Shown piece by piece: positions 1 through 64,000 of a stretch of 64,000 bases of DNA. Location: NCBI RefSeq assembly GCF_008000995.1, contig NZ_CP042828.1, positions 744,001 to 808,000 of the forward strand, given 5' to 3'. The first letter of the stretch is position 1. Every line of letters begins with the position of its first letter. The translations under genes were made by a program, and so were the position numbers. The notes beneath the pieces were generated by a model that worked only from the letters and a program-made list of their open reading frames with translations, was not told where the DNA came from and did no database searches. Source of the stretch: Ruania zhangjianzhongii. GTDB taxonomy: Bacteria > Actinomycetota > Actinomycetes > Actinomycetales > Beutenbergiaceae.

Positions 1-363
1 CAGACCGGACCGGTCTTGCGCCTCGATCACCAACTTCTTCTCCACCGACCAGGGCCGGAAGGTGGCGAGCGGCGACGGTACGCCGAGCTCGTCCCGGAGG
101 ATGGCGATGAACTGCCGGAGTTCTGGCATCGGGACGCGTAGGTCGCGTCGGTATTGGCGCAGGAAGCCGGCCTCCACGAACTCGGCCCAGGTCACCGTGC
201 GGGTGTCGGTGGGTTCAGGCCGCAGGACAGGGAGGTAGGTCGTACCGCGTCGCGTGCCGCCTTCGAGCCAGTAGTGCAGGGTGCTCGGAGGCACACGGAG
301 GAGCCGGGCGGCCTCAGCCTCGGTATACATCTCCCGTTCGAGCAGGGACACAGACGCGATCAC
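1..363 (-). CDS. DUF433/MerR-like antitoxin-type DNA-binding protein, partial
   Basis: Read on the minus strand from a GTG at 361-363 (an ATG at 328-330 is the alternative start), this frame stays open to the window edge, so the C-terminus is missing. The N-terminus contains YTEAEAARLLRVPPSTLHYWLEG, a MerR/excisionase-like helix-turn-helix that reads 'stage in T-x-x-E-A-A-x-L-L'. It is followed by VTWAEFVEAGFLRQYRR and LRQFIAILRDELGV, a layout known from DUF433-containing VapB-like antitoxins. These often autoregulate and pair with a downstream toxin, which would lie outside the window. A perfect palindrome sits directly before the start. The family assignment is by motif memory, not by search. 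Confidence 0.6.
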   Translation of the reverse strand, partial: MIASVSLLEREMYTEAEAARLLRVPPSTLHYWLEGGTRRGTTYLPVLRPEPTDTRTVTWAEFVEAGFLRQYRRDLRVPMPELRQFIAILRDELGVPSPLATFRPWSVEKKLVIEAQDRSGL

Positions 364-365
364 AT

Positions 366-378
366 TGTCAGTCTGACA
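366..378. promoter_or_regulatory. Perfect palindrome TGTCAG-T-CTGACA
   Basis: A 6-1-6 inverted repeat lies three bases upstream of the GTG of the DUF433-type gene and 65 bases beyond the end of the HNH gene. Its place fits an autoregulatory operator. The same half-site recurs in the hairpin at 9852-9897. Confidence 0.45.
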
Positions 379-442
379 GAAGGAGCCTGGAAGGTCGCCG
401 CGATATCCACAGCCTGTTCGTGCGCAGTGGCGGTGACCGTCA

Positions 443-1336
443 TTACCGCAGGAACACCTCGTCCATGTGCCACGTCACCGCATCTGGCTCGGGCCGATCC
501 GCTCGCTTCGCCGGCACCGCGATCGGCTCCCCGGCCCGCGCGTAGAACTCGGTCCCGTTTCCGAACTCGGTGCGCAACTTTGGACTCACGTGCAGCCGGT
601 GCTTCTCGTCGATGCCAAGGTAGCCCTCGTCGAACAGCGTGTGTACGTCCGATCGCAGCAGCAGCCCGTTGCTCACCCGGTGCTTGCCCTCCCGTGAGAT
701 CGGCCGGATGTGCGCCGCCTGCAGTACCGGTCGGATCCGATCGCCGGTGATCGCGCACCGCCGCTGGTAGGCGTCGAGCACGAGCCCACGGAATGCGATC
801 TGCCCGACCCGCGGCACCATCAGCCTCGGGTCTCCGTACGTGGGGGAGTCCCCGCCCCGCGGGAGCGACCGTGCCAGTAGCGCGACCATCGCCTCCTCGA
901 TGGTGCTCCCGTCGGCTGCGTACGACTTCCACTGCACGATGTTCTTGGCGAAGTCGGCCGGGCCGTCGAGCTCGGTACCTTCCCGCGCGAAGAACAGGTC
1001 GCGCAGCAGCAAACACCCGATCAGTGGGTCCGGGTCCCGGTCCTTGCGATAGGCGGCGATCGCCCGCAGCAGATCCGCGTGGCTCTCGACGCCGTTCCCC
1101 TCCCCGAAGAGCTCCCACGCCTCGCTCACCCGCAACTGGGCGTAGCCACTGACGAACCCGCCGCCGACGAGTTGGTTCGCCGGCCAGTGCGTCTTGAACA
1201 AGAACGCTGACCCTTGGTCGGCCACCCGCCACGTCGCCCGCGGCCGTGGCACCCAGAAGTTCGCCTCCGTCAGATGGGGCCGGTCGCGGAGGTAGGCGGC
1301 CCAGTTGGCATCCGTCACTCCGATGGCTGCCTTCAT
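443..1336 (-). CDS. HNH endonuclease family protein
   Basis: Predicted 297-aa nuclease. The C-terminal third carries an HNH-type core (CAITGDRI, then LQAAHIRPI, then SNGLLLRSDVHTLFDEGYLGI), as in restriction-associated HNH proteins. The N-terminal half (GVTDANWAAYLRDRP, FWVPRP) is a typical non-catalytic part of this family and may recognise DNA. The frame can be extended to a GTG at 1417. I prefer the ATG at 1336 because TATTAT lies 6 nt upstream (leaderless promoter) and related proteins usually start at this MKAxIGVTD segment. It is divergent from the methylase operon at 1667, which suggests it is the restriction or effector partner of that locus. That pairing is inferred. Confidence 0.8.
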   Translation of the reverse strand: MKAAIGVTDANWAAYLRDRPHLTEANFWVPRPRATWRVADQGSAFLFKTHWPANQLVGGGFVSGYAQLRVSEAWELFGEGNGVESHADLLRAIAAYRKDRDPDPLIGCLLLRDLFFAREGTELDGPADFAKNIVQWKSYAADGSTIEEAMVALLARSLPRGGDSPTYGDPRLMVPRVGQIAFRGLVLDAYQRRCAITGDRIRPVLQAAHIRPISREGKHRVSNGLLLRSDVHTLFDEGYLGIDEKHRLHVSPKLRTEFGNGTEFYARAGEPIAVPAKRADRPEPDAVTWHMDEVFLR

Positions 1337-1342
1337 GGCCGT

Positions 1343-1348
1343 ATAATA
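1343..1348 (-). promoter_or_regulatory. Leaderless -10 box of the HNH gene
   Basis: TATTAT on the minus strand ends 6 nt before the ATG at 1336. Transcription would start at the A of the start codon. No good -35 is visible 17 nt upstream. Confidence 0.5.
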
Positions 1349-1633
1349 GGCGTCCGTTCCGAAGGCCGGCAGCCCTCTGCATTGGGCATCCGGCGACGGC
1401 GTCCCGTGCGTGATCACGTTTACTCACCGTGCGCTGGTCGCATCGCGATGGCGGTTCGGGTGCCGGTTTGACGCACCAGGTGCCTCGGAATCGCACCCGA
1501 ACCACGAGAGGCCGACGACCGCATCTATGCACCGGATGTCGGTGTCCTCTGCGATAGTGGACACGTGCCCAATGGAGTGGGCGCGCTGAGGTGTCACGTC
1601 ACGAGTTGGTAGGCGTTCGTGCGCGCATCGAAG

Positions 1634-1647
1634 CCCAATACATTGGG
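1634..1647. promoter_or_regulatory. Inverted repeat CCCAAT-AC-ATTGGG upstream of the methylase
   Basis: A perfect 6-2-6 palindrome lies 20 bases before the chosen methylase start, in the 330-bp divergent promoter region between the HNH gene and the methylase operon. It could be an operator for the defence operon. The ribosome binding site GAAGGAG is at 1652-1658. Confidence 0.4.
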
Positions 1648-1666
1648 TGTTGAAGGAGTAGTACGG

Positions 1667-4453
1667 GTGGAGCCGAAGCGGAAATTGATCGAGGTCGCAC
1701 TACCGCTGGAGGTGATCAACGCCGAGTCGGCTCGGGAGAAGTCGATCCGGCATGGGCACCCCTCCACACTGCACCTGTGGTGGGCGCGGCGCCCCCTTGC
1801 GGCAGCCCGCGCCGTGCTGTTCGCTCAGCTCGTCGACGACCCGTCCGCTCACCCGGACCGTTTCCCCACCGCAGAGGAGCAGCAGGTTGAGCGGAACCGG
1901 CTCCACGACATCATCGAGCGGTTGGTGGTCTGGGAGAACGTCAGGGATGAGAAGCTGCTTGCCGAGGCACGGGACGAGATCATGGCGTCCACTCGCGGGA
2001 ACCCGCCACCGATCTTGGATCCGTTCGCTGGCGGCGGCACGATTCCGTTGGAGGCACAGCGTCTTGGCCTGGAGGCGCACGCCTCGGACCTGAATTCGGT
2101 CGCTGTGCTGATCAACAAGGCGCTGATCGAGATCCCGCCCCGGTTCCGGGACCAGGCACCCGTGTCACCGGGGTTGGCCGACTCCGAGATCCGCACCTGG
2201 CGCGGCGCCGAAGGTCTCGCGGCTGACGTGCGCGCCTACGGCGAGTGGATGCGCGAGGAGGCCGAGCGCCGCATCGGTCACCTGTATCCGAAGGCGAACG
2301 TCGACGGGAAGCCGGCGACCGTTATCGCCTGGATCTGGGCCAGGACCGTCACCTGCCCGAACCCGGCCTGCCGGATCGAGATGCCGCTGGTCCGATCCTG
2401 GTGGCTCGGCAAGAAGAAGGGCAAGGAGGCCTACGTCGTCCCCGAGGTCGTCGGCGACCCCGATCACCCGAGCGGGCGGCGGATGGCGTACCGGATCGGG
2501 CACGATGCGAGCGGTCCGGTCAGCGACGGTACGGTCGGACGTCAGGGCGCCGAGTGCGTTGCGTGTAGCACTGGCGTCTCGCTGGAGTACATCCGCGAGG
2601 AAGGCAGAGCCGGCCGGATCGGTGCCCAACTCATGGCGACAGTTGCCGAGGGGAACCGGCGGCGGGTGTACCTCGAACCCGATGCCAAGCATGCTGCCGC
2701 CGCCGAGGTGGAAAAGCCGGTGGATGTGCCAGATGGCGAGCTTCCGATGGAGGCTCTTGGTTTCCGCGTGCAGAACTATGGGTTGACACGATGGGTGGAC
2801 CTCTTCACCAATCGCCAGCTCGTGGCGCTCACCACCTTCAGCGACATGGTCGCCGAGGCCCGAGAACGTGTGGTCGCCGATGCGGTCACGGCGGGGATGT
2901 CGCGTGGGGAACGCTTCACCGATGGTGGCACCGGCGCAGAGGCCTACGGTGACGCGGTGGCGACCTACCTGGGGTTGGGCGTGAGTCGGCTGGCAGATAT
3001 CGCGAACGGGCTTGCGCGGTGGGAAAACACCAGGGAACAGATCCGCAACCTCTTCAGCCGGCAGGTGATTCCGATGATATGGGACTTCGCCGAGACCACG
3101 CCTTTCGGGACGGCAGCCGGTTCCTACGAGGTCAGCCTGGGAAGCCTTTGCAAGGCGATCCGCGATACTGGCGGGCCGGCTTCTATCACGAAACAGGCTG
3201 ACGCATCGGCCCGCTCCTACGCGGGCGCCCTCATCTCCACCGATCCGCCTTACTACGACAATGTCCCTTATGCGGATCTGTCCGACTTCTTCTACGTCTG
3301 GCAGCGCCGAACGCTCCAAGACGTTCACCCGGACCTCTTTCGCACGCTGCTCGTGCCTAAAGCTGAGGAACTCGTCGCCGAGCCGTTCAGACACGGGGGT
3401 AAGGATGGGGCTAAGTCGTTCTTCGAGGATGGATTCCGGAGCGTGTTCGCCCGCGCGCGTGAGGCGGCGCTGCCCGACTATCCGATCACCGTCTACTACG
3501 CCTTCAAGCAGTCCGACACGAACGCTGAAGGCACCTCGTCATCAGGTTGGGAGACCCTGCTCGAGGGCATGATCCGTTCCGGTTGGGCGATCACCGCTAC
3601 GTGGCCGGTGCGAAGTGAATTGTCCAATCGCATGCGTGGCCAAGGAGCCAACGCGTTGGCGTCCTCCATCGTCCTCGCCCTCCGCCCGCGTCCGGAGGAT
3701 GCCCCTGCGACGGATCGACGCGGTTTCATCACCGACCTGCAGGACGAGTTGCCGCAAGCCCTCCGGGAGCTGCAGCACGGACGCATCGCCGCCGTCGACC
3801 TGCCGCAAGCGGCGATCGGCCCCGGGATGGCGGTCTTCTCCCGCTACTCCGCGGTCCACGAACCGGACGGCTCACCTATGACCGTCCGCTCCGCCCTGGC
3901 ACGGATCAACGAGATCCTCGACCAGGTGCTCAACGAGCAGGAGGGCGACTTCGACGCCGCCACCCGGTTCGCCATCGCCTGGTACCGCGCCCACGGCTAC
4001 TCAACGGGGCAGTTTGGCGACGCCGACAACATGGCCCGCTCCCGGAACACTGCCGTCGCCACCCTCGACCGCGGCGGCATCCTCACCAGCCGCGCCGGCA
4101 AGGTCACCCTCCTCAGACCCGACGACCTGCCCGCCGAGTATGACGTGGCCGGTGATGACCACACCGGCACGTGGGAAGCAGCGCATCACCTCATCCGGCT
4201 ACTCAGCACCGAGGGAATCCCCGCCGCCGGCGCCTTCCTCGCCGCTGCCCGCAACCGTCCGGACGGCGCCGTCGAGGATGACCAGGTGAAGGAGCTCGCC
4301 TACCTGCTCTTCCACATCGCCGAGCAACATGGCCGCACCGGCGACGCCCTCGCCTTCAACACCCTCGTCACCTCCTGGGGAGACATCCTTGACGCCGCGA
4401 GAAGCGCTGGCCCGGCCTACGCCCAGTCCGCCATGGACCTCACCGACATCTGA
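1667..4453 (+). CDS. DUF1156 adenine-specific DNA methylase with zinc ribbon
   Basis: A 928-aa methyltransferase of the DUF1156 (COG1743) family. The N-terminus KRKLIEVALPLEVINAESAREKS begins the DUF1156 domain. The SAM-binding motif is DPFAGGGT from D118. The catalytic motif IV is DPPYYDNVPY from D526. A zinc-ribbon-like insert has C230-x4-C235 and C297-x2-C300. The C-terminus (about residue 740 on) is a separate helical part. I chose GTG 1667 because GAAGGAG lies 8 nt upstream and the conserved domain begins immediately; an upstream GTG at 1619 adds 16 residues. It is followed by the DUF262 gene after 20 bp. Family members (PglXI in type 3 BREX, and others beside DUF499 ATPases) modify host DNA for self-recognition. 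That role is inferred here. Confidence 0.85.
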   Translation: MEPKRKLIEVALPLEVINAESAREKSIRHGHPSTLHLWWARRPLAAARAVLFAQLVDDPSAHPDRFPTAEEQQVERNRLHDIIERLVVWENVRDEKLLAEARDEIMASTRGNPPPILDPFAGGGTIPLEAQRLGLEAHASDLNSVAVLINKALIEIPPRFRDQAPVSPGLADSEIRTWRGAEGLAADVRAYGEWMREEAERRIGHLYPKANVDGKPATVIAWIWARTVTCPNPACRIEMPLVRSWWLGKKKGKEAYVVPEVVGDPDHPSGRRMAYRIGHDASGPVSDGTVGRQGAECVACSTGVSLEYIREEGRAGRIGAQLMATVAEGNRRRVYLEPDAKHAAAAEVEKPVDVPDGELPMEALGFRVQNYGLTRWVDLFTNRQLVALTTFSDMVAEARERVVADAVTAGMSRGERFTDGGTGAEAYGDAVATYLGLGVSRLADIANGLARWENTREQIRNLFSRQVIPMIWDFAETTPFGTAAGSYEVSLGSLCKAIRDTGGPASITKQADASARSYAGALISTDPPYYDNVPYADLSDFFYVWQRRTLQDVHPDLFRTLLVPKAEELVAEPFRHGGKDGAKSFFEDGFRSVFARAREAALPDYPITVYYAFKQSDTNAEGTSSSGWETLLEGMIRSGWAITATWPVRSELSNRMRGQGANALASSIVLALRPRPEDAPATDRRGFITDLQDELPQALRELQHGRIAAVDLPQAAIGPGMAVFSRYSAVHEPDGSPMTVRSALARINEILDQVLNEQEGDFDAATRFAIAWYRAHGYSTGQFGDADNMARSRNTAVATLDRGGILTSRAGKVTLLRPDDLPAEYDVAGDDHTGTWEAAHHLIRLLSTEGIPAAGAFLAAARNRPDGAVEDDQVKELAYLLFHIAEQHGRTGDALAFNTLVTSWGDILDAARSAGPAYAQSAMDLTDI

Positions 4454-4473
4454 TTCCCAGGGGGAGAACACCG

Positions 4474-6429
4474 ATGGGTTTCCAGACCCCGCAGAACCCG
4501 CTCAAGGACCTGATCAGCAAGATCCGGCGCGGCAGAATCCAACTTCCCGACTTCCAGCGCGGCTATGTCTGGGACGACGAACGGATCCGTTCCCTGCTGG
4601 TGACCATCCTCCAGGGGCACCCGCTCGGGGTGATCATGACCCTGGAGACCGGCAACGAGAACGTCCGCTTCAAACCCAGCCCGATCGAGGGCTCCGGCAT
4701 CGCCCCGGACACAGTCGAACCCGAACTGCTCGTACTCGACGGTCAGCAGCGGCTCACCTCCCTGTGTCAGGCGCTCACGGGACCTGTCGCCACGGTGAAC
4801 GCCAACGGCAAGCAGGTCGATCGTCGCTACTACCTCGACCTCACCCGGGCCCTGAACGCCCCCGATGACCTGGACGCCGCCGTCCGTTCCCTGCCCGCGG
4901 ACGGCAAGCTGAAGGAGAACTTCGACCGTGACGTCGTCCTTGACGTCTCCACCCGGGAGAACCAGATCGCCGAAGGGCTCTTCCCGCTGAGCCTTACCTA
5001 CGCCGACGAAGGCACCGACTGGCTCTGGGACTACCCCGACTCCACCGCCGCGCGCACCGTCCTCAACACGCTGATCAGACCGGCGCAGGGCTATCAGATT
5101 CCCTCGATCCAGCTCGACCGCTCCACGAGCAAAGCGGCTGTGACGACCGTTTTCGAGAAGGTCAATCAAGGCGGAATGAAGCTCACCGTCTTCGAGCTCC
5201 TGACCGCAAAGTTCGCCGGCGATCCCGACTACTTCCGCGAGTACGGTCGCGACTTCCGACTCAAGTCCGACTGGGACGAGACCGCCGCCGTGATCCGCCA
5301 CCACCCGGTGCTCGAGGGTGTCGGGTCGACCGAGTTCCTGCAGGCCGTCACGCTGCTGGCATCCCTGCGCTCCGACGGTGCGACCACGGCTCGCAAGGAA
5401 GACGTGCTCGACCTCGAGCTCTCCGACTACCTCACGTGGGCGCCGCGCGTACGCGGGGCTCTGCCGTGGGTGGCGGCCTTCCTCGAGGACCAGCACATCC
5501 ACAGCGGGCGTGACGTTCCCTATCCCACCCAGATCGTCTCCCTCGCCACGGTGCGCGTGGTGCTGGGGGAGGACATGGACGTGCACGGGGTGCGCCGTCG
5601 GCTTGCGCACTGGTACTGGTGCGGCGTGCTGGGGGAGCTGTACTCCTCTAGCACGGAGACCCGGTTCGCCCGCGACCTCGAACAGGTGCCCGAATGGGCG
5701 CGCGACCTCGACGGCGCCACCGCGGCACGCCCGCGCACGGTCGAGGACGCGAACTTCGTCGAGTCGCGGCTACTCTCCCTGCGCACCCGCAACGCTGCCG
5801 CCTACAAGGGGATCTATGCGCTCCTGATGGCGCAGGACACCCGCGACTGGCTGTTCAACCAGCCGTTCGACCGGGCCCACTACCGCGACCTGGCCGTGGA
5901 TATCCACCACATTTTCCCCAAGGCGTGGTGCCTGAAGAACGACATCGACCCGGCGCTGCGGGAGAGCATCGTCAACAAGACGCCGCTCGCGCGCAAGACC
6001 AACCAGGCCGTCGGTGGAGTGTCTCCGGCCGTCTACATGCCGCGGCTGTACGGGCGAGTCGGCATCCCACCCGAGGACCTGGACGCGATCGTCGCTGCGC
6101 ACCAGATTGACGTCGCAGCCCTGCGGGCCGGTGACTTCACCACCTTCTTCACCCACCGCCGGGAAGCGCTCTTGCAACTGATCGAGACTGCGATGGGCAA
6201 ACGGGCCGCACGGGACCTCGACGACGACGAACTGCTCGGCGGGAGCGAGGCTCCCGACCTATACGCGGCCGAGCCCGACGACCCTGAGGATGGCGTCGAC
6301 GAGCCGGACGAGGCGGGCCCGCCCCGCGATGCCCGTCCGCCCGACTACGCCGGCTGGCACGACGGCCCGGCACAGCCAGTCACACCGGCGTCCGTCACCG
6401 CCGATAGATCGAACATGGGAGGCAACTGA
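4474..6429 (+). CDS. DUF262/DUF1524 GmrSD-like nuclease
   Basis: 651 aa. The N-terminus is a DUF262 (ParB/Srx-like nucleotide-binding) domain with LPDFQRGYVWDDERIRSLL and the hallmark DGQQRLT from D89. The C-terminus is a DUF1524 His-Me nuclease: DIHHIFPK at 476-483, then SIVNKTPLARKTNQ. The same two modules make up type IV restriction enzymes such as GmrS-GmrD, BrxU and SspE, which use nucleotide hydrolysis to license cleavage of modified or foreign DNA. The last 60 residues are acidic and proline-rich. The start ATG has GGGGGAG upstream. It lies between the methylase (20-bp gap) and the DUF499 ATPase (1-bp gap), so all three are probably translated from one mRNA. Confidence 0.87.
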   Translation: MGFQTPQNPLKDLISKIRRGRIQLPDFQRGYVWDDERIRSLLVTILQGHPLGVIMTLETGNENVRFKPSPIEGSGIAPDTVEPELLVLDGQQRLTSLCQALTGPVATVNANGKQVDRRYYLDLTRALNAPDDLDAAVRSLPADGKLKENFDRDVVLDVSTRENQIAEGLFPLSLTYADEGTDWLWDYPDSTAARTVLNTLIRPAQGYQIPSIQLDRSTSKAAVTTVFEKVNQGGMKLTVFELLTAKFAGDPDYFREYGRDFRLKSDWDETAAVIRHHPVLEGVGSTEFLQAVTLLASLRSDGATTARKEDVLDLELSDYLTWAPRVRGALPWVAAFLEDQHIHSGRDVPYPTQIVSLATVRVVLGEDMDVHGVRRRLAHWYWCGVLGELYSSSTETRFARDLEQVPEWARDLDGATAARPRTVEDANFVESRLLSLRTRNAAAYKGIYALLMAQDTRDWLFNQPFDRAHYRDLAVDIHHIFPKAWCLKNDIDPALRESIVNKTPLARKTNQAVGGVSPAVYMPRLYGRVGIPPEDLDAIVAAHQIDVAALRAGDFTTFFTHRREALLQLIETAMGKRAARDLDDDELLGGSEAPDLYAAEPDDPEDGVDEPDEAGPPRDARPPDYAGWHDGPAQPVTPASVTADRSNMGGN

Positions 6430-6430
6430 C

Positions 6431-9400
6431 ATGGCCACGTCCAACCGCGACCGCATCGGGAAGATGTTCGACTTGCTCTCCCCGAACCTGGAGGCCTTCA
6501 TTCACCGCGCTGTCGGCTCCGAGCTGACCGCCGGGACCACCTGGGTGGATCTCGTCCGCCTGCGCGACCAGGACAAGGGCAACAAGGGTAAGGAGTACGC
6601 GGCAGAGGACCCGTACCTGCAGCTGCGCTTCATCACTCAGGGCATCGCGAACCAGGTCAAGCGCGGCTGGTGGCCGTTCAGCAAGCTTCTCTCCCGAGTG
6701 GAGGAGAGCCATGCGAGTGAGTTGTTCGGAGTACGCAACGACTGGGCACACGGGAAGTCATTCACCGACGACGACGCCTACCGAGCTCTTGACACCGCGG
6801 AGCGGTTCACCCGTGCCATCGGCGCACCCAAGGCTGCCGATGAGGTCCGCGACTTGCGGCTCAGTCTGCGCCGCGTGACCGCCGAGAAGGACGACCGGCG
6901 CAGCATCCGCAGCTCGGTGGTCAGCCCGGAGGTCTCCGGTCGCCGACCCTGGCGGGAAGTGCTGCCGCCGCACGAGGACGTCGCCACCGGCAACTTCCAG
7001 GCAGCCCAGTTTGCCGCCGACCTCTACCAGGTAGCCACCAACACTGAGGCGAACGCCGCCTATGCCGACCCGGTCGAGTTCTTCTCCCGCACCTACCTCA
7101 CCGAGGGCTTGCAGGATCTCGTCGGCCGAGCCGTCCGGCGCCTGGCCGGAGACCAGAATGCTTCCCCGGTGGTGAACCTGCAGACCAACTTCGGTGGTGG
7201 CAAGACCCACTCGATGCTCGCTCTCTGGCACCTCGCAGCCGGGCGACCAGCCGCCGACTACCCCCAGGACGTTCAGGAGCTGCTCGCGCAGCACGGATAC
7301 GACGCCACCACCGATGTGCGGCGGGTGGCCCTGGTCGGTCAGCACCTCGCCGTCTCCGGACAGGTGAAGGAGGACGGCACCCGCGTCAACACCCTCTGGG
7401 GCGAGCTCGCCTGGCAGCTCGGCGGTCGGGACGCCTACGAGATCGTCCGCGCCAGCGACGAAGCGAGCACCGCCCCCGGGGAAGCCCTGCATCGGTTACT
7501 GCGCAGCCACGCACCGGCGCTGATCCTGATCGACGAATGGGTCGCCTACGCCCGCCAGCTCATCAGCCCCGAGACCCAGGCTGGCGGGGCGTTCGACACC
7601 CAGTTCACCTTCGCCCAATCCCTGACCGAAGCGGCGGCCGCGATCCCCGGGCTGTTCCTGGCCATCTCCATCCCTGCCTCCCACCAGAGCGAGTCGGCCG
7701 GCGCCGTCGTCGGTAACGAAGAAGAGGTAGGCGGAGCACACGGCCAGGAGGCGCTGCGCCGCTTGCAGAACGTGGTGCGCCGGGTCGCCGACCAGTGGCG
7801 GCCAGCGTCCTCCAACGAGGCATATCACATCGTGCGGCAGCGGCTGTTCGTACAACCGGACGCCCAAGCGCTCGCCGAGATCCGGTCCGTGGCGCGCCAG
7901 TTCGGCGAGATGTACCGGGCCAACCCGGGCGACTTCCCCACGGATGCCCGCGATAGTGAGTACGAGGCCCGGATTCGGCAGACCTACCCGATCCATCCGG
8001 AACTGTTCGACCGGCTGTATGAGGACTGGTCGTCCCTAGAGCGGTTCCAGCGCACCCGTGGTGTGCTGCGGCTGCTGAACGTAGTGATCCACGCGCTCTG
8101 GGTAGGTGAGGATGCCTCTCCGCTGATTCTTCCCGGGTCCGTGCCGCTGGCCGCCGGGGACGTGAACTCCGAGCTCACCCAGTACCTGCCGGATTCGTGG
8201 AAGGCGGTCATCGACGCCGATGTGGACGGGCCGCAGTCCGAACCCGCCCGGATCGATGCCGGGCGGCCGGTGTTCGGGCAGCGGTCGGTGACCAAGCGGC
8301 TCGCTCGCACCGTGTTCATCGGCTCCGCACCCCGGCTCGGTAGTGCGCAGAAGGGGATCGAGACCACCAGGGTGTTCCTCGGCACGGCAGTCCCCGGCGA
8401 TGTGACCGGCAACTTCCACTCCGCGCTCGCGGCGCTTGGCGACCGGGCCACCTACTTTTACTCCGGTGCCGGGAAATTCTGGTATGACCTGCAGGCGAAC
8501 ATCTCTCGCCGCGCGAAGGACCACGCCGAACGCCTACATGACGAAGAGGTTTGGGCCGAGATCCAGCGGCTCCTCAAGGACCAGTCGATGCAGCGGGGCG
8601 ATTTCGCCGGCGTGCACGTGTGCCCGGAGGAGAACGCTGACATCCCGGATACCGATGAAGCCCGGCTGGTGATCCTGCACCCCCAGTACGCGCACAAGCG
8701 CGACGACCAGGACTCCACCGCTCGCGCGTTCGCCCGCCAGGCCGCCGAACGCCGCGGCTCGGCCGCCCGCACCTACCGGAACATGGTGGTGTTCCTCGCC
8801 GCCGACTCCGGCCGCATGACTGAGCTGAACGCCGCGGTGCGTGAGTTCCTCGGCTGGAGCGAGGTGGCCGACCACGCCACTGACCTCGATCTGACTGAGA
8901 ACCAGAAGAACCAGGCGATCGAGCGGCGACGGCAGGCCGGGGAGACCGCCCGATCGCGACTACTGAACACCTACCAGTGGGCGCTGCTGCCTACTGAGCG
9001 GGAGGCCGGCACGGGGTTCCGCATCTCCGAGCGAAAAGTGGAGGGCTCGGCTGACTCGCTCGCCGAACGAGTGACCCGGCGGCTCGGCAACGACGGTGAA
9101 CTGAACACCCGGCAGGCGGCGGTGAACATCCGCCGTCAACTGGATCGGATCCCTCAACTGTGGGCGGCCGGGCACGTGAGCGTCGGGGAGCTCTGGGCGG
9201 CGTTCGCCAGCTACCCGTACCTGAGCCGGTTGCGAGACCAGCAGGTGCTCGGGCAGGGAGTGACCGACCACCTCGTCACCTGGGACCGGGACGGATTCGC
9301 GCTCGCCGAGGCATGGGACGAATCAACCGAGCGATATGGAGGCCTGTGGCTGCCTGACGACGCAAGTTCCGCTCCTATGGTCACGGCCAGCACACTCGTG

Positions 9401-9832
9401 GTCCAGTCGGAGCGGGCGCGTGCCCAGCGGGAGAAGGATCAGGCCGAGGAGGCCGAGCGCCGTTCCCGCGCCGACCAGGGCGGAACAGCCACGGTGCCCG
9501 CAGGGAGAGGTGAGCCAGACGGTGGAACTCAGGGGACGCCGTCGCCCGCTGGGGCGAACCCCGTGGGCGGGACGGCTGTGCCACCTACGGAGCCAGCCCC
9601 GAAGACCAGGTTCTTCGGCTCGCGCGAGCTGCGGCCCGATGCGCTCGGACTCGACTTCAGGAAGGTGCACGACGAGGTACTTGCCCATCTCGCGCAGCCG
9701 GGAGTGCAGCTCACCGTGCGCATCGACGTTGAGGCCATCAAGAGCGAGGGGTTCGATGCCGGCCAGGTGCGGACCGTCTCGGAGAACGCCCGCACCTTGA
9801 AATTCGACCAGTCCGGGTTCGAGGAGGCGTGA
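6431..9832 (+). CDS. HEPN (Swt1-like) - DUF499 ATPase, PglY/BrxC-like
   Basis: 1133 aa. Residues 1-135 form a Swt1-type HEPN domain (FDLLSPNLEAFI, then R102-NDWA-H107, an R-x4-H HEPN ribonuclease-type motif). The DUF499 AAA+-type ATPase follows: Walker A FGGGKTH at 254-260 and Walker B LILIDE at 364-369. A charged linker (AREKDQAEEAERR) precedes a small C-terminal domain rich in acidic and basic residues. DUF499 proteins relate to PglY/BrxC of BREX. The ATG at 6431 has GGGAGG at 6418-6423; an upstream in-frame GTG would overlap the DUF262 gene deeply. It is the last gene of the methylase-DUF262-DUF499 operon and probably its motor or sensor. Confidence 0.87.
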   Translation: MATSNRDRIGKMFDLLSPNLEAFIHRAVGSELTAGTTWVDLVRLRDQDKGNKGKEYAAEDPYLQLRFITQGIANQVKRGWWPFSKLLSRVEESHASELFGVRNDWAHGKSFTDDDAYRALDTAERFTRAIGAPKAADEVRDLRLSLRRVTAEKDDRRSIRSSVVSPEVSGRRPWREVLPPHEDVATGNFQAAQFAADLYQVATNTEANAAYADPVEFFSRTYLTEGLQDLVGRAVRRLAGDQNASPVVNLQTNFGGGKTHSMLALWHLAAGRPAADYPQDVQELLAQHGYDATTDVRRVALVGQHLAVSGQVKEDGTRVNTLWGELAWQLGGRDAYEIVRASDEASTAPGEALHRLLRSHAPALILIDEWVAYARQLISPETQAGGAFDTQFTFAQSLTEAAAAIPGLFLAISIPASHQSESAGAVVGNEEEVGGAHGQEALRRLQNVVRRVADQWRPASSNEAYHIVRQRLFVQPDAQALAEIRSVARQFGEMYRANPGDFPTDARDSEYEARIRQTYPIHPELFDRLYEDWSSLERFQRTRGVLRLLNVVIHALWVGEDASPLILPGSVPLAAGDVNSELTQYLPDSWKAVIDADVDGPQSEPARIDAGRPVFGQRSVTKRLARTVFIGSAPRLGSAQKGIETTRVFLGTAVPGDVTGNFHSALAALGDRATYFYSGAGKFWYDLQANISRRAKDHAERLHDEEVWAEIQRLLKDQSMQRGDFAGVHVCPEENADIPDTDEARLVILHPQYAHKRDDQDSTARAFARQAAERRGSAARTYRNMVVFLAADSGRMTELNAAVREFLGWSEVADHATDLDLTENQKNQAIERRRQAGETARSRLLNTYQWALLPTEREAGTGFRISERKVEGSADSLAERVTRRLGNDGELNTRQAAVNIRRQLDRIPQLWAAGHVSVGELWAAFASYPYLSRLRDQQVLGQGVTDHLVTWDRDGFALAEAWDESTERYGGLWLPDDASSAPMVTASTLVVQSERARAQREKDQAEEAERRSRADQGGTATVPAGRGEPDGGTQGTPSPAGANPVGGTAVPPTEPAPKTRFFGSRELRPDALGLDFRKVHDEVLAHLAQPGVQLTVRIDVEAIKSEGFDAGQVRTVSENARTLKFDQSGFEEA

Positions 9833-9851
9833 GCCCTACCCGGCTTCCCGG

Positions 9852-9897
9852 GTCGTCCTGTCAGAGGTGCGCCATAGCGCACGTCTGACATGACGAC
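9852..9897. terminator. 46-bp near-perfect inverted repeat closing the defence operon
   Basis: Arms of 21 nt (9852-9872 and 9877-9897) around a CATA loop differ at two positions. The arms contain TGTCAGA and its complement. It lies between the convergent DUF499 and glycerophosphodiesterase genes, so a two-way terminator is likely, although there is no T-run. Confidence 0.6.
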
Positions 9898-9929
9898 CGC
9901 GGGTGGGGGTGGGTGGGTGGTGTGGGGCG

Positions 9930-10661
9930 TCAGGATTGGGCGGCCAGCCAGCCGCGGAGGCGGTCTGGGCGGTCGGTGATGATGCCGTCCACCCCGGCGG
10001 CCACCAGTGCGGCCCAGTCGGCCGGCTCGTTCGCGGTCCACGGGTAGGTCTTCAGGCCAGCCTCGTGCATCCGCTGCACCGACGCCGGGTCCTCGATCAC
10101 GCTGCGCAGGTTCGGGTTGCACGCGACCAGGCCCAGGTCGCGGCAGATCGCGATGGTCTCGGCGTCGCCTGCCCGCGCCAGCCCGCCGCAGGGAATCGTC
10201 GGGGCGAGTTCGCGCAGGGTGCGCACCGTCTCCAGGTCGAAGCTCTGCACGATGGTGCGGTCGGCCACCGCCGTGGCGGCCAGTGCATCGAGCAGGTCAC
10301 CGGCGGGGCCGGGCGCCCAGGTGCCCTTGAACTCCAGCAGCAACCCCACCTCCGGGAATCGGCCGAGCAGCTCAAGCACGTGCGCAAACATCGGCACCGC
10401 GGCACCGGCGTACGCCGGGTCCAGCCAGCCCCCGGCTTCCAGACGCGCCACCTCGGCAGTGTCCAGCGCGTTCACCGGACCGGCGGCATCGGTGGTGCGG
10501 TCCACCAAGTCGTCGTGGATCACCACCCCGGCGCCGTCGCGGCCCACCTGCACATCGATCTCGATCATGTCTGCACCGGCGAAGCCGGCGGCGGCAAGGG
10601 CGGGCAGGGTGTTTTCCGGGGCCACCGAGGAGTTCCCCCGGTGGGCGATCACGAGCGTCAT
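9930..10661 (-). CDS. ugpQ: Glycerophosphodiester phosphodiesterase, cytosolic
   Basis: 243 aa with no signal peptide, so a cytosolic UgpQ-type enzyme that would hydrolyse glycerophosphodiesters to glycerol 3-phosphate and an alcohol. The GDPD TIM barrel shows the catalytic AHRGNSSVAPENTLPAL (His7, Arg8, Glu16), MIEIDVQ and the second catalytic His in VVIHDDLVDRTT. LLLEFKG, YPWTANEP and DGIITDRPD complete the fold. Length is normal for the family. The start ATG is followed directly by the conserved strand, leaving little room for another. It reads toward the defence operon and marks the return to core genome. Confidence 0.9.
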   Translation of the reverse strand: MTLVIAHRGNSSVAPENTLPALAAAGFAGADMIEIDVQVGRDGAGVVIHDDLVDRTTDAAGPVNALDTAEVARLEAGGWLDPAYAGAAVPMFAHVLELLGRFPEVGLLLEFKGTWAPGPAGDLLDALAATAVADRTIVQSFDLETVRTLRELAPTIPCGGLARAGDAETIAICRDLGLVACNPNLRSVIEDPASVQRMHEAGLKTYPWTANEPADWAALVAAGVDGIITDRPDRLRGWLAAQS

Positions 10662-10880
10662 GGCAGCGGGTTCCTTCGTGCTGATCGAGTACTGTCTTCA
10701 GGCTAACCGGCCGGTGGTGCGGGCCACCGCTTGCGCGCACCGGTGCACCAACCTTTCAGCCACTGTTTACCGGGCCGCCCCCGCGCCACCACCATCGGCC
10801 CGCTGACCGAGTTTCCGGTCATGCACAGTCCAGCTGCCGCACACCTGCGCGTTTGCGAGCACTCGATTCCTGCGGCGCCG

Positions 10881-11573
10881 TCAGGACTTCTTCCGCCGGG
10901 GCAGGATCCGGCGGAACGAGGGCCGCGGCGGCCGCCACCCGGTACCCGCCGGCAGCACCCAGCCCCGGTACCGGGCGAGCAGACACAGCCCCGCACCGAC
11001 CGCCGTCGCCACGAAGCTGGCGAGAGTGGACAGCCCGAGCCCGGTGAGCAGCACAGCCACCCCGGCCGCGGCCAGTGCACAGGTGGCATACAGCGTGCTG
11101 CCACCCAGGATGGTGGGAATGCGGCGCAGCACCATGTCCCGGACGAATCCGCCGCCTACCGCGGTCACCATCCCCAGGATGATCGCGGCGAGGGGGCCCA
11201 AGCCTACTGCGAGCGTTTTCTGCGCACCGACCACCGCCCAGACCCCGAGGGCGAGCGCGTCGATCGGCGGGTACGCCCGGTCCCACGCCCGCCCCTCCAG
11301 CCGGATCGAGAACGCGATCGCCGCCCCCACCAGCGCCGTGAACACGTAGGCGTTGTCCGTGAACGCCACCGGCGGCCCAGCCTGCAGCAATGTGTCCCGG
11401 ATGATGCCGCCGCCCAGGCCGGAAAGTACTGCCAGCACGGCGAAGCCGATCGGATCGAGCCGGTGCTCGCGGGCCACGACGCCACCGAGGATCGCGTTGA
11501 AGAACACACCGGACAGGTCCAGCCAACGGATCACCGCTTCCGGATCGAGCACGCCTGCACCTCCTGGTTCCAC
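10881..11573 (-). CDS. TRIC-family (UPF0126) membrane channel protein
   Basis: 230 aa, with about six to seven hydrophobic helices arranged as two similar halves. Each half carries the family signature: GGGIIRDTLLQAGPP in the first and GGGFVRDMVLRRIP in the second. Prokaryotic TRIC proteins of this family form trimeric monovalent-cation channels in the cytoplasmic membrane. The C-terminus ends in a basic tail (PSFRRILPRRKKS). It stands alone between the glycerophosphodiesterase and a divergent acetyltransferase. Confidence 0.87.
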   Translation of the reverse strand: MEPGGAGVLDPEAVIRWLDLSGVFFNAILGGVVAREHRLDPIGFAVLAVLSGLGGGIIRDTLLQAGPPVAFTDNAYVFTALVGAAIAFSIRLEGRAWDRAYPPIDALALGVWAVVGAQKTLAVGLGPLAAIILGMVTAVGGGFVRDMVLRRIPTILGGSTLYATCALAAAGVAVLLTGLGLSTLASFVATAVGAGLCLLARYRGWVLPAGTGWRPPRPSFRRILPRRKKS

Positions 11574-11684
11574 CGCCCAGCCGCGTCAAGCGTGCCAGAC
11601 CAGGCCCGCCACCGCCGTCGGAATCTTGGCCCGGCATCAGCACACTCCTTGGCAATTGCCGCCGAGCAGGGCAGTCTGAGGAAG

Positions 11685-12296
11685 GTGAGCGCTGCCGCCG
11701 ACCAGGTCAGCTACACCATCGTGCCCGCGAACGAGGCACCCTGGGCGGACCTGCAGCAGGTGGTCGGCTCCTGCGCGAGCGCGGGCCGCTGCCAGTGCCA
11801 GCGCTACAAGCTGGCCCGTGGTGAGTCCTTCGCCCGCCTCGGCCCCGAGGAGCTCAGCCACCGGTTGCGCGCCGAAACCGACCCGGGTCGACCGGACGCC
11901 CCAAGCACCACCGGCCTGCTCGCCTATGCCGGCACCGAGCCGGTGGGTTGGTGCGCCCTCGAGCCGCGCACTGCCTACCCGGGCCTGCTCCGGGTGGCGA
12001 AGGTGCCCTGGGCGGGCCGGACCGAGAACAAGGCCGACGACGGCGTGTGGGCCGTGACCTGTTTCGTCACCCGGGCAGGATTCCGCCGGCGCGGGGTGGC
12101 CGGCGCGCTCGCGCGGGCGGCGGTCGAGCACGCTCGGCGGCGTGGAGCGCATGCGCTCGAGGGATACCCGATCGTCACCACGGCGGTGATCAGCGAGGAG
12201 CTGCACGTCGGGCTGGTGGGCATGTTCGAGGCTGCCGGGTTCCGGCAGGTGAGCACGCCGACGCTGCGCCGCGCCGTGATGCGGATCGACTTCTGA
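11685..12296 (+). CDS. GNAT-family N-acetyltransferase
   Basis: 203 aa. The GNAT core is visible as GVWAVTCFVTRAGFRRRGVAGALARAAVEHARRRGAHALEGYP, containing the acetyl-CoA pyrophosphate loop (R/Q)-x-x-G-x-(G/A) as RRRGVAG, and a late MFEAAGFRQV strand. The N-terminus has SAGRCQCQRYK, typical of a subfamily of actinobacterial GNATs of unknown substrate. The GTG start at 11685 has GAGG just upstream. The same frame remains open far upstream, but that part shows no domain and overlaps the TRIC gene. Confidence 0.82.
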   Translation: MSAAADQVSYTIVPANEAPWADLQQVVGSCASAGRCQCQRYKLARGESFARLGPEELSHRLRAETDPGRPDAPSTTGLLAYAGTEPVGWCALEPRTAYPGLLRVAKVPWAGRTENKADDGVWAVTCFVTRAGFRRRGVAGALARAAVEHARRRGAHALEGYPIVTTAVISEELHVGLVGMFEAAGFRQVSTPTLRRAVMRIDF

Positions 12297-12322
12297 GCGG
12301 TGAGGTCCGGGCAGCGGAGCGG

Positions 12323-12637
12323 CTAGTTCCCGGCCGCGCGGTACTGCTCGACCACCCGGTCCGGGATCCGCCCGCGCGCGGGCACCTCGATATCGTTCAC
12401 TCGGGCCCATTCGCGTACTGCCCGGGCATCGACCGGAGTGGCCCCGCCGGCGGAGCCCGCACGATGGACTCGCCGCGCGGCGGCGGCGAACGGCGCCATC
12501 GCACCGACGAGCTTGTCTCGGTTGGCCGAGTTCAGGTCGATCTCGTAGATGGAGTCCTCGAGCGCGAACCGCACCGTGTGCTGCGCGGGCGTGCCGTCGA
12601 GGTCATCGCTGAGCTCGACGATGGTCTTGGTTGCCAA
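12323..12637 (-). CDS. lsr2: Lsr2-type nucleoid-associated protein
   Basis: 104 aa. N-terminal dimerisation part ATKTIVELSDDLDGTPAQHTVRFALEDSIYEIDL, then a linker, then the C-terminal DNA-binding domain VREWARVNDIEVPARGRIPDRVVEQYRAA. The xRGRxP motif reads as the AT-hook-like ARGRIP. Lsr2 binds AT-rich minor grooves and silences transferred genes in actinobacteria, similar in effect to H-NS. I place the start at a TTG (12635-12637) because the family begins (M)AxKxxVxLxDDLDG there and GAGGGAG is 6 nt upstream. A GTG at 12652 would add five residues. A TAGAAT -10 element is visible upstream near 12670. Confidence 0.9.
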   Translation of the reverse strand: MATKTIVELSDDLDGTPAQHTVRFALEDSIYEIDLNSANRDKLVGAMAPFAAAARRVHRAGSAGGATPVDARAVREWARVNDIEVPARGRIPDRVVEQYRAAGN

Positions 12638-12749
12638 AGGGGGCTCCCTCACTGTTGTCCGGTGCCTCTATTCTATGCAGCGGTTGGCAGAATTCGGGTC
12701 CGTGCTCGGTACGCTGCTGCCACGAGGACGTTCAGCCCCGGAGAGGCCA

Positions 12750-13394
12750 GTGACCAACCAGCTCGATGTGCCACCCACGCTGTGGGCTGCGGTGCGCAGT
12801 GCCGGCCGCGGGTTGGTGCGTACCTGGCCGCGCCGGATCGTGCTGGGTGTACTGGTGCTGGTACCGGCCCTGGTGGCGGCTCTGGGCGGATTCCGCACCG
12901 TCGAGCTACCTCCGCCGCCGCAGCTCGCCGCGGGGGAGTCCTTCGATCTCGGGCCTGCTGTGGTGCGAGCCGAATCGTTCTTCGTCTCCGACCGGGTGCT
13001 CACCAGTTTCCTGCCGGACGAGGCGCAGGCCTGGGTCGGGGTGATCGTCGATCTGGACCTGGGCGTCGACGACGAGTGGCGGGTTCCCGATGAAGTGTTC
13101 ACTATCGAGGGGGTCGCAGACGGCGGCTACGAGCACGCGGTGCTCACCTCGGACGACTCGCTGCTGGACACGCTCAAACCTGGCGTCCCGCAGCAGGTGG
13201 CAGTGCTGTTCCCGGTCAGCGATCCCGACTCGGTGGGCGACACGGTGCAGTTCGGGCTGACCGCCCTGTATGAGATGCGGTCCTTCTTCGAGGGCACGAT
13301 GCGCTGGTGGGTCGAGGAGGAGGTCTCCGCCTACGTCGACGTGCCCCGCGACGACGAGGTGCCGCCGGCCCTGGTGGAGGAGGAGGACTCGTGA
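12750..13394 (+). CDS. Membrane-anchored protein with DUF4352-like domain (paralogue 1)
   Basis: 214 aa. A cytosolic N-terminus is followed by one transmembrane helix (IVLGVLVLVPALVAALGGF), and then an extracellular domain whose pattern (FDLGPAVVRAESFF, AWVGVIVDLDLGVDDEWRVPDEVFTIEG) suggests a DUF4352/telomere-binding-like beta sandwich. The GTG start has GGAG 6 nt upstream. Its stop overlaps the start of the next gene by four bases, and the three consecutive genes share one layout (short cytosolic end, single helix, beta domain). Function unknown. Confidence 0.7.
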   Translation: MTNQLDVPPTLWAAVRSAGRGLVRTWPRRIVLGVLVLVPALVAALGGFRTVELPPPPQLAAGESFDLGPAVVRAESFFVSDRVLTSFLPDEAQAWVGVIVDLDLGVDDEWRVPDEVFTIEGVADGGYEHAVLTSDDSLLDTLKPGVPQQVAVLFPVSDPDSVGDTVQFGLTALYEMRSFFEGTMRWWVEEEVSAYVDVPRDDEVPPALVEEEDS

Positions 13395-14098
13395 CGGCCG
13401 GCCCGGCGCGCTTCCCCGACCCGCACGAGAGGCACGCCCCCGATGTGCCGGCCGATCCCGGCGCGGAACTGGCGGCCGGCGGAGCGCGGCAGGCACCGGT
13501 GGCGATGGTGCAACGGCGGCGGACCCGGCGTGGGGCGTGGCTGACTGCTGCTGTCCTGGTGGTGCTGCTCGCGATCGGGGTGGTGGTGGACGATCTCGCC
13601 GAGGAGGACAACCCGCACACCGGCCACGCGGTGAGCTTCGCGATCGGGGAGGACGTCACCCTGCGCAACTTCCAGGTGCATGTGCACGAGGCACAGCTGG
13701 CCGAGGAACTGGTCGGGGACGAGACCGTGCTGGTCACCGAGGGGATGTGGGTGGTCCTCGACCTGTCCTATGCCACGGTCAATGATCCGGAGGTCCTCAG
13801 CGACCTGGGCATCCGCGACTCCCAGGGACGCACCTACAGCCTCAGCTCCCGCTACATCTCGAGTACCTGGGAGGCGAGCCCGGATACCTGGTTCCGCGGC
13901 GAAGTGGTGTTCGAAGTGGCGCGGGATTCGGCCGACTCCGGCGAACTCACCCTGTTCGTGTGGCCGGACGGACGCAGCAACGCCGAGACCTACCCGATGT
14001 CCTACGGCGTCGCCGAGCTTCCCGTGGACCCCGCCGCGATAGCGACCGATCCGATCCAGGTAGCGGAGTCCGAGATCGTGCCGGCAGGCGAGCGATGA
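13391..14098 (+). CDS. Membrane-anchored protein with DUF4352-like domain (paralogue 2)
   Basis: 235 aa. The first 45 residues are cytosolic and disordered. A single transmembrane helix (WLTAAVLVVLLAIGVVVDDL) leads to an external domain with VTLRNFQVHVHEAQLAEEL, MWVVLDLSYATVND, and IRDSQGRTYSLSSRY. These are the strand pattern expected of DUF4352-like proteins. It is coupled to its neighbours by GTGA and ATGA overlaps on both sides, so the three products are probably made in equal amounts and may form one complex. Confidence 0.7.
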   Translation: MTAGPARFPDPHERHAPDVPADPGAELAAGGARQAPVAMVQRRRTRRGAWLTAAVLVVLLAIGVVVDDLAEEDNPHTGHAVSFAIGEDVTLRNFQVHVHEAQLAEELVGDETVLVTEGMWVVLDLSYATVNDPEVLSDLGIRDSQGRTYSLSSRYISSTWEASPDTWFRGEVVFEVARDSADSGELTLFVWPDGRSNAETYPMSYGVAELPVDPAAIATDPIQVAESEIVPAGER

Positions 14099-14820
14099 CC
14101 GAACCGGACCGGGCACACACGCCGGGGGCCGCGCCGTCGCCGTATCCTGCGCCGGATGCCGAACGGCAGCCGGCCCCGATCCTGCCTGAGCCGTCCCCTC
14201 GGCCAGGGCCGAGGCCCGTGGACCCGGCGACGCTCCCGCCGCCTCGTGCCGAGCACCGGGTGGCCGCACCACCGCCACCGAGCCACCTCCCTCCCCGCAG
14301 CAGGAAGCGGACGATGGCGCTCGTACTGGCCGGCATCCTGGTCACCGGTGCGCTCGGCTGGCACGCCTCGGAGGATGCGCGGGAGAACTGGTGGTCCGGC
14401 CAACCGCACGAACCGGTCGGCGCGGGCGAGGAGCTGCGAGGGATCACCATCACCGCCGCCGAGGTGACTGCCCTGGACGCCGTGGAGACCTGGGACGGTC
14501 CGTGGCCGATCCCGGAGGGGTTCCAGCTCTGGGAGGTCAGCCTCGCCGTGCAGACCAACCAGCAGGAGATCACCACCACCACGGTGTACCTGGAGGACAC
14601 CGACGGCCGGCGGTTCGCTGCGGGCTCGAACGTGCCGTGGAGTGTCGACGGCTACGAGAGCTACCTCACCGTGGACGAGCCCGAGGCCGATGACGATCCG
14701 CTGCCGGAGGTGCAGCGGATGATGGTGCTCACCCCGGCGGACGCGGTGCCGGCGGCGGTTCGGGTGGAGGGGTCGTACGAGCTGAATCCGCAGTATTTCC
14801 GTCTTCCGGTGGAGGGCTGA
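14095..14820 (+). CDS. Membrane-anchored protein with DUF4352-like domain (paralogue 3)
   Basis: 241 aa. A Pro/Ala-rich cytosolic N-terminus of about 70 residues precedes a transmembrane helix (TMALVLAGILVTGALGWHA) and an external domain (RGITITAAEVTALD, FQLWEVSLAVQTNQQEI, TVYLEDTDGRRFAAGSN). It matches paralogues 1 and 2 in layout. Its last 92 bases overlap, antisense, the end of the convergent membrane-protein gene at 14729-16327. Function is unknown. Confidence 0.7.
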   Translation: MTEPDRAHTPGAAPSPYPAPDAERQPAPILPEPSPRPGPRPVDPATLPPPRAEHRVAAPPPPSHLPPRSRKRTMALVLAGILVTGALGWHASEDARENWWSGQPHEPVGAGEELRGITITAAEVTALDAVETWDGPWPIPEGFQLWEVSLAVQTNQQEITTTTVYLEDTDGRRFAAGSNVPWSVDGYESYLTVDEPEADDDPLPEVQRMMVLTPADAVPAAVRVEGSYELNPQYFRLPVEG

Positions 14821-16327
14821 CCTCGGGTCCGGGTGCCGGGCTAGCCTCGGCCTGCGGTGCCGGGCTGGCCTCGGGTCCGGGTGCCGGGCTAGCCTCGGCC
14901 TGCGGTGCCGGACGAGCCTCGACCGGCGCGGCACCAGGGCCGTGCGCGGCAGCAGGGGTGTGCGCAGCAACAGAAGCCTGCGCGTCCGCTTGCGCCGCGG
15001 GCCGCTTCTTCCGGCGCCGGCGCTGCACCAGGCGCAGCCCGGTCGGGGCGCCGAAGCGGTGCAACAGCCGGTCCGAGGCGGCAGCGAGCAGAGCGGCACT
15101 GAGCACCAGGGTGAGTACCTCGGCGGCGGAGCTGATGGTCACCTCCCAGGCGCGCCAGCCGGTCATGTCCAGACCGGGCAGCAGGGCTCGCGCCACCCCC
15201 CATACGAGATAGGGCACCAGGGTGATGAGCACATAGAGCAGGCAGTACACGCTGATCAGCGCCCACCCGGCCCGGGAGATCATCCCGATCGCCCCCACCA
15301 GCATCCCGAACCGACCCTTCGGCTCGGTGATCCGCAGCCAGGAGCGGAGCACCCGCGGATCCTGCACCGTGGCCGCCACCCGCGTCATCAGCGGCCGCTG
15401 GGCACCGGGAAGTCCATCCAGAGTGACGACGTCCCGGGCCCGGATGCCGTAGATCAGCACGCCCACCAGCAGCCAGGCCAGCGGCACCACCAGCATCGTG
15501 CCGACCGCGCCGATCACCGCATCGACACCGGAGACGAACGCGCCGACACCCTCCGCCAGCGCGGGCAGCTGCACGGACACGCCCTGCCACCAGGTGTCCA
15601 CCCCGTGCACCACCGCTCTGGTCCGCCACCAGCCGGCGAGTCCGCTCACCAGGTAGGTCACCACGAACGCGCCGAGCACGATCCAGACCAGCTCGCAGTA
15701 GCCGGCCACTACCTGCAGCGCCATCCGGCGCGGATCTTCCTGGTCCCGCCAGAGCGAGTCCCGCTCCGCGAGTCGCTCGGCGATCACCCGCAGCACCAGC
15801 GCTACGGCCACGATCGAGAGAACCACCAGCGACGTCGCCTCCGGGATCCGCGGCGTACCGGTCAGATTCTCGATCCCGAGCCGGTCCACGTCGTCCCAGA
15901 ATCCGGCCAGCATGTAGGAGCGCATGTCCTCGGTGAGCCCACCACCACGGCCGCTCTGGTACACCACCAGGAACGGCAGCAGCACTCCGCCGAGGGCGGC
16001 GATCAGGTCCCTGCCGACCGTGCGCGATTGCACTCTGCGGCGCAGCACCAGCAGCATCCCGATCAGGGTGAGCAGAGTGGAGAACGGCACCAGGGCGAGC
16101 CCGAGCAGCCCCGGTACCGCACCGAACCGGCCGAGGATGATCGCGAGCTCGCTCAGGTACGCATGGGCCGCCACCCCGGCGATCGCGATCACCAGCAGCG
16201 CCAGCCACTGCATCCGCAGCAGCCGGAGCACAGAACCCACCACCGCCCGTGACTCCGCCCAGAGGGTCACCGCGCTCAGCGGTTGCGGGCGCGCGGGAAC
16301 TCGCTGCCCCGCGCCGAGAGTGCTCAT
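14729..16327 (-). CDS. Large multi-pass membrane protein, proline-rich C-terminus
   Basis: 532 aa, with roughly eight to ten predicted transmembrane segments (for example LALLVIAIAGVAAHAYL, ALGGVLLPFLVVYQS, TSLVVLSIVAVALVLRV, MLVVPLAWLLVGVLIYG, AEVLTLVLSAALLAAA). A basic RRRRKKRPAAQ stretch follows, and then a 100-residue Pro/Ala/Glu-rich tail with tandem repeats. No known transporter motif is recognised. I chose ATG 16327 over an upstream TTG at 16336. It converges on, and overlaps, the three-gene paralogue set, so it may be their partner. That is inference from position only. Confidence 0.7.
   Translation of the reverse strand: MSTLGAGQRVPARPQPLSAVTLWAESRAVVGSVLRLLRMQWLALLVIAIAGVAAHAYLSELAIILGRFGAVPGLLGLALVPFSTLLTLIGMLLVLRRRVQSRTVGRDLIAALGGVLLPFLVVYQSGRGGGLTEDMRSYMLAGFWDDVDRLGIENLTGTPRIPEATSLVVLSIVAVALVLRVIAERLAERDSLWRDQEDPRRMALQVVAGYCELVWIVLGAFVVTYLVSGLAGWWRTRAVVHGVDTWWQGVSVQLPALAEGVGAFVSGVDAVIGAVGTMLVVPLAWLLVGVLIYGIRARDVVTLDGLPGAQRPLMTRVAATVQDPRVLRSWLRITEPKGRFGMLVGAIGMISRAGWALISVYCLLYVLITLVPYLVWGVARALLPGLDMTGWRAWEVTISSAAEVLTLVLSAALLAAASDRLLHRFGAPTGLRLVQRRRRKKRPAAQADAQASVAAHTPAAAHGPGAAPVEARPAPQAEASPAPGPEASPAPQAEASPAPGPEVSPPPEDGNTADSARTTPPPEPPPAPRPPG
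14821..14916. repeat. Two 48-bp tandem repeats in a membrane-protein tail
   Basis: The sequence from 14821 to 14868 recurs at 14869-14916, coding in the minus frame for repeats of EASPAPGPEASPAPQA type. It begins at the stop codon of the opposing gene. Confidence 0.75.
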
Positions 16328-16364
16328 GCCGCCCAAGGATAGTGACGTCGAGCACCCGCGTGGG

Positions 16365-17339
16365 TCAGCGGGCGGGCAGACGGCGGCTGAGCCAACTGAA
16401 CACCGCCTCTTCGTAGGCGCGTCGAGCGGGAGGTGCGGAGAGAGCGAGATCGTGCCGACCGCCGTCGATCGTGGCCATGCGCACGTCCGGACCCAACCGC
16501 GGCCCGCGCGCGTGCATGTGCGCCACGTTCAGCACACAGTCCGCGCCGGCCAGGTCCACCGCGCTCGGCCGGGACCGGTGCCCGGACCGACCGGAGGTGC
16601 ACACCAGCACCGGCACCCTCAGGTCGAGCCCGCGCCCCACTCGAGCATGCCCACGGCGAATCGCGCGCAGCCATGCGGCGTACACCGGGACATCGACCAT
16701 CGGCTTCCAGGCCAGGTCGTAGTCCCAGTCCCCACCGGTCGAGACGTGCAGGTGTCGCCCGTATGCCTCGCCCAGGGTGCTCACCTTCAGGCGCGGCACC
16801 CACATTGCCACCGCGTCCAGGACCCGGGTCAGGACCACCCGGTCCAGCCAGCTCGAGTTCAGGTCCAGCCACGGGCTGTTCAGCACCAGCGCATCGACGG
16901 CGTCCGGGAACCGGTCGGTGTACAGGGCCGCGATCAGGCCGCCGGTGGAGTGGCCGAGCAGCACCACCTGGTCGTAGCCGTGTTCCCGGACGGCGGTCAG
17001 CGCCGCTGTGACGTCCTCGTCGTAGGTAGTGAGGTCGGTGATCCAGCCGGGGGTGCGCCCTGGCCGGATGGAGCGGCCGTAGTCACGCAGGTCGACGGCG
17101 TAGAAGTCGTAACCGTGGGCCGTCCAGGCCTGCGCATGGTCGGCCTGGAAGAAATAGTCGGTGAACCCGTGCAGGTACAGCACTGCACGCCTGCGTGTGC
17201 CGGTCTCGGTGCGGTGCACGAGGGTCGCGACCGGGCCCGGGGCGCCGGCGGTGGTCCGGGCATGGGTGCGGCCGACGCCGTCGGGAGCCAACGGCAGGGT
17301 TCGGGCCACCCAACCCGGCCCGAGTACATCCTCGGTCAT
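16365..17339 (-). CDS. Alpha/beta hydrolase (S33 / monoacylglycerol-lipase-like)
   Basis: 324 aa. The alpha/beta-hydrolase core reads RAVLYLHGFTDYFFQ (oxyanion strand), FYAVDLRDYGRS, the nucleophile elbow GHSTGG, and a late DGGRHDLALS carrying the catalytic His. A lid-like insertion lies between LVLNSPWLDLNSSW and LRVPVLV. The fold matches the 'serine aminopeptidase S33' or lysophospholipase subgroup that cleaves acylglycerols or similar esters. The substrate is not evident. ATG 17339 is preferred over a start 21 bases upstream because the latter adds only a basic leader. Confidence 0.83.
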   Translation of the reverse strand: MTEDVLGPGWVARTLPLAPDGVGRTHARTTAGAPGPVATLVHRTETGTRRRAVLYLHGFTDYFFQADHAQAWTAHGYDFYAVDLRDYGRSIRPGRTPGWITDLTTYDEDVTAALTAVREHGYDQVVLLGHSTGGLIAALYTDRFPDAVDALVLNSPWLDLNSSWLDRVVLTRVLDAVAMWVPRLKVSTLGEAYGRHLHVSTGGDWDYDLAWKPMVDVPVYAAWLRAIRRGHARVGRGLDLRVPVLVCTSGRSGHRSRPSAVDLAGADCVLNVAHMHARGPRLGPDVRMATIDGGRHDLALSAPPARRAYEEAVFSWLSRRLPAR

Positions 17340-17475
17340 GACCCGCACCCTAGCCGCCACCCTGACTCCGCCACACGTCCGCCAGGGTGTGGTCTCCCTC
17401 GGAATCCGGTTGGAAGTGGATTCCGCGCGGGTGCAGGGGCGCGGTGACGGGAGGCGGGGGTCACCGGGGCAGTAC

Positions 17476-17585
17476 GTCAGTGGGGCAGTGGGTCAGTTGC
17501 CTCAGTTGCCTCAGTTGCCTCAGTGGGTCAGTGGGGCAGTGCCTCAGTTGCCTCAGTGGGCCAGTTGCGTCAGTGGGTCAGTGCG
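17476..17585. repeat. Minisatellite of CAGT-starting 9-10 bp units
   Basis: About eleven units begin with CAGT or CAGTTGCCT. Three exact CAGTTGCCT copies run head to tail (17494-17520) and are interleaved with CAGTGGG(G/T) units. The array lies between the hydrolase and the aminotransferase and covers the last codons and stop of the latter. Confidence 0.8.
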
Positions 17586-18991
17586 GAGTCGGCGGCGGCA
17601 GGTTCCTCGGCCGGGGGAGTGGCAGGTTCGTCGACCGGAGTGCACGCGCCGCCGGCGGCAGCGGTCGCCAGCACCGACGGTGCACCCACATCCGCGTGCA
17701 GGTCCTGCAGCAGCGCGATCGCCTCGGGGAGCTCGCGCTGATCGTCGGCAGGCTGCCAGCGGCCGGCCACCACCTCGTACTGCCCACGCGGTCCGGCGGA
17801 CAGGTAGGCCTGGAGTGCGCGGAGCAGCCGGTCAATGTGTTCGGCAGTGGTACCCAACCCGATACTGGCCCGCAACCCCGCACTCAGGCCGCGCCCCGTG
17901 AGCAGTGGATGGGCGCAGAACCGGCCGTCCCGCACCCCGATGCCGTGCTCGGCGGACAGGTAGGCCGCGACCAGCCCGGCATCGTGACCGGGCAGAGTGA
18001 AGGAGACTACGGCTACCGGCTCGGTGGCATCGGGCCACAGGTGCAGCACGTCGGCGCCGTCGATCGCCTCGAGGCCGGTCACCAAGCGATCCCGGAGCCC
18101 ACGGTCATGTGCGGCGAGCTGCTCGCTGACCTGCCCCAGCTGAGTGCAGGCGACCCCGAGCGCGAGCGCGCCGATGACGTTCGGGCTCCCCGCTTCGTGC
18201 CGCTGCGGGGCCGGCTCCCACGTGGTGTGGCGTACCTGCACCTCGGTGACGGCACCGCCACCGGCGAGGTAGGGCGTGCCCTCATCCAGCCAGTCCCGCC
18301 GGCCGACCAGGGCACCGGCGCCGTAGGGCGCGTAGAGCTTGTGCCCGGACAGTGCCACGTAGTCGGCACCGGTCTCGGTGAGGGAGAACGGCCGGTGCGG
18401 GGCGAGCTGGGCGGCGTCGACCACCACTCGGGTGCCGGCAGCGTGCGCAACCTGGACCACCTCCGCCACCGGCAGTGCCTCACCGGTCACGTTGGAGGCA
18501 CCGGTGATGGCCAGCAACCGGTAGTTGTGGGTGGCCAACGTGCTGGCCACGGCGTTCAGGGTCTCGGTGACCGTGGCCCGGGCGGTGATGACGTCCGCAC
18601 CATGGCGCTGCCAGGGGAGCAGGTTCGCGTGGTGCTCGATGTCCAGCACCAGTACGCGGGCACCGTCCGGGACGCAGCCAGCGAGCAGGTTGAGGGAGTC
18701 GGTGGTGTTGCGGGTGATCACCACGACGTCGTCGGCGCGGGCGCCGACGAATGCGCCCACTGCGGCGCGGGCCTGCTCGTACAGCGCTGTGGACACCTGG
18801 GACAGGTATCCGGCACCACGGTGCACGCTCGCATAGAGGGGAAGGGCGCGATCCACCGCGTCCCCGACAGCGGCCAGGGCGGGGGCCGACGCGGCGTAGT
18901 CGAGATTGGCGTACGGCACGGACGTGGCGCCGTCGAGCGGGTGGGTGAGCGGAACCTCGGTGTGCTCACCGAGAAGCGGGAGAAGAGCCAT
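17570..18991 (-). CDS. Class-V aminotransferase, cysteine desulfurase-like
   Basis: 473 aa. It has a PLP-dependent class-V fold: the Lys218 in LSGHKLYAPYGAGAL for the Schiff base, VVVDAAQLAPH for the PLP-contacting Asp, and a SufS-like active-site Cys loop (GRFCAHPLL). The final 70 residues, after the fold, are extra and Ala/Pro-rich. AGGAGGA lies ahead of ATG 18991. A SAM-IV riboswitch precedes it, so the cell makes it when S-adenosylmethionine is short. That suggests a role in sulfur acquisition or cysteine/methionine supply rather than general Fe-S assembly. The exact reaction is unknown. Confidence 0.83.
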   Translation of the reverse strand: MALLPLLGEHTEVPLTHPLDGATSVPYANLDYAASAPALAAVGDAVDRALPLYASVHRGAGYLSQVSTALYEQARAAVGAFVGARADDVVVITRNTTDSLNLLAGCVPDGARVLVLDIEHHANLLPWQRHGADVITARATVTETLNAVASTLATHNYRLLAITGASNVTGEALPVAEVVQVAHAAGTRVVVDAAQLAPHRPFSLTETGADYVALSGHKLYAPYGAGALVGRRDWLDEGTPYLAGGGAVTEVQVRHTTWEPAPQRHEAGSPNVIGALALGVACTQLGQVSEQLAAHDRGLRDRLVTGLEAIDGADVLHLWPDATEPVAVVSFTLPGHDAGLVAAYLSAEHGIGVRDGRFCAHPLLTGRGLSAGLRASIGLGTTAEHIDRLLRALQAYLSAGPRGQYEVVAGRWQPADDQRELPEAIALLQDLHADVGAPSVLATAAAGGACTPVDEPATPPAEEPAAADSALTH

Positions 18992-19049
18992 GATGATCCT
19001 CCTGTGGTCCGACGGACCAGAGGCCCGCGCTTGCCGCACGCCACCTCGG

Positions 19050-19140
19050 CGCCGGCCAGGTCGTCACCCGGGGCACCCCACCGCGGTTGGAGGGTTGCCG
19101 GCCAGCGAGCCGGGGCTTCGCGCTGGCGCTCATGACCTTG
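19050..19140 (-). ncRNA. SAM-IV riboswitch
   Basis: On the minus strand the leader reads GGTCATGAGCGCCAGCG, AAGCCCCGGCT, GGCCGGCAACCCTCC, GCGGTGGGGTGCCCCGGGTGA, GACCTGGC in order. These blocks match the actinobacterial SAM-IV consensus as I know it. GGTCAT pairs with the GACGACC at the far end to form P1. It lies 60-150 nt upstream of the aminotransferase gene. Confidence 0.85.
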
Positions 19141-19373
19141 AGAACAAGCATGCCACAGCCCGGCGGCGGTGCCACGTACCAACCGGACCCGGTCCACGAT
19201 GTGGTCAGCCTTGGCGTGCAGGTTCACCTGCGGGTGCGACGACGGCCGGCGATGGGTCCTCCTGCCCATTTTGCTCAACCCGGGTGCAGTTCTACGCTGC
19301 TCGTGGGGCCGCGGTAGCTCTTCGATCCCGAAATGGGGGGATGTGGGGCACCGCCAGAGGGAAGGAGAGCTCC

Positions 19374-20138
19374 GTGACGAGCACATTGATGACTGGTGCC
19401 CGCAGGGCGACGGCAGTCGCTGCTGCCGCACTACTGCTGGTGGCAGGGTGTGATGACGGCGCCGACCAGGCGGCACCGCCGGAAGCGCCCGCTGAGCAGG
19501 AGACCGAGGCCGCCGGCGAAGAGCCGACCGACGCCGCCGAGGATGCACCCGATGACGGTTCGGCTGAGGAGGAAGGCGCCGACGCCGGGGAGGACGCGGG
19601 CGGCGAGGACGAAGCAGGCAGCGACGGCGAGGAGCCGGCTGAGGACGCGTCGGCCGAACGGATCTCCGGCGACCCCTGCACCGACCTCAGCGCGGACGAG
19701 GTGGGCGGGGTGCTCGGCAACGAGGTCGGCGACCGCGAGGAAGTACCCGGCCAGGACGCGCCAGCGCCCGAGGGTGCCGGCGGCGAAGGCATGGTGATCT
19801 GCGCCTATCACGCGGACACTCCGGACGTCCCCTCGGCAGTGCTCTACTGGGTGATGCCGATGGACTACCCCGACGAGATGCCGGAAGACGTGCAGGCGGA
19901 GCAGGACGAGAACCGGGTCAGCCAGTTCGTCGCCGGAGGTGAGGAGATCGACGTCGAGGGCGCCTCGCAGGCCACGGTGGAGATCAGCAGCGGTGGCAAC
20001 GTGATGCAGGTCACCATCATGGCCGCTGTCGGTGGCGCGGTGCTGAACACCAGCCTGGTGGCCGAGGACGGCGCGCTCGACGAGAGCGACATCGCGACGG
20101 CGGTCGAACTCGCGGAGCTCGCCATCTCGAAGGCCTGA
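19374..20138 (+). CDS. Acidic lipoprotein (paralogue A)
   Basis: 254 aa. The signal peptide with RRATAVAAAALLLVAGC ends in a lipobox, so the mature protein should be lipid-anchored on the outer face of the membrane at the Cys. A 75-residue Glu/Asp-rich linker follows, then a compact domain beginning DPCTDLSADEVGGVLGNEVG with a paired Cys in GMVICAYHAD. That Cys pattern resembles DUF3558-type lipoproteins. GTG 19374 has AAGGAG upstream. The gene at 20398 is a paralogue in the same order. The function is not known. Confidence 0.8.
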   Translation: MTSTLMTGARRATAVAAAALLLVAGCDDGADQAAPPEAPAEQETEAAGEEPTDAAEDAPDDGSAEEEGADAGEDAGGEDEAGSDGEEPAEDASAERISGDPCTDLSADEVGGVLGNEVGDREEVPGQDAPAPEGAGGEGMVICAYHADTPDVPSAVLYWVMPMDYPDEMPEDVQAEQDENRVSQFVAGGEEIDVEGASQATVEISSGGNVMQVTIMAAVGGAVLNTSLVAEDGALDESDIATAVELAELAISKA

Positions 20139-20252
20139 CGGTGCGGTCCCCGAGGGCGGGGTGACGCCGTCTTCGAGGGTTCGAGGGCTTCCTCTCGCCC
20201 GGCCGAGCATTCACCGGCAGGGGCCGGGCTCCGCGCGCACGTCCGCAGCCTG

Positions 20253-20296
20253 GCCGGTGGCCGTGATGGGCAGATCACCCCATCGCGGCCACCGGC
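20253..20296. terminator. Hairpin terminator after lipoprotein A
   Basis: Eighteen-base arms (20253-20270 and 20279-20296), one mismatch, eight-base loop, positioned 115 bp after the stop. There is no T-run. Confidence 0.55.
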
Positions 20297-20397
20297 GCAG
20301 GGTGGTTACTGTACGAGTGGGCCGTACAGGCGGCCGGGTTCCGAATATCCGGCCGATCAATGCCTGGTGCGCGCAGGGAGACTAGGGAGACAAACAG

Positions 20398-21117
20398 GTG
20401 AAGACTTCGACAGTGCGTGGCGTGCGTTCCGCGGTTGCTGCCAGCGGTGTCGCGCTGCTGATGTTCGTGGCCGGCTGCGGTGGCTCGGACGATGCCGGCG
20501 ACGGTAACCGCGACGAGCAGTCCGCCGAGGCCGACGCGAACGGCGAGGAGCCGGCGGAGGACGACTCGGCCGCCGAGGAAGAGCCCGCTGAAGATGACGC
20601 GGCCGCCGACGAGGAGCCGGTGGAGGACGACTCGGCCGCCGAGGAAGAGCCCGCTGAGGACGACGGCGGTTCCGATGCGGCCGCATCCGGTGCGGTCGCC
20701 CCCGGTGACGACTTCGACCCCTGCACCGTGGTCGATGCTGCCGGCGTGTCCGACGCTGTCGGCTTTGAGGTGGAGGACGGCCAGTCCGACGAGCTCATGG
20801 GCGGCATGAACTGCACGTTCGTGGGCACGGGCGGCGACCCGACCAGCGTGCTGGTGCAGTGGATCCCGGTGGAGACCGAGCTCGACGTGATGATCGAGAG
20901 CGTGGGGTCCACGTACGACAACATGAGCGACCCGGAGGAACTGGACCTACCCGGTGCTGCGGATGCACGCGGTTTCACCGCTGAGGTGATGTCGCAGGAG
21001 GCCGCGGTGGTCTTCTCCCAGGTCGACGGCGGCGTGTTCCAGGTGATGGTGATGTCCCCGGACGGCACGGTGGAGGGCGCCACGGCGCTGACCGAGCTGA
21101 CCCTCTCCAGCATCTGA
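20398..21117 (+). CDS. Acidic lipoprotein (paralogue B)
   Basis: 239 aa. Signal peptide AVAASGVALLMFVAGC ends in a lipobox. The linker holds near-identical repeats of EEPAEDDSAAEEEPAEDD. A domain with DPCTVVDAAGVSDAVGFEVEDG and MNCTFVG follows; the two Cys residues repeat the spacing of paralogue A. GTG 20398 has GGGAG nine bases upstream. Adjacency, shared order of signal peptide, acidic linker and Cys-pair domain point to tandem duplication. The long acidic linkers may hold the domain away from the membrane through the cell wall, which is inference. Confidence 0.8.
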   Translation: MKTSTVRGVRSAVAASGVALLMFVAGCGGSDDAGDGNRDEQSAEADANGEEPAEDDSAAEEEPAEDDAAADEEPVEDDSAAEEEPAEDDGGSDAAASGAVAPGDDFDPCTVVDAAGVSDAVGFEVEDGQSDELMGGMNCTFVGTGGDPTSVLVQWIPVETELDVMIESVGSTYDNMSDPEELDLPGAADARGFTAEVMSQEAAVVFSQVDGGVFQVMVMSPDGTVEGATALTELTLSSI

Positions 21118-21133
21118 TCCATAGTGTTCGACT

Positions 21134-21171
21134 GAAGGGCCGCCGCCGGGGACACCTGGCGGCGGCCCTTC
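21134..21171. terminator. Hairpin terminator after lipoprotein B
   Basis: Perfect 14-bp stem (GAAGGGCCGCCGCC and its complement) with a 10-nt loop, 17 bp after the stop. Confidence 0.8.
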
Positions 21172-21392
21172 CGCATGTCCACAGCCAGATGTGCACAGCG
21201 AGAGGTGCGCAGCGAGGTGACGCGGCGCACGCCTTACCCGTGACGTGGTGTGCGTGCTCACACCCCTTACCCCCGAACAGGGGAGGGAGCGGGAGAAGGT
21301 AAGGCCCGCCGTCGTGATCCGGCGTGATCGGCTGATGCCGGGAGCGTGTTCCTCAGCGGAAGTGTGGAGGCACTACCACCGAGGAGCACGCC

Positions 21393-21584
21393 ATGGACAC
21401 CTACGCTGACGGCTACACCAACTACCGGGCCGACCTGGAATACCGGCGCGAGCAGCTCGTGGCCGGCCTCGACGCCGGTCGCAAGGCGCGCCGGAACCGG
21501 CGCAGCCTCCGCTCGATGCTGACCAGCGCCACACCCGCGGGCAGCAATCGTCCGGCTCGCAGCCACTTCGCGCGCAGCGCCTGA
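21393..21584 (+). CDS. Small basic protein of unknown function
   Basis: 63 aa, rich in Arg and Tyr at the N-terminus (YADGYTNYRADLEYRREQL) and basic later (RKARRNRRSLRS). It has a plausible GAGGAG ribosome binding site 7 nt before its ATG and is followed by a perfect hairpin, both of which support it as a real short gene. No domain is recognised. Confidence 0.5.
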   Translation: MDTYADGYTNYRADLEYRREQLVAGLDAGRKARRNRRSLRSMLTSATPAGSNRPARSHFARSA

Positions 21585-21596
21585 CCACCCACCGAC

Positions 21597-21643
21597 ATTG
21601 CTCGTCGATCCGGTTGCCCACCCTGGCCAGATCGACGAGCAAT
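21597..21643. terminator. Hairpin after the small basic-protein gene
   Basis: Perfect 14-bp arms (21597-21610 and 21630-21643) with a 19-nt loop, 12 bp after the stop. Confidence 0.65.
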
Positions 21644-21674
21644 CTCGCCTGATGAGCCGGGAGGAGTCCGCGAG

Positions 21675-24635
21675 GTGATCGAAGTGTTACCTCAAACCCG
21701 TGGGGCCGCGTCCGTGCCTCATGACAAGATGCGCCCTGTGGCACAGGTCGGCTCGCAGATCGCGTTGGTGGCGCGCACCGAGGAGCTCGCGCGCCTGCGG
21801 GAGCTCTGGCAGCGGTGCCGCACCGGCTCGGCAGCGGCCGTGCTGCTCCCCGGTGAAGCGGGGGTCGGCAAGACCCGCCTGGTGTGCGAGTTCTCGGCGC
21901 TCGCCGAAGCCGACGGCGGGCTCGTGCTCACCGGGCACTGCGTCGGCCTCGGTGAAGCGGCGCCGCCCTACCTGCCCGTGGTCGAGGTGCTCGAACAGGT
22001 GCGGGATGTGGACCCCGCTCTGCTGGCCGAGGCCCCGGTGCTGACCAACCTGGTCTCGCGTTCCGGGAGCGAGCGGGACACCAACCAGCTCCAGCTCTTC
22101 GATGCGTTCCTGGCCCTGCTCACCGCGCTCGCTGAGAAGCGCCCGGTGCTGCTGGTGGTCGAAGACCTGCACTGGGCCGATGCCTCGACTCGGGACCTGC
22201 TCACCTTCCTGCTCGCGCGGATGTCCGACGAAGCGCTGACCGTGGTGCTCACCTATCGCTCCGACGAACTGCACCGCCGACACCCGCTGCGCCCCCTGGT
22301 CACCGAGCTCGGCCGGATGCGCAGGGTGGAACGGCTCACCCTGGAACCGTTCGAGCCGCAGGACGCCCGCGACTTCATCGGGGCACTGGCGCGACTCGAA
22401 GGGGAGGCGGTAGCGGAGTCGCTGGTCGCCGAGATCGCCGAGCGTTCGGAGGGGAATGCGTTCTTCGCCGAAGAGCTGTTTGCCGACGGCGGTGGTTCTG
22501 CGATGGCCGGACCGCTCGCCGATGTGCTGCTCGGCCGGATCGAACGTCTCGGTGCGGACGCCCAGCGGGTGGTCCGGGTGGCGTCGGTGGCCGGGCAGAG
22601 CCGGGTACGGCACTCCACCATGCTCGCGGTCACCGGCCTGGACGAGGACACCCTGGAACCTGCGCTCCGAGAGTGCGTGCACCACTACGTGCTCGTGGTG
22701 GCCCCGGACGAGACCTATGAGTTCCGGCACTCGTTGCTGCGCGAGGCGGTCTATGCCGACCTGCTGCCGGGGGAGCGACGCCGGGTGCATGCAGCGTTCG
22801 TGGACCTCCTCGGCCGGGCCCAGAACTCCGGATGGCGCGGGGCGCAGGCACACCATGCCACCGAGGCGAACGATCTGCCCACTGCCCTGCTGGCGCGGAT
22901 CGGTGCCGCTGCCGATGCGCAGCAGGTCGGTGCTACAGCGGACGTGCTGCACCACCTGGAAGGCGCGCTCGCACTCTGGGAGGCGGTACCGGACGCCGCG
23001 GAGCTGACCGGCACCGGTGAGCTTGCCTTGATGATCCGCGCAGCGGACGCCGCCGTCGCTGCTGGGCGAACTGAACGAGCGCGAGCGTTCCTGTCCTCGG
23101 CGCTGGAGCTGGCCGACGCCGGAACGGACCCGGTGGTCCAGGCAGCCGTGCGCCGGCGGCTGGCCAAAGTCCACTATGCCGATGACGACCTGGACGGCGG
23201 ACTGCCCTGGATCGCCCAGGCGTGGGAGCTGATCCGGGATACCCCACCGAGTGCAGAGCGAGCCTGGGTGCTGGCGACCCGGGCGTTGGAAGAGGTCCTG
23301 GGGAACCGCGCCGATGTGGCCGAGGAGGCAATCGCCGACGCCCGCGCCGTGGGGGAGGCCGGTGCCGAGGCGGACGCGTTGATCTCGCTGTCCTTCCACC
23401 GATTGCGCTCCGGGGACCACGAAGGCGCGATCGAGGTGCTCGACTGCGCACGTGCGCGTGCGCAGGAGACCGGTGCCTTCGAGGTGGAGTTGCGGGCCTA
23501 CTTCAACCTGACGATCGGGGAGTTCGAGGCCGGGCGCGTCTCAGTTGCGGCGGAGCATGTCCGCCGGGGCCTGCAGCGAGCCCGGGAGGAGGGGCTGGTC
23601 TGGGCGACCTACGGCCGGGAGCTGGCCTGGATGGCCGTCCAGGTGCTGTACGCCCAGGGTTCCTGGGACGAGGTGGCCGAGCTCGCCTCACCGCCGGGGG
23701 AGCAGGCCCCGGACTGGCTCTCGATCGTGCTGCACGCGTCCGCGGCGATGCTCGCGGCCAGTCGCGGGCAGTGGGAACAGGTCGAGATGCGGCTGCGTTC
23801 GGACGTGCTGCGCCGCCACGACGGCGAACCCGCCAAGGTGCTGGCCTATGCGATCGCCGAAGTGGGGACGTGGCAGCACCGCGGCCGGGAGACCACCGAC
23901 CAGCTGGAGCGGATGATCGCCGAGGTTCGGGCCAGCGAGGACAGCGTGCCGATGTCCCTGCTGCGGATCGGCGCACTCGGCATCTCCCTTGCTGCCGATA
24001 CAGCGGCCCGCGCCCGCCAGGTGGGGCAGACCGAGGCGGAGCAGGAGGCCCGGGCCGCAGCGGACAGGTTCGCCGCGCAGGTGGCCGACGCCCGCGAGCA
24101 CAGCACCACCCGCGCCCAGGACTGGGGCCCGGAAGCGCGTGCCTGGCTGAGCCGCGCCCACGCCGAGGAGACCCGAGCGCGCGGTGAGCAGGACGTGGCG
24201 GCCTGGACCGCCGTCGTCGACGCCTTCGGCTACGGCGATGTGTACCAGCGCGCCATCGGCCAGTACCGCCTCGCCGAGGCCCTGCTCGCCCACGGCCGCA
24301 CCGAGCCGGGCGATGCCGCGCTGACCGAAGCGCTGACCACCGCTCGTCAGCTCGGCGCCCAGCCGTTGACCGGTGCACTGGAATCGGTGGCGCGGCGGTA
24401 CCGCCGCCCGGTAGCCGGGGTGCGGATGGTCTCGGCAGACGTGCTGACCCCGCGGGAACGGTCGGTGCTGGAGCTGGTGGCCCGCGGGCTGACCAACCGG
24501 GGCGTCGGCGCCGAGCTGTTCATCAGCGAGAAGACGGTCAGCGTGCACCTGAGCCGGGCGATGGCCAAGCTCGGCGCGCACTCGCGCACCGAGGCGGTCG
24601 CATTGGCGCTGCGGGACGGCCTGATCGACACCTGA
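21675..24635 (+). CDS. LAL-type LuxR-family transcriptional regulator with AAA ATPase
   Basis: 986 aa, a size typical of large ATP-binding LuxR (LAL/MalT-like) regulators. The N-terminal ATPase has Walker A GEAGVGKT at 60-67 and Walker B VLLVVEDLHWAD near 160. A long middle of helical TPR-like repeats follows. The C-terminal 65 residues form the LuxR HTH (LTPRERSVLELVARGLTNRGVGAELFISEKTVSVHLS). GGGAGGAG lies 8 nt ahead of GTG 21675; ATG 21729 is possible. The gene probably responds to a small ligand through the TPR region. The targets are not visible. Confidence 0.87.
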   Translation: MIEVLPQTRGAASVPHDKMRPVAQVGSQIALVARTEELARLRELWQRCRTGSAAAVLLPGEAGVGKTRLVCEFSALAEADGGLVLTGHCVGLGEAAPPYLPVVEVLEQVRDVDPALLAEAPVLTNLVSRSGSERDTNQLQLFDAFLALLTALAEKRPVLLVVEDLHWADASTRDLLTFLLARMSDEALTVVLTYRSDELHRRHPLRPLVTELGRMRRVERLTLEPFEPQDARDFIGALARLEGEAVAESLVAEIAERSEGNAFFAEELFADGGGSAMAGPLADVLLGRIERLGADAQRVVRVASVAGQSRVRHSTMLAVTGLDEDTLEPALRECVHHYVLVVAPDETYEFRHSLLREAVYADLLPGERRRVHAAFVDLLGRAQNSGWRGAQAHHATEANDLPTALLARIGAAADAQQVGATADVLHHLEGALALWEAVPDAAELTGTGELALMIRAADAAVAAGRTERARAFLSSALELADAGTDPVVQAAVRRRLAKVHYADDDLDGGLPWIAQAWELIRDTPPSAERAWVLATRALEEVLGNRADVAEEAIADARAVGEAGAEADALISLSFHRLRSGDHEGAIEVLDCARARAQETGAFEVELRAYFNLTIGEFEAGRVSVAAEHVRRGLQRAREEGLVWATYGRELAWMAVQVLYAQGSWDEVAELASPPGEQAPDWLSIVLHASAAMLAASRGQWEQVEMRLRSDVLRRHDGEPAKVLAYAIAEVGTWQHRGRETTDQLERMIAEVRASEDSVPMSLLRIGALGISLAADTAARARQVGQTEAEQEARAAADRFAAQVADAREHSTTRAQDWGPEARAWLSRAHAEETRARGEQDVAAWTAVVDAFGYGDVYQRAIGQYRLAEALLAHGRTEPGDAALTEALTTARQLGAQPLTGALESVARRYRRPVAGVRMVSADVLTPRERSVLELVARGLTNRGVGAELFISEKTVSVHLSRAMAKLGAHSRTEAVALALRDGLIDT

Positions 24636-24769
24636 GGTGGCCCGGCCGCAGGGCCCATTCCCGGGGCCCGACTGCCGGGCCCGCCTCGGCCGGTGCCCTG
24701 ATCTCCCGGTCGCCGTCTCGCAAGGCAGAACGGGTCTTCAGCACCTGGCGGCACCCCTTACGATGGTTT

Positions 24770-24856
24770 CGACCCATCCAGAGCAGCTGAGAGATCTGGC
24801 TCGTTGACGCTGCAGCAACCTCGCCCGGCGAAGGTGCTACCGCCAGAACCGATGGA
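24770..24856 (+). ncRNA. SAM-I (S-box) riboswitch
   Basis: The leader shows CAGAGCAGCTGAGAGATCTG, GACGCTGCAGCAACCT, and GGTGCTAC in S-box order. Its P1 pairs CCATC (24774-24778) with GATGG (24851-24855). GATGG is directly followed by the ribosome binding site GGAGGAG of the DUF1737 gene, so translation is the likely control step. Confidence 0.82.
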
Positions 24857-24862
24857 GGAGAG

Positions 24863-25159
24863 ATGAGTGACGCTGGCCCGTCCACTGCCCCGCCCGGGCA
24901 TCGCTACCGGCTGCTGACCGGCCCCGACGACGCCACTTTCTGCGCTCGGGTGAGTGACGCCCTGGCCGAGGGCTACCAGCTCTACGGGTCGCCGTCCCTG
25001 ACTTTTGACGGCGAGCGGGTGGTCGCGGCCCAAGCCGTGCTCTGGCCAGGCCGGGCCACCCAGGCGGGCGCCGCCGACGCACCACCAGCCCCGCACGCCA
25101 CCACCAACCCCGCGGCGGCCCCCACCACCACCAGCCCCCAGAACGGAGACGACCGATGA
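24863..25159 (+). CDS. DUF1737-domain protein
   Basis: 98 aa. The first 60 residues match DUF1737 (YRLLTGPDDATFCARVSDALAEGYQLYGSPSLTFDGERVVAAQAV). The last 35 are Pro/Ala/Thr-rich and disordered. It is the first gene after the SAM-I riboswitch and overlaps the rhodanese gene by four bases (ATGA). DUF1737 proteins have no known reaction; its place with rhodanese and metZ ties it to methionine or sulfur metabolism. Confidence 0.8.
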   Translation: MSDAGPSTAPPGHRYRLLTGPDDATFCARVSDALAEGYQLYGSPSLTFDGERVVAAQAVLWPGRATQAGAADAPPAPHATTNPAAAPTTTSPQNGDDR

Positions 25160-25569
25160 CCTACACCGGAGACCTGACCCCCACCCAGGCCTGGGAGCTG
25201 CTGCAGCAGAACCCCCACGCCGTTCTGGTGGATGTGCGCACCCAGGCCGAGTGGTCCTTCGTCGGCGTGCCAGACACTGCCGAGATCGGCCGCCCGGCGG
25301 TGTTCGCCGAGTGGAACACCTTCCCGGACGGCGCTCGCAACCCGCAGTTCCTCGACCAGCTCGCCGAGGCGGGCATCACCGGTGAGGAGCCGGTGCTGTT
25401 CCTGTGCCGGTCCGGGGCCCGCTCGATCGCCGCCGCCGAGGCCGCTACCGCCGCTGGGCTGGGACCGGCCTACAACGTGCTCGACGGGTTCGAGGGCGCC
25501 ACCAACACCGACGGGCACCGCGGGGACGCCGGCTGGCGCGCCGAGGGCCTGCCCTGGAAGCAGTCATGA
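25156..25569 (+). CDS. Rhodanese-domain sulfurtransferase
   Basis: 137 aa, one rhodanese domain. The N-terminal AVLVDVRTQAEWSFVGVPD and the active-site loop CRSGARS, with the sulfur-accepting Cys first, are present. It would transfer sulfane sulfur. Four-base overlaps with the genes on both sides place it in the DUF1737-rhodanese-metZ operon, so it may deliver sulfur to the sulfhydrylase step or to an acceptor in the methionine route. That is inferred from context. Confidence 0.87.
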   Translation: MTYTGDLTPTQAWELLQQNPHAVLVDVRTQAEWSFVGVPDTAEIGRPAVFAEWNTFPDGARNPQFLDQLAEAGITGEEPVLFLCRSGARSIAAAEAATAAGLGPAYNVLDGFEGATNTDGHRGDAGWRAEGLPWKQS

Positions 25570-26792
25570 GCGACCCGCGGCCGATCTCCCGGCTGCCCGA
25601 GGGGCTCGGCCCGGACACCCTCGCCATCCGCGGGGGCCAGCAGCGCACCGAGTTCGGGGAGACCGCTGAGCCGATCTTCCTCACCCAGGGCTACGTGTAC
25701 GAGCATGCCGCCGATGCCGAGGCGGCGTTCGCCGGTGAGGCGGACCGGTTCATCTACTCCCGCTACGGCAATCCGACCGTGTCCGCGTTCGAGGAGCGGA
25801 TGCGGCTGATCGAGGGCGCTGAGGCCTGCTACGCCACCGCCACCGGGATGTCCGCAGTGTTCACTTCGCTGGCCGCACTGGTGAAGTCCGGCAGCCGGAT
25901 CGTGGCCGGGAACGCCCTGTTCGGCGCCACGTTCACCGTGCTGAACCAGATCCTCGGCAAGTGGGGCGTGCAGACCGACTACGTCCGCGCGCACGTGCTC
26001 GCCGACTGGGAGGCCGCGCTCGCGACCCCGGCGGACGTGGTGCTGTTCGAGACCCCGTCCAACCCGATGCAGGACGTGGTGGACGTGGCCAAGGTGAGCG
26101 AGCTGGCCCACCGGGCGGGCGCCGTCGTCATCCTCGACAACGTGTTCGCCACCCCGGTGCTGCAGAAGCCCCTGGAGCTCGGCGTGGATGTGGTGGTCTA
26201 CTCCGCTACCAAGCACATCGACGGCCAGGGCCGGGTGCTCGGCGGCGCGATCCTCGGCACCCGGGACTACGTCGAGGGACCGGTCAAGCAGATTGTCCGG
26301 GCGACCGGCCCCACGCTCAGCCCGTTCAATGCTTGGGTGCTGCTCAAGGGCCTGGAGACGCTGTCGCTACGGGTGCGCGCCCAGTCCGCCGCGGCGCTGG
26401 ATCTGGCCCGGTGGCTGGAGGAGCAGCCGCTGGTGCGCGGGGTGCGCTACCCGTTCCTGGACTCCCACCCGCAGGCTGCGCTCGCCCGGGAGCAGATGAG
26501 TGGCGGGGGCACCGTGGTCACGCTGGATCTGGATCTCGACGGCGATCCCTTGGTGGTCAAGGAGCGCACCTTCGCGTTCCTGGACTCGTTGCGGCTGGTG
26601 GACGTCTCGAACAATCTCGGTGACCTGAAGTCACTGGCTACTCATCCAGCGACCACCACGCACTCCAAGATTGCCCGCGAGGACCGGTTGGCGGTGGGGA
26701 TCACCGACTCCACGGTGCGGCTCTCGGTGGGGCTGGAGGACCCGGTGGATCTTCGCGCGGACCTGACGCAGGCCTTCGCCGCACTCAGGTAG
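25566..26792 (+). CDS. metZ: O-succinylhomoserine sulfhydrylase
   Basis: 408 aa PLP enzyme of the Cys/Met metabolism family. It has SRYGNPTVSAFEERM, the PLP-phosphate-binding TATGMSAV, DNVFATPVLQKPLELG, the Lys216 in SATKHIDGQGRVLGG, and a late SNNLGDLKSLATHPATTTHSK. These match MetZ, which makes homocysteine directly from O-succinyl(acetyl)homoserine and sulfide. ATG 25566 overlaps the rhodanese stop. It is controlled by the SAM-I riboswitch at 24770. Confidence 0.9.
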   Translation: MSDPRPISRLPEGLGPDTLAIRGGQQRTEFGETAEPIFLTQGYVYEHAADAEAAFAGEADRFIYSRYGNPTVSAFEERMRLIEGAEACYATATGMSAVFTSLAALVKSGSRIVAGNALFGATFTVLNQILGKWGVQTDYVRAHVLADWEAALATPADVVLFETPSNPMQDVVDVAKVSELAHRAGAVVILDNVFATPVLQKPLELGVDVVVYSATKHIDGQGRVLGGAILGTRDYVEGPVKQIVRATGPTLSPFNAWVLLKGLETLSLRVRAQSAAALDLARWLEEQPLVRGVRYPFLDSHPQAALAREQMSGGGTVVTLDLDLDGDPLVVKERTFAFLDSLRLVDVSNNLGDLKSLATHPATTTHSKIAREDRLAVGITDSTVRLSVGLEDPVDLRADLTQAFAALR

Positions 26793-26825
26793 CCGACGCC
26801 GCCAGATCCGCAGCCCTCCAGACAG

Positions 26826-26897
26826 GTGTCTGAGTACCTCCCGGACATCGGAGGACCGAATATTCGGCCCTCAGATGTCCAATCGGTACTCAGACAC
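26826..26897. terminator. 72-bp symmetric palindrome between metZ and upp
   Basis: Arms of 36 nt with no loop match at about 30 of 36 positions. The ends are GTGTCTGAGTACC and its complement, and the centre is a perfect CCGAATATTCGG (26856-26867). Convergent genes on both sides suggest a two-way terminator, but the size and zero loop are unusual. Confidence 0.65.
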
Positions 26898-26912
26898 GCG
26901 TGTAGCGGTGGC

Positions 26913-27551
26913 TCAGTCCACCACGCCGTAGAGCCGGTCGCCGGCGTCGCCCAGACCCGGGATGATGTAGCCCTTCTCGTTCAACCGCTCGTCCACAGCC
27001 GCGGTGACGATCTGCACATCGGGCCGGTCGCCCACAGCCTCCCGCACCGTGCGCACACCCTCCGGCGCGGCCAGCAGGCACACCATGGTCACGTCCTTCG
27101 CGCCGCGTTCGAACAAGTACTCGATCGCCGCGACCAGGGTGCCGCCGGTGGCCAACATCGGGTCGAGCACGTAGCACTGCCGTCCGGCGAGGTTGTCCGG
27201 GAGCCGGTTGGCGTAGGTGAACGCCTGCAGCGTCTCCTCGTTGCGCTGCAGGCCGAGGAAGCCGACCTCGGCAGTGGGCAGCAGCCGGGTCATCCCCTCG
27301 AGCATCCCCAGGCCGGCACGCAGGATCGGCACCACGATCGGTCGCGGCTCCGCCAGCGCGACGCCGGTGGTGCGTGCTATCGGGGTGTCGATCTCCACCT
27401 CTTCGGTGCGAATATCCCGAGTGGCCTCGTAGGCGAGCAGGGTGACGAGCTCCTCGGTGAGCTGGCGGAAGATCGGTGACGGAGTGCTCACATCGCGGAG
27501 CACGGTGAGCTTGTGGGCGATGAGCGGGTGGTCGGCGACGTGCAAGCGCAT
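26913..27551 (-). CDS. upp: Uracil phosphoribosyltransferase
   Basis: 212 aa. It converts uracil and PRPP to UMP in pyrimidine salvage. The PRPP loop D130-PMLATGGT and the C-terminal [17 protein letters not shown] that closes on uracil are both present, and length fits the family. The start ATG at 27551 is 6 nt from a TACACT -10 element, so the mRNA probably starts at the start codon. An upstream in-frame extension exists but has no family match. Confidence 0.94.
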
Positions 27552-27557
27552 GGGCAC

Positions 27558-27563
27558 AGTGTA
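27558..27563 (-). promoter_or_regulatory. upp: Leaderless -10 box of upp
   Basis: TACACT on the minus strand, 6 nt before the ATG. There is no clear -35. Confidence 0.5.
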
Positions 27564-27687
27564 GAAGGCACGATGCGATGAGAGGGTGCCGGCGGTGGCC
27601 GCCCACAGTGGGTGCCGTCGGTCGGCGGGTTCGGTGGCCGGCAAGAGTGGTACCGGCAGAGGGTGCCGGCTCAGCCGGGTAGTGCGG

Positions 27688-27993
27688 TCAGTCTCCCGGC
27701 GCGTACGACGGTGCCGGTGCTGCTCCGGCCACCCGGAAGACCAGGGAGTCCGGGTAGCACCACCACCAGTTCTCACCCGGCTCGAAGGAACGGACCAGCG
27801 GATGATCTTGATTGCTGTGCCAGTGCCCGGTGGCGTGCTGGCCCGGGGAACTGTCGCAACACCCGACGTGCCCGCAACTCATACAGATGCGCAGGTGTAC
27901 CCACGAACCGCCGCTGCGCAGGCAGTCCTCGCACCCGTTCGCTGAGGGCGTCACCTCGCGGGCGAGCCCGACGTGTTCGCAAGGAGTGTTCAC
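27688..27993 (-). CDS. UBP-type zinc-finger protein
   Basis: 101 aa that are almost all a ZnF-UBP domain. The Cys/His ligands appear in [31 protein letters not shown], and [26 protein letters not shown]. In eukaryotes this finger binds free ubiquitin ends; bacterial stand-alone forms are common in actinobacteria and have no settled role. GTG 27993 has GGAG 8 nt upstream. It is 34 bp downstream of the MFS exporter on the same strand, so the two may be co-transcribed. Confidence 0.88.
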
Positions 27994-28027
27994 GTGCCGT
28001 GCTCCTTCACCCGGGTGCGTGTGCCAC

Positions 28028-29536
28028 CTACGGTAGCTCGGTCTTGCGGGCTTCGCTCACGCCGAGCGGTGTCGCGTCCACTGCGCAGTGACGGCGCGGA
28101 CACGTCGGCCCGGGGCTCGGCAGTTCGGCCGGGCCCCGGATCATCAGCCCTGCGCCGACTCCGGCCACCACGAGCACGCCCGCGCAGATCGCCATCGCTG
28201 TCGTGAACGCCGGGCCCAGGGCCTCGGCGTCACTGAAGCCTTCGCCGCCGAGGCCGGTGAGTGCGGGCATGGCTGCGACGAGCACCAGGCCGCCGGTCCG
28301 CGCTACCGCGTTGTTGACACCGCTGGCCAGGCCGGCACGGGCCTCGTCCACTGCGCCGAGGACCGTGGCGGTCAACGGGGTGACGGTCAGGGTCAGGCCA
28401 GCGCCGAGAAGGGTCACCGGGAGAAGAACGTCAGTCACGATGGCGGGGTGGGGCCCCACCCGGCTGAGCAGGGCCACACCGGCGGCGGCCACGAGCGGCC
28501 CGAGGGTCATCGGGATCCGGGGGCCCCACCGGTTGCTGGCCAGGCCGGCCGCGGGAGAGAAGAACAGCATGAGGACCGTCACCGGCAGCAGCGCCAGACC
28601 CGCTGCCAACGGCGTCCATCCGGACACCACCTGCAGAGCAAGCACCAGCCAGAAGAACACTGTGCCCAGCGCGGCATACACCAGGAAGGTGGCAGCGTTC
28701 GTGGCTCCGAATCGAGGAGCGCGGAAGATGTCGAGCGGCAGCAGCGGATCGGCGGCCGTCCGCTCTCGATACAAGAACCCGGCGAGGGCCAGCACCCCCA
28801 GTCCTCCTCCGGCGGCGACCGTCAGCCAGTGGCCATCCTGCTCCGAGGAGACCGTCAGGGCGTAGGTCAGCAGCCCGAGCGTGAGCGCGGCCAGACTTGC
28901 GCCACCGAGGTCGAGCCTGCCGCGGGCTGCCACGTGGCGGGACTCGGGCACGTGTCGGTGGGCGATGACCAGAACCACCAGGACGACGGGCACGTTGATG
29001 AGGAAGATCCATCGCCAGGACGCCAGCTCGATGAGCCAGCCGCCGAGCAGGGGCCCGACCGCCCCGGTGATGCCCGCCAGTCCCGACCACGCTCCGATCG
29101 CCCGGGCGCGGTCCTCGGCACGGAACGCGGCTTGCAAGATGGCGAGCGCCACCGGGGTGAGTAGCGCCGCCCCGATGCCTTGGAGGGCGCGGAAGGTGAC
29201 CAGCATCCCGATATTCGTCGCGAGCGCGCAGGCGAGCGAGGTCAGTCCGAACCAGGCCACGCCGACCATGAAGACCCGGCGTCGCCCGTAACGATCTCCG
29301 AGCGATCCGCCGATCAGGACGAAGGCAGCCAGCGTCAGGTTGTAGGCGTTCACGGTCCAGGTCAGTCCGGCGACTCCAGCGGACAGCTGCTGGTCGATCG
29401 CCGGCAGCGCGATATTGACTACGGTCGCATCGAGGAACGCGACCGAGGATCCGAGCACTGTTGAGGCGAGCACCCAGCGTCCGGCCGGCTCGCCGTACTT
29501 CAGCGGCCGCGACTGCGGGACGCTCTCACCGGCCAT
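28028..29536 (-). CDS. MFS drug exporter, DHA2 family (14 TMS)
   Basis: 502 aa, with about 14 hydrophobic segments. The first helix contains motif FLDATVVNIALPAI, typical of DHA2 proton-drug antiporters. GGSLGDRYGRRRVFMVG (motif A) and GPLLGGWLIELASWRWIFLINVPVV (motif C) follow. It would export hydrophobic drugs or cations using the proton gradient. The specificity cannot be read from the sequence. The downstream small UBP-finger gene follows in the same direction. Confidence 0.9.
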   Translation of the reverse strand: MAGESVPQSRPLKYGEPAGRWVLASTVLGSSVAFLDATVVNIALPAIDQQLSAGVAGLTWTVNAYNLTLAAFVLIGGSLGDRYGRRRVFMVGVAWFGLTSLACALATNIGMLVTFRALQGIGAALLTPVALAILQAAFRAEDRARAIGAWSGLAGITGAVGPLLGGWLIELASWRWIFLINVPVVLVVLVIAHRHVPESRHVAARGRLDLGGASLAALTLGLLTYALTVSSEQDGHWLTVAAGGGLGVLALAGFLYRERTAADPLLPLDIFRAPRFGATNAATFLVYAALGTVFFWLVLALQVVSGWTPLAAGLALLPVTVLMLFFSPAAGLASNRWGPRIPMTLGPLVAAAGVALLSRVGPHPAIVTDVLLPVTLLGAGLTLTVTPLTATVLGAVDEARAGLASGVNNAVARTGGLVLVAAMPALTGLGGEGFSDAEALGPAFTTAMAICAGVLVVAGVGAGLMIRGPAELPSPGPTCPRRHCAVDATPLGVSEARKTELP

Positions 29537-29686
29537 CGGTCAGCCCTGGCCCGCACCGGCTGTGCACGGCACCGACCGGGTCGGAGTCCTCGTTCGCGGC
29601 GGCGCTCATGCTGACAACGTAGAAGAGGAGCTGTGCCACGGCCAGTGCTCGTGGCGGCACAAGGGGCGGCCGGGCAGACTAGAGGG

Positions 29687-30175
29687 ATGAGCACGGACGA
29701 GGACGCGATGGGTCTGGCGCTCGCGCAGGCGCGTGCGGCGGGGGAGCGCGGTGACGTGCCGGTGGGTGCGGTCCTGCTCGGCTCGAGCGGTGAAGTGCTG
29801 GCCGCGGCCGGGAACCGCCGCCAGGTCGACGGCGATCCCACGGCTCATGCGGAGATCCTCGCGTTGCGAGCAGCGGGGGTGGCGCAGGGTGACTGGCGGA
29901 TGGCCGGGTGCACGCTGGTGGTCACCCTGGAGCCGTGCACGATGTGCGCCGGCGCGATCGTGCTGGCCCGGACCGACCGGCTGGTGCTCGGTGCCTGGGA
30001 CGAGAAGGCCGGTGCATGCGGATCTACCCGGGATGTGGTGCGTGACTCCCGGCTGAACCACCAGGTCCAGGTGACCGGTGGGGTCCGCGCGGACGAGTCG
30101 ACCCGGCTGCTCACCGATTTCTTCGCGGCGCGGCGCGGCGGCGCACGGGAGGAGCCGCCCCGGCCGGTGGGCTGA
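29687..30175 (+). CDS. tadA: tRNA(adenine34) deaminase
   Basis: 162 aa cytidine-deaminase fold. The zinc/catalytic motif is H54-A-E56 and P83-C84-T-M-C87. The product makes inosine at the wobble position of tRNA-Arg(ACG). ATG 29687 is used because it is just ahead of the deaminase fold; the in-frame ATG 54 bases upstream adds a basic leader without family match. It is convergent with the sirtuin gene, whose stop lies 5 bp away. Confidence 0.9.
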   Translation: MSTDEDAMGLALAQARAAGERGDVPVGAVLLGSSGEVLAAAGNRRQVDGDPTAHAEILALRAAGVAQGDWRMAGCTLVVTLEPCTMCAGAIVLARTDRLVLGAWDEKAGACGSTRDVVRDSRLNHQVQVTGGVRADESTRLLTDFFAARRGGAREEPPRPVG

Positions 30176-30180
30176 CGCTG

Positions 30181-31014
30181 TCAGCGCAGGTCGGGCAGGG
30201 CCTCCGCAAGAGCGCGGAGGGTGGGAGAGGTGCCGGCGTCCAGCCGGACGTCGGCGAGCTCGTCACCGCGCGTGGGGCCGTGGTTGACGATGGCCACCGG
30301 CCGCCGGTCCCGGTGGGCGCGGCGGACGAACCGCAGCCCGGACATGACCGTCAGGCTCGATCCGGCCACCAGCAGCGCCTCGCTCTGGTCCACCAGCTCG
30401 AATGCGGCGGCGACGCGTTCTTTGGGCACGTTCTCCCCGAAGTAGACAATGTTCGGCTTGAGGATTCCGCCGCACCGCGGGCACGGCTGCACCCGGAAGC
30501 CCTCGGTCGAGGCGATCACCGCGTCCGCGTCCGGGGCGATCTCCACATCGGCGACCGCTTCGGTGAAATCGGGGTTGAGGGCGGTCAGCATCCGGTCCAG
30601 CTCGGTGCGGGAGAGGACCAGGCCGCAGCTCAGGCAGATCACCTCGTTGTAGTGGCCGTGCAGGTCGATCACGCGGGTGGAGCCGGCGGCCTGGTGCAGC
30701 AGGTCCACGTTCTGGGTGATCACCCCAGTGACCAGGCCGCGGTCCTCCAGCTGGGCGAGCGCTTCATGACCGGCGTTCGCCCGGGTGGCACGCATGTGCT
30801 GCCAGCCGACGTGGTTGCGGGCCCAGTAGTGGCGCCGGAACGCTTCGTCGGAGACGAACTGGTCGTAGGTCATCGGGGTGCGCTGCGGTGAGTGCGGGCC
30901 GCGATAGTCCGGGATGCCGGAGTCGGTGGAGATACCGGCACCGGTGAGTACGGCGAAGCGCAGGCCCCGCAGCAGGTCTACCAGCGCGGACAGGTCTGTG
31001 CTCACCGCCGTCAC
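30181..31014 (-). CDS. cobB: Sirtuin NAD-dependent protein deacylase
   Basis: 277 aa. The NAD-binding [15 protein letters not shown] (25-39), TQNVDLLH (100-107), the catalytic His119 in DLHGH, and a four-Cys zinc site (C127-LS-C130, and a later PCPRCGG) are all seen. YFGENVP and GSSLTVMSG complete the Rossmann fold. It removes acyl groups from lysines such as that of acetyl-CoA synthetase. The usual class M/III features are not distinguishable here. It has no partner gene nearby. Confidence 0.9.
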
Positions 31015-31130
31015 TTTTCTCCGTTCCTCGAGGATTGGTATCGAGCCTACGGCCGACGCCGGAACTCACCCTAGGCGGCCGGGTCGCGGTTTTGGTCAGC
31101 GGCGCCGCTCCGAGTACTCTGGTCCGGCTA

Positions 31131-31219
31131 GGTAGCGTGTCCGAGCGGCCGAAGGTGCAGCACTCGAAATGCTGTGTGGTTCATAGCCACCGTGGGTTCA
31201 AATCCCACCGCTACCGCCA
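31131..31219 (+). tRNA. tRNA-Ser (CGA)
   Basis: 89 nt with the acceptor GGTAGCG pairing with CGCTACC, encoded CCA, long variable arm, T-loop GGTTCAAATCC, and anticodon loop CTCGAAA giving CGA. It reads UCG codons. A copy of its 3' end lies at 31697-31712. Confidence 0.95.
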
Positions 31220-31243
31220 TTGTGATGTCTCGCGACATCGTGA

Positions 31244-31284
31244 ACGGCTGAACCCCCGGTTGTGGGGGTTCAGCCGTTTTTTGG
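31244..31284. terminator. Rho-independent terminator after tRNA-Ser(CGA)
   Basis: Perfect 14-bp stem (31244-31257 with 31264-31277), six-base loop, and a run of T (TTTTTT). It overlaps the left end of the IS remnant, so that element may have brought it. Confidence 0.9.
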
Positions 31285-31605
31285 TTGGTAGGTGTGGGTG
31301 GGGTTGAGGGTGTGTTCGGTGAGGATCTGCCCGGTGGTGGCGTCGATGACGGTGGCGTGGTCGGTGTGGATCAGGGCGATGATTTCGGTGCGGGCGTGGG
31401 CGCGGGGCGATGCCGAGGTGGAGCATGTCGTCCTTCAGTGGCGCAAACTGATCTTTCGGGGGTGGTAGGCGTCTTCGCCTTCGGCCAGCCCGCGGTGGTG
31501 GAGCTTGTGTACGAGGGTCTTGGAGACCCCGTAGCGGTCGGCGACTTGCCCGTAGGAGAGGTTCTGGATGGTCACGGCTTTGGTCAGGACTTCGTACTTG
31601 GCCAC
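31270..31605 (-). pseudogene. IS481-family transposase, internal deletion
   Basis: From a GTG at 31605 the frame gives 56 residues (AKYEVLTKAVTIQNLSYGQVADRYGVSKTLVHKL and a stop at 31435-31437), the transposase HTH. Beyond the break another frame gives ATVIDATTGQILTEHTLNPTHTYQ, which resembles the conserved C-terminal end. The middle, with the catalytic DDE residues, is gone. Confidence 0.65.
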
Positions 31606-31912
31606 CGTTCACGATGTCGTGAGACATCCCAACGCCGCTCACCGCACCGTTCACGATGACCCGAGACATGCGTTCACGATGTCCTGAAACCAGACACCAC
31701 CGCTACCGCCATGTGATGAGGCTCCGCCCAGGCTTTTCGGGCGGGGCCTCGTCACGTTTCTGGCTGGGGCGGCAGGGGCGAGGGCTGTGCCGCGCGCTTG
31801 GCATGCTTCCCACCGCCGGTGCCGCGCGCTAATCCTCTGTCCGGATCGCACGCCCGCGGCTACGCTGACACCGCAAAGGGGGGCGGACTGATGAGCGGGG
31901 TAAGTGGAAACG

Positions 31913-32656
31913 ATGCGGTTTCGTACACGAAGTGGCGCGGCAGTGGCGGCTGCGGTTGTGGCGGTAGCAATGCTGGGGGCATGTGCCGACGAGGCGATCG
32001 ACGATCCGGAGCCGGCGCCGTCGGGATCGATTGCCGAACCCTCTGAGAGCGCGGGGGCCGATGAGCCGGCAGTGGGTAGGGAGAGCCCGTCGGAGGCGCC
32101 GGTCGACGACGCCGAGTCACCAGCCGACGCCGAGACGCCAGCTGAGGGCGGCACTGCGCCCGATACGCCGGATGGCTGGCAGACGGTCGAGTACAACGGA
32201 AGCTCGTTCTCCGTCCCGGAGTCCTGGGACGTGCCGTCTGAAGAGAGCGATGGGCAAGAAGTCCCTCGCCCCACCTACGGCAAGGGCTTCTGCCAGGATG
32301 CGCCGGACGAAGTGCTCGGATTCGCGACCCTGACCTGGGCTGAAGGCGTCACTGACCCTGCGGAGGCGGTCACGACCGAGGTCGAGCGGGCCGCCGAGAT
32401 GTTGTTCTCCGACCGCGCGTCGGAGTTGCAGCTCGGCGACGTTCGCCAGTCCGAGAGCTGGGCGTCCGTCCCCGCTACCCTGCAGCTCGCGCCGTCCGAC
32501 GATCCGTGCGAGGGCAGCGAAGCACTGGTGATAGCCATGGGGTTCGCGTATGAGGACGGCTCGGGCACCGGCCTGCTCATCGTGGTCGGGGAGCTCGGGC
32601 TGCCCGATTCGCCCACTCCGGAAGACCTGGTCGAGATCGCCAACAGCTTCGGGTGA
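31913..32656 (+). CDS. Lipoprotein of unknown function
   Basis: 247 aa. Signal peptide RSGAAVAAAVVAVAMLGAC with a lipobox; Cys is the lipid site. A Pro/Glu/Asp-rich linker of about 55 residues follows, and then a domain that begins DGWQTVEYNGSSFSVPESWDVPSE. That start resembles secreted beta-domain lipoproteins of actinobacteria. Two Cys residues (GFCQDAP and DDPCEGS) could form a disulfide. GTG 31904 is an alternative start. It resembles the lipoproteins at 19374 and 20398 in design (signal, acidic linker, Cys-pair domain). Confidence 0.75.
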   Translation: MRFRTRSGAAVAAAVVAVAMLGACADEAIDDPEPAPSGSIAEPSESAGADEPAVGRESPSEAPVDDAESPADAETPAEGGTAPDTPDGWQTVEYNGSSFSVPESWDVPSEESDGQEVPRPTYGKGFCQDAPDEVLGFATLTWAEGVTDPAEAVTTEVERAAEMLFSDRASELQLGDVRQSESWASVPATLQLAPSDDPCEGSEALVIAMGFAYEDGSGTGLLIVVGELGLPDSPTPEDLVEIANSFG

Positions 32657-32691
32657 GTGCGTCGGAGCAGCGAATCAGGCTCCGCCGTCAG

Positions 32692-32732
32692 CACATCGGC
32701 CCGCCCCCAGCAGGTGGAGACGGGCCGATGTG
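32692..32732. terminator. Two-way hairpin terminator
   Basis: Perfect 12-bp arms CACATCGGCCCG and complement around a 17-nt loop, between convergent lipoprotein and NlpC/P60 genes. Confidence 0.75.
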
Positions 32733-32755
32733 GACGTTCGGCGATGCTCAGCCGA

Positions 32756-33583
32756 TCAGGCCACCCGGATGAAGGTGGGGTTGTCGATCCAGATCGGGCC
32801 CTCCTCCAATGGTGTGCCAGGGTTGCGGGCCGCGATGTGCTGGCCGTCGCCGGTGTAGATGCCCACGTGCCCGGGCGCCCAGACCAGATCGCCGGGCTGG
32901 GCCTCAGCTGCCGACACGACCTGTCCCGCGTTGCGCTGGGCGTCGGTGGTCCGGGGCAGATCGATCCCGACCTGCGCGAAGACGTACTGGGTGAAGCCGG
33001 AGCAGTCGAAGCCGGACGGGCTCGAGCCACCCCAGACGTACGGCGTGCCGATGTACTGGCGGGCGACATCGAGGATGTCGTTGCTGGCACTGGAGCCGGA
33101 GGAGCTGGATGCCTCCTCCTCCACCTCGCCGCCGGAGCTGCCTGCGCCGTCGACGGAGGAGGACTCGGTGGACGAGCCGGAGCCGCCGGGGATGGTCAGC
33201 TCGTCGCCGACGAAGATCAGCGCATTGGCGCCGAGGCCGTTGGCGTCGATGATGGACGAGACGCTGGAGCCGTTGGCCGCGGCAATCTCGCCGACCGTGT
33301 CACCGGCGCTGACGGTGACCGTGGTCCCGCTCTCAGCACCGCCGCTTCCCGTGCCGCCGCCCTCAGCGGAGACGCTTGCGGAGCCGCCGCCCTGGCTGTC
33401 GCTGGGACCACCGGCGGGCTCGGATGCGGATGCACCGGGCGCGACGAGGCCGAAGGCAAGTCCGGCGGTGGCAACGCCGAGCGTGCCGCGGCGGGCGACG
33501 GAGGAAAGTCGTGTCGACGAGAGGAACGTCGTGGGTCGCACGTCGGCACGGTGCCGAGCGCGCGCAGTGTTGCTCATGGTCAT
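32756..33583 (-). CDS. Secreted LysM-NlpC/P60 peptidoglycan hydrolase
   Basis: 275 aa. A signal peptide is followed by a LysM domain (VTVSAGDTVGEIAAANGSSVSSIIDANGLGANALIFVGDELTIPG), a Ser-rich linker, and a C-terminal NlpC/P60 domain with the catalytic Cys in FDCSGFTQYVF, the His in PGHVGIYTG, and QHIAARN. It would cut peptide stems of the cell wall. AGGAG stands 7 nt before ATG 33583. A ydaO-type riboswitch precedes it, so synthesis should follow c-di-AMP, as in other actinobacterial wall hydrolases. Confidence 0.9.
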   Translation of the reverse strand: MTMSNTARARHRADVRPTTFLSSTRLSSVARRGTLGVATAGLAFGLVAPGASASEPAGGPSDSQGGGSASVSAEGGGTGSGGAESGTTVTVSAGDTVGEIAAANGSSVSSIIDANGLGANALIFVGDELTIPGGSGSSTESSSVDGAGSSGGEVEEEASSSSGSSASNDILDVARQYIGTPYVWGGSSPSGFDCSGFTQYVFAQVGIDLPRTTDAQRNAGQVVSAAEAQPGDLVWAPGHVGIYTGDGQHIAARNPGTPLEEGPIWIDNPTFIRVA

Positions 33584-33598
33584 GCTGCTACTCCTGTT

Positions 33599-33760
33599 GC
33601 CTGCGGGGTTAGCTGTCGGATTCGGGTCGGATAAACCCGGTTCGGTCGGAACCGAACTTCACCCCAAGGGACCGGCGCACCGGACCCGGTATGTGGTTCC
33701 CCCACCCCTGCCTGGTTGTGGGCCGCGGAAAGAGGCAGGGTTCGGCAGCAATCCGCGCTC
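33599..33760 (-). ncRNA. ydaO-yuaA (c-di-AMP) riboswitch
   Basis: On the minus strand the conserved blocks GCTGCCGAACCCTGCC, CAGGGGTGGGGGAACC, TTGGGGTGAAG, GACCCGAATCCGACAGC and TAACCCCGCAGGC occur in order. They match the ydaO family as known from actinobacteria, which turns off wall-hydrolase genes when c-di-AMP is high. It ends 16 nt before the NlpC/P60 start. Confidence 0.9.
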
Positions 33761-33784
33761 TCCCCACTGAGTGGCAGTGGGGAG
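33760..33784. other. Hairpin at the 5' side of the c-di-AMP riboswitch
   Basis: Perfect 10-bp arms CTCCCCACTG and complement with a 5-nt loop. It might protect the leader 5' end or be part of an extended aptamer. Confidence 0.4.
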
Positions 33785-34082
33785 CACGGCGACGATAACC
33801 ACGCGACCGCCCGTATGTCACGTTTCGATAACGGCTGCTCGGTGAGGCGGTCGCGGCGGAGGCTGGCGTGCACGGTGGCGCGGACCGGTCGCAGCCCCGG
33901 CGGTAGGCGGGCGGTTCTGGGCCCACTATCGGCACCAGGTAGCGAAAACCGGGGTGAACGTCCCCGGTCCCTGCGCCCTGCGTCCCCGGCGGGGTGGTCG
34001 CCCGATGAAGGGACACTGTGCCGCATCGATCGGCCGAAATGGTGAAAAATGTCACGGACCGGTCTCAAACTGGTTGCGGCAC

Positions 34083-34112
34083 GGTAACGGTGAGATATCG
34101 GCACGATAACGG
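34083..34112. repeat. Three GATAACGG-like octamers at 11-bp spacing
   Basis: GGTAACGG (34083), GATATCGG (34094) and GATAACGG (34105) repeat exactly every 11 bp. Further GATAAC(G/C)(G/A) copies are at 33794 and 33827. They lie in the 430-bp divergent promoter region (33785-34213) between the NlpC/P60 gene and a TetR gene. No coding is seen there. Spacing on one helix face suggests cooperative binding. Confidence 0.55.
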
Positions 34113-34213
34113 CGAATCGTCGCGACGGGCCCGGTGAATCAGCATGGGGAGATCTCCCCATCTGGGCATTCTCGGCGGGTGCTTCCCAGTTTTCGGCAGT
34201 ACTCTCTCGATCC

Positions 34214-34939
34214 ATGGGCAGGCATGACACCGACCGCGGACGCTCGTACAGCGCCGCCGTCCAGAGCCAGATGTTGACCGCTACGGCGCCGGGTGGGCCC
34301 GTCACCGCACCCGGTGCTGCCGACAATGCGCGGGACCGGATCCGGGAAGCCGCGATCGAGTCCTTCGCCTACGAGGGATTCGACGTCGGGATGCGGGCGA
34401 TCGCTGCCCGTGCCGGCGTGACGGCAGGATTGATCACCCACTACTACCGGTCGAAGGCCAGGCTGCGTCAGGAGTGCGACGAGTACATGTTGCAGTACTC
34501 CTCCTCTCGCCTGCCCAGCAGCCTTGAGCTCGGCAGCGTGGAGCAGACCCTCACCGGCGACTTGGACTTCCTCACCCAGGCCGTGCACTACACGATCCGC
34601 AGCCTGCGCGAGGGCGGGCTGTTCTGCGACACGTTCCTGACGTTCGTGCTGGAGAACACCCGCGAGCGCATCGGGGCAGGAATCGCCAGTGGCGCCCTGC
34701 AGCCGAGCGACGACGAGGACGCCCGTGCTCGGGTGGTGGTGCGGCACTGCCTCGGTGCCGCGCTGCTCGACTTCGCCCTCGATGCGCCGCGCACCACGGA
34801 CGCCACGGTGGAGTTCCTCCGGGAGTTCTGGACGCACCTGATGGAGCCGATGCTGCACCTGACGAACGGGCGGTCCTTCCGCACCGTGCCCGGATCGGGC
34901 GGCTACCTCGAACGCGCCGGTTTCGCCTCGGCGGACTGA
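34214..34939 (+). CDS. TetR/AcrR-family regulator
   Basis: 241 aa. The N-terminal 60 residues after a basic leader form a TetR HTH (RIREAAIESFAYEGFDVGMRAIAARAGVTAGLITHYYRSKARLRQECDEYM). The C-terminal ligand domain (WTHLMEPMLHLTNG) is unlike known ligand families. ATG 34214 or ATG 34271 could be the start; the first leaves 37 residues ahead of the HTH. It is divergent from the NlpC/P60 gene with shared upstream DNA, so it may act there. That link is inferred only. Confidence 0.85.
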   Translation: MGRHDTDRGRSYSAAVQSQMLTATAPGGPVTAPGAADNARDRIREAAIESFAYEGFDVGMRAIAARAGVTAGLITHYYRSKARLRQECDEYMLQYSSSRLPSSLELGSVEQTLTGDLDFLTQAVHYTIRSLREGGLFCDTFLTFVLENTRERIGAGIASGALQPSDDEDARARVVVRHCLGAALLDFALDAPRTTDATVEFLREFWTHLMEPMLHLTNGRSFRTVPGSGGYLERAGFASAD

Positions 34940-34956
34940 CTACTCCTGCGGCACTC

Positions 34957-34987
34957 GACGGCGCAGCCTCACCCGGGCTGCGCCGTC
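34957..34987. terminator. Two-way hairpin terminator
   Basis: Perfect 12-bp arms GACGGCGCAGCC and complement, 7-nt loop, between convergent tetR and amidotransferase genes. Confidence 0.75.
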
Positions 34988-35084
34988 GTTGCGTGCAGGA
35001 ACACCCCCATCAGGGCGACGGCGGTGCTCGCCCGGCGAGGAACGCCGTCGCCGTGGCGGGCGGGCTGCTCCGGCCAGGGGCGCG

Positions 35085-35819
35085 TCAGTGGCGTGCGTAA
35101 CGACGCACGAACGCCTTCAGCACGCCCGCCGCGTGGGAGACGTCCGCGCGGCGGGCGGCGGAGGCGACCGCGTCAGCCTGGGCCGGTGGGAAATAGCCGT
35201 GCCGGTCGTACACCGCGATCCGGGTGATCAGTCCGTCCGCGTCCAGCTCGGGGTGGAACTGGGTGGCGTACACGTTCTGCCCGACCCGGAACATCTGCAC
35301 CGGGCACCGGGGCGAGGTGGCCAGCAGCACGGCATCCTCGGGGAGCACCCGGCAGGCCTCCTTGTGCCCGACGAACGCATGGAAGGTCTCCGGGACCTCG
35401 GCCAGCAGCGGATCGGCCAGACCGGCCGGGGTCTGCTCGATGAGCACCGCCCCGACCGGTTCGCCATAGACGGTGTCGATCACCCCGCCCCGATGGTTGC
35501 TCAGCGCCGCAATGCCGTAACAGGCGCCGAGGAACGGGAAGTCGCGGGCGACCACCTCGTCCAGCAGTGCGGCCATCTCAGCCTCCACCCGATGCTGCAC
35601 CGGCGACTTGAGCTCGTTGGCGTCCGTGGCGTTGAACGGGCTACCGCCCACGATCACCCCGGAGTAGTCGGAGAGCTGGATCTGCGGTAGCGGTGACGCT
35701 TCCATCCGCACCCGGTGCAGCTGGTCGGTGCTGAGCCCGCCGTAGTGCCCGAATGCCTCGTACTCGGCGTCGGCGGCACGATCCTCGGCGCGGCTGGCCA
35801 GCAGCAGGAAGGGCTTCAC
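35085..35819 (-). CDS. Class-I glutamine amidotransferase-like protein
   Basis: 244 aa. The nucleophile loop FLGACYGIAAL holds the Cys and the C-terminal TQFHPEL holds the His of the class-I (triad) fold. YSGVIVGGSPFNATD is the typical oxyanion strand. No synthetase domain is fused, so it is a stand-alone GMP-synthase-like amidotransferase, often called a peptidase C26-like or GATase1 protein of unknown substrate. Its GTG start at 35819 opens the conserved frame MKPFLLLASR. Confidence 0.84.
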   Translation of the reverse strand: MKPFLLLASRAEDRAADAEYEAFGHYGGLSTDQLHRVRMEASPLPQIQLSDYSGVIVGGSPFNATDANELKSPVQHRVEAEMAALLDEVVARDFPFLGACYGIAALSNHRGGVIDTVYGEPVGAVLIEQTPAGLADPLLAEVPETFHAFVGHKEACRVLPEDAVLLATSPRCPVQMFRVGQNVYATQFHPELDADGLITRIAVYDRHGYFPPAQADAVASAARRADVSHAAGVLKAFVRRYARH

Positions 35820-35827
35820 GGCCGGAC

Positions 35828-36148
35828 TCAGGTAATGAGGAAGAAGGCGGCCAGCATCGCCGACCAGCTGAGCAGCACGAGCGCCCCTAGTGCCACCGCC
35901 GCCTCCGCGAGTCCGCGGCCCCGGAGCCGGTTCCGGGCGATCTGCCGCAGCGCGATGATGCCCACGATGACCGCGGCCAGGGACGGTATGAAGGTGATGA
36001 TGCCCAGCAGGGCGCAGAGGAACGCGACCATTGCTGCCGCACTGGACTTCGGCTGCGGGGTGAAGTAGCCAGGGCCGGCGAAGGTGACGGCCGGATCGGG
36101 CATCGGCAACGTGTAGGCGTTGTCGTAGGGGGAGGTGCCGACGCTCAT
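35828..36148 (-). CDS. DUF4190-type small membrane protein
   Basis: 106 aa. A proline-rich 40-residue start is followed by two transmembrane helices (AAAMVAFLCALLGIITFIPSLAAVIVGIIALRQI and LAEAAVALGALVLLSWSAMLAAFFLIT) joined by RQIARNRLRGRGLAEAA. This is the usual DUF4190 layout of actinobacteria. It starts 1 bp after the LytR_C gene stop and lies 8 bp before the amidotransferase gene, so the three genes probably share a message. Confidence 0.8.
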   Translation of the reverse strand: MSVGTSPYDNAYTLPMPDPAVTFAGPGYFTPQPKSSAAAMVAFLCALLGIITFIPSLAAVIVGIIALRQIARNRLRGRGLAEAAVALGALVLLSWSAMLAAFFLIT

Positions 36149-36149
36149 C

Positions 36150-36773
36150 TCAGCCCTCCGCCTGCTCACCGGAGTCGGTCGGCGTGGCCGTGGCCAGCGG
36201 GGTGCACTCCGCGGCGGCCGGGATCGGCGCCTCCGGATCGATGGCGATCTCGTCGTCGGCGCGCAGGTCCTCGAACTCCGCACCGATCACGACGTCGATG
36301 GTCTCGCCGCTGCGGGAGTCCACCTCGATGGTCGCGTCGGCGAACAGCTGGGCCGCTGTGAAGGCCGCCGGCAGGCCCTGAGGCCCGGCAATGATCCGAG
36401 CCTCACCGGCGAACCGGGACTCGGCGTTCGCCTGGTTGCCGACCGCGATCCCCTGCTCGGTGAGAGCGGTGGCAGCGGTGGCGGCCAGACCCTGGCGGTC
36501 GGTGCCGTTGAGCACGTTCGCGGAGATCTCCGAGAGCGGGACGAACGTCGCGTTCTCCGGTGGGCACGGCATGCTCGCACCGGCGTCGGTGGGCTCCGGC
36601 GAGTTGATGGCCACGGTGAACGGGCTGGGCAGGATGCCCGTCCAGATCGCGCCGGCCGCTAGTCCGCCGACCAACATCACGGCGATCAGGGTGCCGAAAA
36701 TGACGGTCTGCCGTTGCTGCAGGTGCCGGCGCCGTGCGGCGCGGGCACGGACCCGGGACTGCTGCGTGCTCAC
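36150..36773 (-). CDS. LytR C-terminal-domain protein (membrane-anchored)
   Basis: 207 aa. A basic cytosolic start (RVRARAARRRHLQQRQ), a transmembrane helix (TVIFGTLIAVMLVGGLAAGAIWTGIL), and an external LytR_C-type domain (VPLSEISANVLNGTDRQGLAATAATALTEQGIAVGNQANAES) are seen. LytR_C domains accompany wall-teichoic-acid and cell-wall ligases but have no known catalysis on their own. It opens a probable operon with the DUF4190 and amidotransferase genes. Confidence 0.82.
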   Translation of the reverse strand: MSTQQSRVRARAARRRHLQQRQTVIFGTLIAVMLVGGLAAGAIWTGILPSPFTVAINSPEPTDAGASMPCPPENATFVPLSEISANVLNGTDRQGLAATAATALTEQGIAVGNQANAESRFAGEARIIAGPQGLPAAFTAAQLFADATIEVDSRSGETIDVVIGAEFEDLRADDEIAIDPEAPIPAAAECTPLATATPTDSGEQAEG

Positions 36774-36822
36774 GTGCTGAACCTACACGTGCGGCACCGC
36801 AAGTTTGCGGCAGACATCGCTC

Positions 36823-37116
36823 TTACAGCTCCAGGACGCGGGCGTGCAGGATGTTCCGCTGGTGCAGCGCCGCGCGCAGCGCCCGGTGCAGGCCGTCCTC
36901 GAGGTAGAGCTGACCGCGCCACTGCACCACGTGGGCGAACAGGTCACCATAGAAGGTGGAGTCTTCGGAAAGCAGGCTGCGCAGGTCGAGAGTGGACTTG
37001 GTGGTGATCAGTTCGTCAAGGCGGATCTGGCGCGGCGGCACTTCCGCCCACTCCTTCGGGGTGCGCAGCCCGTGGTCGGGGTAGGGGCGTTGGTCGCCCA
37101 CGGACTTGAAGATCAC
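36823..37116 (-). CDS. Conserved actinobacterial protein (often labelled VapB antitoxin)
   Basis: 97 aa, no transmembrane segment. MIFKSVGDQRPYPDHGLRTPKEWAEVPPRQIRLDELITTKSTLDLRSLLSEDSTFYGDLFAHVVQWRG is a widespread actinobacterial frame that annotation pipelines call VapB-family. No toxin gene is adjacent (the gene upstream is a small membrane protein on the other strand), so the antitoxin label is doubtful. GTG 37114-37116 is the start. Confidence 0.65.
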   Translation of the reverse strand: MIFKSVGDQRPYPDHGLRTPKEWAEVPPRQIRLDELITTKSTLDLRSLLSEDSTFYGDLFAHVVQWRGQLYLEDGLHRALRAALHQRNILHARVLEL

Positions 37117-37267
37117 TCAGCCGATCCTAGGCGAGAACAGCAGGTGGGGCCTCATCCTCTCGGGGGATTCCCGACTGTGCGGAGTAGTCCGGGAGAGGTG
37201 GTGACGGTCAGGACCGTGTCCCGGTGAGGTGGGTCGGCGGGCGGGGGGCGGTCGTTAGGCTGAGGTG

Positions 37268-37471
37268 ATGTCAGCACGGCGAGACTCCCAGCCCGGTTCA
37301 GCGATCCAGATCATTGCGCCTGCCGCGGTGGGCATCGGGTGCGGTATCGCGATGAGCGAGCTGACCGAGTGGCAGTGGTGGATCAGGTATCCGCTGATCC
37401 TGGTGGCCGTGTTCGTCGCTGCGCTGCTGGTCCAAGGGCTTCGGGAGCGGCGCACGCGAACGCGGTCCTGA
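37268..37471 (+). CDS. Small membrane protein
   Basis: 67 aa. Two hydrophobic stretches (SAIQIIAPAAVGIGCGIAM and YPLILVAVFVAALLVQGL) and a basic tail RERRTRTRS. No family is recognised; the coding quality is fair and the reading frame is well placed between divergent and convergent genes. Confidence 0.5.
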   Translation: MSARRDSQPGSAIQIIAPAAVGIGCGIAMSELTEWQWWIRYPLILVAVFVAALLVQGLRERRTRTRS

Positions 37472-37520
37472 CCGGGCGCTGACGCGCCGGCGGGGGAGCG
37501 GGGCCGAGCTGTCCGCACCC

Positions 37521-38546
37521 TCACCCGCGGGTGAGGGTGCGGACGAGGCTGTTGCGGGTCCGGGCGCTGCGCCCTGAGGCCAGTGCCACATTCATCAGAA
37601 TGCTGGACGTGGCCCTGATCAGCTGCGGGGACACCAGGCGGCGCCAGCGGTACCGGCGCAGTGCCTCGGCGGGTGGGTAGTGATTCAGCAGGGTGCCGAG
37701 GGCGACGGCGTCGAGTATCGATTCGCAGGCACCTCGTCCGGCGTTCGGGGTCATCGCATGGGCGGCATCGCCGATCAGCACCGTGCGGCCGCGGACGAGC
37801 GCGGGCAGGGTACGGGAGATGTGGATCCCGTTGATGAGAGTCTGGTCAGGCCGGGCAGCGGCGAGAGTGTCCTGCACCTGTGCGGGGAAGTGCCCGCTGG
37901 TGTGCCTCAGGTGGCGCAGACCGTGCTCGGTGCTCTCGAAGCGCTGCTCGGGGAACGCGGTGAACCAGTTGGTGTGGTGTGCCGAGACCGGGGTGATGCC
38001 GAACAGCTGACCGTTGCCCCAGTACTCGGTGACCTCGCCGTGGGCGAGGTCACTCTCGATCACGCCTCGGATGACTGTGGTGCCGGGTGATCGAGCGGCG
38101 GCTCTCCTGCCCCAGTGGTCGCGGCGGACCACGCTGCGGGCACCGTCGGCGCCGACGATGACCTCGCCGGTGAGGAGTCGGCTGTCCGAGACTCGTCCCG
38201 CTCGCTGGTGCGCGCGTGCTGGCAGCGCTGTGCGCAGGAGGTGATGCAGCGTGGTGCGGGCAATCATCACCACGTCCTGCCGAGGAAGGTGGATCAGCGC
38301 GCGGTCATCGGCGGTTCGGATCGTCGCCGTCGCGGCGTGCACGCCGCGGTCGCGGACGGCCGCGCCGATGCCGATCTGGTCCAGTGCCGTCATCGCCGGT
38401 GGCCAGAGCCCGAACGCCGTTCCCACCTCGCGCTCCTCGGGTCGGCGCCGGTGTTCGTGCACGATGACGTCCCACTCGGGGCGCTGCAGCGTGAGTGCCA
38501 GGGTCAGTCCGGCGATCCCGCCTCCGACGATGTGAATGGTCGTCAT
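37521..38546 (-). CDS. FAD-dependent monooxygenase
   Basis: 341 aa. The FAD-binding N-terminus IHIVGGGIAGLTLALTL and the FAD/NADH motif VLIGDAAHAMTPNAGRGA are present, with the linking GADGARSVVRRD. It belongs to the p-hydroxybenzoate-hydroxylase-like aromatic monooxygenases. ATG 38546 is the start; a frame to 38564 adds six residues. A palindromic operator lies in the 38-bp gap to the divergent TetR gene, which is likely its repressor. Confidence 0.85.
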   Translation of the reverse strand: MTTIHIVGGGIAGLTLALTLQRPEWDVIVHEHRRRPEEREVGTAFGLWPPAMTALDQIGIGAAVRDRGVHAATATIRTADDRALIHLPRQDVVMIARTTLHHLLRTALPARAHQRAGRVSDSRLLTGEVIVGADGARSVVRRDHWGRRAAARSPGTTVIRGVIESDLAHGEVTEYWGNGQLFGITPVSAHHTNWFTAFPEQRFESTEHGLRHLRHTSGHFPAQVQDTLAAARPDQTLINGIHISRTLPALVRGRTVLIGDAAHAMTPNAGRGACESILDAVALGTLLNHYPPAEALRRYRWRRLVSPQLIRATSSILMNVALASGRSARTRNSLVRTLTRG

Positions 38547-38557
38547 GCCGCCACGAT

Positions 38558-38571
38558 ACAACATTTGTTGT
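38558..38571. promoter_or_regulatory. Palindromic operator ACAACA-TT-TGTTGT
   Basis: Perfect 6-2-6 inverted repeat in the 38-bp divergent gap between the monooxygenase and the TetR regulator. It could control both. Confidence 0.65.
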
Positions 38572-38584
38572 TAGCCTGGAAGGT

Positions 38585-39178
38585 ATGGGACGACGGGACG
38601 ATCTGATGGCCGCCGCACTGCTGGTCCTGGCCGAGGGTGGGCTGAAGGGCCTGACGCACCGGGCCGTCGACGCCCGGGCCGGCTTGCCCAGCGGGAGCGC
38701 GGCGAACCTCTTCCGGACCCGGGAGAGTCTGGTGCGGGCGTTGCTCGAGGAGATGGAGCGTCAGGACTGGGGCTACGTCACTGCGGCCGGTGGCCCGGGA
38801 GGCTCGCGCGACACCGAGGAGCTGGTGCGGATGCTAGCCGATGTCACGGTGCAGATGGCCGAACCGGCCCAGGCGCCGGTGACTCGGGCGCGACTGTCCC
38901 TCTCGCTTGCCTACCCGGACGATGTCCGTGCCGGTCATGCCCGACTCCTCGCCAGCTTGGTGCGGTTGCTGGCATCAGCGGGGATCGATGATCCGCAGCT
39001 GCGCGCGGTGGGAGTCGCGGCGCTGCTCGATGGCACCCTCCTGCACACTCTGACCGTCTCGCCCGGGCCGGTGGATCGGGCGGGGCTCGAGCGCAGTATT
39101 CGCCGGCTGTTGGCCGAGCCGGTCGCCGGTGATGGATCGGCCCGGTCAGGCGGCACTGAAGACCGGTCGGTCAGGTGA
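38585..39178 (+). CDS. TetR-family regulator of the monooxygenase
   Basis: 197 aa. The N-terminal HTH is RRDDLMAAALLVLAEGGLKGLTHRAVDARAGLPSGSAANLFRTRESLVRALL; the remaining 130 residues are a helical ligand-binding domain. ATG 38585 is used because the HTH begins there and GGAAGG precedes it. It faces the monooxygenase gene across a perfect palindrome, a common repressor-target layout. Its last 33 bases overlap antisense with the SnoaL-like gene. Confidence 0.85.
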   Translation: MGRRDDLMAAALLVLAEGGLKGLTHRAVDARAGLPSGSAANLFRTRESLVRALLEEMERQDWGYVTAAGGPGGSRDTEELVRMLADVTVQMAEPAQAPVTRARLSLSLAYPDDVRAGHARLLASLVRLLASAGIDDPQLRAVGVAALLDGTLLHTLTVSPGPVDRAGLERSIRRLLAEPVAGDGSARSGGTEDRSVR

Positions 39179-39601
39179 GACCTCCTCGTCGTCGGGAACA
39201 CCCATGTTTTGGCAGGCCGACAGCAGCCACCGGCCCTGCTCTTTCGCCAGGATCCACAGCGGCGACCCCACGTCGGTGCCGTCGGGCGCCCGGTACACCT
39301 GGCGCAGCTTGACCGCCGCGACGTCCGGCCGAATGAACATCACATGCTCGAGGGTGAAGGTCACCGAGAGGCCGGTCATGCCGCCGGGCAGTGTCCGGCG
39401 AGTGAACGAGGCGATCGCCTCGAGGCCGTACAGGCGCTTGCCGCCGCCGGTGGTCCAGATCGCATCGGGTCGGAAGAGCTCGAGGAACTCTTCGGGTTGC
39501 TCGTTGTTCTGGGCGTGTTCGACGGTGGCCACGACGTCTCGGATGGCGTCGAGCTCGCTCGTGGATCCTTCGGGCGGCGAGGTGGTTGCTGTGCTGTTCA
39601 T
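39146..39601 (-). CDS. SnoaL/DUF4440-like protein (SgcJ/EcaC family)
   Basis: 151 aa, NTF2-like alpha/beta fold: residues 20-135 show IRDVVATVEHAQNNEQPEEFLELFRPDAIWTTGGGKRLYGLEAIASFTRRTL. It ends in a wall of beta strands (VKLRQVYRAPDGT, ILAKEQGRWLLSACQNMGV). The family is labelled SgcJ/EcaC oxidoreductase but catalysis is not shown. The stop overlaps the TetR gene by 33 bp. Confidence 0.78.
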   Translation of the reverse strand: MNSTATTSPPEGSTSELDAIRDVVATVEHAQNNEQPEEFLELFRPDAIWTTGGGKRLYGLEAIASFTRRTLPGGMTGLSVTFTLEHVMFIRPDVAAVKLRQVYRAPDGTDVGSPLWILAKEQGRWLLSACQNMGVPDDEEVSPDRPVFSAA

Positions 39602-39682
39602 GACGTGGATTCCTTTCGTGGGGTTGAGATCTACGGTGGGGCCGAGCTCAATGGTGGGTTGAGGTCAGCGGTGAGGTTGAGA

Positions 39683-40519
39683 TCAACCGAGATGATCGCC
39701 TTCGGCGTGCGGGTGGGTTGCCGGACTGCTGGAGCGGGGCTCCCCGTAGCGGGCGGAGAGATAGCCGCGCCAGGTACGCACGCCGCGAGGTGCCGCCGAC
39801 GTGGTGAGGTGACCGGCCCGGAACGCCTTCCCCAGCTTTCCCCGGACGCGCACGGGGAGGATGTAGCGGCGGGTACCGGTCGCCGTCGACCACTGCTCGG
39901 CCGCGAGGCGAAGGTCGAGTACCTCCGGGCCGGCGAACTCCTCGATCCGGCTGCTCGGTCCAGCGCGTGTGGCCGCGTGGATCCGTTCGGCGACGTCTGC
40001 GGTGTCGACCGGTTGGGCGAGCACTCTGCGGTCGCCGACCAGGAGGCCGGCCCTGGCGAGCGAGTGGAACGTCTGGTCGACGAAGTCGTGAAACTGCCCC
40101 AGCCGCAGGATGCTCGCGGGGACCGGCCCACTGGCGACCACGCGCTCCGCCTCGGTCTTGGTGCGGAAGTATCCCCAGGGGATCCGGTCACACCCGATGA
40201 TCGAGGTATAGAGGAGGTGCGCGACGTTGGCCGCGGCTGCCTCCTCGAGCAGTCGCCGGGTGCCGTGGACCTCCACCTCGCGGGTGTAGCCCCGCCGGTA
40301 AGGGGCCGAGGCCAGGTGGATGATGGCGCCCACTCCGTCGACCGCTCGAGCAATCCCCGCTCCGGTGGTGACGTCGCCGGTGAGCCAGCTGACTGCTGCG
40401 GAGGGCTGCTGCTGCCCTCGACTCAGTGCCCGCACCGGCGTACCTGCGGCGACCAGCCGGGCGATGACCGCCCGGCCGAGCATGCCCGTCGCACCCGTGA
40501 CCAGGACTGGTGACGTCAT
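39683..40519 (-). CDS. NAD(P)H-binding SDR-like (NmrA/epimerase) protein
   Basis: 278 aa. The N-terminal Rossmann motif VTGATGMLGRAVI is complete. IIHLASAPYRRG and LLYTSIIGCDRIPWGYFRTKTEAERVV (with Tyr-x3-Lys) show an extended/atypical SDR of the NmrA kind. It shares an ATGA overlap with the DoxX gene upstream, and both lie behind an ECF41-type promoter facing the sigma gene. Such an oxidoreductase is the known partner type of ECF41 sigma factors. Confidence 0.83.
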   Translation of the reverse strand: MTSPVLVTGATGMLGRAVIARLVAAGTPVRALSRGQQQPSAAVSWLTGDVTTGAGIARAVDGVGAIIHLASAPYRRGYTREVEVHGTRRLLEEAAAANVAHLLYTSIIGCDRIPWGYFRTKTEAERVVASGPVPASILRLGQFHDFVDQTFHSLARAGLLVGDRRVLAQPVDTADVAERIHAATRAGPSSRIEEFAGPEVLDLRLAAEQWSTATGTRRYILPVRVRGKLGKAFRAGHLTTSAAPRGVRTWRGYLSARYGEPRSSSPATHPHAEGDHLG

Positions 40520-40824
40520 CGGACGATGGCGAGCGCGAGCGTGGTGACCGCGAGGGCGAGGAACAGTAGCGGACTGGCCAGGCTGCGATGGGCGCCGGCT
40601 CGAAGGTGGGTGATCACCGCCCCCAGGAAGTACAGAACGAGACCGGTGGCAGCGGCGAGCCCGATGGCGGGTAGCCCGAGCAGGCCCAGCAGCAGACCGA
40701 GCGCCCCGGCCGCCTGAAGGCTCGCCAGAACGGGTAGCCAGCGTGGCTGCACCTTGATCTCGGTGAGCGTGTCGGTGATGAACCTGGCGCCCGTGAAGGA
40801 GGCGAGGGCCCCGGCAGCATTCAC
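40516..40824 (-). CDS. DoxX-like membrane protein
   Basis: 102 aa, with four hydrophobic helices; ARFITDTLTEIKVQPRWLPVLASLQAAGALGLLLGLLGLPAIGLAAATGLVLYFLGAVITHLRAG is the DoxX-like (DUF4267-like) core. The start is GTG 40824, but the frame above it (reading FYTIITIVTIAV) looks like the usual N-terminal helix and has no ATG/GTG/TTG at its head. A non-canonical ATC near 40860 is possible. The stop overlaps the SDR start by four bases. Confidence 0.78.
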   Translation of the reverse strand: MNAAGALASFTGARFITDTLTEIKVQPRWLPVLASLQAAGALGLLLGLLGLPAIGLAAATGLVLYFLGAVITHLRAGAHRSLASPLLFLALAVTTLALAIVR

Positions 40825-40912
40825 CGCAATGGTGACGATGGTGATGATCGTGTAGAAGATGGTCTGAGCCGTTTCTCTCCGGAAGCGTCAGGGGCGACGC
40901 TCTACCGGTGAT

Positions 40913-40939
40913 GACGACGTAGCCCCGGCAAGTGTGACG
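40913..40939 (-). promoter_or_regulatory. ECF41-type promoter CGTCACA-N16-CGTC
   Basis: On the minus strand CGTCACA (40939-40933) is followed after exactly 16 bases by CGTC (40916-40913). It matches the ECF41 consensus TGTCACA-N16-CGTC except at the first base. It faces the DoxX-SDR pair and is 80 bp from the sigma gene start. Confidence 0.7.
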
Positions 40940-41019
40940 TCGGGTGGTTGGCGGCCACGTCACGTTCCGGGTCTCTGGATCGTCATGTGGAGTAGTGGCT
41001 GGAAGAGAGAGGAAGGGTG

Positions 41020-41919
41020 ATGGAGGAGGTCTTCGAGGACAAGGCGCTGTTGATGAATATCGCCTACCGACTGCTCGGCACGGTTTCCGAGGCGGAGGAT
41101 GCTGTCCAGGACGCGTTCGTGCGGTGGTACTCGCTGGAGGAGGGGGAGCGGGACCGGGTCGCCTCGCCCACCGGCTGGCTGGTCACGGTCACGACGAGGA
41201 TCTGCCTGGACGTGCTCGGCTCTGCCCGGGTGCGACGCGAGCGCTACGTGGGGGAGTGGTTGCCGGAGCCGGTGCCGACGGCCGCGCGCTGGACCAGCCA
41301 CAGTGTCACCGATCAGGCGATCGACCCCGCCGACAGGGTCTCTCTCGACGAGTCGCTGGGCATGGCGCTCCTGGTGGTGCTGGAATCGATGACACCTGCC
41401 GAGCGGGTCTCGTTCACCTTGCACGACGTGTTCGGGTACACCTTCGCCGAGGTCGGCGCGATGGTCGGCCGCTCGGAACAGGCCTGCCGGCGGCTCGCCT
41501 CCTCGGCGCGGCATCGCGTGCGACAGGCTCGCCGTGCTCGGGCCACCGCGAGTGAGCATGCGCTCGTCGTCTCCCGGTTCAAGGAGGCGCTGGTGACCGG
41601 TGATCTCGACGGGCTGATGGCCTCCCTCGACCCGGAGGCGACAGTGGTTCCCGACGGCCGTGGCATCGTTGCTGCCGCTCTCGAGCCTGTCGTTGGCGCA
41701 GAGCGCATCGCGAGCTACCTGCTCGCCATCCGCGAGCAGGTGCCCGAGATGACCGTCACCGTGACGGCGGTGAACGGACGCGCCGGACTGGTCAGTCGCG
41801 ACGGGGCAGGGCATCCGCTCGCGGTGATGGCGGTCGACGTCGCCGGCGACCGGATCGTCTGCCTCTGGGCGATCCGGAATCCGGAGAAGCTCAGCGCGTA
41901 CGCAACTGAGGAGCCGTGA
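41020..41919 (+). CDS. sigJ: ECF41-family sigma factor (SigJ-like)
   Basis: 299 aa. Sigma-70 region 2 (LMNIAYRLLGTVSEAEDAVQDAFVRWY) and region 4 (PAERVSFTLHDVFGYTFAEVGAMVGRSEQACRRLASSARHRVRQARR) are followed by a fused C-terminal SnoaL-like domain of about 130 residues. That domain is the hallmark of ECF41 factors, in which it controls activity in place of an anti-sigma factor. The ATG has AGAGGAAGG upstream. Its own target promoter, with the family motif, lies in the divergent region and drives the DoxX-SDR pair. Confidence 0.9.
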   Translation: MEEVFEDKALLMNIAYRLLGTVSEAEDAVQDAFVRWYSLEEGERDRVASPTGWLVTVTTRICLDVLGSARVRRERYVGEWLPEPVPTAARWTSHSVTDQAIDPADRVSLDESLGMALLVVLESMTPAERVSFTLHDVFGYTFAEVGAMVGRSEQACRRLASSARHRVRQARRARATASEHALVVSRFKEALVTGDLDGLMASLDPEATVVPDGRGIVAAALEPVVGAERIASYLLAIREQVPEMTVTVTAVNGRAGLVSRDGAGHPLAVMAVDVAGDRIVCLWAIRNPEKLSAYATEEP

Positions 41920-41987
41920 TCCCGGCGGGCGGACCGCCGTCGTGCTGTACCAGAAGCGCAGGGCGCAGGACCGCTCGCTACACATAA

Positions 41988-42016
41988 TTCACAAACTAGT
42001 GAAATCAGTGTAAGTT
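41988..42016 (+). promoter_or_regulatory. Promoter and operator of the ABC exporter operon
   Basis: -35 TTCACA (41988-41993), 17-bp spacer, -10 TAAGTT (42011-42016), and the ATG 7 nt after the -10 (leaderless). The inverted repeat TTCAC-N6-GTGAA (41988-42003) covers the -35 and may be the operator of the regulator encoded third in the operon. Confidence 0.7.
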
Positions 42017-42022
42017 GACCCT

Positions 42023-42961
42023 ATGACAGCAGTGCTAGAGGCCGTGGGCCTGCGCAAGACCTTCGGGTCGTTCTCGGCGCTCGACGGACTCGATCTGCAG
42101 GCGGACCAGGGCGAGGTCCACGGCTTCCTGGGCCCGAACGGAGCAGGGAAGTCGACGACCATCCGGGTGCTGTTCGGCCTGTACCGGCCCTGTGGCGGTG
42201 AGGTGCGGCTGTTCGGGCAGAACCCCTGGGATCGGCCGGACCAGCTCCACCGGCGGCTGGCGTACGTGCCCGGTGATGTCAATCTGTGGCCCTCGCTCAC
42301 CGGTGGTGAGGCCATCGATCTGCTCATCGGGCTACGAGGTGGTGCTCCGGCATCCTCCGATCGTGCTCGTCTGATCGAGGCGTTCGAGTTCGATCCGACC
42401 AAGCGCATCCGCACCTACTCCAAGGGCAACCGGCAGAAGGTCGCGCTGATCGCGGCGTTTGCGCTGCCGGCCGAGCTGTACATCTTCGACGAACCGACCT
42501 CCGGCTTGGACCCGTTGATGGCGCAGCGCTTCCAGGATGAAGTAGCGCGGGTGGCTTCCGGCGGGGCCTCGGTGCTGTTGTCCAGCCATATCCTGGCCGA
42601 GGTCGAAGAGGTCGCCGATCGGATCTCGATCATCCGCCAGGGGCGCCGCGTGGAAACCGGCACGTTGGCGCAGCTACGCCACCTGACCCGCACGACGTAC
42701 ACGATCCCGGTGCGGCTGCCACCAGGCGATGCCGATCGGCTGGCGCGAGTTGCGCATGACATCACCGCGGGGGACGGGCGGACCACCTTCACGGTCGAGC
42801 CGGAGGACACGTCGAAGGTTCTTGCGGTGCTGGCCAAGGCCGAGGTACCCGGGGTGACCGCGCACCCGCCGTCTCTGGAGGAGCTGTTCCTGCGTCACTA
42901 CGGTGACGAGCAGCCTGTCGCGCACCCGCCGGCTCCGAACGTCGATGCGGCCCGACGGTGA
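42023..42961 (+). CDS. ABC transporter ATP-binding protein
   Basis: 312 aa. Walker A is GPNGAGKST, the signature is YSKGNRQKVALIAAFA (a degenerate LSGGQ), Walker B is LYIFDEPTSGLDPL, with the H-loop in LLSSHILAEVEEVADR. A 90-residue C-terminal domain follows, as in drug-export ATPases of the DrrA/CcmA type. It starts 7 nt after a -10 box, so leaderless. It overlaps the permease gene by four bases. The gene opens a four-gene operon (ATPase, permease, regulator, glycosyltransferase). Confidence 0.92.
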   Translation: MTAVLEAVGLRKTFGSFSALDGLDLQADQGEVHGFLGPNGAGKSTTIRVLFGLYRPCGGEVRLFGQNPWDRPDQLHRRLAYVPGDVNLWPSLTGGEAIDLLIGLRGGAPASSDRARLIEAFEFDPTKRIRTYSKGNRQKVALIAAFALPAELYIFDEPTSGLDPLMAQRFQDEVARVASGGASVLLSSHILAEVEEVADRISIIRQGRRVETGTLAQLRHLTRTTYTIPVRLPPGDADRLARVAHDITAGDGRTTFTVEPEDTSKVLAVLAKAEVPGVTAHPPSLEELFLRHYGDEQPVAHPPAPNVDAARR

Positions 42962-44574
42962 CCGGATCGTTGCTGCTGACCAGGGTGGCGCTTCGGCGCG
43001 ACAGCGGGCAGCTGCTGGTGTGGACGATCGGCCTGCTGGCGTTCGCCGCGGTGTGCGCAGTGCACGTGGGCAGCGGGTTCGGTGCGCAGGCGCAGCGCGT
43101 GGCCTCGCTGGAGATCGCCCTGGACAGCCCGGCACTGCTGGTCGGCCGCGGGCTGCCGATGGGGACGTCCGAAGGTGCTTTCCTGTTCTATACCTACGGC
43201 GTGGTGCTGGCGACGTGCTTCGCACTCTTCGCGACGCTGTTCGCGGTCCGCCATGGCCGAGCTGAGGAGGACGACGGCACCCGAGAGCTGGTGCGCGCCG
43301 CTGCCACGGGCCGGCTGTCCAGCCTGACCGCCGCCTTCGTCGCCGGGGCGCTGGCGACGGCGGTTCTGGCCCTGGCGATGGTCCTCGGCCTGGTCCTCGG
43401 TGGGGCAGATCCGGGTGGGTCGGTGTGGGCGGCGCTGATCTGCTTGTTCGTCGGGGTGCTGTTCCTGGTGGTCGGCACGCTGCTCGGCCAGCTGGCACCC
43501 TCCGCTCGGGCGGCCACCGGTCTGGGCGCGGCCACGATCCTGGCGTTCTTCGCCGTCCGGGTCGTCGCCGATCTGCAGGCGGAGATCGACCCGCAGACCC
43601 TGATCGGCACGCCGGTCTTCCTCAGCTGGATCTCGCCGTTCAGTCTGGCCGGGGTCGCAGCCCCCTACGGGGACGTGAACCCGTGGCCGTTCGTCGTCCT
43701 TGCGGCCGCTGCCGCACTGGGCGCCGGTAGCGCCGCTGTCCTCGAACAACGGCGGGAGTTCGGCGCATCGCTGCTCCCCCCGCGCCCCGGCCCGGCGCAC
43801 GCTCCCGCCACGCTGCGGTCTGGCTTCCGGCTCACGCTCCGGCTGCAGCGCGGCACGCTGCTGGCGATGATGGGCGCAGGCGCGGGGGTCGGTGCGTTCG
43901 CCGCGGTCCTCGCCGGCCTCGCCCTGACCGGCGACGGACAGAATGCGGCAGTCGGGGAGACCATCCGCCAGCTGGTGGGTGGCGACGGCCGGCTCTACGA
44001 CCTCCTGCTCAGTTACGTGATGGTCCTGGTCGGCGAGTGCGCAGCGATCGCGGGCGTGCTGGTCGTCCTGCGCGCCAGGCGTGAGGAAGTGGCCGGCAAC
44101 GTCGAGATGGTCCGTGGCGCCGCCACCGGTCCCGGCCGGTGGTTCGGCGCCGTGCTGGCCGTCGGCGGTGTCTCGATCGTGGCGGTGCTGGCCAGCGCCT
44201 GGGTCGGTGCCGCGGCGGTCTATCTCGCCCAGGGGATGAGCGCCAGCGCCATCTGGCAGGTGCTCGGCGCGACTGTCGCGCAGGTGCCGGCCACCGCCCT
44301 CTACCTCGGGATCATCGCGCTTGTTTTCGCGCTGCTGCCCCGCCTGACCGGTGCCCTGGCCTGGACTATTCTCGCCGTGGGCGTTGTGCTGGCCGAGCTC
44401 GGCGGACGCCTCGGCCTGCCCGACTGGGCGATCGCGATCTCTCCGTTCATGCACACCCCGCTCGTCACCACGGCGCACCCGGACTGGAGTGGTGCGGTCT
44501 GGATGAGCACGGCAGCCGTAGCCACGACAGCGCTTGGCGTGGCGTTCTACCGCAGAAGGGATCTGCAGCCATGA
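42958..44574 (+). CDS. ABC-2 type permease, polyketide-antibiotic exporter-like
   Basis: 538 aa with about twelve hydrophobic helices in two similar halves. N-terminal SLLLTRVALRRDSGQLLVWTIGLLAFAAVCAV and the cytosolic RHGRAEEDDGTRELVRAAATGRL occur; the second half repeats this as RAGREEVAGNVEMVRGAATGP. This duplicated layout is that of tetronasin/polyketide-type ABC-2 exporters of actinobacteria. Both start and stop overlap neighbouring genes by four bases, so production is tied to the ATPase. Confidence 0.87.
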   Translation: MTGSLLLTRVALRRDSGQLLVWTIGLLAFAAVCAVHVGSGFGAQAQRVASLEIALDSPALLVGRGLPMGTSEGAFLFYTYGVVLATCFALFATLFAVRHGRAEEDDGTRELVRAAATGRLSSLTAAFVAGALATAVLALAMVLGLVLGGADPGGSVWAALICLFVGVLFLVVGTLLGQLAPSARAATGLGAATILAFFAVRVVADLQAEIDPQTLIGTPVFLSWISPFSLAGVAAPYGDVNPWPFVVLAAAAALGAGSAAVLEQRREFGASLLPPRPGPAHAPATLRSGFRLTLRLQRGTLLAMMGAGAGVGAFAAVLAGLALTGDGQNAAVGETIRQLVGGDGRLYDLLLSYVMVLVGECAAIAGVLVVLRARREEVAGNVEMVRGAATGPGRWFGAVLAVGGVSIVAVLASAWVGAAAVYLAQGMSASAIWQVLGATVAQVPATALYLGIIALVFALLPRLTGALAWTILAVGVVLAELGGRLGLPDWAIAISPFMHTPLVTTAHPDWSGAVWMSTAAVATTALGVAFYRRRDLQP

Positions 44575-45095
44575 CAGTTCCACGGGACCGCGAGGCGGGG
44601 AATGAGCCTGCGAGCGAGCCGCTGGTCGATCACCCCACCCGGCACTATGCCGAGGGGCTGGCCGCCTTGCTCGACGCCGCCGGCTTCCCCCGCATGCCTG
44701 CGCGCACTCTGATGGCCCTGCTGACCAGCCCCGAGGGTGAGCTCACCGCGGAACAGATCAGTCAGGCGCTCGACGTCAGCCCTGCTGCAGTCTCCGGAGC
44801 GATCCGCTATCTGCAGTCCGTGCACGTGATCCGGGTGGGATCACTGCCGAGGACGCGCCGCCGGATCTACGGTCTCGCACCGCACTGGTACACCATCACC
44901 CTCACCAGGCGGACCCTGTACGCAGAGCTCTCTGATGCTGCGGAGCAGCGGCCGCCGGCGATCGGCCCGGAAACCGCCGCGGGCCACCGCGTGCAGGAGA
45001 TGGCCGACTTCTACCGGTTCCTCAGCCAGAAGTTCCCCGAGATCCTGCACGAGTGGGAGACCCTGCGAGCCCACCGTGCGGATGGAGGCAGTTGA
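44571..45095 (+). CDS. GbsR/MarR-type winged-helix regulator
   Basis: 174 aa. A winged HTH, PARTLMALLTSPEGELTAEQISQALDVSPAAVSGAIRYLQSVHVIRVGSLPRTRRRIYGLA, is followed by a helical dimer part (QEMADFYRFLSQKFPEILHEWETLRA). This is the GbsR-like MarR pattern that is typically coded next to ABC-2 exporters. ATG 44571 overlaps the permease stop. It is a good candidate to bind the repeat TTCAC-N6-GTGAA at 41988 and control its own operon, which is inferred. Confidence 0.85.
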   Translation: MTVPRDREAGNEPASEPLVDHPTRHYAEGLAALLDAAGFPRMPARTLMALLTSPEGELTAEQISQALDVSPAAVSGAIRYLQSVHVIRVGSLPRTRRRIYGLAPHWYTITLTRRTLYAELSDAAEQRPPAIGPETAAGHRVQEMADFYRFLSQKFPEILHEWETLRAHRADGGS

Positions 45096-46339
45096 TGCGC
45101 ATCGCGATCATCACCATCGGCTCCACCGGTGACGTGCTGCCCTATACCGGGTTGGCGGCCAGGCTGCAGTCGGACGGCCACGAGGTGGCGATCGCGACCC
45201 ATGCGCCCTTCGAGGACCTGGTGCGATCCCGGGGCATCGATTTCCGGCCGCTGCCGATGAACATGCAGGCCGAGCTGGGCTCGGCGCGCGGACAGCGTGC
45301 GCTGCGCACCTCAGCGGCCGGGTCGACCGGGAGCATCGCGCTCTACGTCCGCCACTGGCGGGAGATGGGCGAGGCGATCGTCAAGGCAGCGACCGGTGCG
45401 GACCTCCTGCTGGTCTCCACCCTGGGCTGGCAGGGCATCCATGTGGCCGAAGGCCTGAAGATCCCGAGCATGGGGGTCTACCTGCAGCCGATGGACCCGA
45501 CGGCGGCTTTCCCGCCCTGGATGCTCACCCAGCGCTCGCTCGGACGATGGGGCAACCGGGTGGCGGCTCGTACGGTGCGGAACCTGGGCCAGCTGCCGTT
45601 CCGCTCGGCCACACGTGAGCTGCGCGGTGAGCTTGGCCTGCAGCCGGTGGGGATCCGGGAGCACTTCGCGAAGTTGGAAGCCCAACGCTGGCCCGCCGTC
45701 TACGGCTACAGCCCCTCGGTGCTGCCGGTGCCGGCCGACTGGCCGGCCTGGCGCCCGGTGGTCGGGTTCTGGTGGCCGGTCGGTGAACCGGACTGGCAGC
45801 CGCCGGCAGAGCTGACCGAGTTCCTAGCCGCGGGAGAACCGCCCGTGCTGGTGACGCTGGGGAGCATGACCCCGGCTGATTCCGAGGCGAGCGTCATCAG
45901 CATCCAGCAGGCGCTCGCGGCCACTGGCCGGCGCGCGATCGTGCAGTCTGGCTGGGCGGCCCTGGGAGTGGAAGCTGATGAACGCCTGCTGGTGGTGGGC
46001 GCCGTCCCGCACGACTGGCTTTTTCCCCAGGTCGCGGCGGTGGTGCACCACGCCGGTGCCGGCACCACTGCGGCGGGGCTGCGCGCCGGGCTGCCGACTA
46101 TCCCGCTTCCACTCGCTGCCGATCAGCCGCTGTGGGCGCGGCGCCTGGTCGAGATCGGCGCCGCGCCCACGGCCATTCCACTGCCCGGCCTTGACTCCGA
46201 GAGGCTCGCCCATGCGATCAACCGGGCGACGACCGAACCCCGGTTTCGACGGCGTGCCCGGGAGCTCGCGAATCAGCTCGCTGCTGAGGATGGGGCCGGT
46301 GTGGTGGCTGAGGCGATTGCCTCCGGCCGGTACTGGTGA
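45095..46339 (+). CDS. UDP-sugar glycosyltransferase (macrolide GT-B type)
   Basis: 414 aa. GT1-type GT-B fold. N-terminal MRIAIITIGSTGDVLPYTGLAARLQ, and the C-terminal donor site VTLGSM, VGAVPHDWLFPQVAAVVHHAGAGTTAAGLRAGLPTIPLPLAADQPLWARR, typical of macrolide/sterol glycosyltransferases. Such enzymes inactivate or decorate hydrophobic aglycones. Placed last in an operon with an antibiotic-type exporter and regulator, it suggests a drug inactivation-export module. That is inference. ATG 45095 overlaps the regulator stop by one base. Confidence 0.86.
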   Translation: MRIAIITIGSTGDVLPYTGLAARLQSDGHEVAIATHAPFEDLVRSRGIDFRPLPMNMQAELGSARGQRALRTSAAGSTGSIALYVRHWREMGEAIVKAATGADLLLVSTLGWQGIHVAEGLKIPSMGVYLQPMDPTAAFPPWMLTQRSLGRWGNRVAARTVRNLGQLPFRSATRELRGELGLQPVGIREHFAKLEAQRWPAVYGYSPSVLPVPADWPAWRPVVGFWWPVGEPDWQPPAELTEFLAAGEPPVLVTLGSMTPADSEASVISIQQALAATGRRAIVQSGWAALGVEADERLLVVGAVPHDWLFPQVAAVVHHAGAGTTAAGLRAGLPTIPLPLAADQPLWARRLVEIGAAPTAIPLPGLDSERLAHAINRATTEPRFRRRARELANQLAAEDGAGVVAEAIASGRYW

Positions 46340-46420
46340 CCGGTGGCCTGGGGAGCGTGCTCCCTGGCTTCGCCAGCCGATTGCCGACGGCGGAGCACGC
46401 CGTGGTCACGGCGCCTCACC

Positions 46421-47074
46421 TCAGGAGGCCTCGTCCAGCCTGGCGGGATCGACGTCCGGGACTGCTCGGCGCGGGTTGCCTCCGGCGGCGGCAACTCGCG
46501 TGATGAAGCCGGCCGCCTCCTCGGCTTGGCGGGCTGCGCCGAGGCCCCCGATCACGAGTGGCTGCGCCCCGAGCGCAGCCACCAGCGTGCTGGCCTGCTC
46601 GAGGGCGGCGGCGTCGTCACCGCAGAGGGCGACGACGGGCGATTCGTCCCGATCGCCGGTAAACGGCCACGTGGTGCCGGCGAACAGATGCAGCGCTTTG
46701 ACCACCTGCGCCCCGGGCGCAGCGGCTGCCACGACCTCGGCGGCGGAGCCGGTGGCCGGCAGAAGGTCGCCGGTAGTGAAGTCGACGGCGTTGGTGCAGT
46801 CGATCACTGTCCTGCCTGCCAGTGCGCCGCTTGGCCCGTCGAGGAGCGAGAGTGCTGGCTGCAGTCCCTCCCATCTGATCGCTACGACGATGACGTCGAC
46901 GTTCGCCGCCAGTGACTGGGCGTTTGTCGCGATCGCGCCGGCAGCGATCTGTCCCGCAGCGCGGGTCGCGCTGTGCCGATCGCGTCCGGTGACCACGATC
47001 CGATGCCCAGCGCTGGCCCAGGCCGTGCCGAGCGCGATCGCCATGTTTCCGGTTCCGAGCAGTCCGATTCTCAT
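46421..47074 (-). CDS. F420-dependent NADP reductase-like oxidoreductase
   Basis: 217 aa. N-terminal Rossmann motif MRIGLLGTGNMAIALGTAWASAGHRIVVTGRD, then VVAIRWEGL and ALHLFAGTTWPFTGD. This is the NADP-oxidoreductase/coenzyme F420 (Npd/Fno-like) family, which also includes many enzymes that do not use F420. ATG 47074 has GGAGAAG upstream. It is divergent from the HxlR regulator over a palindrome. Confidence 0.83.
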   Translation of the reverse strand: MRIGLLGTGNMAIALGTAWASAGHRIVVTGRDRHSATRAAGQIAAGAIATNAQSLAANVDVIVVAIRWEGLQPALSLLDGPSGALAGRTVIDCTNAVDFTTGDLLPATGSAAEVVAAAAPGAQVVKALHLFAGTTWPFTGDRDESPVVALCGDDAAALEQASTLVAALGAQPLVIGGLGAARQAEEAAGFITRVAAAGGNPRRAVPDVDPARLDEAS

Positions 47075-47122
47075 TCGCTTCTCCTTGGTGAGCTGGTCTG
47101 TCCCACCGACGCTAGAGCGCAC

Positions 47123-47144
47123 CTTCCTACCGCTTGGTCGGAAG
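47123..47144. promoter_or_regulatory. Operator-like inverted repeat between reductase and hxlR
   Basis: CTTCCTACC-GCTT-GGTCGGAAG, nine-base arms with one mismatch, centred in the 90-bp divergent gap. HxlR proteins usually bind such sites. Confidence 0.6.
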
Positions 47145-47164
47145 AATGCTGAGAGGCTCAGGAC

Positions 47165-47518
47165 GTGATCGATCGAGGCTGCGAGCCATTCATCGCCGAC
47201 TGCCACGTCCGCGCCGCCGTCGAGCTCATCAGCCACACCTGGGATCCGGTGGTGATCTCGGCCCTGCGCCTCGGCCCGACCCGTCGAGCTGTGCTGCTGA
47301 AGCGGATCGCTGGTGTCAGCGACAAAGTGCTGACCGAGTCGCTACGCCGCTTGTGCCAGCGCGGGCTGGTAGGGAAAGTGGCGGGCCCCGCCGGCCGTGC
47401 TGCGGTGGTCTACGAGCTCACCGACCTGGGCTCATCGCTCGCTCATGGGCCGGTGTCGCACCTCGCGCAGTGGGCGGCTGAGCACCGGGCCGAACTCGCG
47501 GCGGTGCCCACAGACTGA
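47165..47518 (+). CDS. HxlR-family transcriptional regulator
   Basis: 117 aa. Winged HTH with the HxlR Cys in CHVRAAVELISHTWDPVVISALRLGPTRRAVLLKRIAGVSDKVLTESLRRLCQRGLVGKV and the wing VVYELTDLGSSL. The conserved Cys near the N-terminus can sense aldehydes or thiol stress. GTG 47165 has GAGAGG upstream. It is divergent from the reductase gene and a likely controller of it. Confidence 0.86.
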   Translation: MIDRGCEPFIADCHVRAAVELISHTWDPVVISALRLGPTRRAVLLKRIAGVSDKVLTESLRRLCQRGLVGKVAGPAGRAAVVYELTDLGSSLAHGPVSHLAQWAAEHRAELAAVPTD

Positions 47519-47576
47519 GTGTCAGTGCCTGCCAGCATCCTGGGTCGGAACGTCTATCCCATTTCAGGAGGTTCTG

Positions 47577-48167
47577 ATGGCAGTAGTTGATGCCACGGTT
47601 GATCCGCGTCCGCAGCTCGCTCGAGCGCTCGACCAGGTCGAGCACCAGATCGCAGAACTGCGGCCACACGACTTCGGTAGATCGACGCCGTGTGCCGAGT
47701 ACGACGCGCGGACCCTGCTCGCCCACCTCGTTGCCGTCCTTCGCAAGTTGGAAGTCGTCAGGCACGGTGGCGATATGACCCAGGTGAACGACCCGGCGAC
47801 CGACCTCCACGGGGATGAGGACGCGGCCTTTCGCCACGCTCGGACCGCCTTCGAACGCGCCTGGGAAGCCGATTCGGCCCTCGGTCCTGACTACACCCTG
47901 GCCTGGGGCACGATGCCCGGCCGCGCGCTGCTCGACGCGTACACCCACGAGTTCACCGTCCACGCGTGGGATCTGTCCCAAGTCACCGGCCGGGGTGATG
48001 ACCTCGACCCTGTCCTGGCGCACGCAGCACTCGACTGGTTCTCGCGCAATGTGCCCGCGGAGGATCGCAGCGAGGATGGTCCGTTCGCGCCGGTGGTGGC
48101 CATCGCGAACGACGCGGGCCCCTACGCTCGGCTCGCCGCCTTTGTCGGCCGCCAGGCAGCGCTCTGA
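47577..48167 (+). CDS. TIGR03086-type metal-binding (DinB-like) protein
   Basis: 196 aa. Four-helix DinB/MDMPI-like fold; STPCAEYDARTLLAHLV and EFTVHAWDLSQ carry His/Asp positions of the metal site. Such proteins belong to the mycothiol-dependent maleylpyruvate-isomerase-like superfamily. ATG 47577 has AGGAGG at the optimum distance. It could be co-transcribed with hxlR (58-bp gap). Confidence 0.84.
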   Translation: MAVVDATVDPRPQLARALDQVEHQIAELRPHDFGRSTPCAEYDARTLLAHLVAVLRKLEVVRHGGDMTQVNDPATDLHGDEDAAFRHARTAFERAWEADSALGPDYTLAWGTMPGRALLDAYTHEFTVHAWDLSQVTGRGDDLDPVLAHAALDWFSRNVPAEDRSEDGPFAPVVAIANDAGPYARLAAFVGRQAAL

Positions 48168-48259
48168 TAGGGACGGCCTGGACGCCGGCGCCAGGGATCC
48201 CGTCGTCGGCGGCTGGATTCAGATCGTGGATTGCCCGAGGCGACTCCTACCATCAGTGC

Positions 48260-49066
48260 ATGGCCGCGTCCGACGTCATCACGCCATACGCCGATCTCAA
48301 TGAGGTCCTCACAGAACTGCTGGGGTACTGGCGGCGCATCCTCGGCGAGAACCTGGCCGGCGCCTACGTCCAGGGATCGTTCGCGCTCGGCGCCGGAGAC
48401 CTTCACAGTGACTGTGACTGGCTCGTCACCACCAACGAGGCGTTGACCGAGCCGCAAATCGCGCAGCTACGGGAGCTCCATGACGAGATCCCCACGCGCG
48501 AGGGGCGCTGGTGGCAGGACCTGGAGGGATCCTACGGGCCGGTCGAGGAGGTCGCGTCGGTCGATCACCTCGGCGGGAAGTGGCTCTTCAACGACCACGG
48601 GCATCGCACCCTGGAGTGGGACGATCACTGCAACCGGGCCTACACCCGCTGGATCCTGCGCGAACACGGCATCACGCTCGCCGGGCCCACACCGCGCTCG
48701 TTCATGTCCACCGTCCCCGCCGACCTGCTACGTCGCGAGGCGGCCGCGTCGCTACCGACGCTCGTCGATGACCTTTCGACCTGGGTCGACATCGACGCCC
48801 TCGCTTGGGGGCAGCGCTATGCAGTCGTCACGACCTGCCGGGTTCTCTACACGCTCAAGACGGCCGAGGTCGCGAGCAAGTCGGGAGCGCTGGAGTGGGC
48901 ACTGCGCACCCTCGACCCTTCGTGGCGACCGCTCCTGGGACAGGTCCGAGATGAGCGCGGCCTCGGCTGGGACCCCAGCCATCCGCCGCGGCCCGGGGAG
49001 GCCGATGCTGCTCGTGGGTTCGTCGCGGATGCGCTCACTTGGGCCGCTCAGACTGGCGTTCTTTAG
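48260..49066 (+). CDS. Aminoglycoside adenylyltransferase-like nucleotidyltransferase (AadA/DUF4111 type)
   Basis: 268 aa. Nucleotidyltransferase domain with GSFALGAGDLHSDCDWLV (the GS...DxD motif), then a C-terminal DUF4111-like helical domain (LLRREAAASLPTLVDDLSTW, and AWGQRYAVVTTCRVLYTLKTAEVASKSGALEWAL). Resistance proteins such as AadA put AMP on streptomycin/spectinomycin; most chromosomal relatives have no proven drug. An aminoglycoside-phosphotransferase-like gene follows at 49116. Confidence 0.8.
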   Translation: MAASDVITPYADLNEVLTELLGYWRRILGENLAGAYVQGSFALGAGDLHSDCDWLVTTNEALTEPQIAQLRELHDEIPTREGRWWQDLEGSYGPVEEVASVDHLGGKWLFNDHGHRTLEWDDHCNRAYTRWILREHGITLAGPTPRSFMSTVPADLLRREAAASLPTLVDDLSTWVDIDALAWGQRYAVVTTCRVLYTLKTAEVASKSGALEWALRTLDPSWRPLLGQVRDERGLGWDPSHPPRPGEADAARGFVADALTWAAQTGVL

Positions 49067-49115
49067 CAGAGCCGCTTCGGATTTTCCGGTGACAGTGGCG
49101 GTCGAGGTCGTCAGG

Positions 49116-49871
49116 ATGACCGGCATGAAGGACGTTGAAGTTGTCGTCGCACATAGTGGGCGCGCGACATTGCGCGTCGGCGACGTGTTTTTGAAGGTCG
49201 ACGGAGATCCGGCAAACGCTGACATCGAGGTGCAGGCGATCGGCTTGGCACCCGTCCCGACCCCCACGGTCCTCTGGCGGGAGGATCCAGTCCTCGCGAT
49301 CGCCGCCGTGCCCGGACGGGCGCTGGGAGCACTCGGTGAGCCCTCGACTGCCTCGCCAGCAGCATGGGCCGCCGCAGGAGCCGCCATCCGGACACTGCAC
49401 GATGCCCCACTGCCGCCGTGGCCGGGGCCCGATCTCAGCGATATCAGGTCAAAGCTCGATCGTGAGTGCGAGTGGCTCCTTGCCAACGCTGTTCTACCGG
49501 CCGATGTCATCCGCCTGAACCGCGATATCGCGGACGCCGCGCTGCGCCCCTACGCGCCGGCGTTCATTCACGGCGACCTGCAGATCGCGCACGTGTTCGT
49601 CGAGCATGACGAAGTAGTCGGCATCATCGATTGGTCCGGAGCGTCCCGGGGCGATGCCATGTTCGACGTGGCGACCGTGACCCTCGGCCACGAGGAACAT
49701 CTCGACGACCTCCTCGTCGGCTATGGCGAAGGTGCCGACCGAGAGGTGATCCGTGCCTGGTGGTCGCTGCGCAGCCTCAACATCTCGCGCTGGCTGATCG
49801 AGCACGGCTTCGATCCGAACGTGCGAGGGTGCGAGTTCGACGTCCTCAGAGCACGGGCGCAGGAACGGTAG
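49116..49871 (+). CDS. Aminoglycoside phosphotransferase (APH)-family protein
   Basis: 251 aa. The kinase-like fold has a Brenner motif AFIHGDLQIAHVF and metal site GIIDWSGASRGDAMFDVAT. Small aminoglycoside or small-molecule phosphotransferases carry both. The N-terminal lobe (VEVVVAHSGRATLRVGDVFLKVDGD) is short. ATG 49116 or ATG 49125 starts it. It follows the adenylyltransferase by 49 bp on the same strand; such a pair points to small-molecule modification, but substrates are unknown. Confidence 0.83.
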   Translation: MTGMKDVEVVVAHSGRATLRVGDVFLKVDGDPANADIEVQAIGLAPVPTPTVLWREDPVLAIAAVPGRALGALGEPSTASPAAWAAAGAAIRTLHDAPLPPWPGPDLSDIRSKLDRECEWLLANAVLPADVIRLNRDIADAALRPYAPAFIHGDLQIAHVFVEHDEVVGIIDWSGASRGDAMFDVATVTLGHEEHLDDLLVGYGEGADREVIRAWWSLRSLNISRWLIEHGFDPNVRGCEFDVLRARAQER

Positions 49872-50010
49872 CGAGCCTGTCCCGGACCGCATCGTCTCGA
49901 TCGGTGTGCCGGAGGCCGTGGAAGCGGCTCGTAGCCTTTCCCGCGCATAAGTCGAGGCACGATGTTGGTCGTCCTACAGCCGCGCTCCCTGCCCACGAGT
50001 TGACCACGAA

Positions 50011-50059
50011 GAAACCCCGGAATCTCGCCAAAACTACTCATTATGGCGAGATTTCGGGG
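50011..50059 (-). terminator. Terminator of the original tRNA-Ser(GGA) locus, left of the island
   Basis: Arms CCCCGGAATCTCGCCA (50015-50030) and 50044-50059 pair with one mismatch, followed on the minus strand by TTTC. It closely copies the hairpin at 59712-59763 and is what would be expected beyond the tRNA before integration. Confidence 0.75.
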
Positions 50060-50061
50060 CG

Positions 50062-50079
50062 CTGGCGGAGGATGGGGGA
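50062..50079. repeat. att repeat, left (island-chromosome boundary)
   Basis: Eighteen bases identical to the tRNA 3' end at 59768-59785, followed by GTAG in place of the tRNA T-arm. Confidence 0.85.
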
Positions 50080-50258
50080 GTAGAACCGAAAGGCCTGTGA
50101 CCTGGGCTTTTGCGTCCCACTTGAGCGCTGTGTCAGCAGTGTGTCAGGTTGACGGTGCTGTCCGCGGCCGGGCATCTGGCAACGCGGGCTCGGTCGAGCT
50201 TGCCATCACCACTTCCGTCCGCCGGTGCTCTGACATTGTTCATTTCGTTAGTGCGTGA

Positions 50259-50575
50259 GTTTCAGGCCCCGGAACGCATCGAGGGCGTTTGCTGCTCGTC
50301 GGGAATCGCGGGGCAGAGGTCCGTGTGGTGCCGTTGACCGCGACGGTCGCTGAACGCAGAGCACGTAGCTGGCGGGTGATGCTGCGGATGCTCAGCCCGG
50401 TGCGGTCCTGGGATTCGCGGAAGAGTGCCGGTGCGGTGAAGGCGATGGTCAGGTGGCCGGCGACCCGGCGCTGTTGCGGGTCCAGGTCGAAACAACGGGC
50501 GCTTCTCCGGCCGAGGCTCAGGTTCCCGACGGCGTACGAGAACCGGGCCCGCACCCGCAACATCCACCGTCCCAC
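50259..50575 (-). pseudogene. Transposase C-terminal remnant (IS1634-like)
   Basis: The frame gives RRVAGHLTIAFTAPALFRESQDRTGLSIRSITRQLRALRSATVAVNGTTRT, like the conserved C-terminal region of IS1634/IS4-type transposases (xAHLTIxFxALA). The end of the protein continues in a second frame (PAIPDEQQTPSMRSGA), so there is a frameshift. No start or catalytic part remains. Confidence 0.55.
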
Positions 50576-50619
50576 CTACCCACGCGATCTCTCAGCTAAG
50601 CCAAATGGTCCAACTCAGG

Positions 50620-50961
50620 TCATCTGGTCGTTAACACCACGATAAGAATTATCGCCAGGGAGTAAACCACAAAGCACGTAACGTGCCAGCGCATCCTTGT
50701 GATGGCAGCGGTGATCGCCATGGCCGCAATCGTAACCAGCCCCACCAGGACAAGACCGCCGCGAATCGAGTACCACCTATCGGCTAAGAAGCAGTTCTCC
50801 ACGGCGGGCGTCACCGGCGCACAGAGTTCGGGCCCGGCGTAGACCCACACGAGCTGAACTGCGACGCAGAGCACCGCGACCACCAGAGTCAGTGCCAGCC
50901 ACAGCAGCGGAACTGGCCTCACAGGCCAGTTCCGCTGCTGGCGGGAAGATCTGCCGTTCAC
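50620..50961 (-). CDS. Small membrane protein on the island
   Basis: 113 aa from the GTG at 50961 (a start at 50994 adds 11 residues). Three hydrophobic stretches are seen: VPLLWLALTLVVAVLCVAVQLVWV, GGLVLVGLVTIAAMAITAAI, and WHVTCFVVYSLAIILIVVL. Two Cys residues (LCAPV and NCFLAD) sit in the external loop. No family is recognised. Confidence 0.55.
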   Translation of the reverse strand: MNGRSSRQQRNWPVRPVPLLWLALTLVVAVLCVAVQLVWVYAGPELCAPVTPAVENCFLADRWYSIRGGLVLVGLVTIAAMAITAAITRMRWHVTCFVVYSLAIILIVVLTTR

Positions 50962-51285
50962 TTGGCCCTCTCGACATCTGGCGGCCTTCGCCACGATGCT
51001 CGCTACCTCAAGGGATGCTAACTGCTGCCGCCGTCACGCCAATCCAGATGACAACCCGTAGTCGATCATCGTGGTCCTATCCGCCAGGTAGGCGTTGGTT
51101 TGCCAGACGTCCAAGTTGATCCCCAAACCGTAGCAGCGCGCGAAGCGAAGTGGTCGCAGGGCATGGCCCGACCTCGACTTCCGACTGCTTTACCTCACGC
51201 CGACCCACTGCCTCGATTTGATACAGGCAATCGGGGCCATGGTGCTCTGGTTCTGCAGTTGCAGACGGGTGGGGCGGACTGGGTC

Positions 51286-52116
51286 TCACGAGTCGGGTAC
51301 GTCGGTGAACGTGTCGGTGGGGTTGCTCAACCATTCGATGCGATCCAGCGGCCAGGTGATGACAAATGCTCTGCCCACCACATTACGTACGGGCACGAAC
51401 CCTCCGCCCACGGCATCGGGGTGTGCACGTGAGTCGCCTGAACGGGGTCGGTTGTCGCCGAGCACGAACAGGTGGTCCTCCGGGACCATCACGTCAAAGG
51501 TCCGCTCGCTCGGCTCCGCGCCGGGCACCACGTACGGCTCGGTAATCGGTTCGCCGTTCACCGCGATCAGACCCTCGTCGGTGCAACAGGTCACGTGGTC
51601 GCCGCCGGTGCCGACCACCCGCTTGATCACGTGCTCGTCGGCATGCTCGGGCAGCAGCCCGATCCAGGTGAGCACCTGCTCGGCAGCGTTCAGCTCGTGC
51701 GGTTCGGTGTCCAACCAGCCGCCGGGGTCGAGGAAGACCACCACGTCACCGCGTTCCAGGTCCATCACCTGCGGGGCGAGCTTGTTCACCACCAGCCGGT
51801 CCCCGACCATCAGCGTCGGCTCCATCGACACGCTCGGGATGAAGAACGCCTGCGCCAGGAACGTCTTGATGACCAGAGACAGGATCAGCGCCGAGACCAC
51901 CACGATCGCCGACTCACGCAGGAACGCCCGCACCGGATGACGGCGCTTGCCGTCCTTGCTGTCGTGATGCGCCGCATCGGCACCGCCGTCGTCGGCCGTG
52001 GGGTTGTCGTGCGGCCGTCGCCCCTCCCCGTGGTGATCGCCCGTCATCCCCGAATACCGTTCATTTGGCCGCCCGTTAACCCCGTTGTGATTACTTACCA
52101 GCTGCGAGACCTTCAC
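51286..52116 (-). CDS. lepB: Signal peptidase I (island-borne)
   Basis: 276 aa. Type-I signal peptidase that cuts exported preproteins. The cytosolic N-terminus is about 65 residues, then a membrane anchor (AIVVVSALILSLVIKTFLAQAFF), the catalytic Ser97 in IPSVSMEPTL, the Lys165 in HVIKRVVGTGGDHV, and the late box GDNRPRSGDSR. All of the usual boxes are intact, so it should be active. ATG 52047 is an alternative start. It is unusual to find a second lepB on a tRNA-linked island; it may process exported cargo or be a transferred copy of a core gene. Confidence 0.88.
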   Translation of the reverse strand: MKVSQLVSNHNGVNGRPNERYSGMTGDHHGEGRRPHDNPTADDGGADAAHHDSKDGKRRHPVRAFLRESAIVVVSALILSLVIKTFLAQAFFIPSVSMEPTLMVGDRLVVNKLAPQVMDLERGDVVVFLDPGGWLDTEPHELNAAEQVLTWIGLLPEHADEHVIKRVVGTGGDHVTCCTDEGLIAVNGEPITEPYVVPGAEPSERTFDVMVPEDHLFVLGDNRPRSGDSRAHPDAVGGGFVPVRNVVGRAFVITWPLDRIEWLSNPTDTFTDVPDS

Positions 52117-52171
52117 CCGCGTCGACGACTGGGGCAGTGGTTCCCGCTCGCGCGCAGGAGAACTTCAGCCG

Positions 52172-52576
52172 CTAGGCGTCAGTCCGCCGCACATCTATCA
52201 TGACCCGGTACGGGTCGTTCGTACTGGACAGACGATATTCCGTCTCGCCGCTGTTCAGACCGAGGTGCAGGTTCCCGCCCCCTTCGAAGCCGGTGTGCAC
52301 GACGGCCTGCACGAGTCCATCCTCCAGGATGGTGACCGCTTTCAGCGGGCCCTCGAGACGTGGTGACATTCCGGGAATGCTGATTGAAAGCACGAACCCC
52401 CCCTCCATGGGTATGGGTCTGCCCGACCCCTCCGCGACCCGGACCGCGGCATGACGGATGCAGAAGCGAGCGAGTGCCGTCTCGAGCGCCTCGAGCCTGC
52501 CGCGGTCTGCCGTGGCGAAAGCGGTGGGTGATCGTAGCGGCCTTCGAGGACGCTGGCGAGGCCTCCTCACGAACAT
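52172..52576 (-). CDS. Protein of unknown function, divergent from lipoprotein
   Basis: 134 aa. No signal peptide; the second half (EGGFVLSISIPGMSPRLEGPLKAVTILEDGLVQAVVHTGFEGGGNLHLGLNSGETEYRLSSTNDPYRVMIDVRR) has alternating beta-strand pattern like a lipocalin/AMIN-like sheet. ATG 52576 is chosen because an upstream extension would run through the divergent lipoprotein gene. It could be a real island protein but nothing similar comes to mind. Confidence 0.55.
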   Translation of the reverse strand: MFVRRPRQRPRRPLRSPTAFATADRGRLEALETALARFCIRHAAVRVAEGSGRPIPMEGGFVLSISIPGMSPRLEGPLKAVTILEDGLVQAVVHTGFEGGGNLHLGLNSGETEYRLSSTNDPYRVMIDVRRTDA

Positions 52577-52594
52577 GTTCCGTTCGGGCCCCGC

Positions 52595-52600
52595 TATTAT
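52595..52600 (+). promoter_or_regulatory. Leaderless -10 box of the island lipoprotein
   Basis: TATTAT six bases before GTG 52607. Confidence 0.55.
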
Positions 52601-52606
52601 GCTGGC

Positions 52607-53395
52607 GTGCGTTTGCTCGCGCGCTACGTTGCCTGCGCACTCGCCGCCGTAGGAGCGGTCGCACTCGCCGGCTGCTCCTCGCCCGCGTCCCTGGGCGAGG
52701 AGTACGCGAGGAACTCCATCGACAACCTGCTGGCACCGACGGTCTTCCACTCGCACGCTTACGACATTGTGCCGTTCGCTGAGCACGTCCAAGCGGCTAC
52801 CGAGGACAGCGGGATCGTCATGCTCGGCGTTGACGAGGCGGATGACGCCGACAGCGAGGCGGCCGACGAGGCGATCGGCTGGATCACCTTGGGTCTCATC
52901 GCGCCCGACACACGAGCACCGCAAGGGTACTGGGACTCACCGTCCGAGCAGGACCCGGGTCCCTACTGCTTCCGGGTCGGCTTCAACCATTGGGGTGTGG
53001 ATGACGTCCGCGGCGTGGATTGTCCCGACGAACTCGTGGCTGTACCCGCGCCGCCGTCTCAGCGTCCCCGTGTCGCAGTTAACGCCGAGGAGGCTGTGCG
53101 GTCGGTCCTGACGGCCCTGCCCGACGACCTGCGGCCAGAGGCGGACGTCGTCGCGGCGGTGACGGTGCTTCTGGAGCCGCACCCGAACGGCGTCACGCCG
53201 CTCGCAGAGGTCACGGCGAGTATTGAGGGTCGGGTGGTCGCGGTTGCCACGGGCGACGATGATGACTGCGTCCTCGTGCTCCGCACTGGGACCGGCGAGG
53301 TAGATGACGTGCACGTTCCGTCGATCTACCTGAATCGCGGAGAGCTCGGCTGCAGGGCCAGCACCGCGTTCGCAGATCTGCGGCCGCCGCACTGA
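52607..53395 (+). CDS. Island lipoprotein
   Basis: 262 aa. Signal peptide RLLARYVACALAAVGAVALAGC with lipobox LAGC. The mature part is acidic and has two further Cys-containing segments (GPYCFRVGFNHWGVDDVRGVDCPDEL and GELGCRA) that look able to form disulfides. A -10 box 6 nt before the GTG suggests a leaderless mRNA. No domain is recognised. It could be a substrate of the nearby signal peptidases only in general terms, since lipoproteins are cut by signal peptidase II. Confidence 0.7.
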   Translation: MRLLARYVACALAAVGAVALAGCSSPASLGEEYARNSIDNLLAPTVFHSHAYDIVPFAEHVQAATEDSGIVMLGVDEADDADSEAADEAIGWITLGLIAPDTRAPQGYWDSPSEQDPGPYCFRVGFNHWGVDDVRGVDCPDELVAVPAPPSQRPRVAVNAEEAVRSVLTALPDDLRPEADVVAAVTVLLEPHPNGVTPLAEVTASIEGRVVAVATGDDDDCVLVLRTGTGEVDDVHVPSIYLNRGELGCRASTAFADLRPPH

Positions 53396-53693
53396 CCGCC
53401 TCCTCGGCACCTCCGAGAGCTTGTCGCGAAGGCAGCAGGGAGTCAGGACGCCGGCCCGCCATTCACTGGCAGTGGAACTCGCGGCCGGCTTCCGCAGCAA
53501 CAGTGCGCCGGCCGAAAGAGCCCAGACGAGGGGTATCTCGTAAATCTACAGTTCTATGGGACAGTCGCCGGGCGGTCGCGCTCATGCGCGTCCGCAGTGC
53601 AGTCCTGTACGCGCTGGTCTCTTGTGAACTCATCTCGCAGTGAAGTGCCTCATGATGATGAGTTCGAGGGGTTTGAGAGGCGAACTGGTCGGC

Positions 53694-54230
53694 ATGAGGC
53701 ATCTCGGCTGCACCCGCGTGAGCACGGCCACGCAGGACGCGCAGCTCCAGGTCGATACGCTCCTGGCTGCCGGGGTGCAGCAGCGGGACGTGTTCTCCGA
53801 TGTCACCTCCGGCCGCAGGACCACGGCGAGCGGCCGGGGATGAAGCGCCTGATCGAGTACGGCCCAGGATGGTGACACGATCGTGGTCTGGCGCATCGAC
53901 CGGTTGGGCCGGTCCCTGATCGATGTCCTGAACGCCGTCAACTTGCTGCGTGAGAAGGGGGTGAAGATCCGGTCGGTCTCGGACGGCATCGACCTGGAGA
54001 CCTCGGTGGGCAGGATGATGCTGGGGATGTTGGCCACCTTGGCCGAGTACGAGCGCGAACTCATCACCGCACGGGTCAATGTCGGTATCGACGCAGCGAA
54101 GCAGAACGGCACTCGATTCGGGCGGCCGCCGGTAGACCCGGACGCGATCGCCGAGAAGCTCGCGATCGCCCAAGACGCCCGCGCGAAGGGCCGTACCGCT
54201 GAAGAAGCCGCCCGGCTGGTCACGCGCCAC
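53694..54230 (+). pseudogene. Serine recombinase (resolvase/invertase), frameshifted
   Basis: The N-terminus HLGCTRVSTATQDAQLQVDTLLAAGVQQRDVFSDVTSG holds the catalytic Ser. ERPGMKRLIEYGPG then continues in another frame, and DTIVVWRIDRLGRSLIDVLNAVNLL through AAKQNGTRFGRPPVDPDAIAEKLAIAQDARAKGRTAEEAARLV continues in a third. At least two frameshifts near 53830 and 53875 break what was one Tn3-type resolvase. The C-terminal HTH is lost to the next element. Confidence 0.8.
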
Positions 54231-54287
54231 GCTCTCGCCCTTAGCACGCCGCCCGCGCGCGCGAAGCCGTTTCCCAGCAGGTGTGAG

Positions 54288-54560
54288 ATGGACGGGCTGG
54301 AGCGGTGGCGCATCCTCCGGCTGCACGTCGAGGACGGCATCGCGCTGACGGCCCTGGCACGGGAGACCGGTACCGCCGTGCGTACCCTGCAACGCTGGAA
54401 CCGTCGCTACCAACACCGCGCCACGGCGAACCGGACACGGACCGTGTTCGACACCCCCGGAGATCGATGTCTCCGAGATTCGCGTCTACGACCACGACAA
54501 CTTCGCCTCACCGACGACGTCATCGAAGCAGCCGCCAGCATCCTCGTAATCGGAAACTAG
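54288..54560 (+). pseudogene. Transposase/integrase N-terminal remnant
   Basis: ATG 54288 begins MDGLERWRILRLHVEDGIALTALARETGTAVRTLQRWNRRY, the HTH start of Mu/IS481-type transposases. The frame then fuses to unrelated sequence; another frame near 54460 gives EIDVSEIRVYDHDNF, a likely C-terminal fragment. It joins the broken resolvase directly, so one element inserted into another and both decayed. Confidence 0.55.
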
Positions 54561-54656
54561 CGCTACCAAGCGATCACGGAAGACCGCCCACCAAGCGATG
54601 GAGTCCACAGCCAACGGGGATTCTGAACAACCCGAGGCCGATGGGGCAGCGGACTG

Positions 54657-55151
54657 CTACCTCGTCCCTGGCAGTCGCTTAGGCTTGCTGCGGCTTACTG
54701 CCGCACCGTGTCTGTGAGGGGGTCGCGTGGCCTCGTCGCGAGTGAGCATCTCGGCGACTACGTCCTGCCACTGCGGCTCAGCTAGTTCACCGTCGCGCAG
54801 TCGTCGGGACAGTTCGCGTAGGACCTTGCGGCAGGCCACCGGAGAGGCCAGCACCCGCGCAATAGTCTCGTCCCACGACAGCTCCGTGCGCTTCACCACG
54901 ACTTCGCTCGCGATCGCCCCGTTGGTTGCTGCTCGCCGTTCCTCGTACGCCGCGCGCCGACAACGCTGCGAACACCACACTCGTGGCCGACCACGACCGC
55001 TGGTGCTTCTCGGAACATCACCGCCGCACCGCGGACACGTATTGCCGAGCAGCGTCGACTCGTGAGAGTCCGTGTCGCGGTGCTCGCTGGCGGCGATGCG
55101 TTGCCGCCGAGCGCGCTCCCGCGCCGCCGCTTTGCGTCGATTCGAAGCCAT
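54657..55151 (-). CDS. Zinc-finger protein of unknown function
   Basis: 164 aa. Basic N-terminus, then a four-Cys finger: NTCPRCGGDVPRSTSGRGRPRVWCSQRCRRAAYEERR. The remaining 70 residues are helical and acidic-basic mixed (SWDETIARVLASPVACRKVLRELSRRLRDGELAEPQWQDVVAEML). The ATG at 55151 has GGGAGG 6 nt upstream. Proteins with this finger are common on actinobacterial plasmids and islands; the role is not known. Confidence 0.65.
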   Translation of the reverse strand: MASNRRKAAARERARRQRIAASEHRDTDSHESTLLGNTCPRCGGDVPRSTSGRGRPRVWCSQRCRRAAYEERRAATNGAIASEVVVKRTELSWDETIARVLASPVACRKVLRELSRRLRDGELAEPQWQDVVAEMLTRDEATRPPHRHGAAVSRSKPKRLPGTR

Positions 55152-55444
55152 AGCCAACCTCCCGAACGATTACGTACGGACGAAAGTCCCAGCGTAGTGC
55201 AAGAGGTGTGCAGGCCTCGTCGTCTGTACAGCGGAACATGCATTGCCGTTGGGCGGGTGCCTGTACGGCAGTGCTTTCATGCGACGAAAGAAGCAAGAGG
55301 GGCAAGCGGAACCGTGGGGCCTCGGGTGTGCCGGTGACGTGGGCGTGTGATGGCACTGCTGGTTTGGTGGTGTCGGCAGGCTCGCCTTGCAGACGGGTCC
55401 CCATGCGGAGGTGTTCCGGCCGTTAGCGGATTGGGTCCAGCAAC

Positions 55445-55511
55445 CTGAAACGCGCTCACGAGTTATTTCAGCTTGTGTCGTAGACTGAAACAACGCCGCG
55501 TCGTATTTCAG
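55445..55511. promoter_or_regulatory. Two palindromes CTGAAA-N15-TTTCAG ahead of fic
   Basis: CTGAAA at 55445 and TTTCAG at 55466-55471 form the first; CTGAAA at 55485 and TTTCAG at 55506-55511 form the second. The spacer is exactly 15 bp both times and the pairs repeat every 40 bp. The second overlaps a TAGACT -10-like element (55481) and leads straight into the SD AGGAGG (55510-55515). Confidence 0.75.
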
Positions 55512-55520
55512 GAGGATCCG

Positions 55521-56744
55521 ATGGGCTCTCGTACCCGCAGGGCAGAGTCCCGGGCTTGGCCTGCCCTGAGGTGGCAGACGCACAACTGGGAACCGAGCGG
55601 GAACGCCCTACTGTCCCGCCGAAAGCGGGAGGCTGCCACTGGGCGGTATAAGTCGGCGGTGGTGCCGAAGATCGCCAGCCAGCCAGTGCGTCTGCCCACG
55701 GGCCTCCTTGCCGAGGCCGAGGAAGCTGCCGTTGAGATCGCCCGCTTTGACGTCGAGGCATCGGCAGTTCTGGGGGACGGGGAGATCGCCCCTATCACCA
55801 CGATGCTGATGCGTAGCGAGTCTTCAGCCTCCTCTCAGATCGAGAACCTCACCGTCGGTGCTCGCCAGTTGGCCCTGGCTGAACTGGGAGAGGAAGCCAG
55901 TGCCAACGCTCGGATGGTCGCCGGGAACGTGGCCGCGATGAGGGCAGCCGTGGAGTTGGCCGGTGAGATCTCCGCCGACACCATCGTGGGCATGCACGCG
56001 GCGCTGATGTCGGGTCAGCAAGGGGTGATACCTAGCCAGTGGCGTCAACAGCAAGTCTGGATCGGCGGGAGCGATGCTGGCCCGCACCAGGCCACGTTCG
56101 TACCGCCGCATCGTTCCCTCGTTCCGGCAGCTGTGGCCGACCTGGTGGAGTTCACTGCTCGCACCGACGTCCCCGTCATCTCGCATGCGGCGATCGCTCA
56201 CGCTCAGTTCGAGACCATCCACCCCTTCACTGACGGCAATGGACGCACGGGCCGTGCGCTGGTGCACGCCATGGTGCAGCGTGCGGGACTGACCCGGAGG
56301 GTCACCGTGCCGATCTCTGCAGGGCTTCTGTCAGACACAGCGGCCTATGTGGACTGCCTGACCGCGTACCGCGACGGCGACCTGGCCCCGATCGTCGGTG
56401 CCATCACCGATGCCACGTTCCGGTCCCTGGGCAACGGACGCAAACTCCTCGCAGAGATCAGTGAGATCCACGCCCGGTGGAGTCAGCAGATCAACGCCCG
56501 TCGCGGCGTCGCCGTCTGGCGAACACTCGACCTGCTCATCGGGCAGCCGGTCGTGACCGTGCGCTACGTGGAGAGTGCGCTGGGCGTCGCCTTCAACACC
56601 GCTCAAGCCGCGATCGACCTCCTCGAAGAGGCCGGTATCGTGCATCAGGCAGTCGCCGGCCGACGCCGGAACCGCACATGGCACGCTCGGGAAGTCACGT
56701 CCGCCCTGGACTCCTTCGCCGAACGCGCCGGACGCAGGGGCTGA
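55521..56744 (+). CDS. Fic-domain AMPylase-like protein with C-terminal winged helix
   Basis: 407 aa. The Fic motif HPFTDGNGRTGR (234-245) is canonical, with catalytic His234 and the nucleotide-binding GNGRTGR. An inhibitory helix before it reads S104-S-Q-I-E108-N109, matching the (S/T)xxxE(G/N) pattern of class II Fic proteins, so it is self-inhibited. The last 60 residues look like a winged HTH (VVTVRYVESALGVAFNTAQAAIDLLEEAGIVHQAVAGRRRNRTW). It may AMPylate a cellular protein and also bind DNA, plausibly the palindromes at 55445-55511. ATG 55521 has AGGAGG at the optimum distance. Confidence 0.88.
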   Translation: MGSRTRRAESRAWPALRWQTHNWEPSGNALLSRRKREAATGRYKSAVVPKIASQPVRLPTGLLAEAEEAAVEIARFDVEASAVLGDGEIAPITTMLMRSESSASSQIENLTVGARQLALAELGEEASANARMVAGNVAAMRAAVELAGEISADTIVGMHAALMSGQQGVIPSQWRQQQVWIGGSDAGPHQATFVPPHRSLVPAAVADLVEFTARTDVPVISHAAIAHAQFETIHPFTDGNGRTGRALVHAMVQRAGLTRRVTVPISAGLLSDTAAYVDCLTAYRDGDLAPIVGAITDATFRSLGNGRKLLAEISEIHARWSQQINARRGVAVWRTLDLLIGQPVVTVRYVESALGVAFNTAQAAIDLLEEAGIVHQAVAGRRRNRTWHAREVTSALDSFAERAGRRG

Positions 56745-57100
56745 ACCCGCCACGCCAAGACATGGACCCACCAACTGCCTACGCGGCGGTTGGACGCACC
56801 TTCTAAAGGCGTGGGTAACGTTGGTCTCCTCCGATTGCGTGCCATCAACGGCAGGATGGCGTCCGTGAGCGAAGGCAACCAATAGGGGCGATCCTGGCCC
56901 GAAGTGAGGCCGAGACCCGTCACTGTGGGTTGCCCTGGTGGAAGCCGGGTGAGCGCCTAACGTTCTGGAGGGCAGGTCCGCGAACTTCACGACACTACGC
57001 GAGTGGATCGGCCTCTCAGGGAGCCAAGAAGTCCTGAGGCGAGACGAGTTACCAGCATTGGGGCACAGCAGACCGGTAGACATAGCGCGCAGAATGGGTG
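56745..57100. other. Non-coding region after fic, possible gene fragment
   Basis: No intact gene is seen. A plus-strand stretch ending near 57110 reads LREWIGLSGSQEVLRRDELPALGHSRPVDIARRMGVSA, which looks like the tail of a lost protein. Nothing else is recognised. Confidence 0.3.
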
Positions 57101-58012
57101 TCAGCGCATAGCGAGCGGGCTGAAGTGAATGAGTGACTCCTCGCCCTGGCCGCGATCGGGTGAACGGTAGGGCATCCGTGCGCGATGGGGAGCGGCACCC
57201 GCCTGACGGAGGAGAACCTCAAGACCGGTCGCGCGTTCCAGCTGCCCGTCGGTAGGCCCGATCCAGACCGATTCGAGCCAGTCATCGACGTGGCTCCCCT
57301 TCTCAGCTCCCCCATAGGTCCAATCGTCTTCTGAGGTCGGCGGGGACCACATCTTGACTTCGAGGTACGGAACCGGGCCGTGCAGAGAGGGCCTGCATCT
57401 AAGTGACTGCTCTCGGTCGTAACCACAGAATGTGTGATGGGTGATCACGAGTCGCCATTCGTCTTCGTGACTCCACGGCGGGCTCTTGAGTGCTGCAGCC
57501 TGGTCTAGGATCTCGTTCGCGCTCCATCCTTCCGCGAACTGCGGGTCGTCGCTCTCCTCCTCAACGACCATGGCACTGGCCAGACGGTCGATGTTCGCGG
57601 CGGCGACCGAGTGGTCGTAGCTGACTCTACGCAGCGCGGGCCTACGATCGGCGACGCCGAGCACTGTGGCGTCCGTCAACTTCTCGGTTCTGATGCCAAT
57701 CGCGTAGCCGCCGCCGGCCGCCGCCGCGTACGTCGACCACATGGGGATCATCGACGGCGACGTACAGAAGCAGCTAACAAAGACTCGGTCATCGTCCTTG
57801 TCTCGCAACTCCTCAAGCACTCGATGAGCCTTGTGTTCTTCAAGCACCTTTGTCAGGGCTCTTAGGCCGGGACCCAGCTCAAGCCGATCGTTCAACTGGG
57901 TGATCAACGTTGCACGAAGCGTGCCCGAGGTGAGAATGCCGATCAAGCCCTCGAGCGACGTGTAGTGATACAGCACGGACGGAGGCGCCTGGCTCGGCTC
58001 ATCGTTGATCAC
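57101..58012 (-). CDS. DUF2971-family protein
   Basis: 303 aa. Typical segments are LYHYTSLEGLIGILTSGTLRATLITQLND, VSCFCTSPSMIPMWSTYAAAAGGGYAIGI and PPWSHEDEWRLVI. The family, common on islands and prophages, has no proven reaction; some annotators see an ADP-ribosyltransferase-like fold, which I cannot check. It reads toward fic across 356 bp of non-coding DNA. On this island it and fic are the only cargo that looks like toxins or defence. Confidence 0.85.
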   Translation of the reverse strand: MINDEPSQAPPSVLYHYTSLEGLIGILTSGTLRATLITQLNDRLELGPGLRALTKVLEEHKAHRVLEELRDKDDDRVFVSCFCTSPSMIPMWSTYAAAAGGGYAIGIRTEKLTDATVLGVADRRPALRRVSYDHSVAAANIDRLASAMVVEEESDDPQFAEGWSANEILDQAAALKSPPWSHEDEWRLVITHHTFCGYDREQSLRCRPSLHGPVPYLEVKMWSPPTSEDDWTYGGAEKGSHVDDWLESVWIGPTDGQLERATGLEVLLRQAGAAPHRARMPYRSPDRGQGEESLIHFSPLAMR

Positions 58013-58390
58013 CGTCAGATGTTCTCACTGCGAATCGACCTTGTCTGATGGATCCAGGCCGAAGTGGTGATCTGCTTGGTCCTGCCCTCCCTAATCCGTC
58101 ATAGTGGGCGGTAGGCACCTGAGTTGGCTCACTCGGTTGATACGACGAATCGGCCAAGGGGCGAACCCCAATGGGGACGCTCGCGGCCGCGGGGTCGGGG
58201 CCGTCCGTCCGGATCTATCACGACGGATCGTATGTGCCGTTGATCAGCATCATGGTCCGGAGGTGAAGTGTGGTGGGCGTCGTCAGCGTCGACGCCGTGC
58301 TTGGCGCGGACAGGTGACACGACAACGGGCAAGGGGTAGCTGGAGCGGGGTGCCGTTGCGGGCAAGGGTCCGGCGCTCGAATGCCGAGCG
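58013..58390. other. Intergenic region between DUF2971 and integrase
   Basis: No gene, hairpin or repeat is seen with confidence. It likely holds the promoter of the DUF2971 gene on the minus strand. Confidence 0.4.
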
Positions 58391-59596
58391 TCACCCGCCG
58401 CCGCCTCCTGCGACCACGACCACGACCACGACCTCATCCAACCGAGCCGTCAGTTCCCGGTCCCGCTGCGCGGAAGCGTGCTGGTACTTGAGCGCCACCG
58501 ACACATCCGTGTGCCCGCCCCGCTCCAACAGGTCCGCGAGCGTCGCTCCCTGGCGGGCGTACTCGGTCAGCCCGGTGTGCCGCAGGCTGTGGAACCGAAA
58601 TGTCGGGCGGCCGGCCGCCTTCCGGGCATCGCGCCAGTAGCCGTCGAACGAAGTCTGCGAGATCCGCCGGCCCCGACGCCCAGTTGGCGTGAACACTGGC
58701 TCGTCTGACTCCCGAGCGGCATGGGCGTCCAGGTGCTCCCGCAACACCGGCACCAAAGAAGCAGGGATCGCCACCCTGCGGGTGCTCCCGCGCTTGGGTT
58801 CGGTCAGCCGCACGGCCTTGGTGTTCCACTGCCGCCGCACGTGCAGGATCGCTCGCTGTGGATCGTCGAGGTGCTCGAGGTCATGGCGTTCCAGCCCGAG
58901 CACCTCGCCCAGCCGTAGCGCGCACCACGCTGCCAGCAGCACCGCCGCGCGCAGGTGCTCGGGCATCGCCGCGGCCATCGCTGCCACCTGCTCGGGCGTC
59001 GCGATGTCGCCGTCAACCTCATCGGGGCGCACCCGCGACTGCGACGGTGCCTCGGGGAAGGCGAACGAGTCCAGTGCTACGTCCGGTCGCTTGATGGCCG
59101 CGTTCAGGCACGAGCGCAGCACCCGCGCGGCGTTCGGTGCCACGCCGTTGGCTCGCGCACCGGGGTGGCGCCGGGACGGCATCGCCCGCAGCGTCGCCAG
59201 ATGAGCAGCAACTTGCGCCGGCGTGAGATCCACCAGGCGTGTCGCACCTAGCTCGGGCAGCACGTGGGTGCGCAGCACGGACCGGTAGGAGACCACTGTC
59301 GAGGGGGAGCGGTCCGGGTTCGCCGCCAGCTCCTCCAGCCACCGCTCCGCCCACTCGCCGAGGGTCAGCCGCTCCGTCTCCGCCCGCACCTCTGCTGCGC
59401 GCCGCTCGGCTCGCTGCATGCTCGGCGGGATGAACGTGCCTCGCGCCCGTTCACCCTTCGCGATCTCGAGCGCCGCTCGCGCGTCTCGCACGGTGTCGAA
59501 GACGCCGATGCTGTGCGTGCCGCCGTAGGCGTCGATCCGCACTCGGTAGCGCCCGCGGAAGCGGGTGATCCCACGGGGGAGCTTGGCGGCGACCAT
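58391..59596 (-). CDS. Tyrosine recombinase (integrase) of the island
   Basis: 401 aa. An N-terminal AP2-like arm domain (TRFRGRYRVRIDAYGGTHSIGVFDTVRDARAALEIAKG), SAM-like core-binding domain (TLGEWAERWLEELAANPDRSPSTVVSYRSVLRTHVLPELG) and the catalytic domain with Arg in ALRLGEVLGLE, His-x-x-Arg in FHSLRHTGLTEYA, His in GHTDVSVALKYQHAS and the nucleophile Tyr in that last motif. The protein ends in poly-Val and poly-Gly coded by a GACCAC microsatellite. ATG 59596 is used because GGAGG lies 8 nt ahead; GTG 59626 has none. It sits beside its tRNA-Ser target. Confidence 0.9.
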   Translation of the reverse strand: MVAAKLPRGITRFRGRYRVRIDAYGGTHSIGVFDTVRDARAALEIAKGERARGTFIPPSMQRAERRAAEVRAETERLTLGEWAERWLEELAANPDRSPSTVVSYRSVLRTHVLPELGATRLVDLTPAQVAAHLATLRAMPSRRHPGARANGVAPNAARVLRSCLNAAIKRPDVALDSFAFPEAPSQSRVRPDEVDGDIATPEQVAAMAAAMPEHLRAAVLLAAWCALRLGEVLGLERHDLEHLDDPQRAILHVRRQWNTKAVRLTEPKRGSTRRVAIPASLVPVLREHLDAHAARESDEPVFTPTGRRGRRISQTSFDGYWRDARKAAGRPTFRFHSLRHTGLTEYARQGATLADLLERGGHTDVSVALKYQHASAQRDRELTARLDEVVVVVVVAGGGGG

Positions 59597-59711
59597 CTCC
59601 GCATCCTCCGCCTCCAGGACGGACACGGCAACCGTGCTGTGTCAGGTATGTGTCAGAAATTTCGGCATATATCGCATATTCCTGCACACCTGTGCACACG
59701 AAGCGATCATG

Positions 59712-59763
59712 AAAAAACCCCGGAATCTAGCCAAAAACTGCTGATTCTGGCGAGATCCCGGGG
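59712..59763 (-). terminator. Terminator of tRNA-Ser(GGA), carried on the island side
   Basis: Arms 59718-59733 and 59748-59763 with one or two mismatches, followed on the minus strand by TTTTTT. Near copy of the hairpin at 50011-50059. Confidence 0.85.
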
Positions 59764-59767
59764 CTGG

Positions 59768-59785
59768 CTGGCGGAGGATGGGGGA
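59768..59785. repeat. att repeat, right (inside tRNA-Ser(GGA))
   Basis: The same 18 bases as at 50062-50079; here they are the 3' end of the tRNA gene. Confidence 0.85.
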
Positions 59786-59856
59786 TTCGAACCCCCGAGG
59801 GCTTGCACCCAACACGCTTTCCAAGCGTGCGCCATAGGCCACTAGGCGAATCCTCC
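59769..59856 (-). tRNA. tRNA-Ser (GGA)
   Basis: 88 nt with GGAGGAT/ATCCTCC acceptor, CCA, long variable arm and TTGGAAA anticodon loop (GGA). It reads UCC and UCU codons and is the attachment site of the island. Confidence 0.95.
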
Positions 59857-59987
59857 AAGCGGGTGACATCCTACCCGTTCTCCCGGGCGCGGAGCGAACC
59901 GGTGAGCAGTGATGCTCCTGACAGCGCAGCCCAGGCGTTGCCGACGCTCGTGGCCAGCACTCCCGCACGGCAGGTAGACTCAGGCCC

Positions 59988-60075
59988 AGACCCCTCGTGC
60001 GGCGTCATCTCGCTGAACTCCCCCAGGGCCGGAAGGCAGCAAGGGCAGGTGAGCTCTGGCGGGTGCGCGAGGGGT
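59988..60075 (+). ncRNA. ffs: 4.5S (small bacterial) signal-recognition-particle RNA
   Basis: The apical domain reads CCCCAGGGCCGGAAGGCAGCAAGGGC with the GGAA tetraloop and asymmetric internal loop, and the ends ACCCCTCG and CGAGGGGT pair. TAGACT at 59975-59980 is a likely -10 box. It precedes dnaX, as in many actinobacteria. Confidence 0.92.
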
Positions 60076-60154
60076 CCTTTCGTGTCCGGAGGAGTCGTCG
60101 GCGCCGGGCGGCCCGGCCGTGCACAGGTGGCTGCGCGATGTCAGCGGAGCCGCC

Positions 60155-60160
60155 TATTGT
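60155..60160 (+). promoter_or_regulatory. dnaX: Leaderless -10 box of dnaX
   Basis: TATTGT seven bases before GTG 60168. Confidence 0.45.
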
Positions 60161-60167
60161 GAGACGC

Positions 60168-63100
60168 GTGAGCACCGCCCTGTATCGCCGCTACCGGCCA
60201 GAGACGTTCGCCGACGTCATCGGACAAGAGCACGTCACGGGGCCGCTGATGGCCGCGTTGGACAACGGACGGGTCACCCACGCGTACCTGTTCTCCGGTC
60301 CGCGCGGCTGCGGGAAGACCACCTCGGCGCGGATCTTCGCGCGCTGTCTGAACTGCGCGCAGGGGCCCACCAGCACCCCCTGCGGAACGTGCGACAGCTG
60401 TACGGAGCTGGCCCGTGGCGGTGCTGGTTCGATCGACGTGGTGGAGATGGACGCCGCCTCCCACGGTGGCGTGGACGACGCCCGGGAACTGCGGGAGCGG
60501 GCAGCGTTCGCCCCGGCCCGGGACCGGTTCAAGGTGTTCATCATCGACGAGGCGCACATGGTCTCCACCCAGGGCTTCAACGCGCTGCTGAAGCTGGTGG
60601 AGGAGCCTCCGCCGCATGTGAAATTCGTGTTCGCCACGACTGAGCCGGAAAAGGTCATCGGCACGATCCGGTCGCGCACGCACCACTACCCGTTCCGGCT
60701 GGTGCCGCCGGAGCAGCTCACCGGCTACCTGGAGTCGCTCGCCGAGGCCGAAGGGGTGCAGGTGGATTCCGGGGTGCTGCCGTTGGTGGTGCGTGCCGGT
60801 GGCGGATCGGTGCGGGACAGCCTGTCCGTTCTCGATCAGCTCATCGCGGGCACCGACGGCGGCGCACTCGGCTACGAGCGTGCGGTCGCCTTGCTCGGGT
60901 TCACCCATGGCACGCTCCTGGACGACACGGTTGACGCGCTCGCGGCGCGGGACGGGGCGAGTCTGTTCCGGGTGGTGGATCGGGTGATCGAGTCTGGTCA
61001 TGCCCCGCGCCGGTTCGTGGAAGACCTGTTGGAGCGGCTCCGGGATCTGATCGTGGTGCGCGCGGCCGGTGAGCAGGCGGGGAGTGTGTTGCGCGCCGTT
61101 CCAGCGGACCAGCTCGAGCGGATGAGAACGCAGGCTTCGCACCTGAGCGCGGCCACCCTCTCTCGCGCGGCGGATCTGGTGAACGAGGCACTCACCGAGA
61201 TGGCCGGCGCTACCTCGCCGCGGCTCCAGCTCGAGCTGCTCTGCGCTCGGCTACTGCTTCCCGCTGCCGACGACGGTACGGAGGGTTTCGCAGTCCGGCT
61301 CGACCGGCTAGAAGGTGCAGTGGGGTCGGGGCAGGGCGGCGCCGGCAGCAGTGCACCGACCAGGGCACCGAGCGCCGCAGTGCCGGCACCTACGCCTGCA
61401 CCTGCACCGGCAGCTGCGATCCCGCCCGCGGCAGAGCCATCGGCGCCGCATCCCGCCTCGCAACCTGCTGCCACGGCACCCGAGGCTCTCGGGAGGTCTG
61501 GCGCTGGTGCGCAGGCTGCCACATCTGATGCCGGCCCACCGGCTGCCGCGCCTGGCGCCGGTGCACCTACCGCCGCGCCGGACGCCGACGGATCCGCTGC
61601 CACACCTCCCGCCAGCCCGCCTGCTACTTCGGCACCGACCGGCGAGGAGCTGGCGCCGTCGGGGTCTATGGACCCCGTGGCGGAGGAGTCTGCGGCGCCC
61701 CCCGCACCGGAGCGCACGCGGTCTGGAGAGGGTGGGCCGGCTGCGCCGCAGGTCCCGCCCGCTGCACCCGAGAGCCCGCCGACTGCCCCGAGCCCGGCCG
61801 CAGCAGCACCCGTATCAGGAGCCGGCGCCGGTGGGCTCAGCACCGCCGAGGTCCGCCGTCGCTGGCCGGAGGTGCTGGATACCTTGGCCCGGATCAAGCG
61901 CACCACCTGGGCGCTGATCTCCCAGGACGCACAGATCGTGGATCTGGACGCTGCCACCCTGCAGCTCGGGTTCTCCACGTCGGGTCTGGCGTCGGCGTTC
62001 CGCAACGGTCAGCATGCCGACTTCCTGCAGCGAGCCCTGGTGGAGACCCTCGGGCTCGACGTCCGGATCGAGCCGATCGTGGCCGACGGGTCTGCCGGTG
62101 CCAGTGGCTTCGGTGGACCGGGTGGCTCCGGTGGCGGATCCAGCGGCTTCGGCGGGCCCGGTGGACCAAGTGGCGGGGCCAGCGGTTCAGGCGGACCGGG
62201 AGGGCCAGGTGGCGGGGCCGGCGGACCGGGAGGTCCGCCTGGGGGTGGGTCCGGCGCTGCTGGTCCGGTCGGGAGCGGTCCGGCGGCCAGCTGGGACACG
62301 CCGGCTGCCCCGCCGGCGCAGGCCGACCCCTCCTGGGACCCGCCCGCGGCCTCGTCGCCGGGCGGCAGCCCATCGAGTGCGGCCGCGCCCCCGCCGCCCT
62401 GGGACGTGACCGAGGAGGACCCCTCCGCAGACTCGGAGGGGGACAGAAACTCCGCAGCCGCACTGCCCGCCGCGGCGGAGCCGTCCGAATCCGGCTCCGC
62501 GGGCGAGGCTGTCGCATGGAGTGCGGGGGAGGGAGCAGCCGCTTCGAGCTCACCCGAGGTGTCGCCCGGTTCGAGCCCGACGGACGCGGCGCCTGTTGCG
62601 GGTCCGGCGGACGAGGCGACTGGACCGGGAACTACCGGCGGAGCATCACCCGCTGCCACTGCGCCGCCCTGGGATGAGCCGGCATCTCCGCCCGTAAGCG
62701 CGGCGGCACCACCGGGTGCCGCACCCGGTGGAGGGGACGCTGCCACCGAAGCGGCTCCCGAGGCCGTCGGCGGGGACCCCACCAAGGATCCGGCCCCCGA
62801 GGTCGTCGGCGGGGACCCCACCACGGACGCGGCTCCCGAGGCGGCCGATGCCGGCGAAGCTGGCGGACCCACTCGCGGTGCCTGGTCCGCGCCCGCCGCT
62901 CCACCTGCCGCGCCCGGCACTCCACCTGCGGCATCCGACGTTCCACCTGCGGCACCGGACTGGGGTTCCCCCGAGCCCCCCTCGGCGCCGGGGCGGCCCC
63001 AAGAACCCCAGCATCCGGCGACGCCGAACCAGGCCGGCGACCCTCCGCCGTCGGGCCCTACCGCCAGCTCCACCTCGCCCCGAGAGCAGGCGCTCGCTGC

Positions 63101-63311
63101 CGCCCGCGAAGCACGCGGCGCCTCACTCTCCCGGCACACACCGGCGGCCAGCGCACCCGAGGCCCCGGACCCGGGCGCGGACTACGACCCGGACCCCGAC
63201 GATCCCGACATCGAGTCCACCGGTCTCGCGGGCGCGCCGCTGGTCGCGCGGCTGCTCGGCGGCACCGTGATCGACGAGATCCTCGAATCCCCTGAGGGCG
63301 GTGACCGGTGA
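60168..63311 (+). CDS. dnaX: DNA polymerase III gamma/tau subunit, extended
   Basis: 1047 aa. Clamp-loader ATPase with Walker A GPRGCGKT (44-51), four zinc Cys (60-78 region: [21 protein letters not shown]), Walker B FIIDEAH (124-130) and sensor-1 [10 protein letters not shown]. Helical domain III ends near 385. The rest (about 400-1047) is very Ala/Pro/Gly-rich, broken by a folded segment [54 protein letters not shown] (domain V-like). It includes 39-bp tandem repeats from 62760. GTG 60168 follows a -10 box; the frame is open upstream. Normal actinobacterial DnaX is much shorter. Confidence 0.93.
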
Positions 63312-63913
63312 ACGCATACGACGGCGTGGTCCAAGAACTGATCGACGAGCTCGGCCAGCTGCCGGGGGTCGGGCCCAAGAGTGCGCAGCGGATCGCGTTC
63401 TACATTCTCGGCGCCGACCCCGAACAGGTCCAGCGCCTCGCCACTGCGCTCACCGAGGTGAAGGCACGGGTCCGGTTCTGCGAGATCTGCGGGAACGTGT
63501 CCGAGGAGACCCAGTGCCGGATCTGCCGCGACCCGCGCCGCAACGCCGCCCTGCTCTGTGTGGTCGAGGAGCCCAAGGACGTCGTCGCGATCGAGCGCAC
63601 CCGGGAGTTCCGTGGCCGCTACCACGTGCTCGGCGGAGCGATCAACCCGATCGACGGCGTGGGCCCGGACGACTTGCGCATCCGGGAGCTGATGACCCGT
63701 CTGGCCGACGGCGAGGTCACCGAGATCATCATCGCCACCGACCCGAACGTCGAGGGCGAGGCGACCGCCACCTACCTGGCCCGGATGCTCCGGCCGATGG
63801 GGCTCACCGTGTCCCGGCTCGCTTCCGGACTGCCCGTCGGGGGAGACTTGGAGTACGCGGACGAGATCACCCTCGGCCGGGCGTTCGAAGGACGGAGGAG
63901 CATCGATGTCTGA
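63308..63913 (+). CDS. recR: Recombination protein RecR
   Basis: 201 aa. N-terminal helix-hairpin-helix [20 protein letters not shown], four-Cys zinc finger (58, 61, 70, 73: [19 protein letters not shown]), and Toprim domain ([29 protein letters not shown], and [22 protein letters not shown]). It helps RecF and RecO at gaps. GTG 63308 overlaps the dnaX stop by four bases. Confidence 0.95.
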
Positions 63914-64000
63914 GGGACCGGAGCTGGACCAGGACCTGGTGGTGCTCGGCACGGCGCTGGCTGCAGCGTCCGAACAGTACCTGGAGACGGTGCGCAAGGT
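63906..64000 (+). CDS. Start of a gene downstream of recR (DUF5063-like), partial
   Basis: The ATG at 63906 overlaps recR by 8 bp. Only 31 residues are in the window: [31 protein letters not shown]. The place after recR and the helical start fit the DUF5063 proteins common there. The rest is beyond the edge. Confidence 0.6.

Follow-up and report, generated by a model that had tools for sequence, protein, structure and literature searches.

General features of the locus

The left end of the analysed window (the whole 64,000-nucleotide stretch of Ruania zhangjianzhongii contig NZ_CP042828.1, positions 744,001 to 808,000) probably holds part of a complete Hma, or Type-1 DUF499-centred BREX-related, system carrying embedded nucleases which act independently of Hma. 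These extra DNA-cutting enzymes are probably aimed at phage DNA with chemical modifications, and a defence role of the locus is likely by homology. The Hma system of PADLOC (PMC8565338), the Type-1 DUF499-centred BREX-related system (PMC12839542) and the COG1743-DUF499-SWI2/SNF2 operon (PMC7641849) are the same. The locus starts approximately 4.6 kb to the left of window position 1, so that the window contains its right-hand part only. Its features are given below in window coordinates (L002 position = window position + 10000):

-4607..-4299, (-) strand: XRE regulator gene; outside the window, to the left
-4232..-822, (+) strand: hmaA, SNF2 helicase with a nuclease-like C-terminus, 1136 aa; outside the window
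-758..-321, (-) strand: PIN_10 gene; outside the window
1..351 (front part, continuing to -317), (-) strand: MerR-like HTH + DUF433 gene, 222 aa; probable antitoxin/regulator of the PIN_10 gene
443..1336, (-) strand: HNH nuclease, 297 aa, with a predicted N-terminal PUA-superfamily reader domain (HNH_2; model; ASCH folds)
1634..1647, strand not applicable: palindrome CCCAATACATTGGG ahead of hmaB, a tentative candidate operator
1667..4453, (+) strand: hmaB, DUF1156 + DPPY DNA methyltransferase, 928 aa (PADLOC HmaB; Pfam DUF1156)
4474..6429, (+) strand: embedded DUF262 (BrxU/GmrSD-like) nuclease, 651 aa (GmrSD_N; PADLOC; BrxU profile and fold)
6431..9832, (+) strand: hmaC, HEPN_Swt1 + DUF499 ATPase, 1133 aa (PADLOC HmaC; Pfam)

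Inspection of the open reading frames and Pfam matches bore out the genes of an earlier note on this DNA and the coordinates of its three-gene operon, in which 20 bp separate hmaB from the DUF262 gene and 1 bp separates the latter from hmaC. The PIN, MerR-DUF433 and HNH genes form a three-gene antisense block between hmaA and hmaB. The whole hma block is flanked by ribH and GDPD; in a genome of the same genus (G400), the one relative against which the island limits were defined, these two genes are spaced by 142 bp. No direct repeats of at least 9 bp were found between the two island flanks, which share one 9-bp inverted match.

Hma core proteins

The identities of the genes were established by profile. 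HmaA matches PADLOC PDLC00659 (1295.6 bits, residues 1-1109), HmaB PDLC00660 (1113.3 bits) and HmaC PDLC00662 (897.4 bits, residues 172-1132), in each case almost over the full length. HmaB possesses a Pfam DUF1156 domain (PF06634; 3.3e-31), while HmaC contains DUF499 (3.7e-30) and HEPN_Swt1 (1.4e-27) domains with the motifs RNDWAH at 102 and FGGGKTHS at 254. The catalytic residues named in the earlier note were correct: D526 of HmaB is the first residue of DPPY, H479 of the DUF262 protein lies inside DIHHIFP, and K258 of HmaC inside GGGKTH. The C-terminus of HmaA shows a NOV_C match (1.4e-15) and the motif GYDVLS...RIEVKAR; the nuclease-motif pattern, which was too strict, matched 12 of 37 HmaA proteins. 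Two marks of Type-1 systems are present at the sequence level, a HEPN fusion (characteristic of a subset of Type-1) and a C-terminal nuclease on the helicase. The published Type-1 description (PMC12839542) lists a HEPN-fused DUF499 protein, a DUF1156 methylase and an SNF2 helicase-nuclease, with which the proteins found here agree, as well as TUDOR and RRM domains.

The earlier note had proposed a new system on the grounds that PglZ, helicase and PLD genes were missing from the visible locus, adding that a PglZ or helicase gene just left of position 1 or a catalogued system with the same gene set would make it a known type. In the full genome hmaA, encoding a helicase with a nuclease-like C-terminal domain, ends 822 bp to the left of position 1, and the PADLOC check matched the gene set to the catalogued Hma. 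The novelty claim therefore falls, a known system having looked new because its helicase lies beyond the window edge.

Inspection of the genes and profiles of the ribH-GDPD block revealed neither a PglZ-like gene nor an unassigned large gene, hence there is no PglZ at this locus. BREX was set aside on this ground and because the BrxHI and BrxHII models scored 328.4 and 307.6 bits on the helicase versus 1295.6 bits for HmaA. The locus resembles Hma in its helicase-nuclease, DUF1156 methylase and HEPN-fused DUF499 ATPase, and in the gene order A-B-C. It differs in the antisense block between hmaA and hmaB and in the DUF262 gene between hmaB and hmaC; the rest of the sampled Hma loci contain no match to the HNH/PIN/MerR block or to the XRE gene.

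Embedded DUF262 nuclease

The DUF262 protein contains a GmrSD_N domain (PF03235; 2e-31) with a DGQQR motif. Its PADLOC matches are to PDC-M55C (71 bits) and to HEC-05 (70.5 bits, residues 7-243 of 651), and its best match is the BrxU chain 7p9k, by profile (6.2e-9) and by fold (3.3e-9, from a weak model). Pfam makes no call in its C-terminal half, and the DUF1524/GmrSD_C match in a relative (L100) has an E-value of 0.23; the earlier domain calls of DUF1156, DUF262, DUF499, HEPN and HNH were recovered by Pfam and that of DUF1524 was not. The DIHH.FP sequence, an HxxP motif, is invariant across eight aligned DUF262 copies, and only this motif and the BrxU fold match of the weak model point to a putative DUF1524/GmrSD_C domain.

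With the BrxU/HEC-05/GmrSD-like type IV enzymes the protein shares the N-terminal DUF262 domain with DGQQR, the C-terminal HxxP and a position within a restriction locus, but the similarity is weak and its C-terminal domain lacks a Pfam call. Given the weak HEC-05 match, the substrate of BrxU may not carry over to it. Precedents for embedding are BrxU beside BREX and TgvAB inside a type I R-M system (PMC11411939). TgvAB, likewise of the GmrSD family, is proposed to complement the R-M operon that houses it; it consists of two proteins in type I R-M, whereas here a single DUF262 protein lies in Hma.

The DUF262 gene is separable from Hma, since the gap between hmaB and hmaC is without DUF262 in 35 of the 38 sampled loci having both genes, and there is no HmaB match in the five genomes that hold the four closest DUF262 relatives and a copy linked to type I R-M. 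Two other genomes, both from one genus (L147 and L159), also have DUF262 between hmaB and hmaC, and in L036 and L038 it lies between hmaA and hmaB. Elsewhere one copy adjoins type I R-M genes (L084) and another is located some 2 kb away from a PglX-like gene (L103). A genome-contig scan with DUF262 gave four loci. In the DUF262 tree a single Hma-embedded clade was rejected (p-AU 4.5e-26), the identical gap being occupied in two unlinked branches, which is most simply explained by two separate entries rather than by exits. GmrSD-like genes inside Hma are already on record.

Divergent HNH nuclease

The HNH protein possesses an HNH_2 domain (PF13391; 3.4e-13), and its HNH half aligns to 6yex (2.1e-13), the structure of the EVE-HNH enzyme VcaM4I (PMC7897488). 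Pfam gave no match in the N-terminal half. Foldseek searches with a predicted model matched this half to ASCH/EVE/YTH-class folds, the best being ASCH (3.5e-6, probability 1.00) at 13-15% identity. The HNH and DUF262 structure models are both weak overall (mean pLDDT 57.3 and 60.7), the first ~120 residues of the HNH model alone being near 80. A PUA-superfamily (ASCH/EVE-like) base-reader domain is thus predicted, and the protein is probably a modification-dependent enzyme. It is similar to VcaM4I in length (297 versus 309 aa), in the aligned C-terminal HNH half and in the predicted N-terminal fold. It departs from VcaM4I in that the profile match is confined to the HNH half and that, among the Foldseek matches listed, ASCH ranks over EVE for the N-terminal half; VcaM4I is absent from the best 50 of 256. 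ASCH domains have been proposed as adenine-methyl readers; if so, the HNH enzyme might conflict with the mark that HmaB itself sets. A phosphorothioate-dependent HNH enzyme (NF045808) was rejected, that model matching the HNH part only and scoring 78.5 bits where the cut-off is 180.

A start at 1336 is plausible from the alignment, the region beginning there being present in seven of nine aligned relatives whose start codons were chosen by the analyst. The HNH gene occurs in one of 42 sampled Hma loci, so its link with Hma may be chance; its relatives lay away from Hma in all eight contexts inspected.

Regulatory genes and candidate operator

The DUF433-type gene placed at 1-363 by the earlier note is a probable antitoxin or regulator; the window holds its MerR-like HTH front, whose matches fall under the Pfam cut-offs, and the DUF433 domain (1.9e-7, above cut-off, residues 164-215) lies to the left. 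With the PIN gene it resembles a toxin-antitoxin pair. Pattern CCCAATNCATTGGG, describing the palindrome upstream of hmaB, occurs once in the genome, and the readable 130-bp regions before hmaA and hmaB of other sampled Hma loci yielded no copy of the palindrome. CATTGGGC shows no enrichment in the window (2 seen against 1.69 expected), its placement alone being suggestive; both motifs were picked post hoc, after being seen.

Proposed function and alternative explanations

We infer the following activities, substrates and division of labour. HmaB would methylate host DNA (at adenine, by homology), while HmaC would scan invading DNA for lack of modification and recruit the HmaA helicase-nuclease to destroy it, with its HEPN domain as a backup RNase. 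Hma would restrict unmodified DNA, and the BrxU-like DUF262 and PUA-HNH enzymes would independently cut base-modified invading DNA, and so deal with phages that DNA modification would conceal from Hma.

A conceivable though doubtful extension is a jointly regulated two-tier immune island. Here hmaA, the hmaB-duf262-hmaC operon and the HNH gene would all answer to one XRE regulator and a common CCCAAT/ATTGGG operator; unmodified DNA would fall to one system and modified DNA to the two nucleases that read modifications, and selection for this pairing would lie behind the repeated entry of DUF262 enzymes between hmaB and hmaC. Plain hitch-hiking, in which defence genes cluster in islands without any functional tie between the embedded genes and Hma, is unlikely. 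It would account for the unmatched XRE gene and antisense block, and for the many unrelated inserts that other loci carry between A and B or between B and C (Schlafen AlbA_2, OLD-like AAA ATPases, a HEPN/nucleotidyltransferase pair, NERD, SMODS and an SF1 helicase), but not readily for the DUF262 family in the same gap in two unlinked branches, nor for the GmrSD-like genes repeatedly on record inside restriction loci. The single integrated system of the earlier note, with the methylase marking self, the HEPN-ATPase sensing and DUF262 and HNH as obligate cutters, is very improbable: the tight operon, the DGQQR and HxxP motifs and the recurrence of the gene order in one genus speak for it, but the nuclease-like motif of HmaA, the 35 gaps lacking DUF262, the relatives of both nucleases away from Hma and the failure of the embedded DUF262 copies to form one clade leave it unsupported.

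The analysis corrects a window-edge artefact, in which a missing helicase had made a known system appear new. What remains useful is the presence of DUF262 in the same gap in two unlinked branches and in genomes without an HmaB match, which argues for regarding such embedded genes as separate weapons added to the system and not as its subunits.

Genes and layout of the locus

The genes listed by the earlier note exist at the positions it gave: the HNH gene at 443-1336 (minus), hmaB, the DUF1156 methylase gene, at 1667-4453, the DUF262 nuclease gene at 4474-6429 and hmaC, the HEPN-DUF499 ATPase gene, at 6431-9832 (all plus). The genome holding the window (C2:744001-808000) is 5.1 Mb, and the remaining part of the locus, comprising ribD, ribBA, ribH, an XRE regulator, a helicase gene, a PIN-like gene and a MerR-DUF433 gene, was found left of the window. 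It was read from stretch L002, in which the window coordinate is the L002 position minus 10000.

Features at and beyond the left edge of the window (negative coordinates lie left of position 1)
-4607..-4299, minus: XRE regulator, left of the window
-4232..-822, plus: helicase gene (hmaA), 1136 aa, left of the window
-758..-321, minus: PIN-like gene (PIN_10), left of the window
-317..351, minus: MerR-like HTH-DUF433 gene, across the window's left edge

The absence of a helicase, on which the earlier note had remarked, was thus an effect of the window's edge, the helicase gene lying at -4232..-822. The DUF433 gene placed at 1-363 is present, but that span is merely the front part of the MerR-DUF433 gene (-317..351). 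The PIN_10 gene follows the latter by 3 nt, and the pair (L002:9242-10351; window 351 to -758), which lies between hmaA and hmaB in antisense to the hma genes, resembles a toxin-antitoxin pair.

Identity as Hma

PADLOC profiles for HmaA (1295.6 bits) and HmaB (1113.3 bits) matched over nearly their full length, and that for HmaC (897.4 bits) matched residues 172-1132, which leaves the HEPN part uncovered. The NCBIfam anti-phage models for DUF1156 (109.6 bits versus a cut-off of 1000) and DUF499 (176.4 bits versus 1200) are taken to describe a different subtype. Passages of the literature name the triad COG1743-DUF499-SWI2/SNF2 (PMC7641849), Hma (PMC8565338) and Type-1 BR (PMC12839542). In the relevant part of the last, 1370 of 2446 Type-1 taxa carry a HEPN fusion and 1921 of 2446 a helicase-nuclease fusion. 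At the sequence level both occur here, as RNDWAH in HmaC and as NOV_C with GYDVLS...RIEVKAR in HmaA; of the 34 HEPN-bearing HmaC proteins from the sampled loci, 27 have an RNxWAH-type motif. On the methylated base, the passages concerned disagree: m5C (PMC8565338) versus N6-adenine (PMC12839542). The locus, proposed earlier as a new system, is a known one carrying add-ons of known kinds.

Insertion site and regulation

In G400, a genome of the same genus, a GDPD gene lies 142 bp after ribH and is followed by five more genes of the right flank, with their order preserved. Five further same-genus genomes have 0.7-1.5 kb between ribH and a GDPD gene, which is only 54-60% identical and may be a different gene. 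None of these six stretches matched HmaA, HmaB or HmaC, and the best HmaA match in seven same-genus genomes had an E-value of 1.7e-29 and 29% identity. Since homology to G400 ends at the ribH stop codon and restarts in a hairpin region, within about 12 bases past the hmaC stop, the 14.5-kb block is either a clean insertion in this genome or a loss in G400.

The XRE gene and hmaA are divergently oriented. Of the three copies of CATTGGGC in the 84 kb examined, one begins 23 bp ahead of hmaA and two lie between the HNH gene and hmaB; the motif is not over-represented. CCCAATACATTGGG ends 19 bp before hmaB; its pattern, CCCAATNCATTGGG, has one occurrence in the whole genome. Both motifs were selected post hoc and no counterpart was found in other Hma loci; a regulatory role for them and the XRE gene is suggestive only.

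Elsewhere in the window, G+C at 50001-58000 is 0.64-0.66 versus about 0.70 across much of the window, and a tRNA-Ser (59769-59856) lies alongside; this is possibly a second acquired region.

Sampled Hma loci

Of 396 phylum genomes, 60 had HmaB-family matches (E <= 0.001), as did 44 of 394 class genomes; the two sets overlap, and many of the matches are weak or short. Wider stretches, picked mostly by score, were taken at 20 places from the phylum search, 20 places in 19 genomes from the class search, and L094 from the HmaA search. Disregarding matches below 150 summed bits, and with some stretches stopping at contig ends, 42 stretches including the window's locus held HmaB, 38 of them with HmaC, 35 with HmaA and 32 with all three; L090 and L093, lacking HmaB, were omitted.

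Many different inserts occupy the A-B (hmaA-hmaB) and B-C (hmaB-hmaC) gaps (L035, L040, L044, L050, L148, L149), among them Schlafen AlbA_2, OLD-like AAA, a HEPN/nucleotidyltransferase pair, PHP with an SMC-like ATPase, NERD, SMODS and the SF1 helicase PDC-S53. Inserts with putative transposase-like ORFs split hmaB in two at L046:10922-12478 and L159:10772-12410. Two tandem hmaA genes were seen at L037:1305-8290, an hmaA oriented opposite to hmaB and hmaC at L155:3788-7279, and, in a genome of the same order, short hmaA and hmaB fragments near each other (G062:C1:260330-262205), apparently a decayed Hma locus.

The HNH gene

The window's locus is the sole one of the 42 Hma loci to carry the HNH gene. 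With a profile built from 10 sequences, 6yex was matched across the HNH half alone (2.1e-13); this structure is named in a paper on the EVE-HNH enzyme VcaM4I (PMC7897488). In the protein model (pLDDT 57.3 overall, near 80 for residues 1-120) the predicted N-terminal domain resembled ASCH domains (3.5e-6, probability 1.00, TM 0.70 by target), with much weaker matches to EVE, YTH and McrB N-terminal domains. Given the 6yex match and the predicted ASCH-like domain, the protein is probably a modification-dependent nuclease. Nine relatives were aligned; none of the eight wider stretches looked at matched HmaA, HmaB or HmaC, and in L174 the relative lies directly 3' of a 1044-aa gene taken, on sequence, for HsdR.

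The DUF262 gene

DUF262 occupies the B-C gap in 3 of 38 loci (the window, and L147 and L159 of one genus) and the A-B gap in 2 of 35 (L036 and L038, both of one genus). Partial or distant matches adjoin hmaC in L034, L045 and L049 and lie near an hmaA in L090. Matches of some kind, mostly distant, occur in 52 of the 396 phylum genomes. The closest relatives, L100-L103 (67-69% identity), do not adjoin Hma. A PglX-like gene (1772.3 bits) lies about 2 kb from the L103 copy, and N6-methylase genes, the second with HsdM_N, about 3 and 5 kb from that of L102; the few neighbouring genes searched at L100 and L101 included no R-M gene. The L084 copy (54-56% identity) adjoins HsdM, near HsdR. HmaB was matched in none of the five genomes of L100-L103 and L084, completeness being known for one. 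GmrSD-like genes embedded in Hma are already in print, as cited in a passage of PMC11411939.

In a 14-row tree that includes two long branches and leaves out partial (L045, L049, L088) and distant (L090, L091) copies, the window copy groups with L100-L103 (100/100) and L147/L159 with L084 (99/97). Constraint groups were set before the tree, after identities had been seen. A single clade was rejected both for the window, L147 and L159 (p-AU 4.5e-26) and for these with L036 and L038 (p-AU 0.0015). The shortest reading is two independent entries of DUF262 into the B-C gap; a single entry with two later exits could also account for the tree. What remains of interest is that BrxU-like nucleases of two unlinked family branches occupy one operon gap, and that the same island holds a second predicted modification-reading nuclease.
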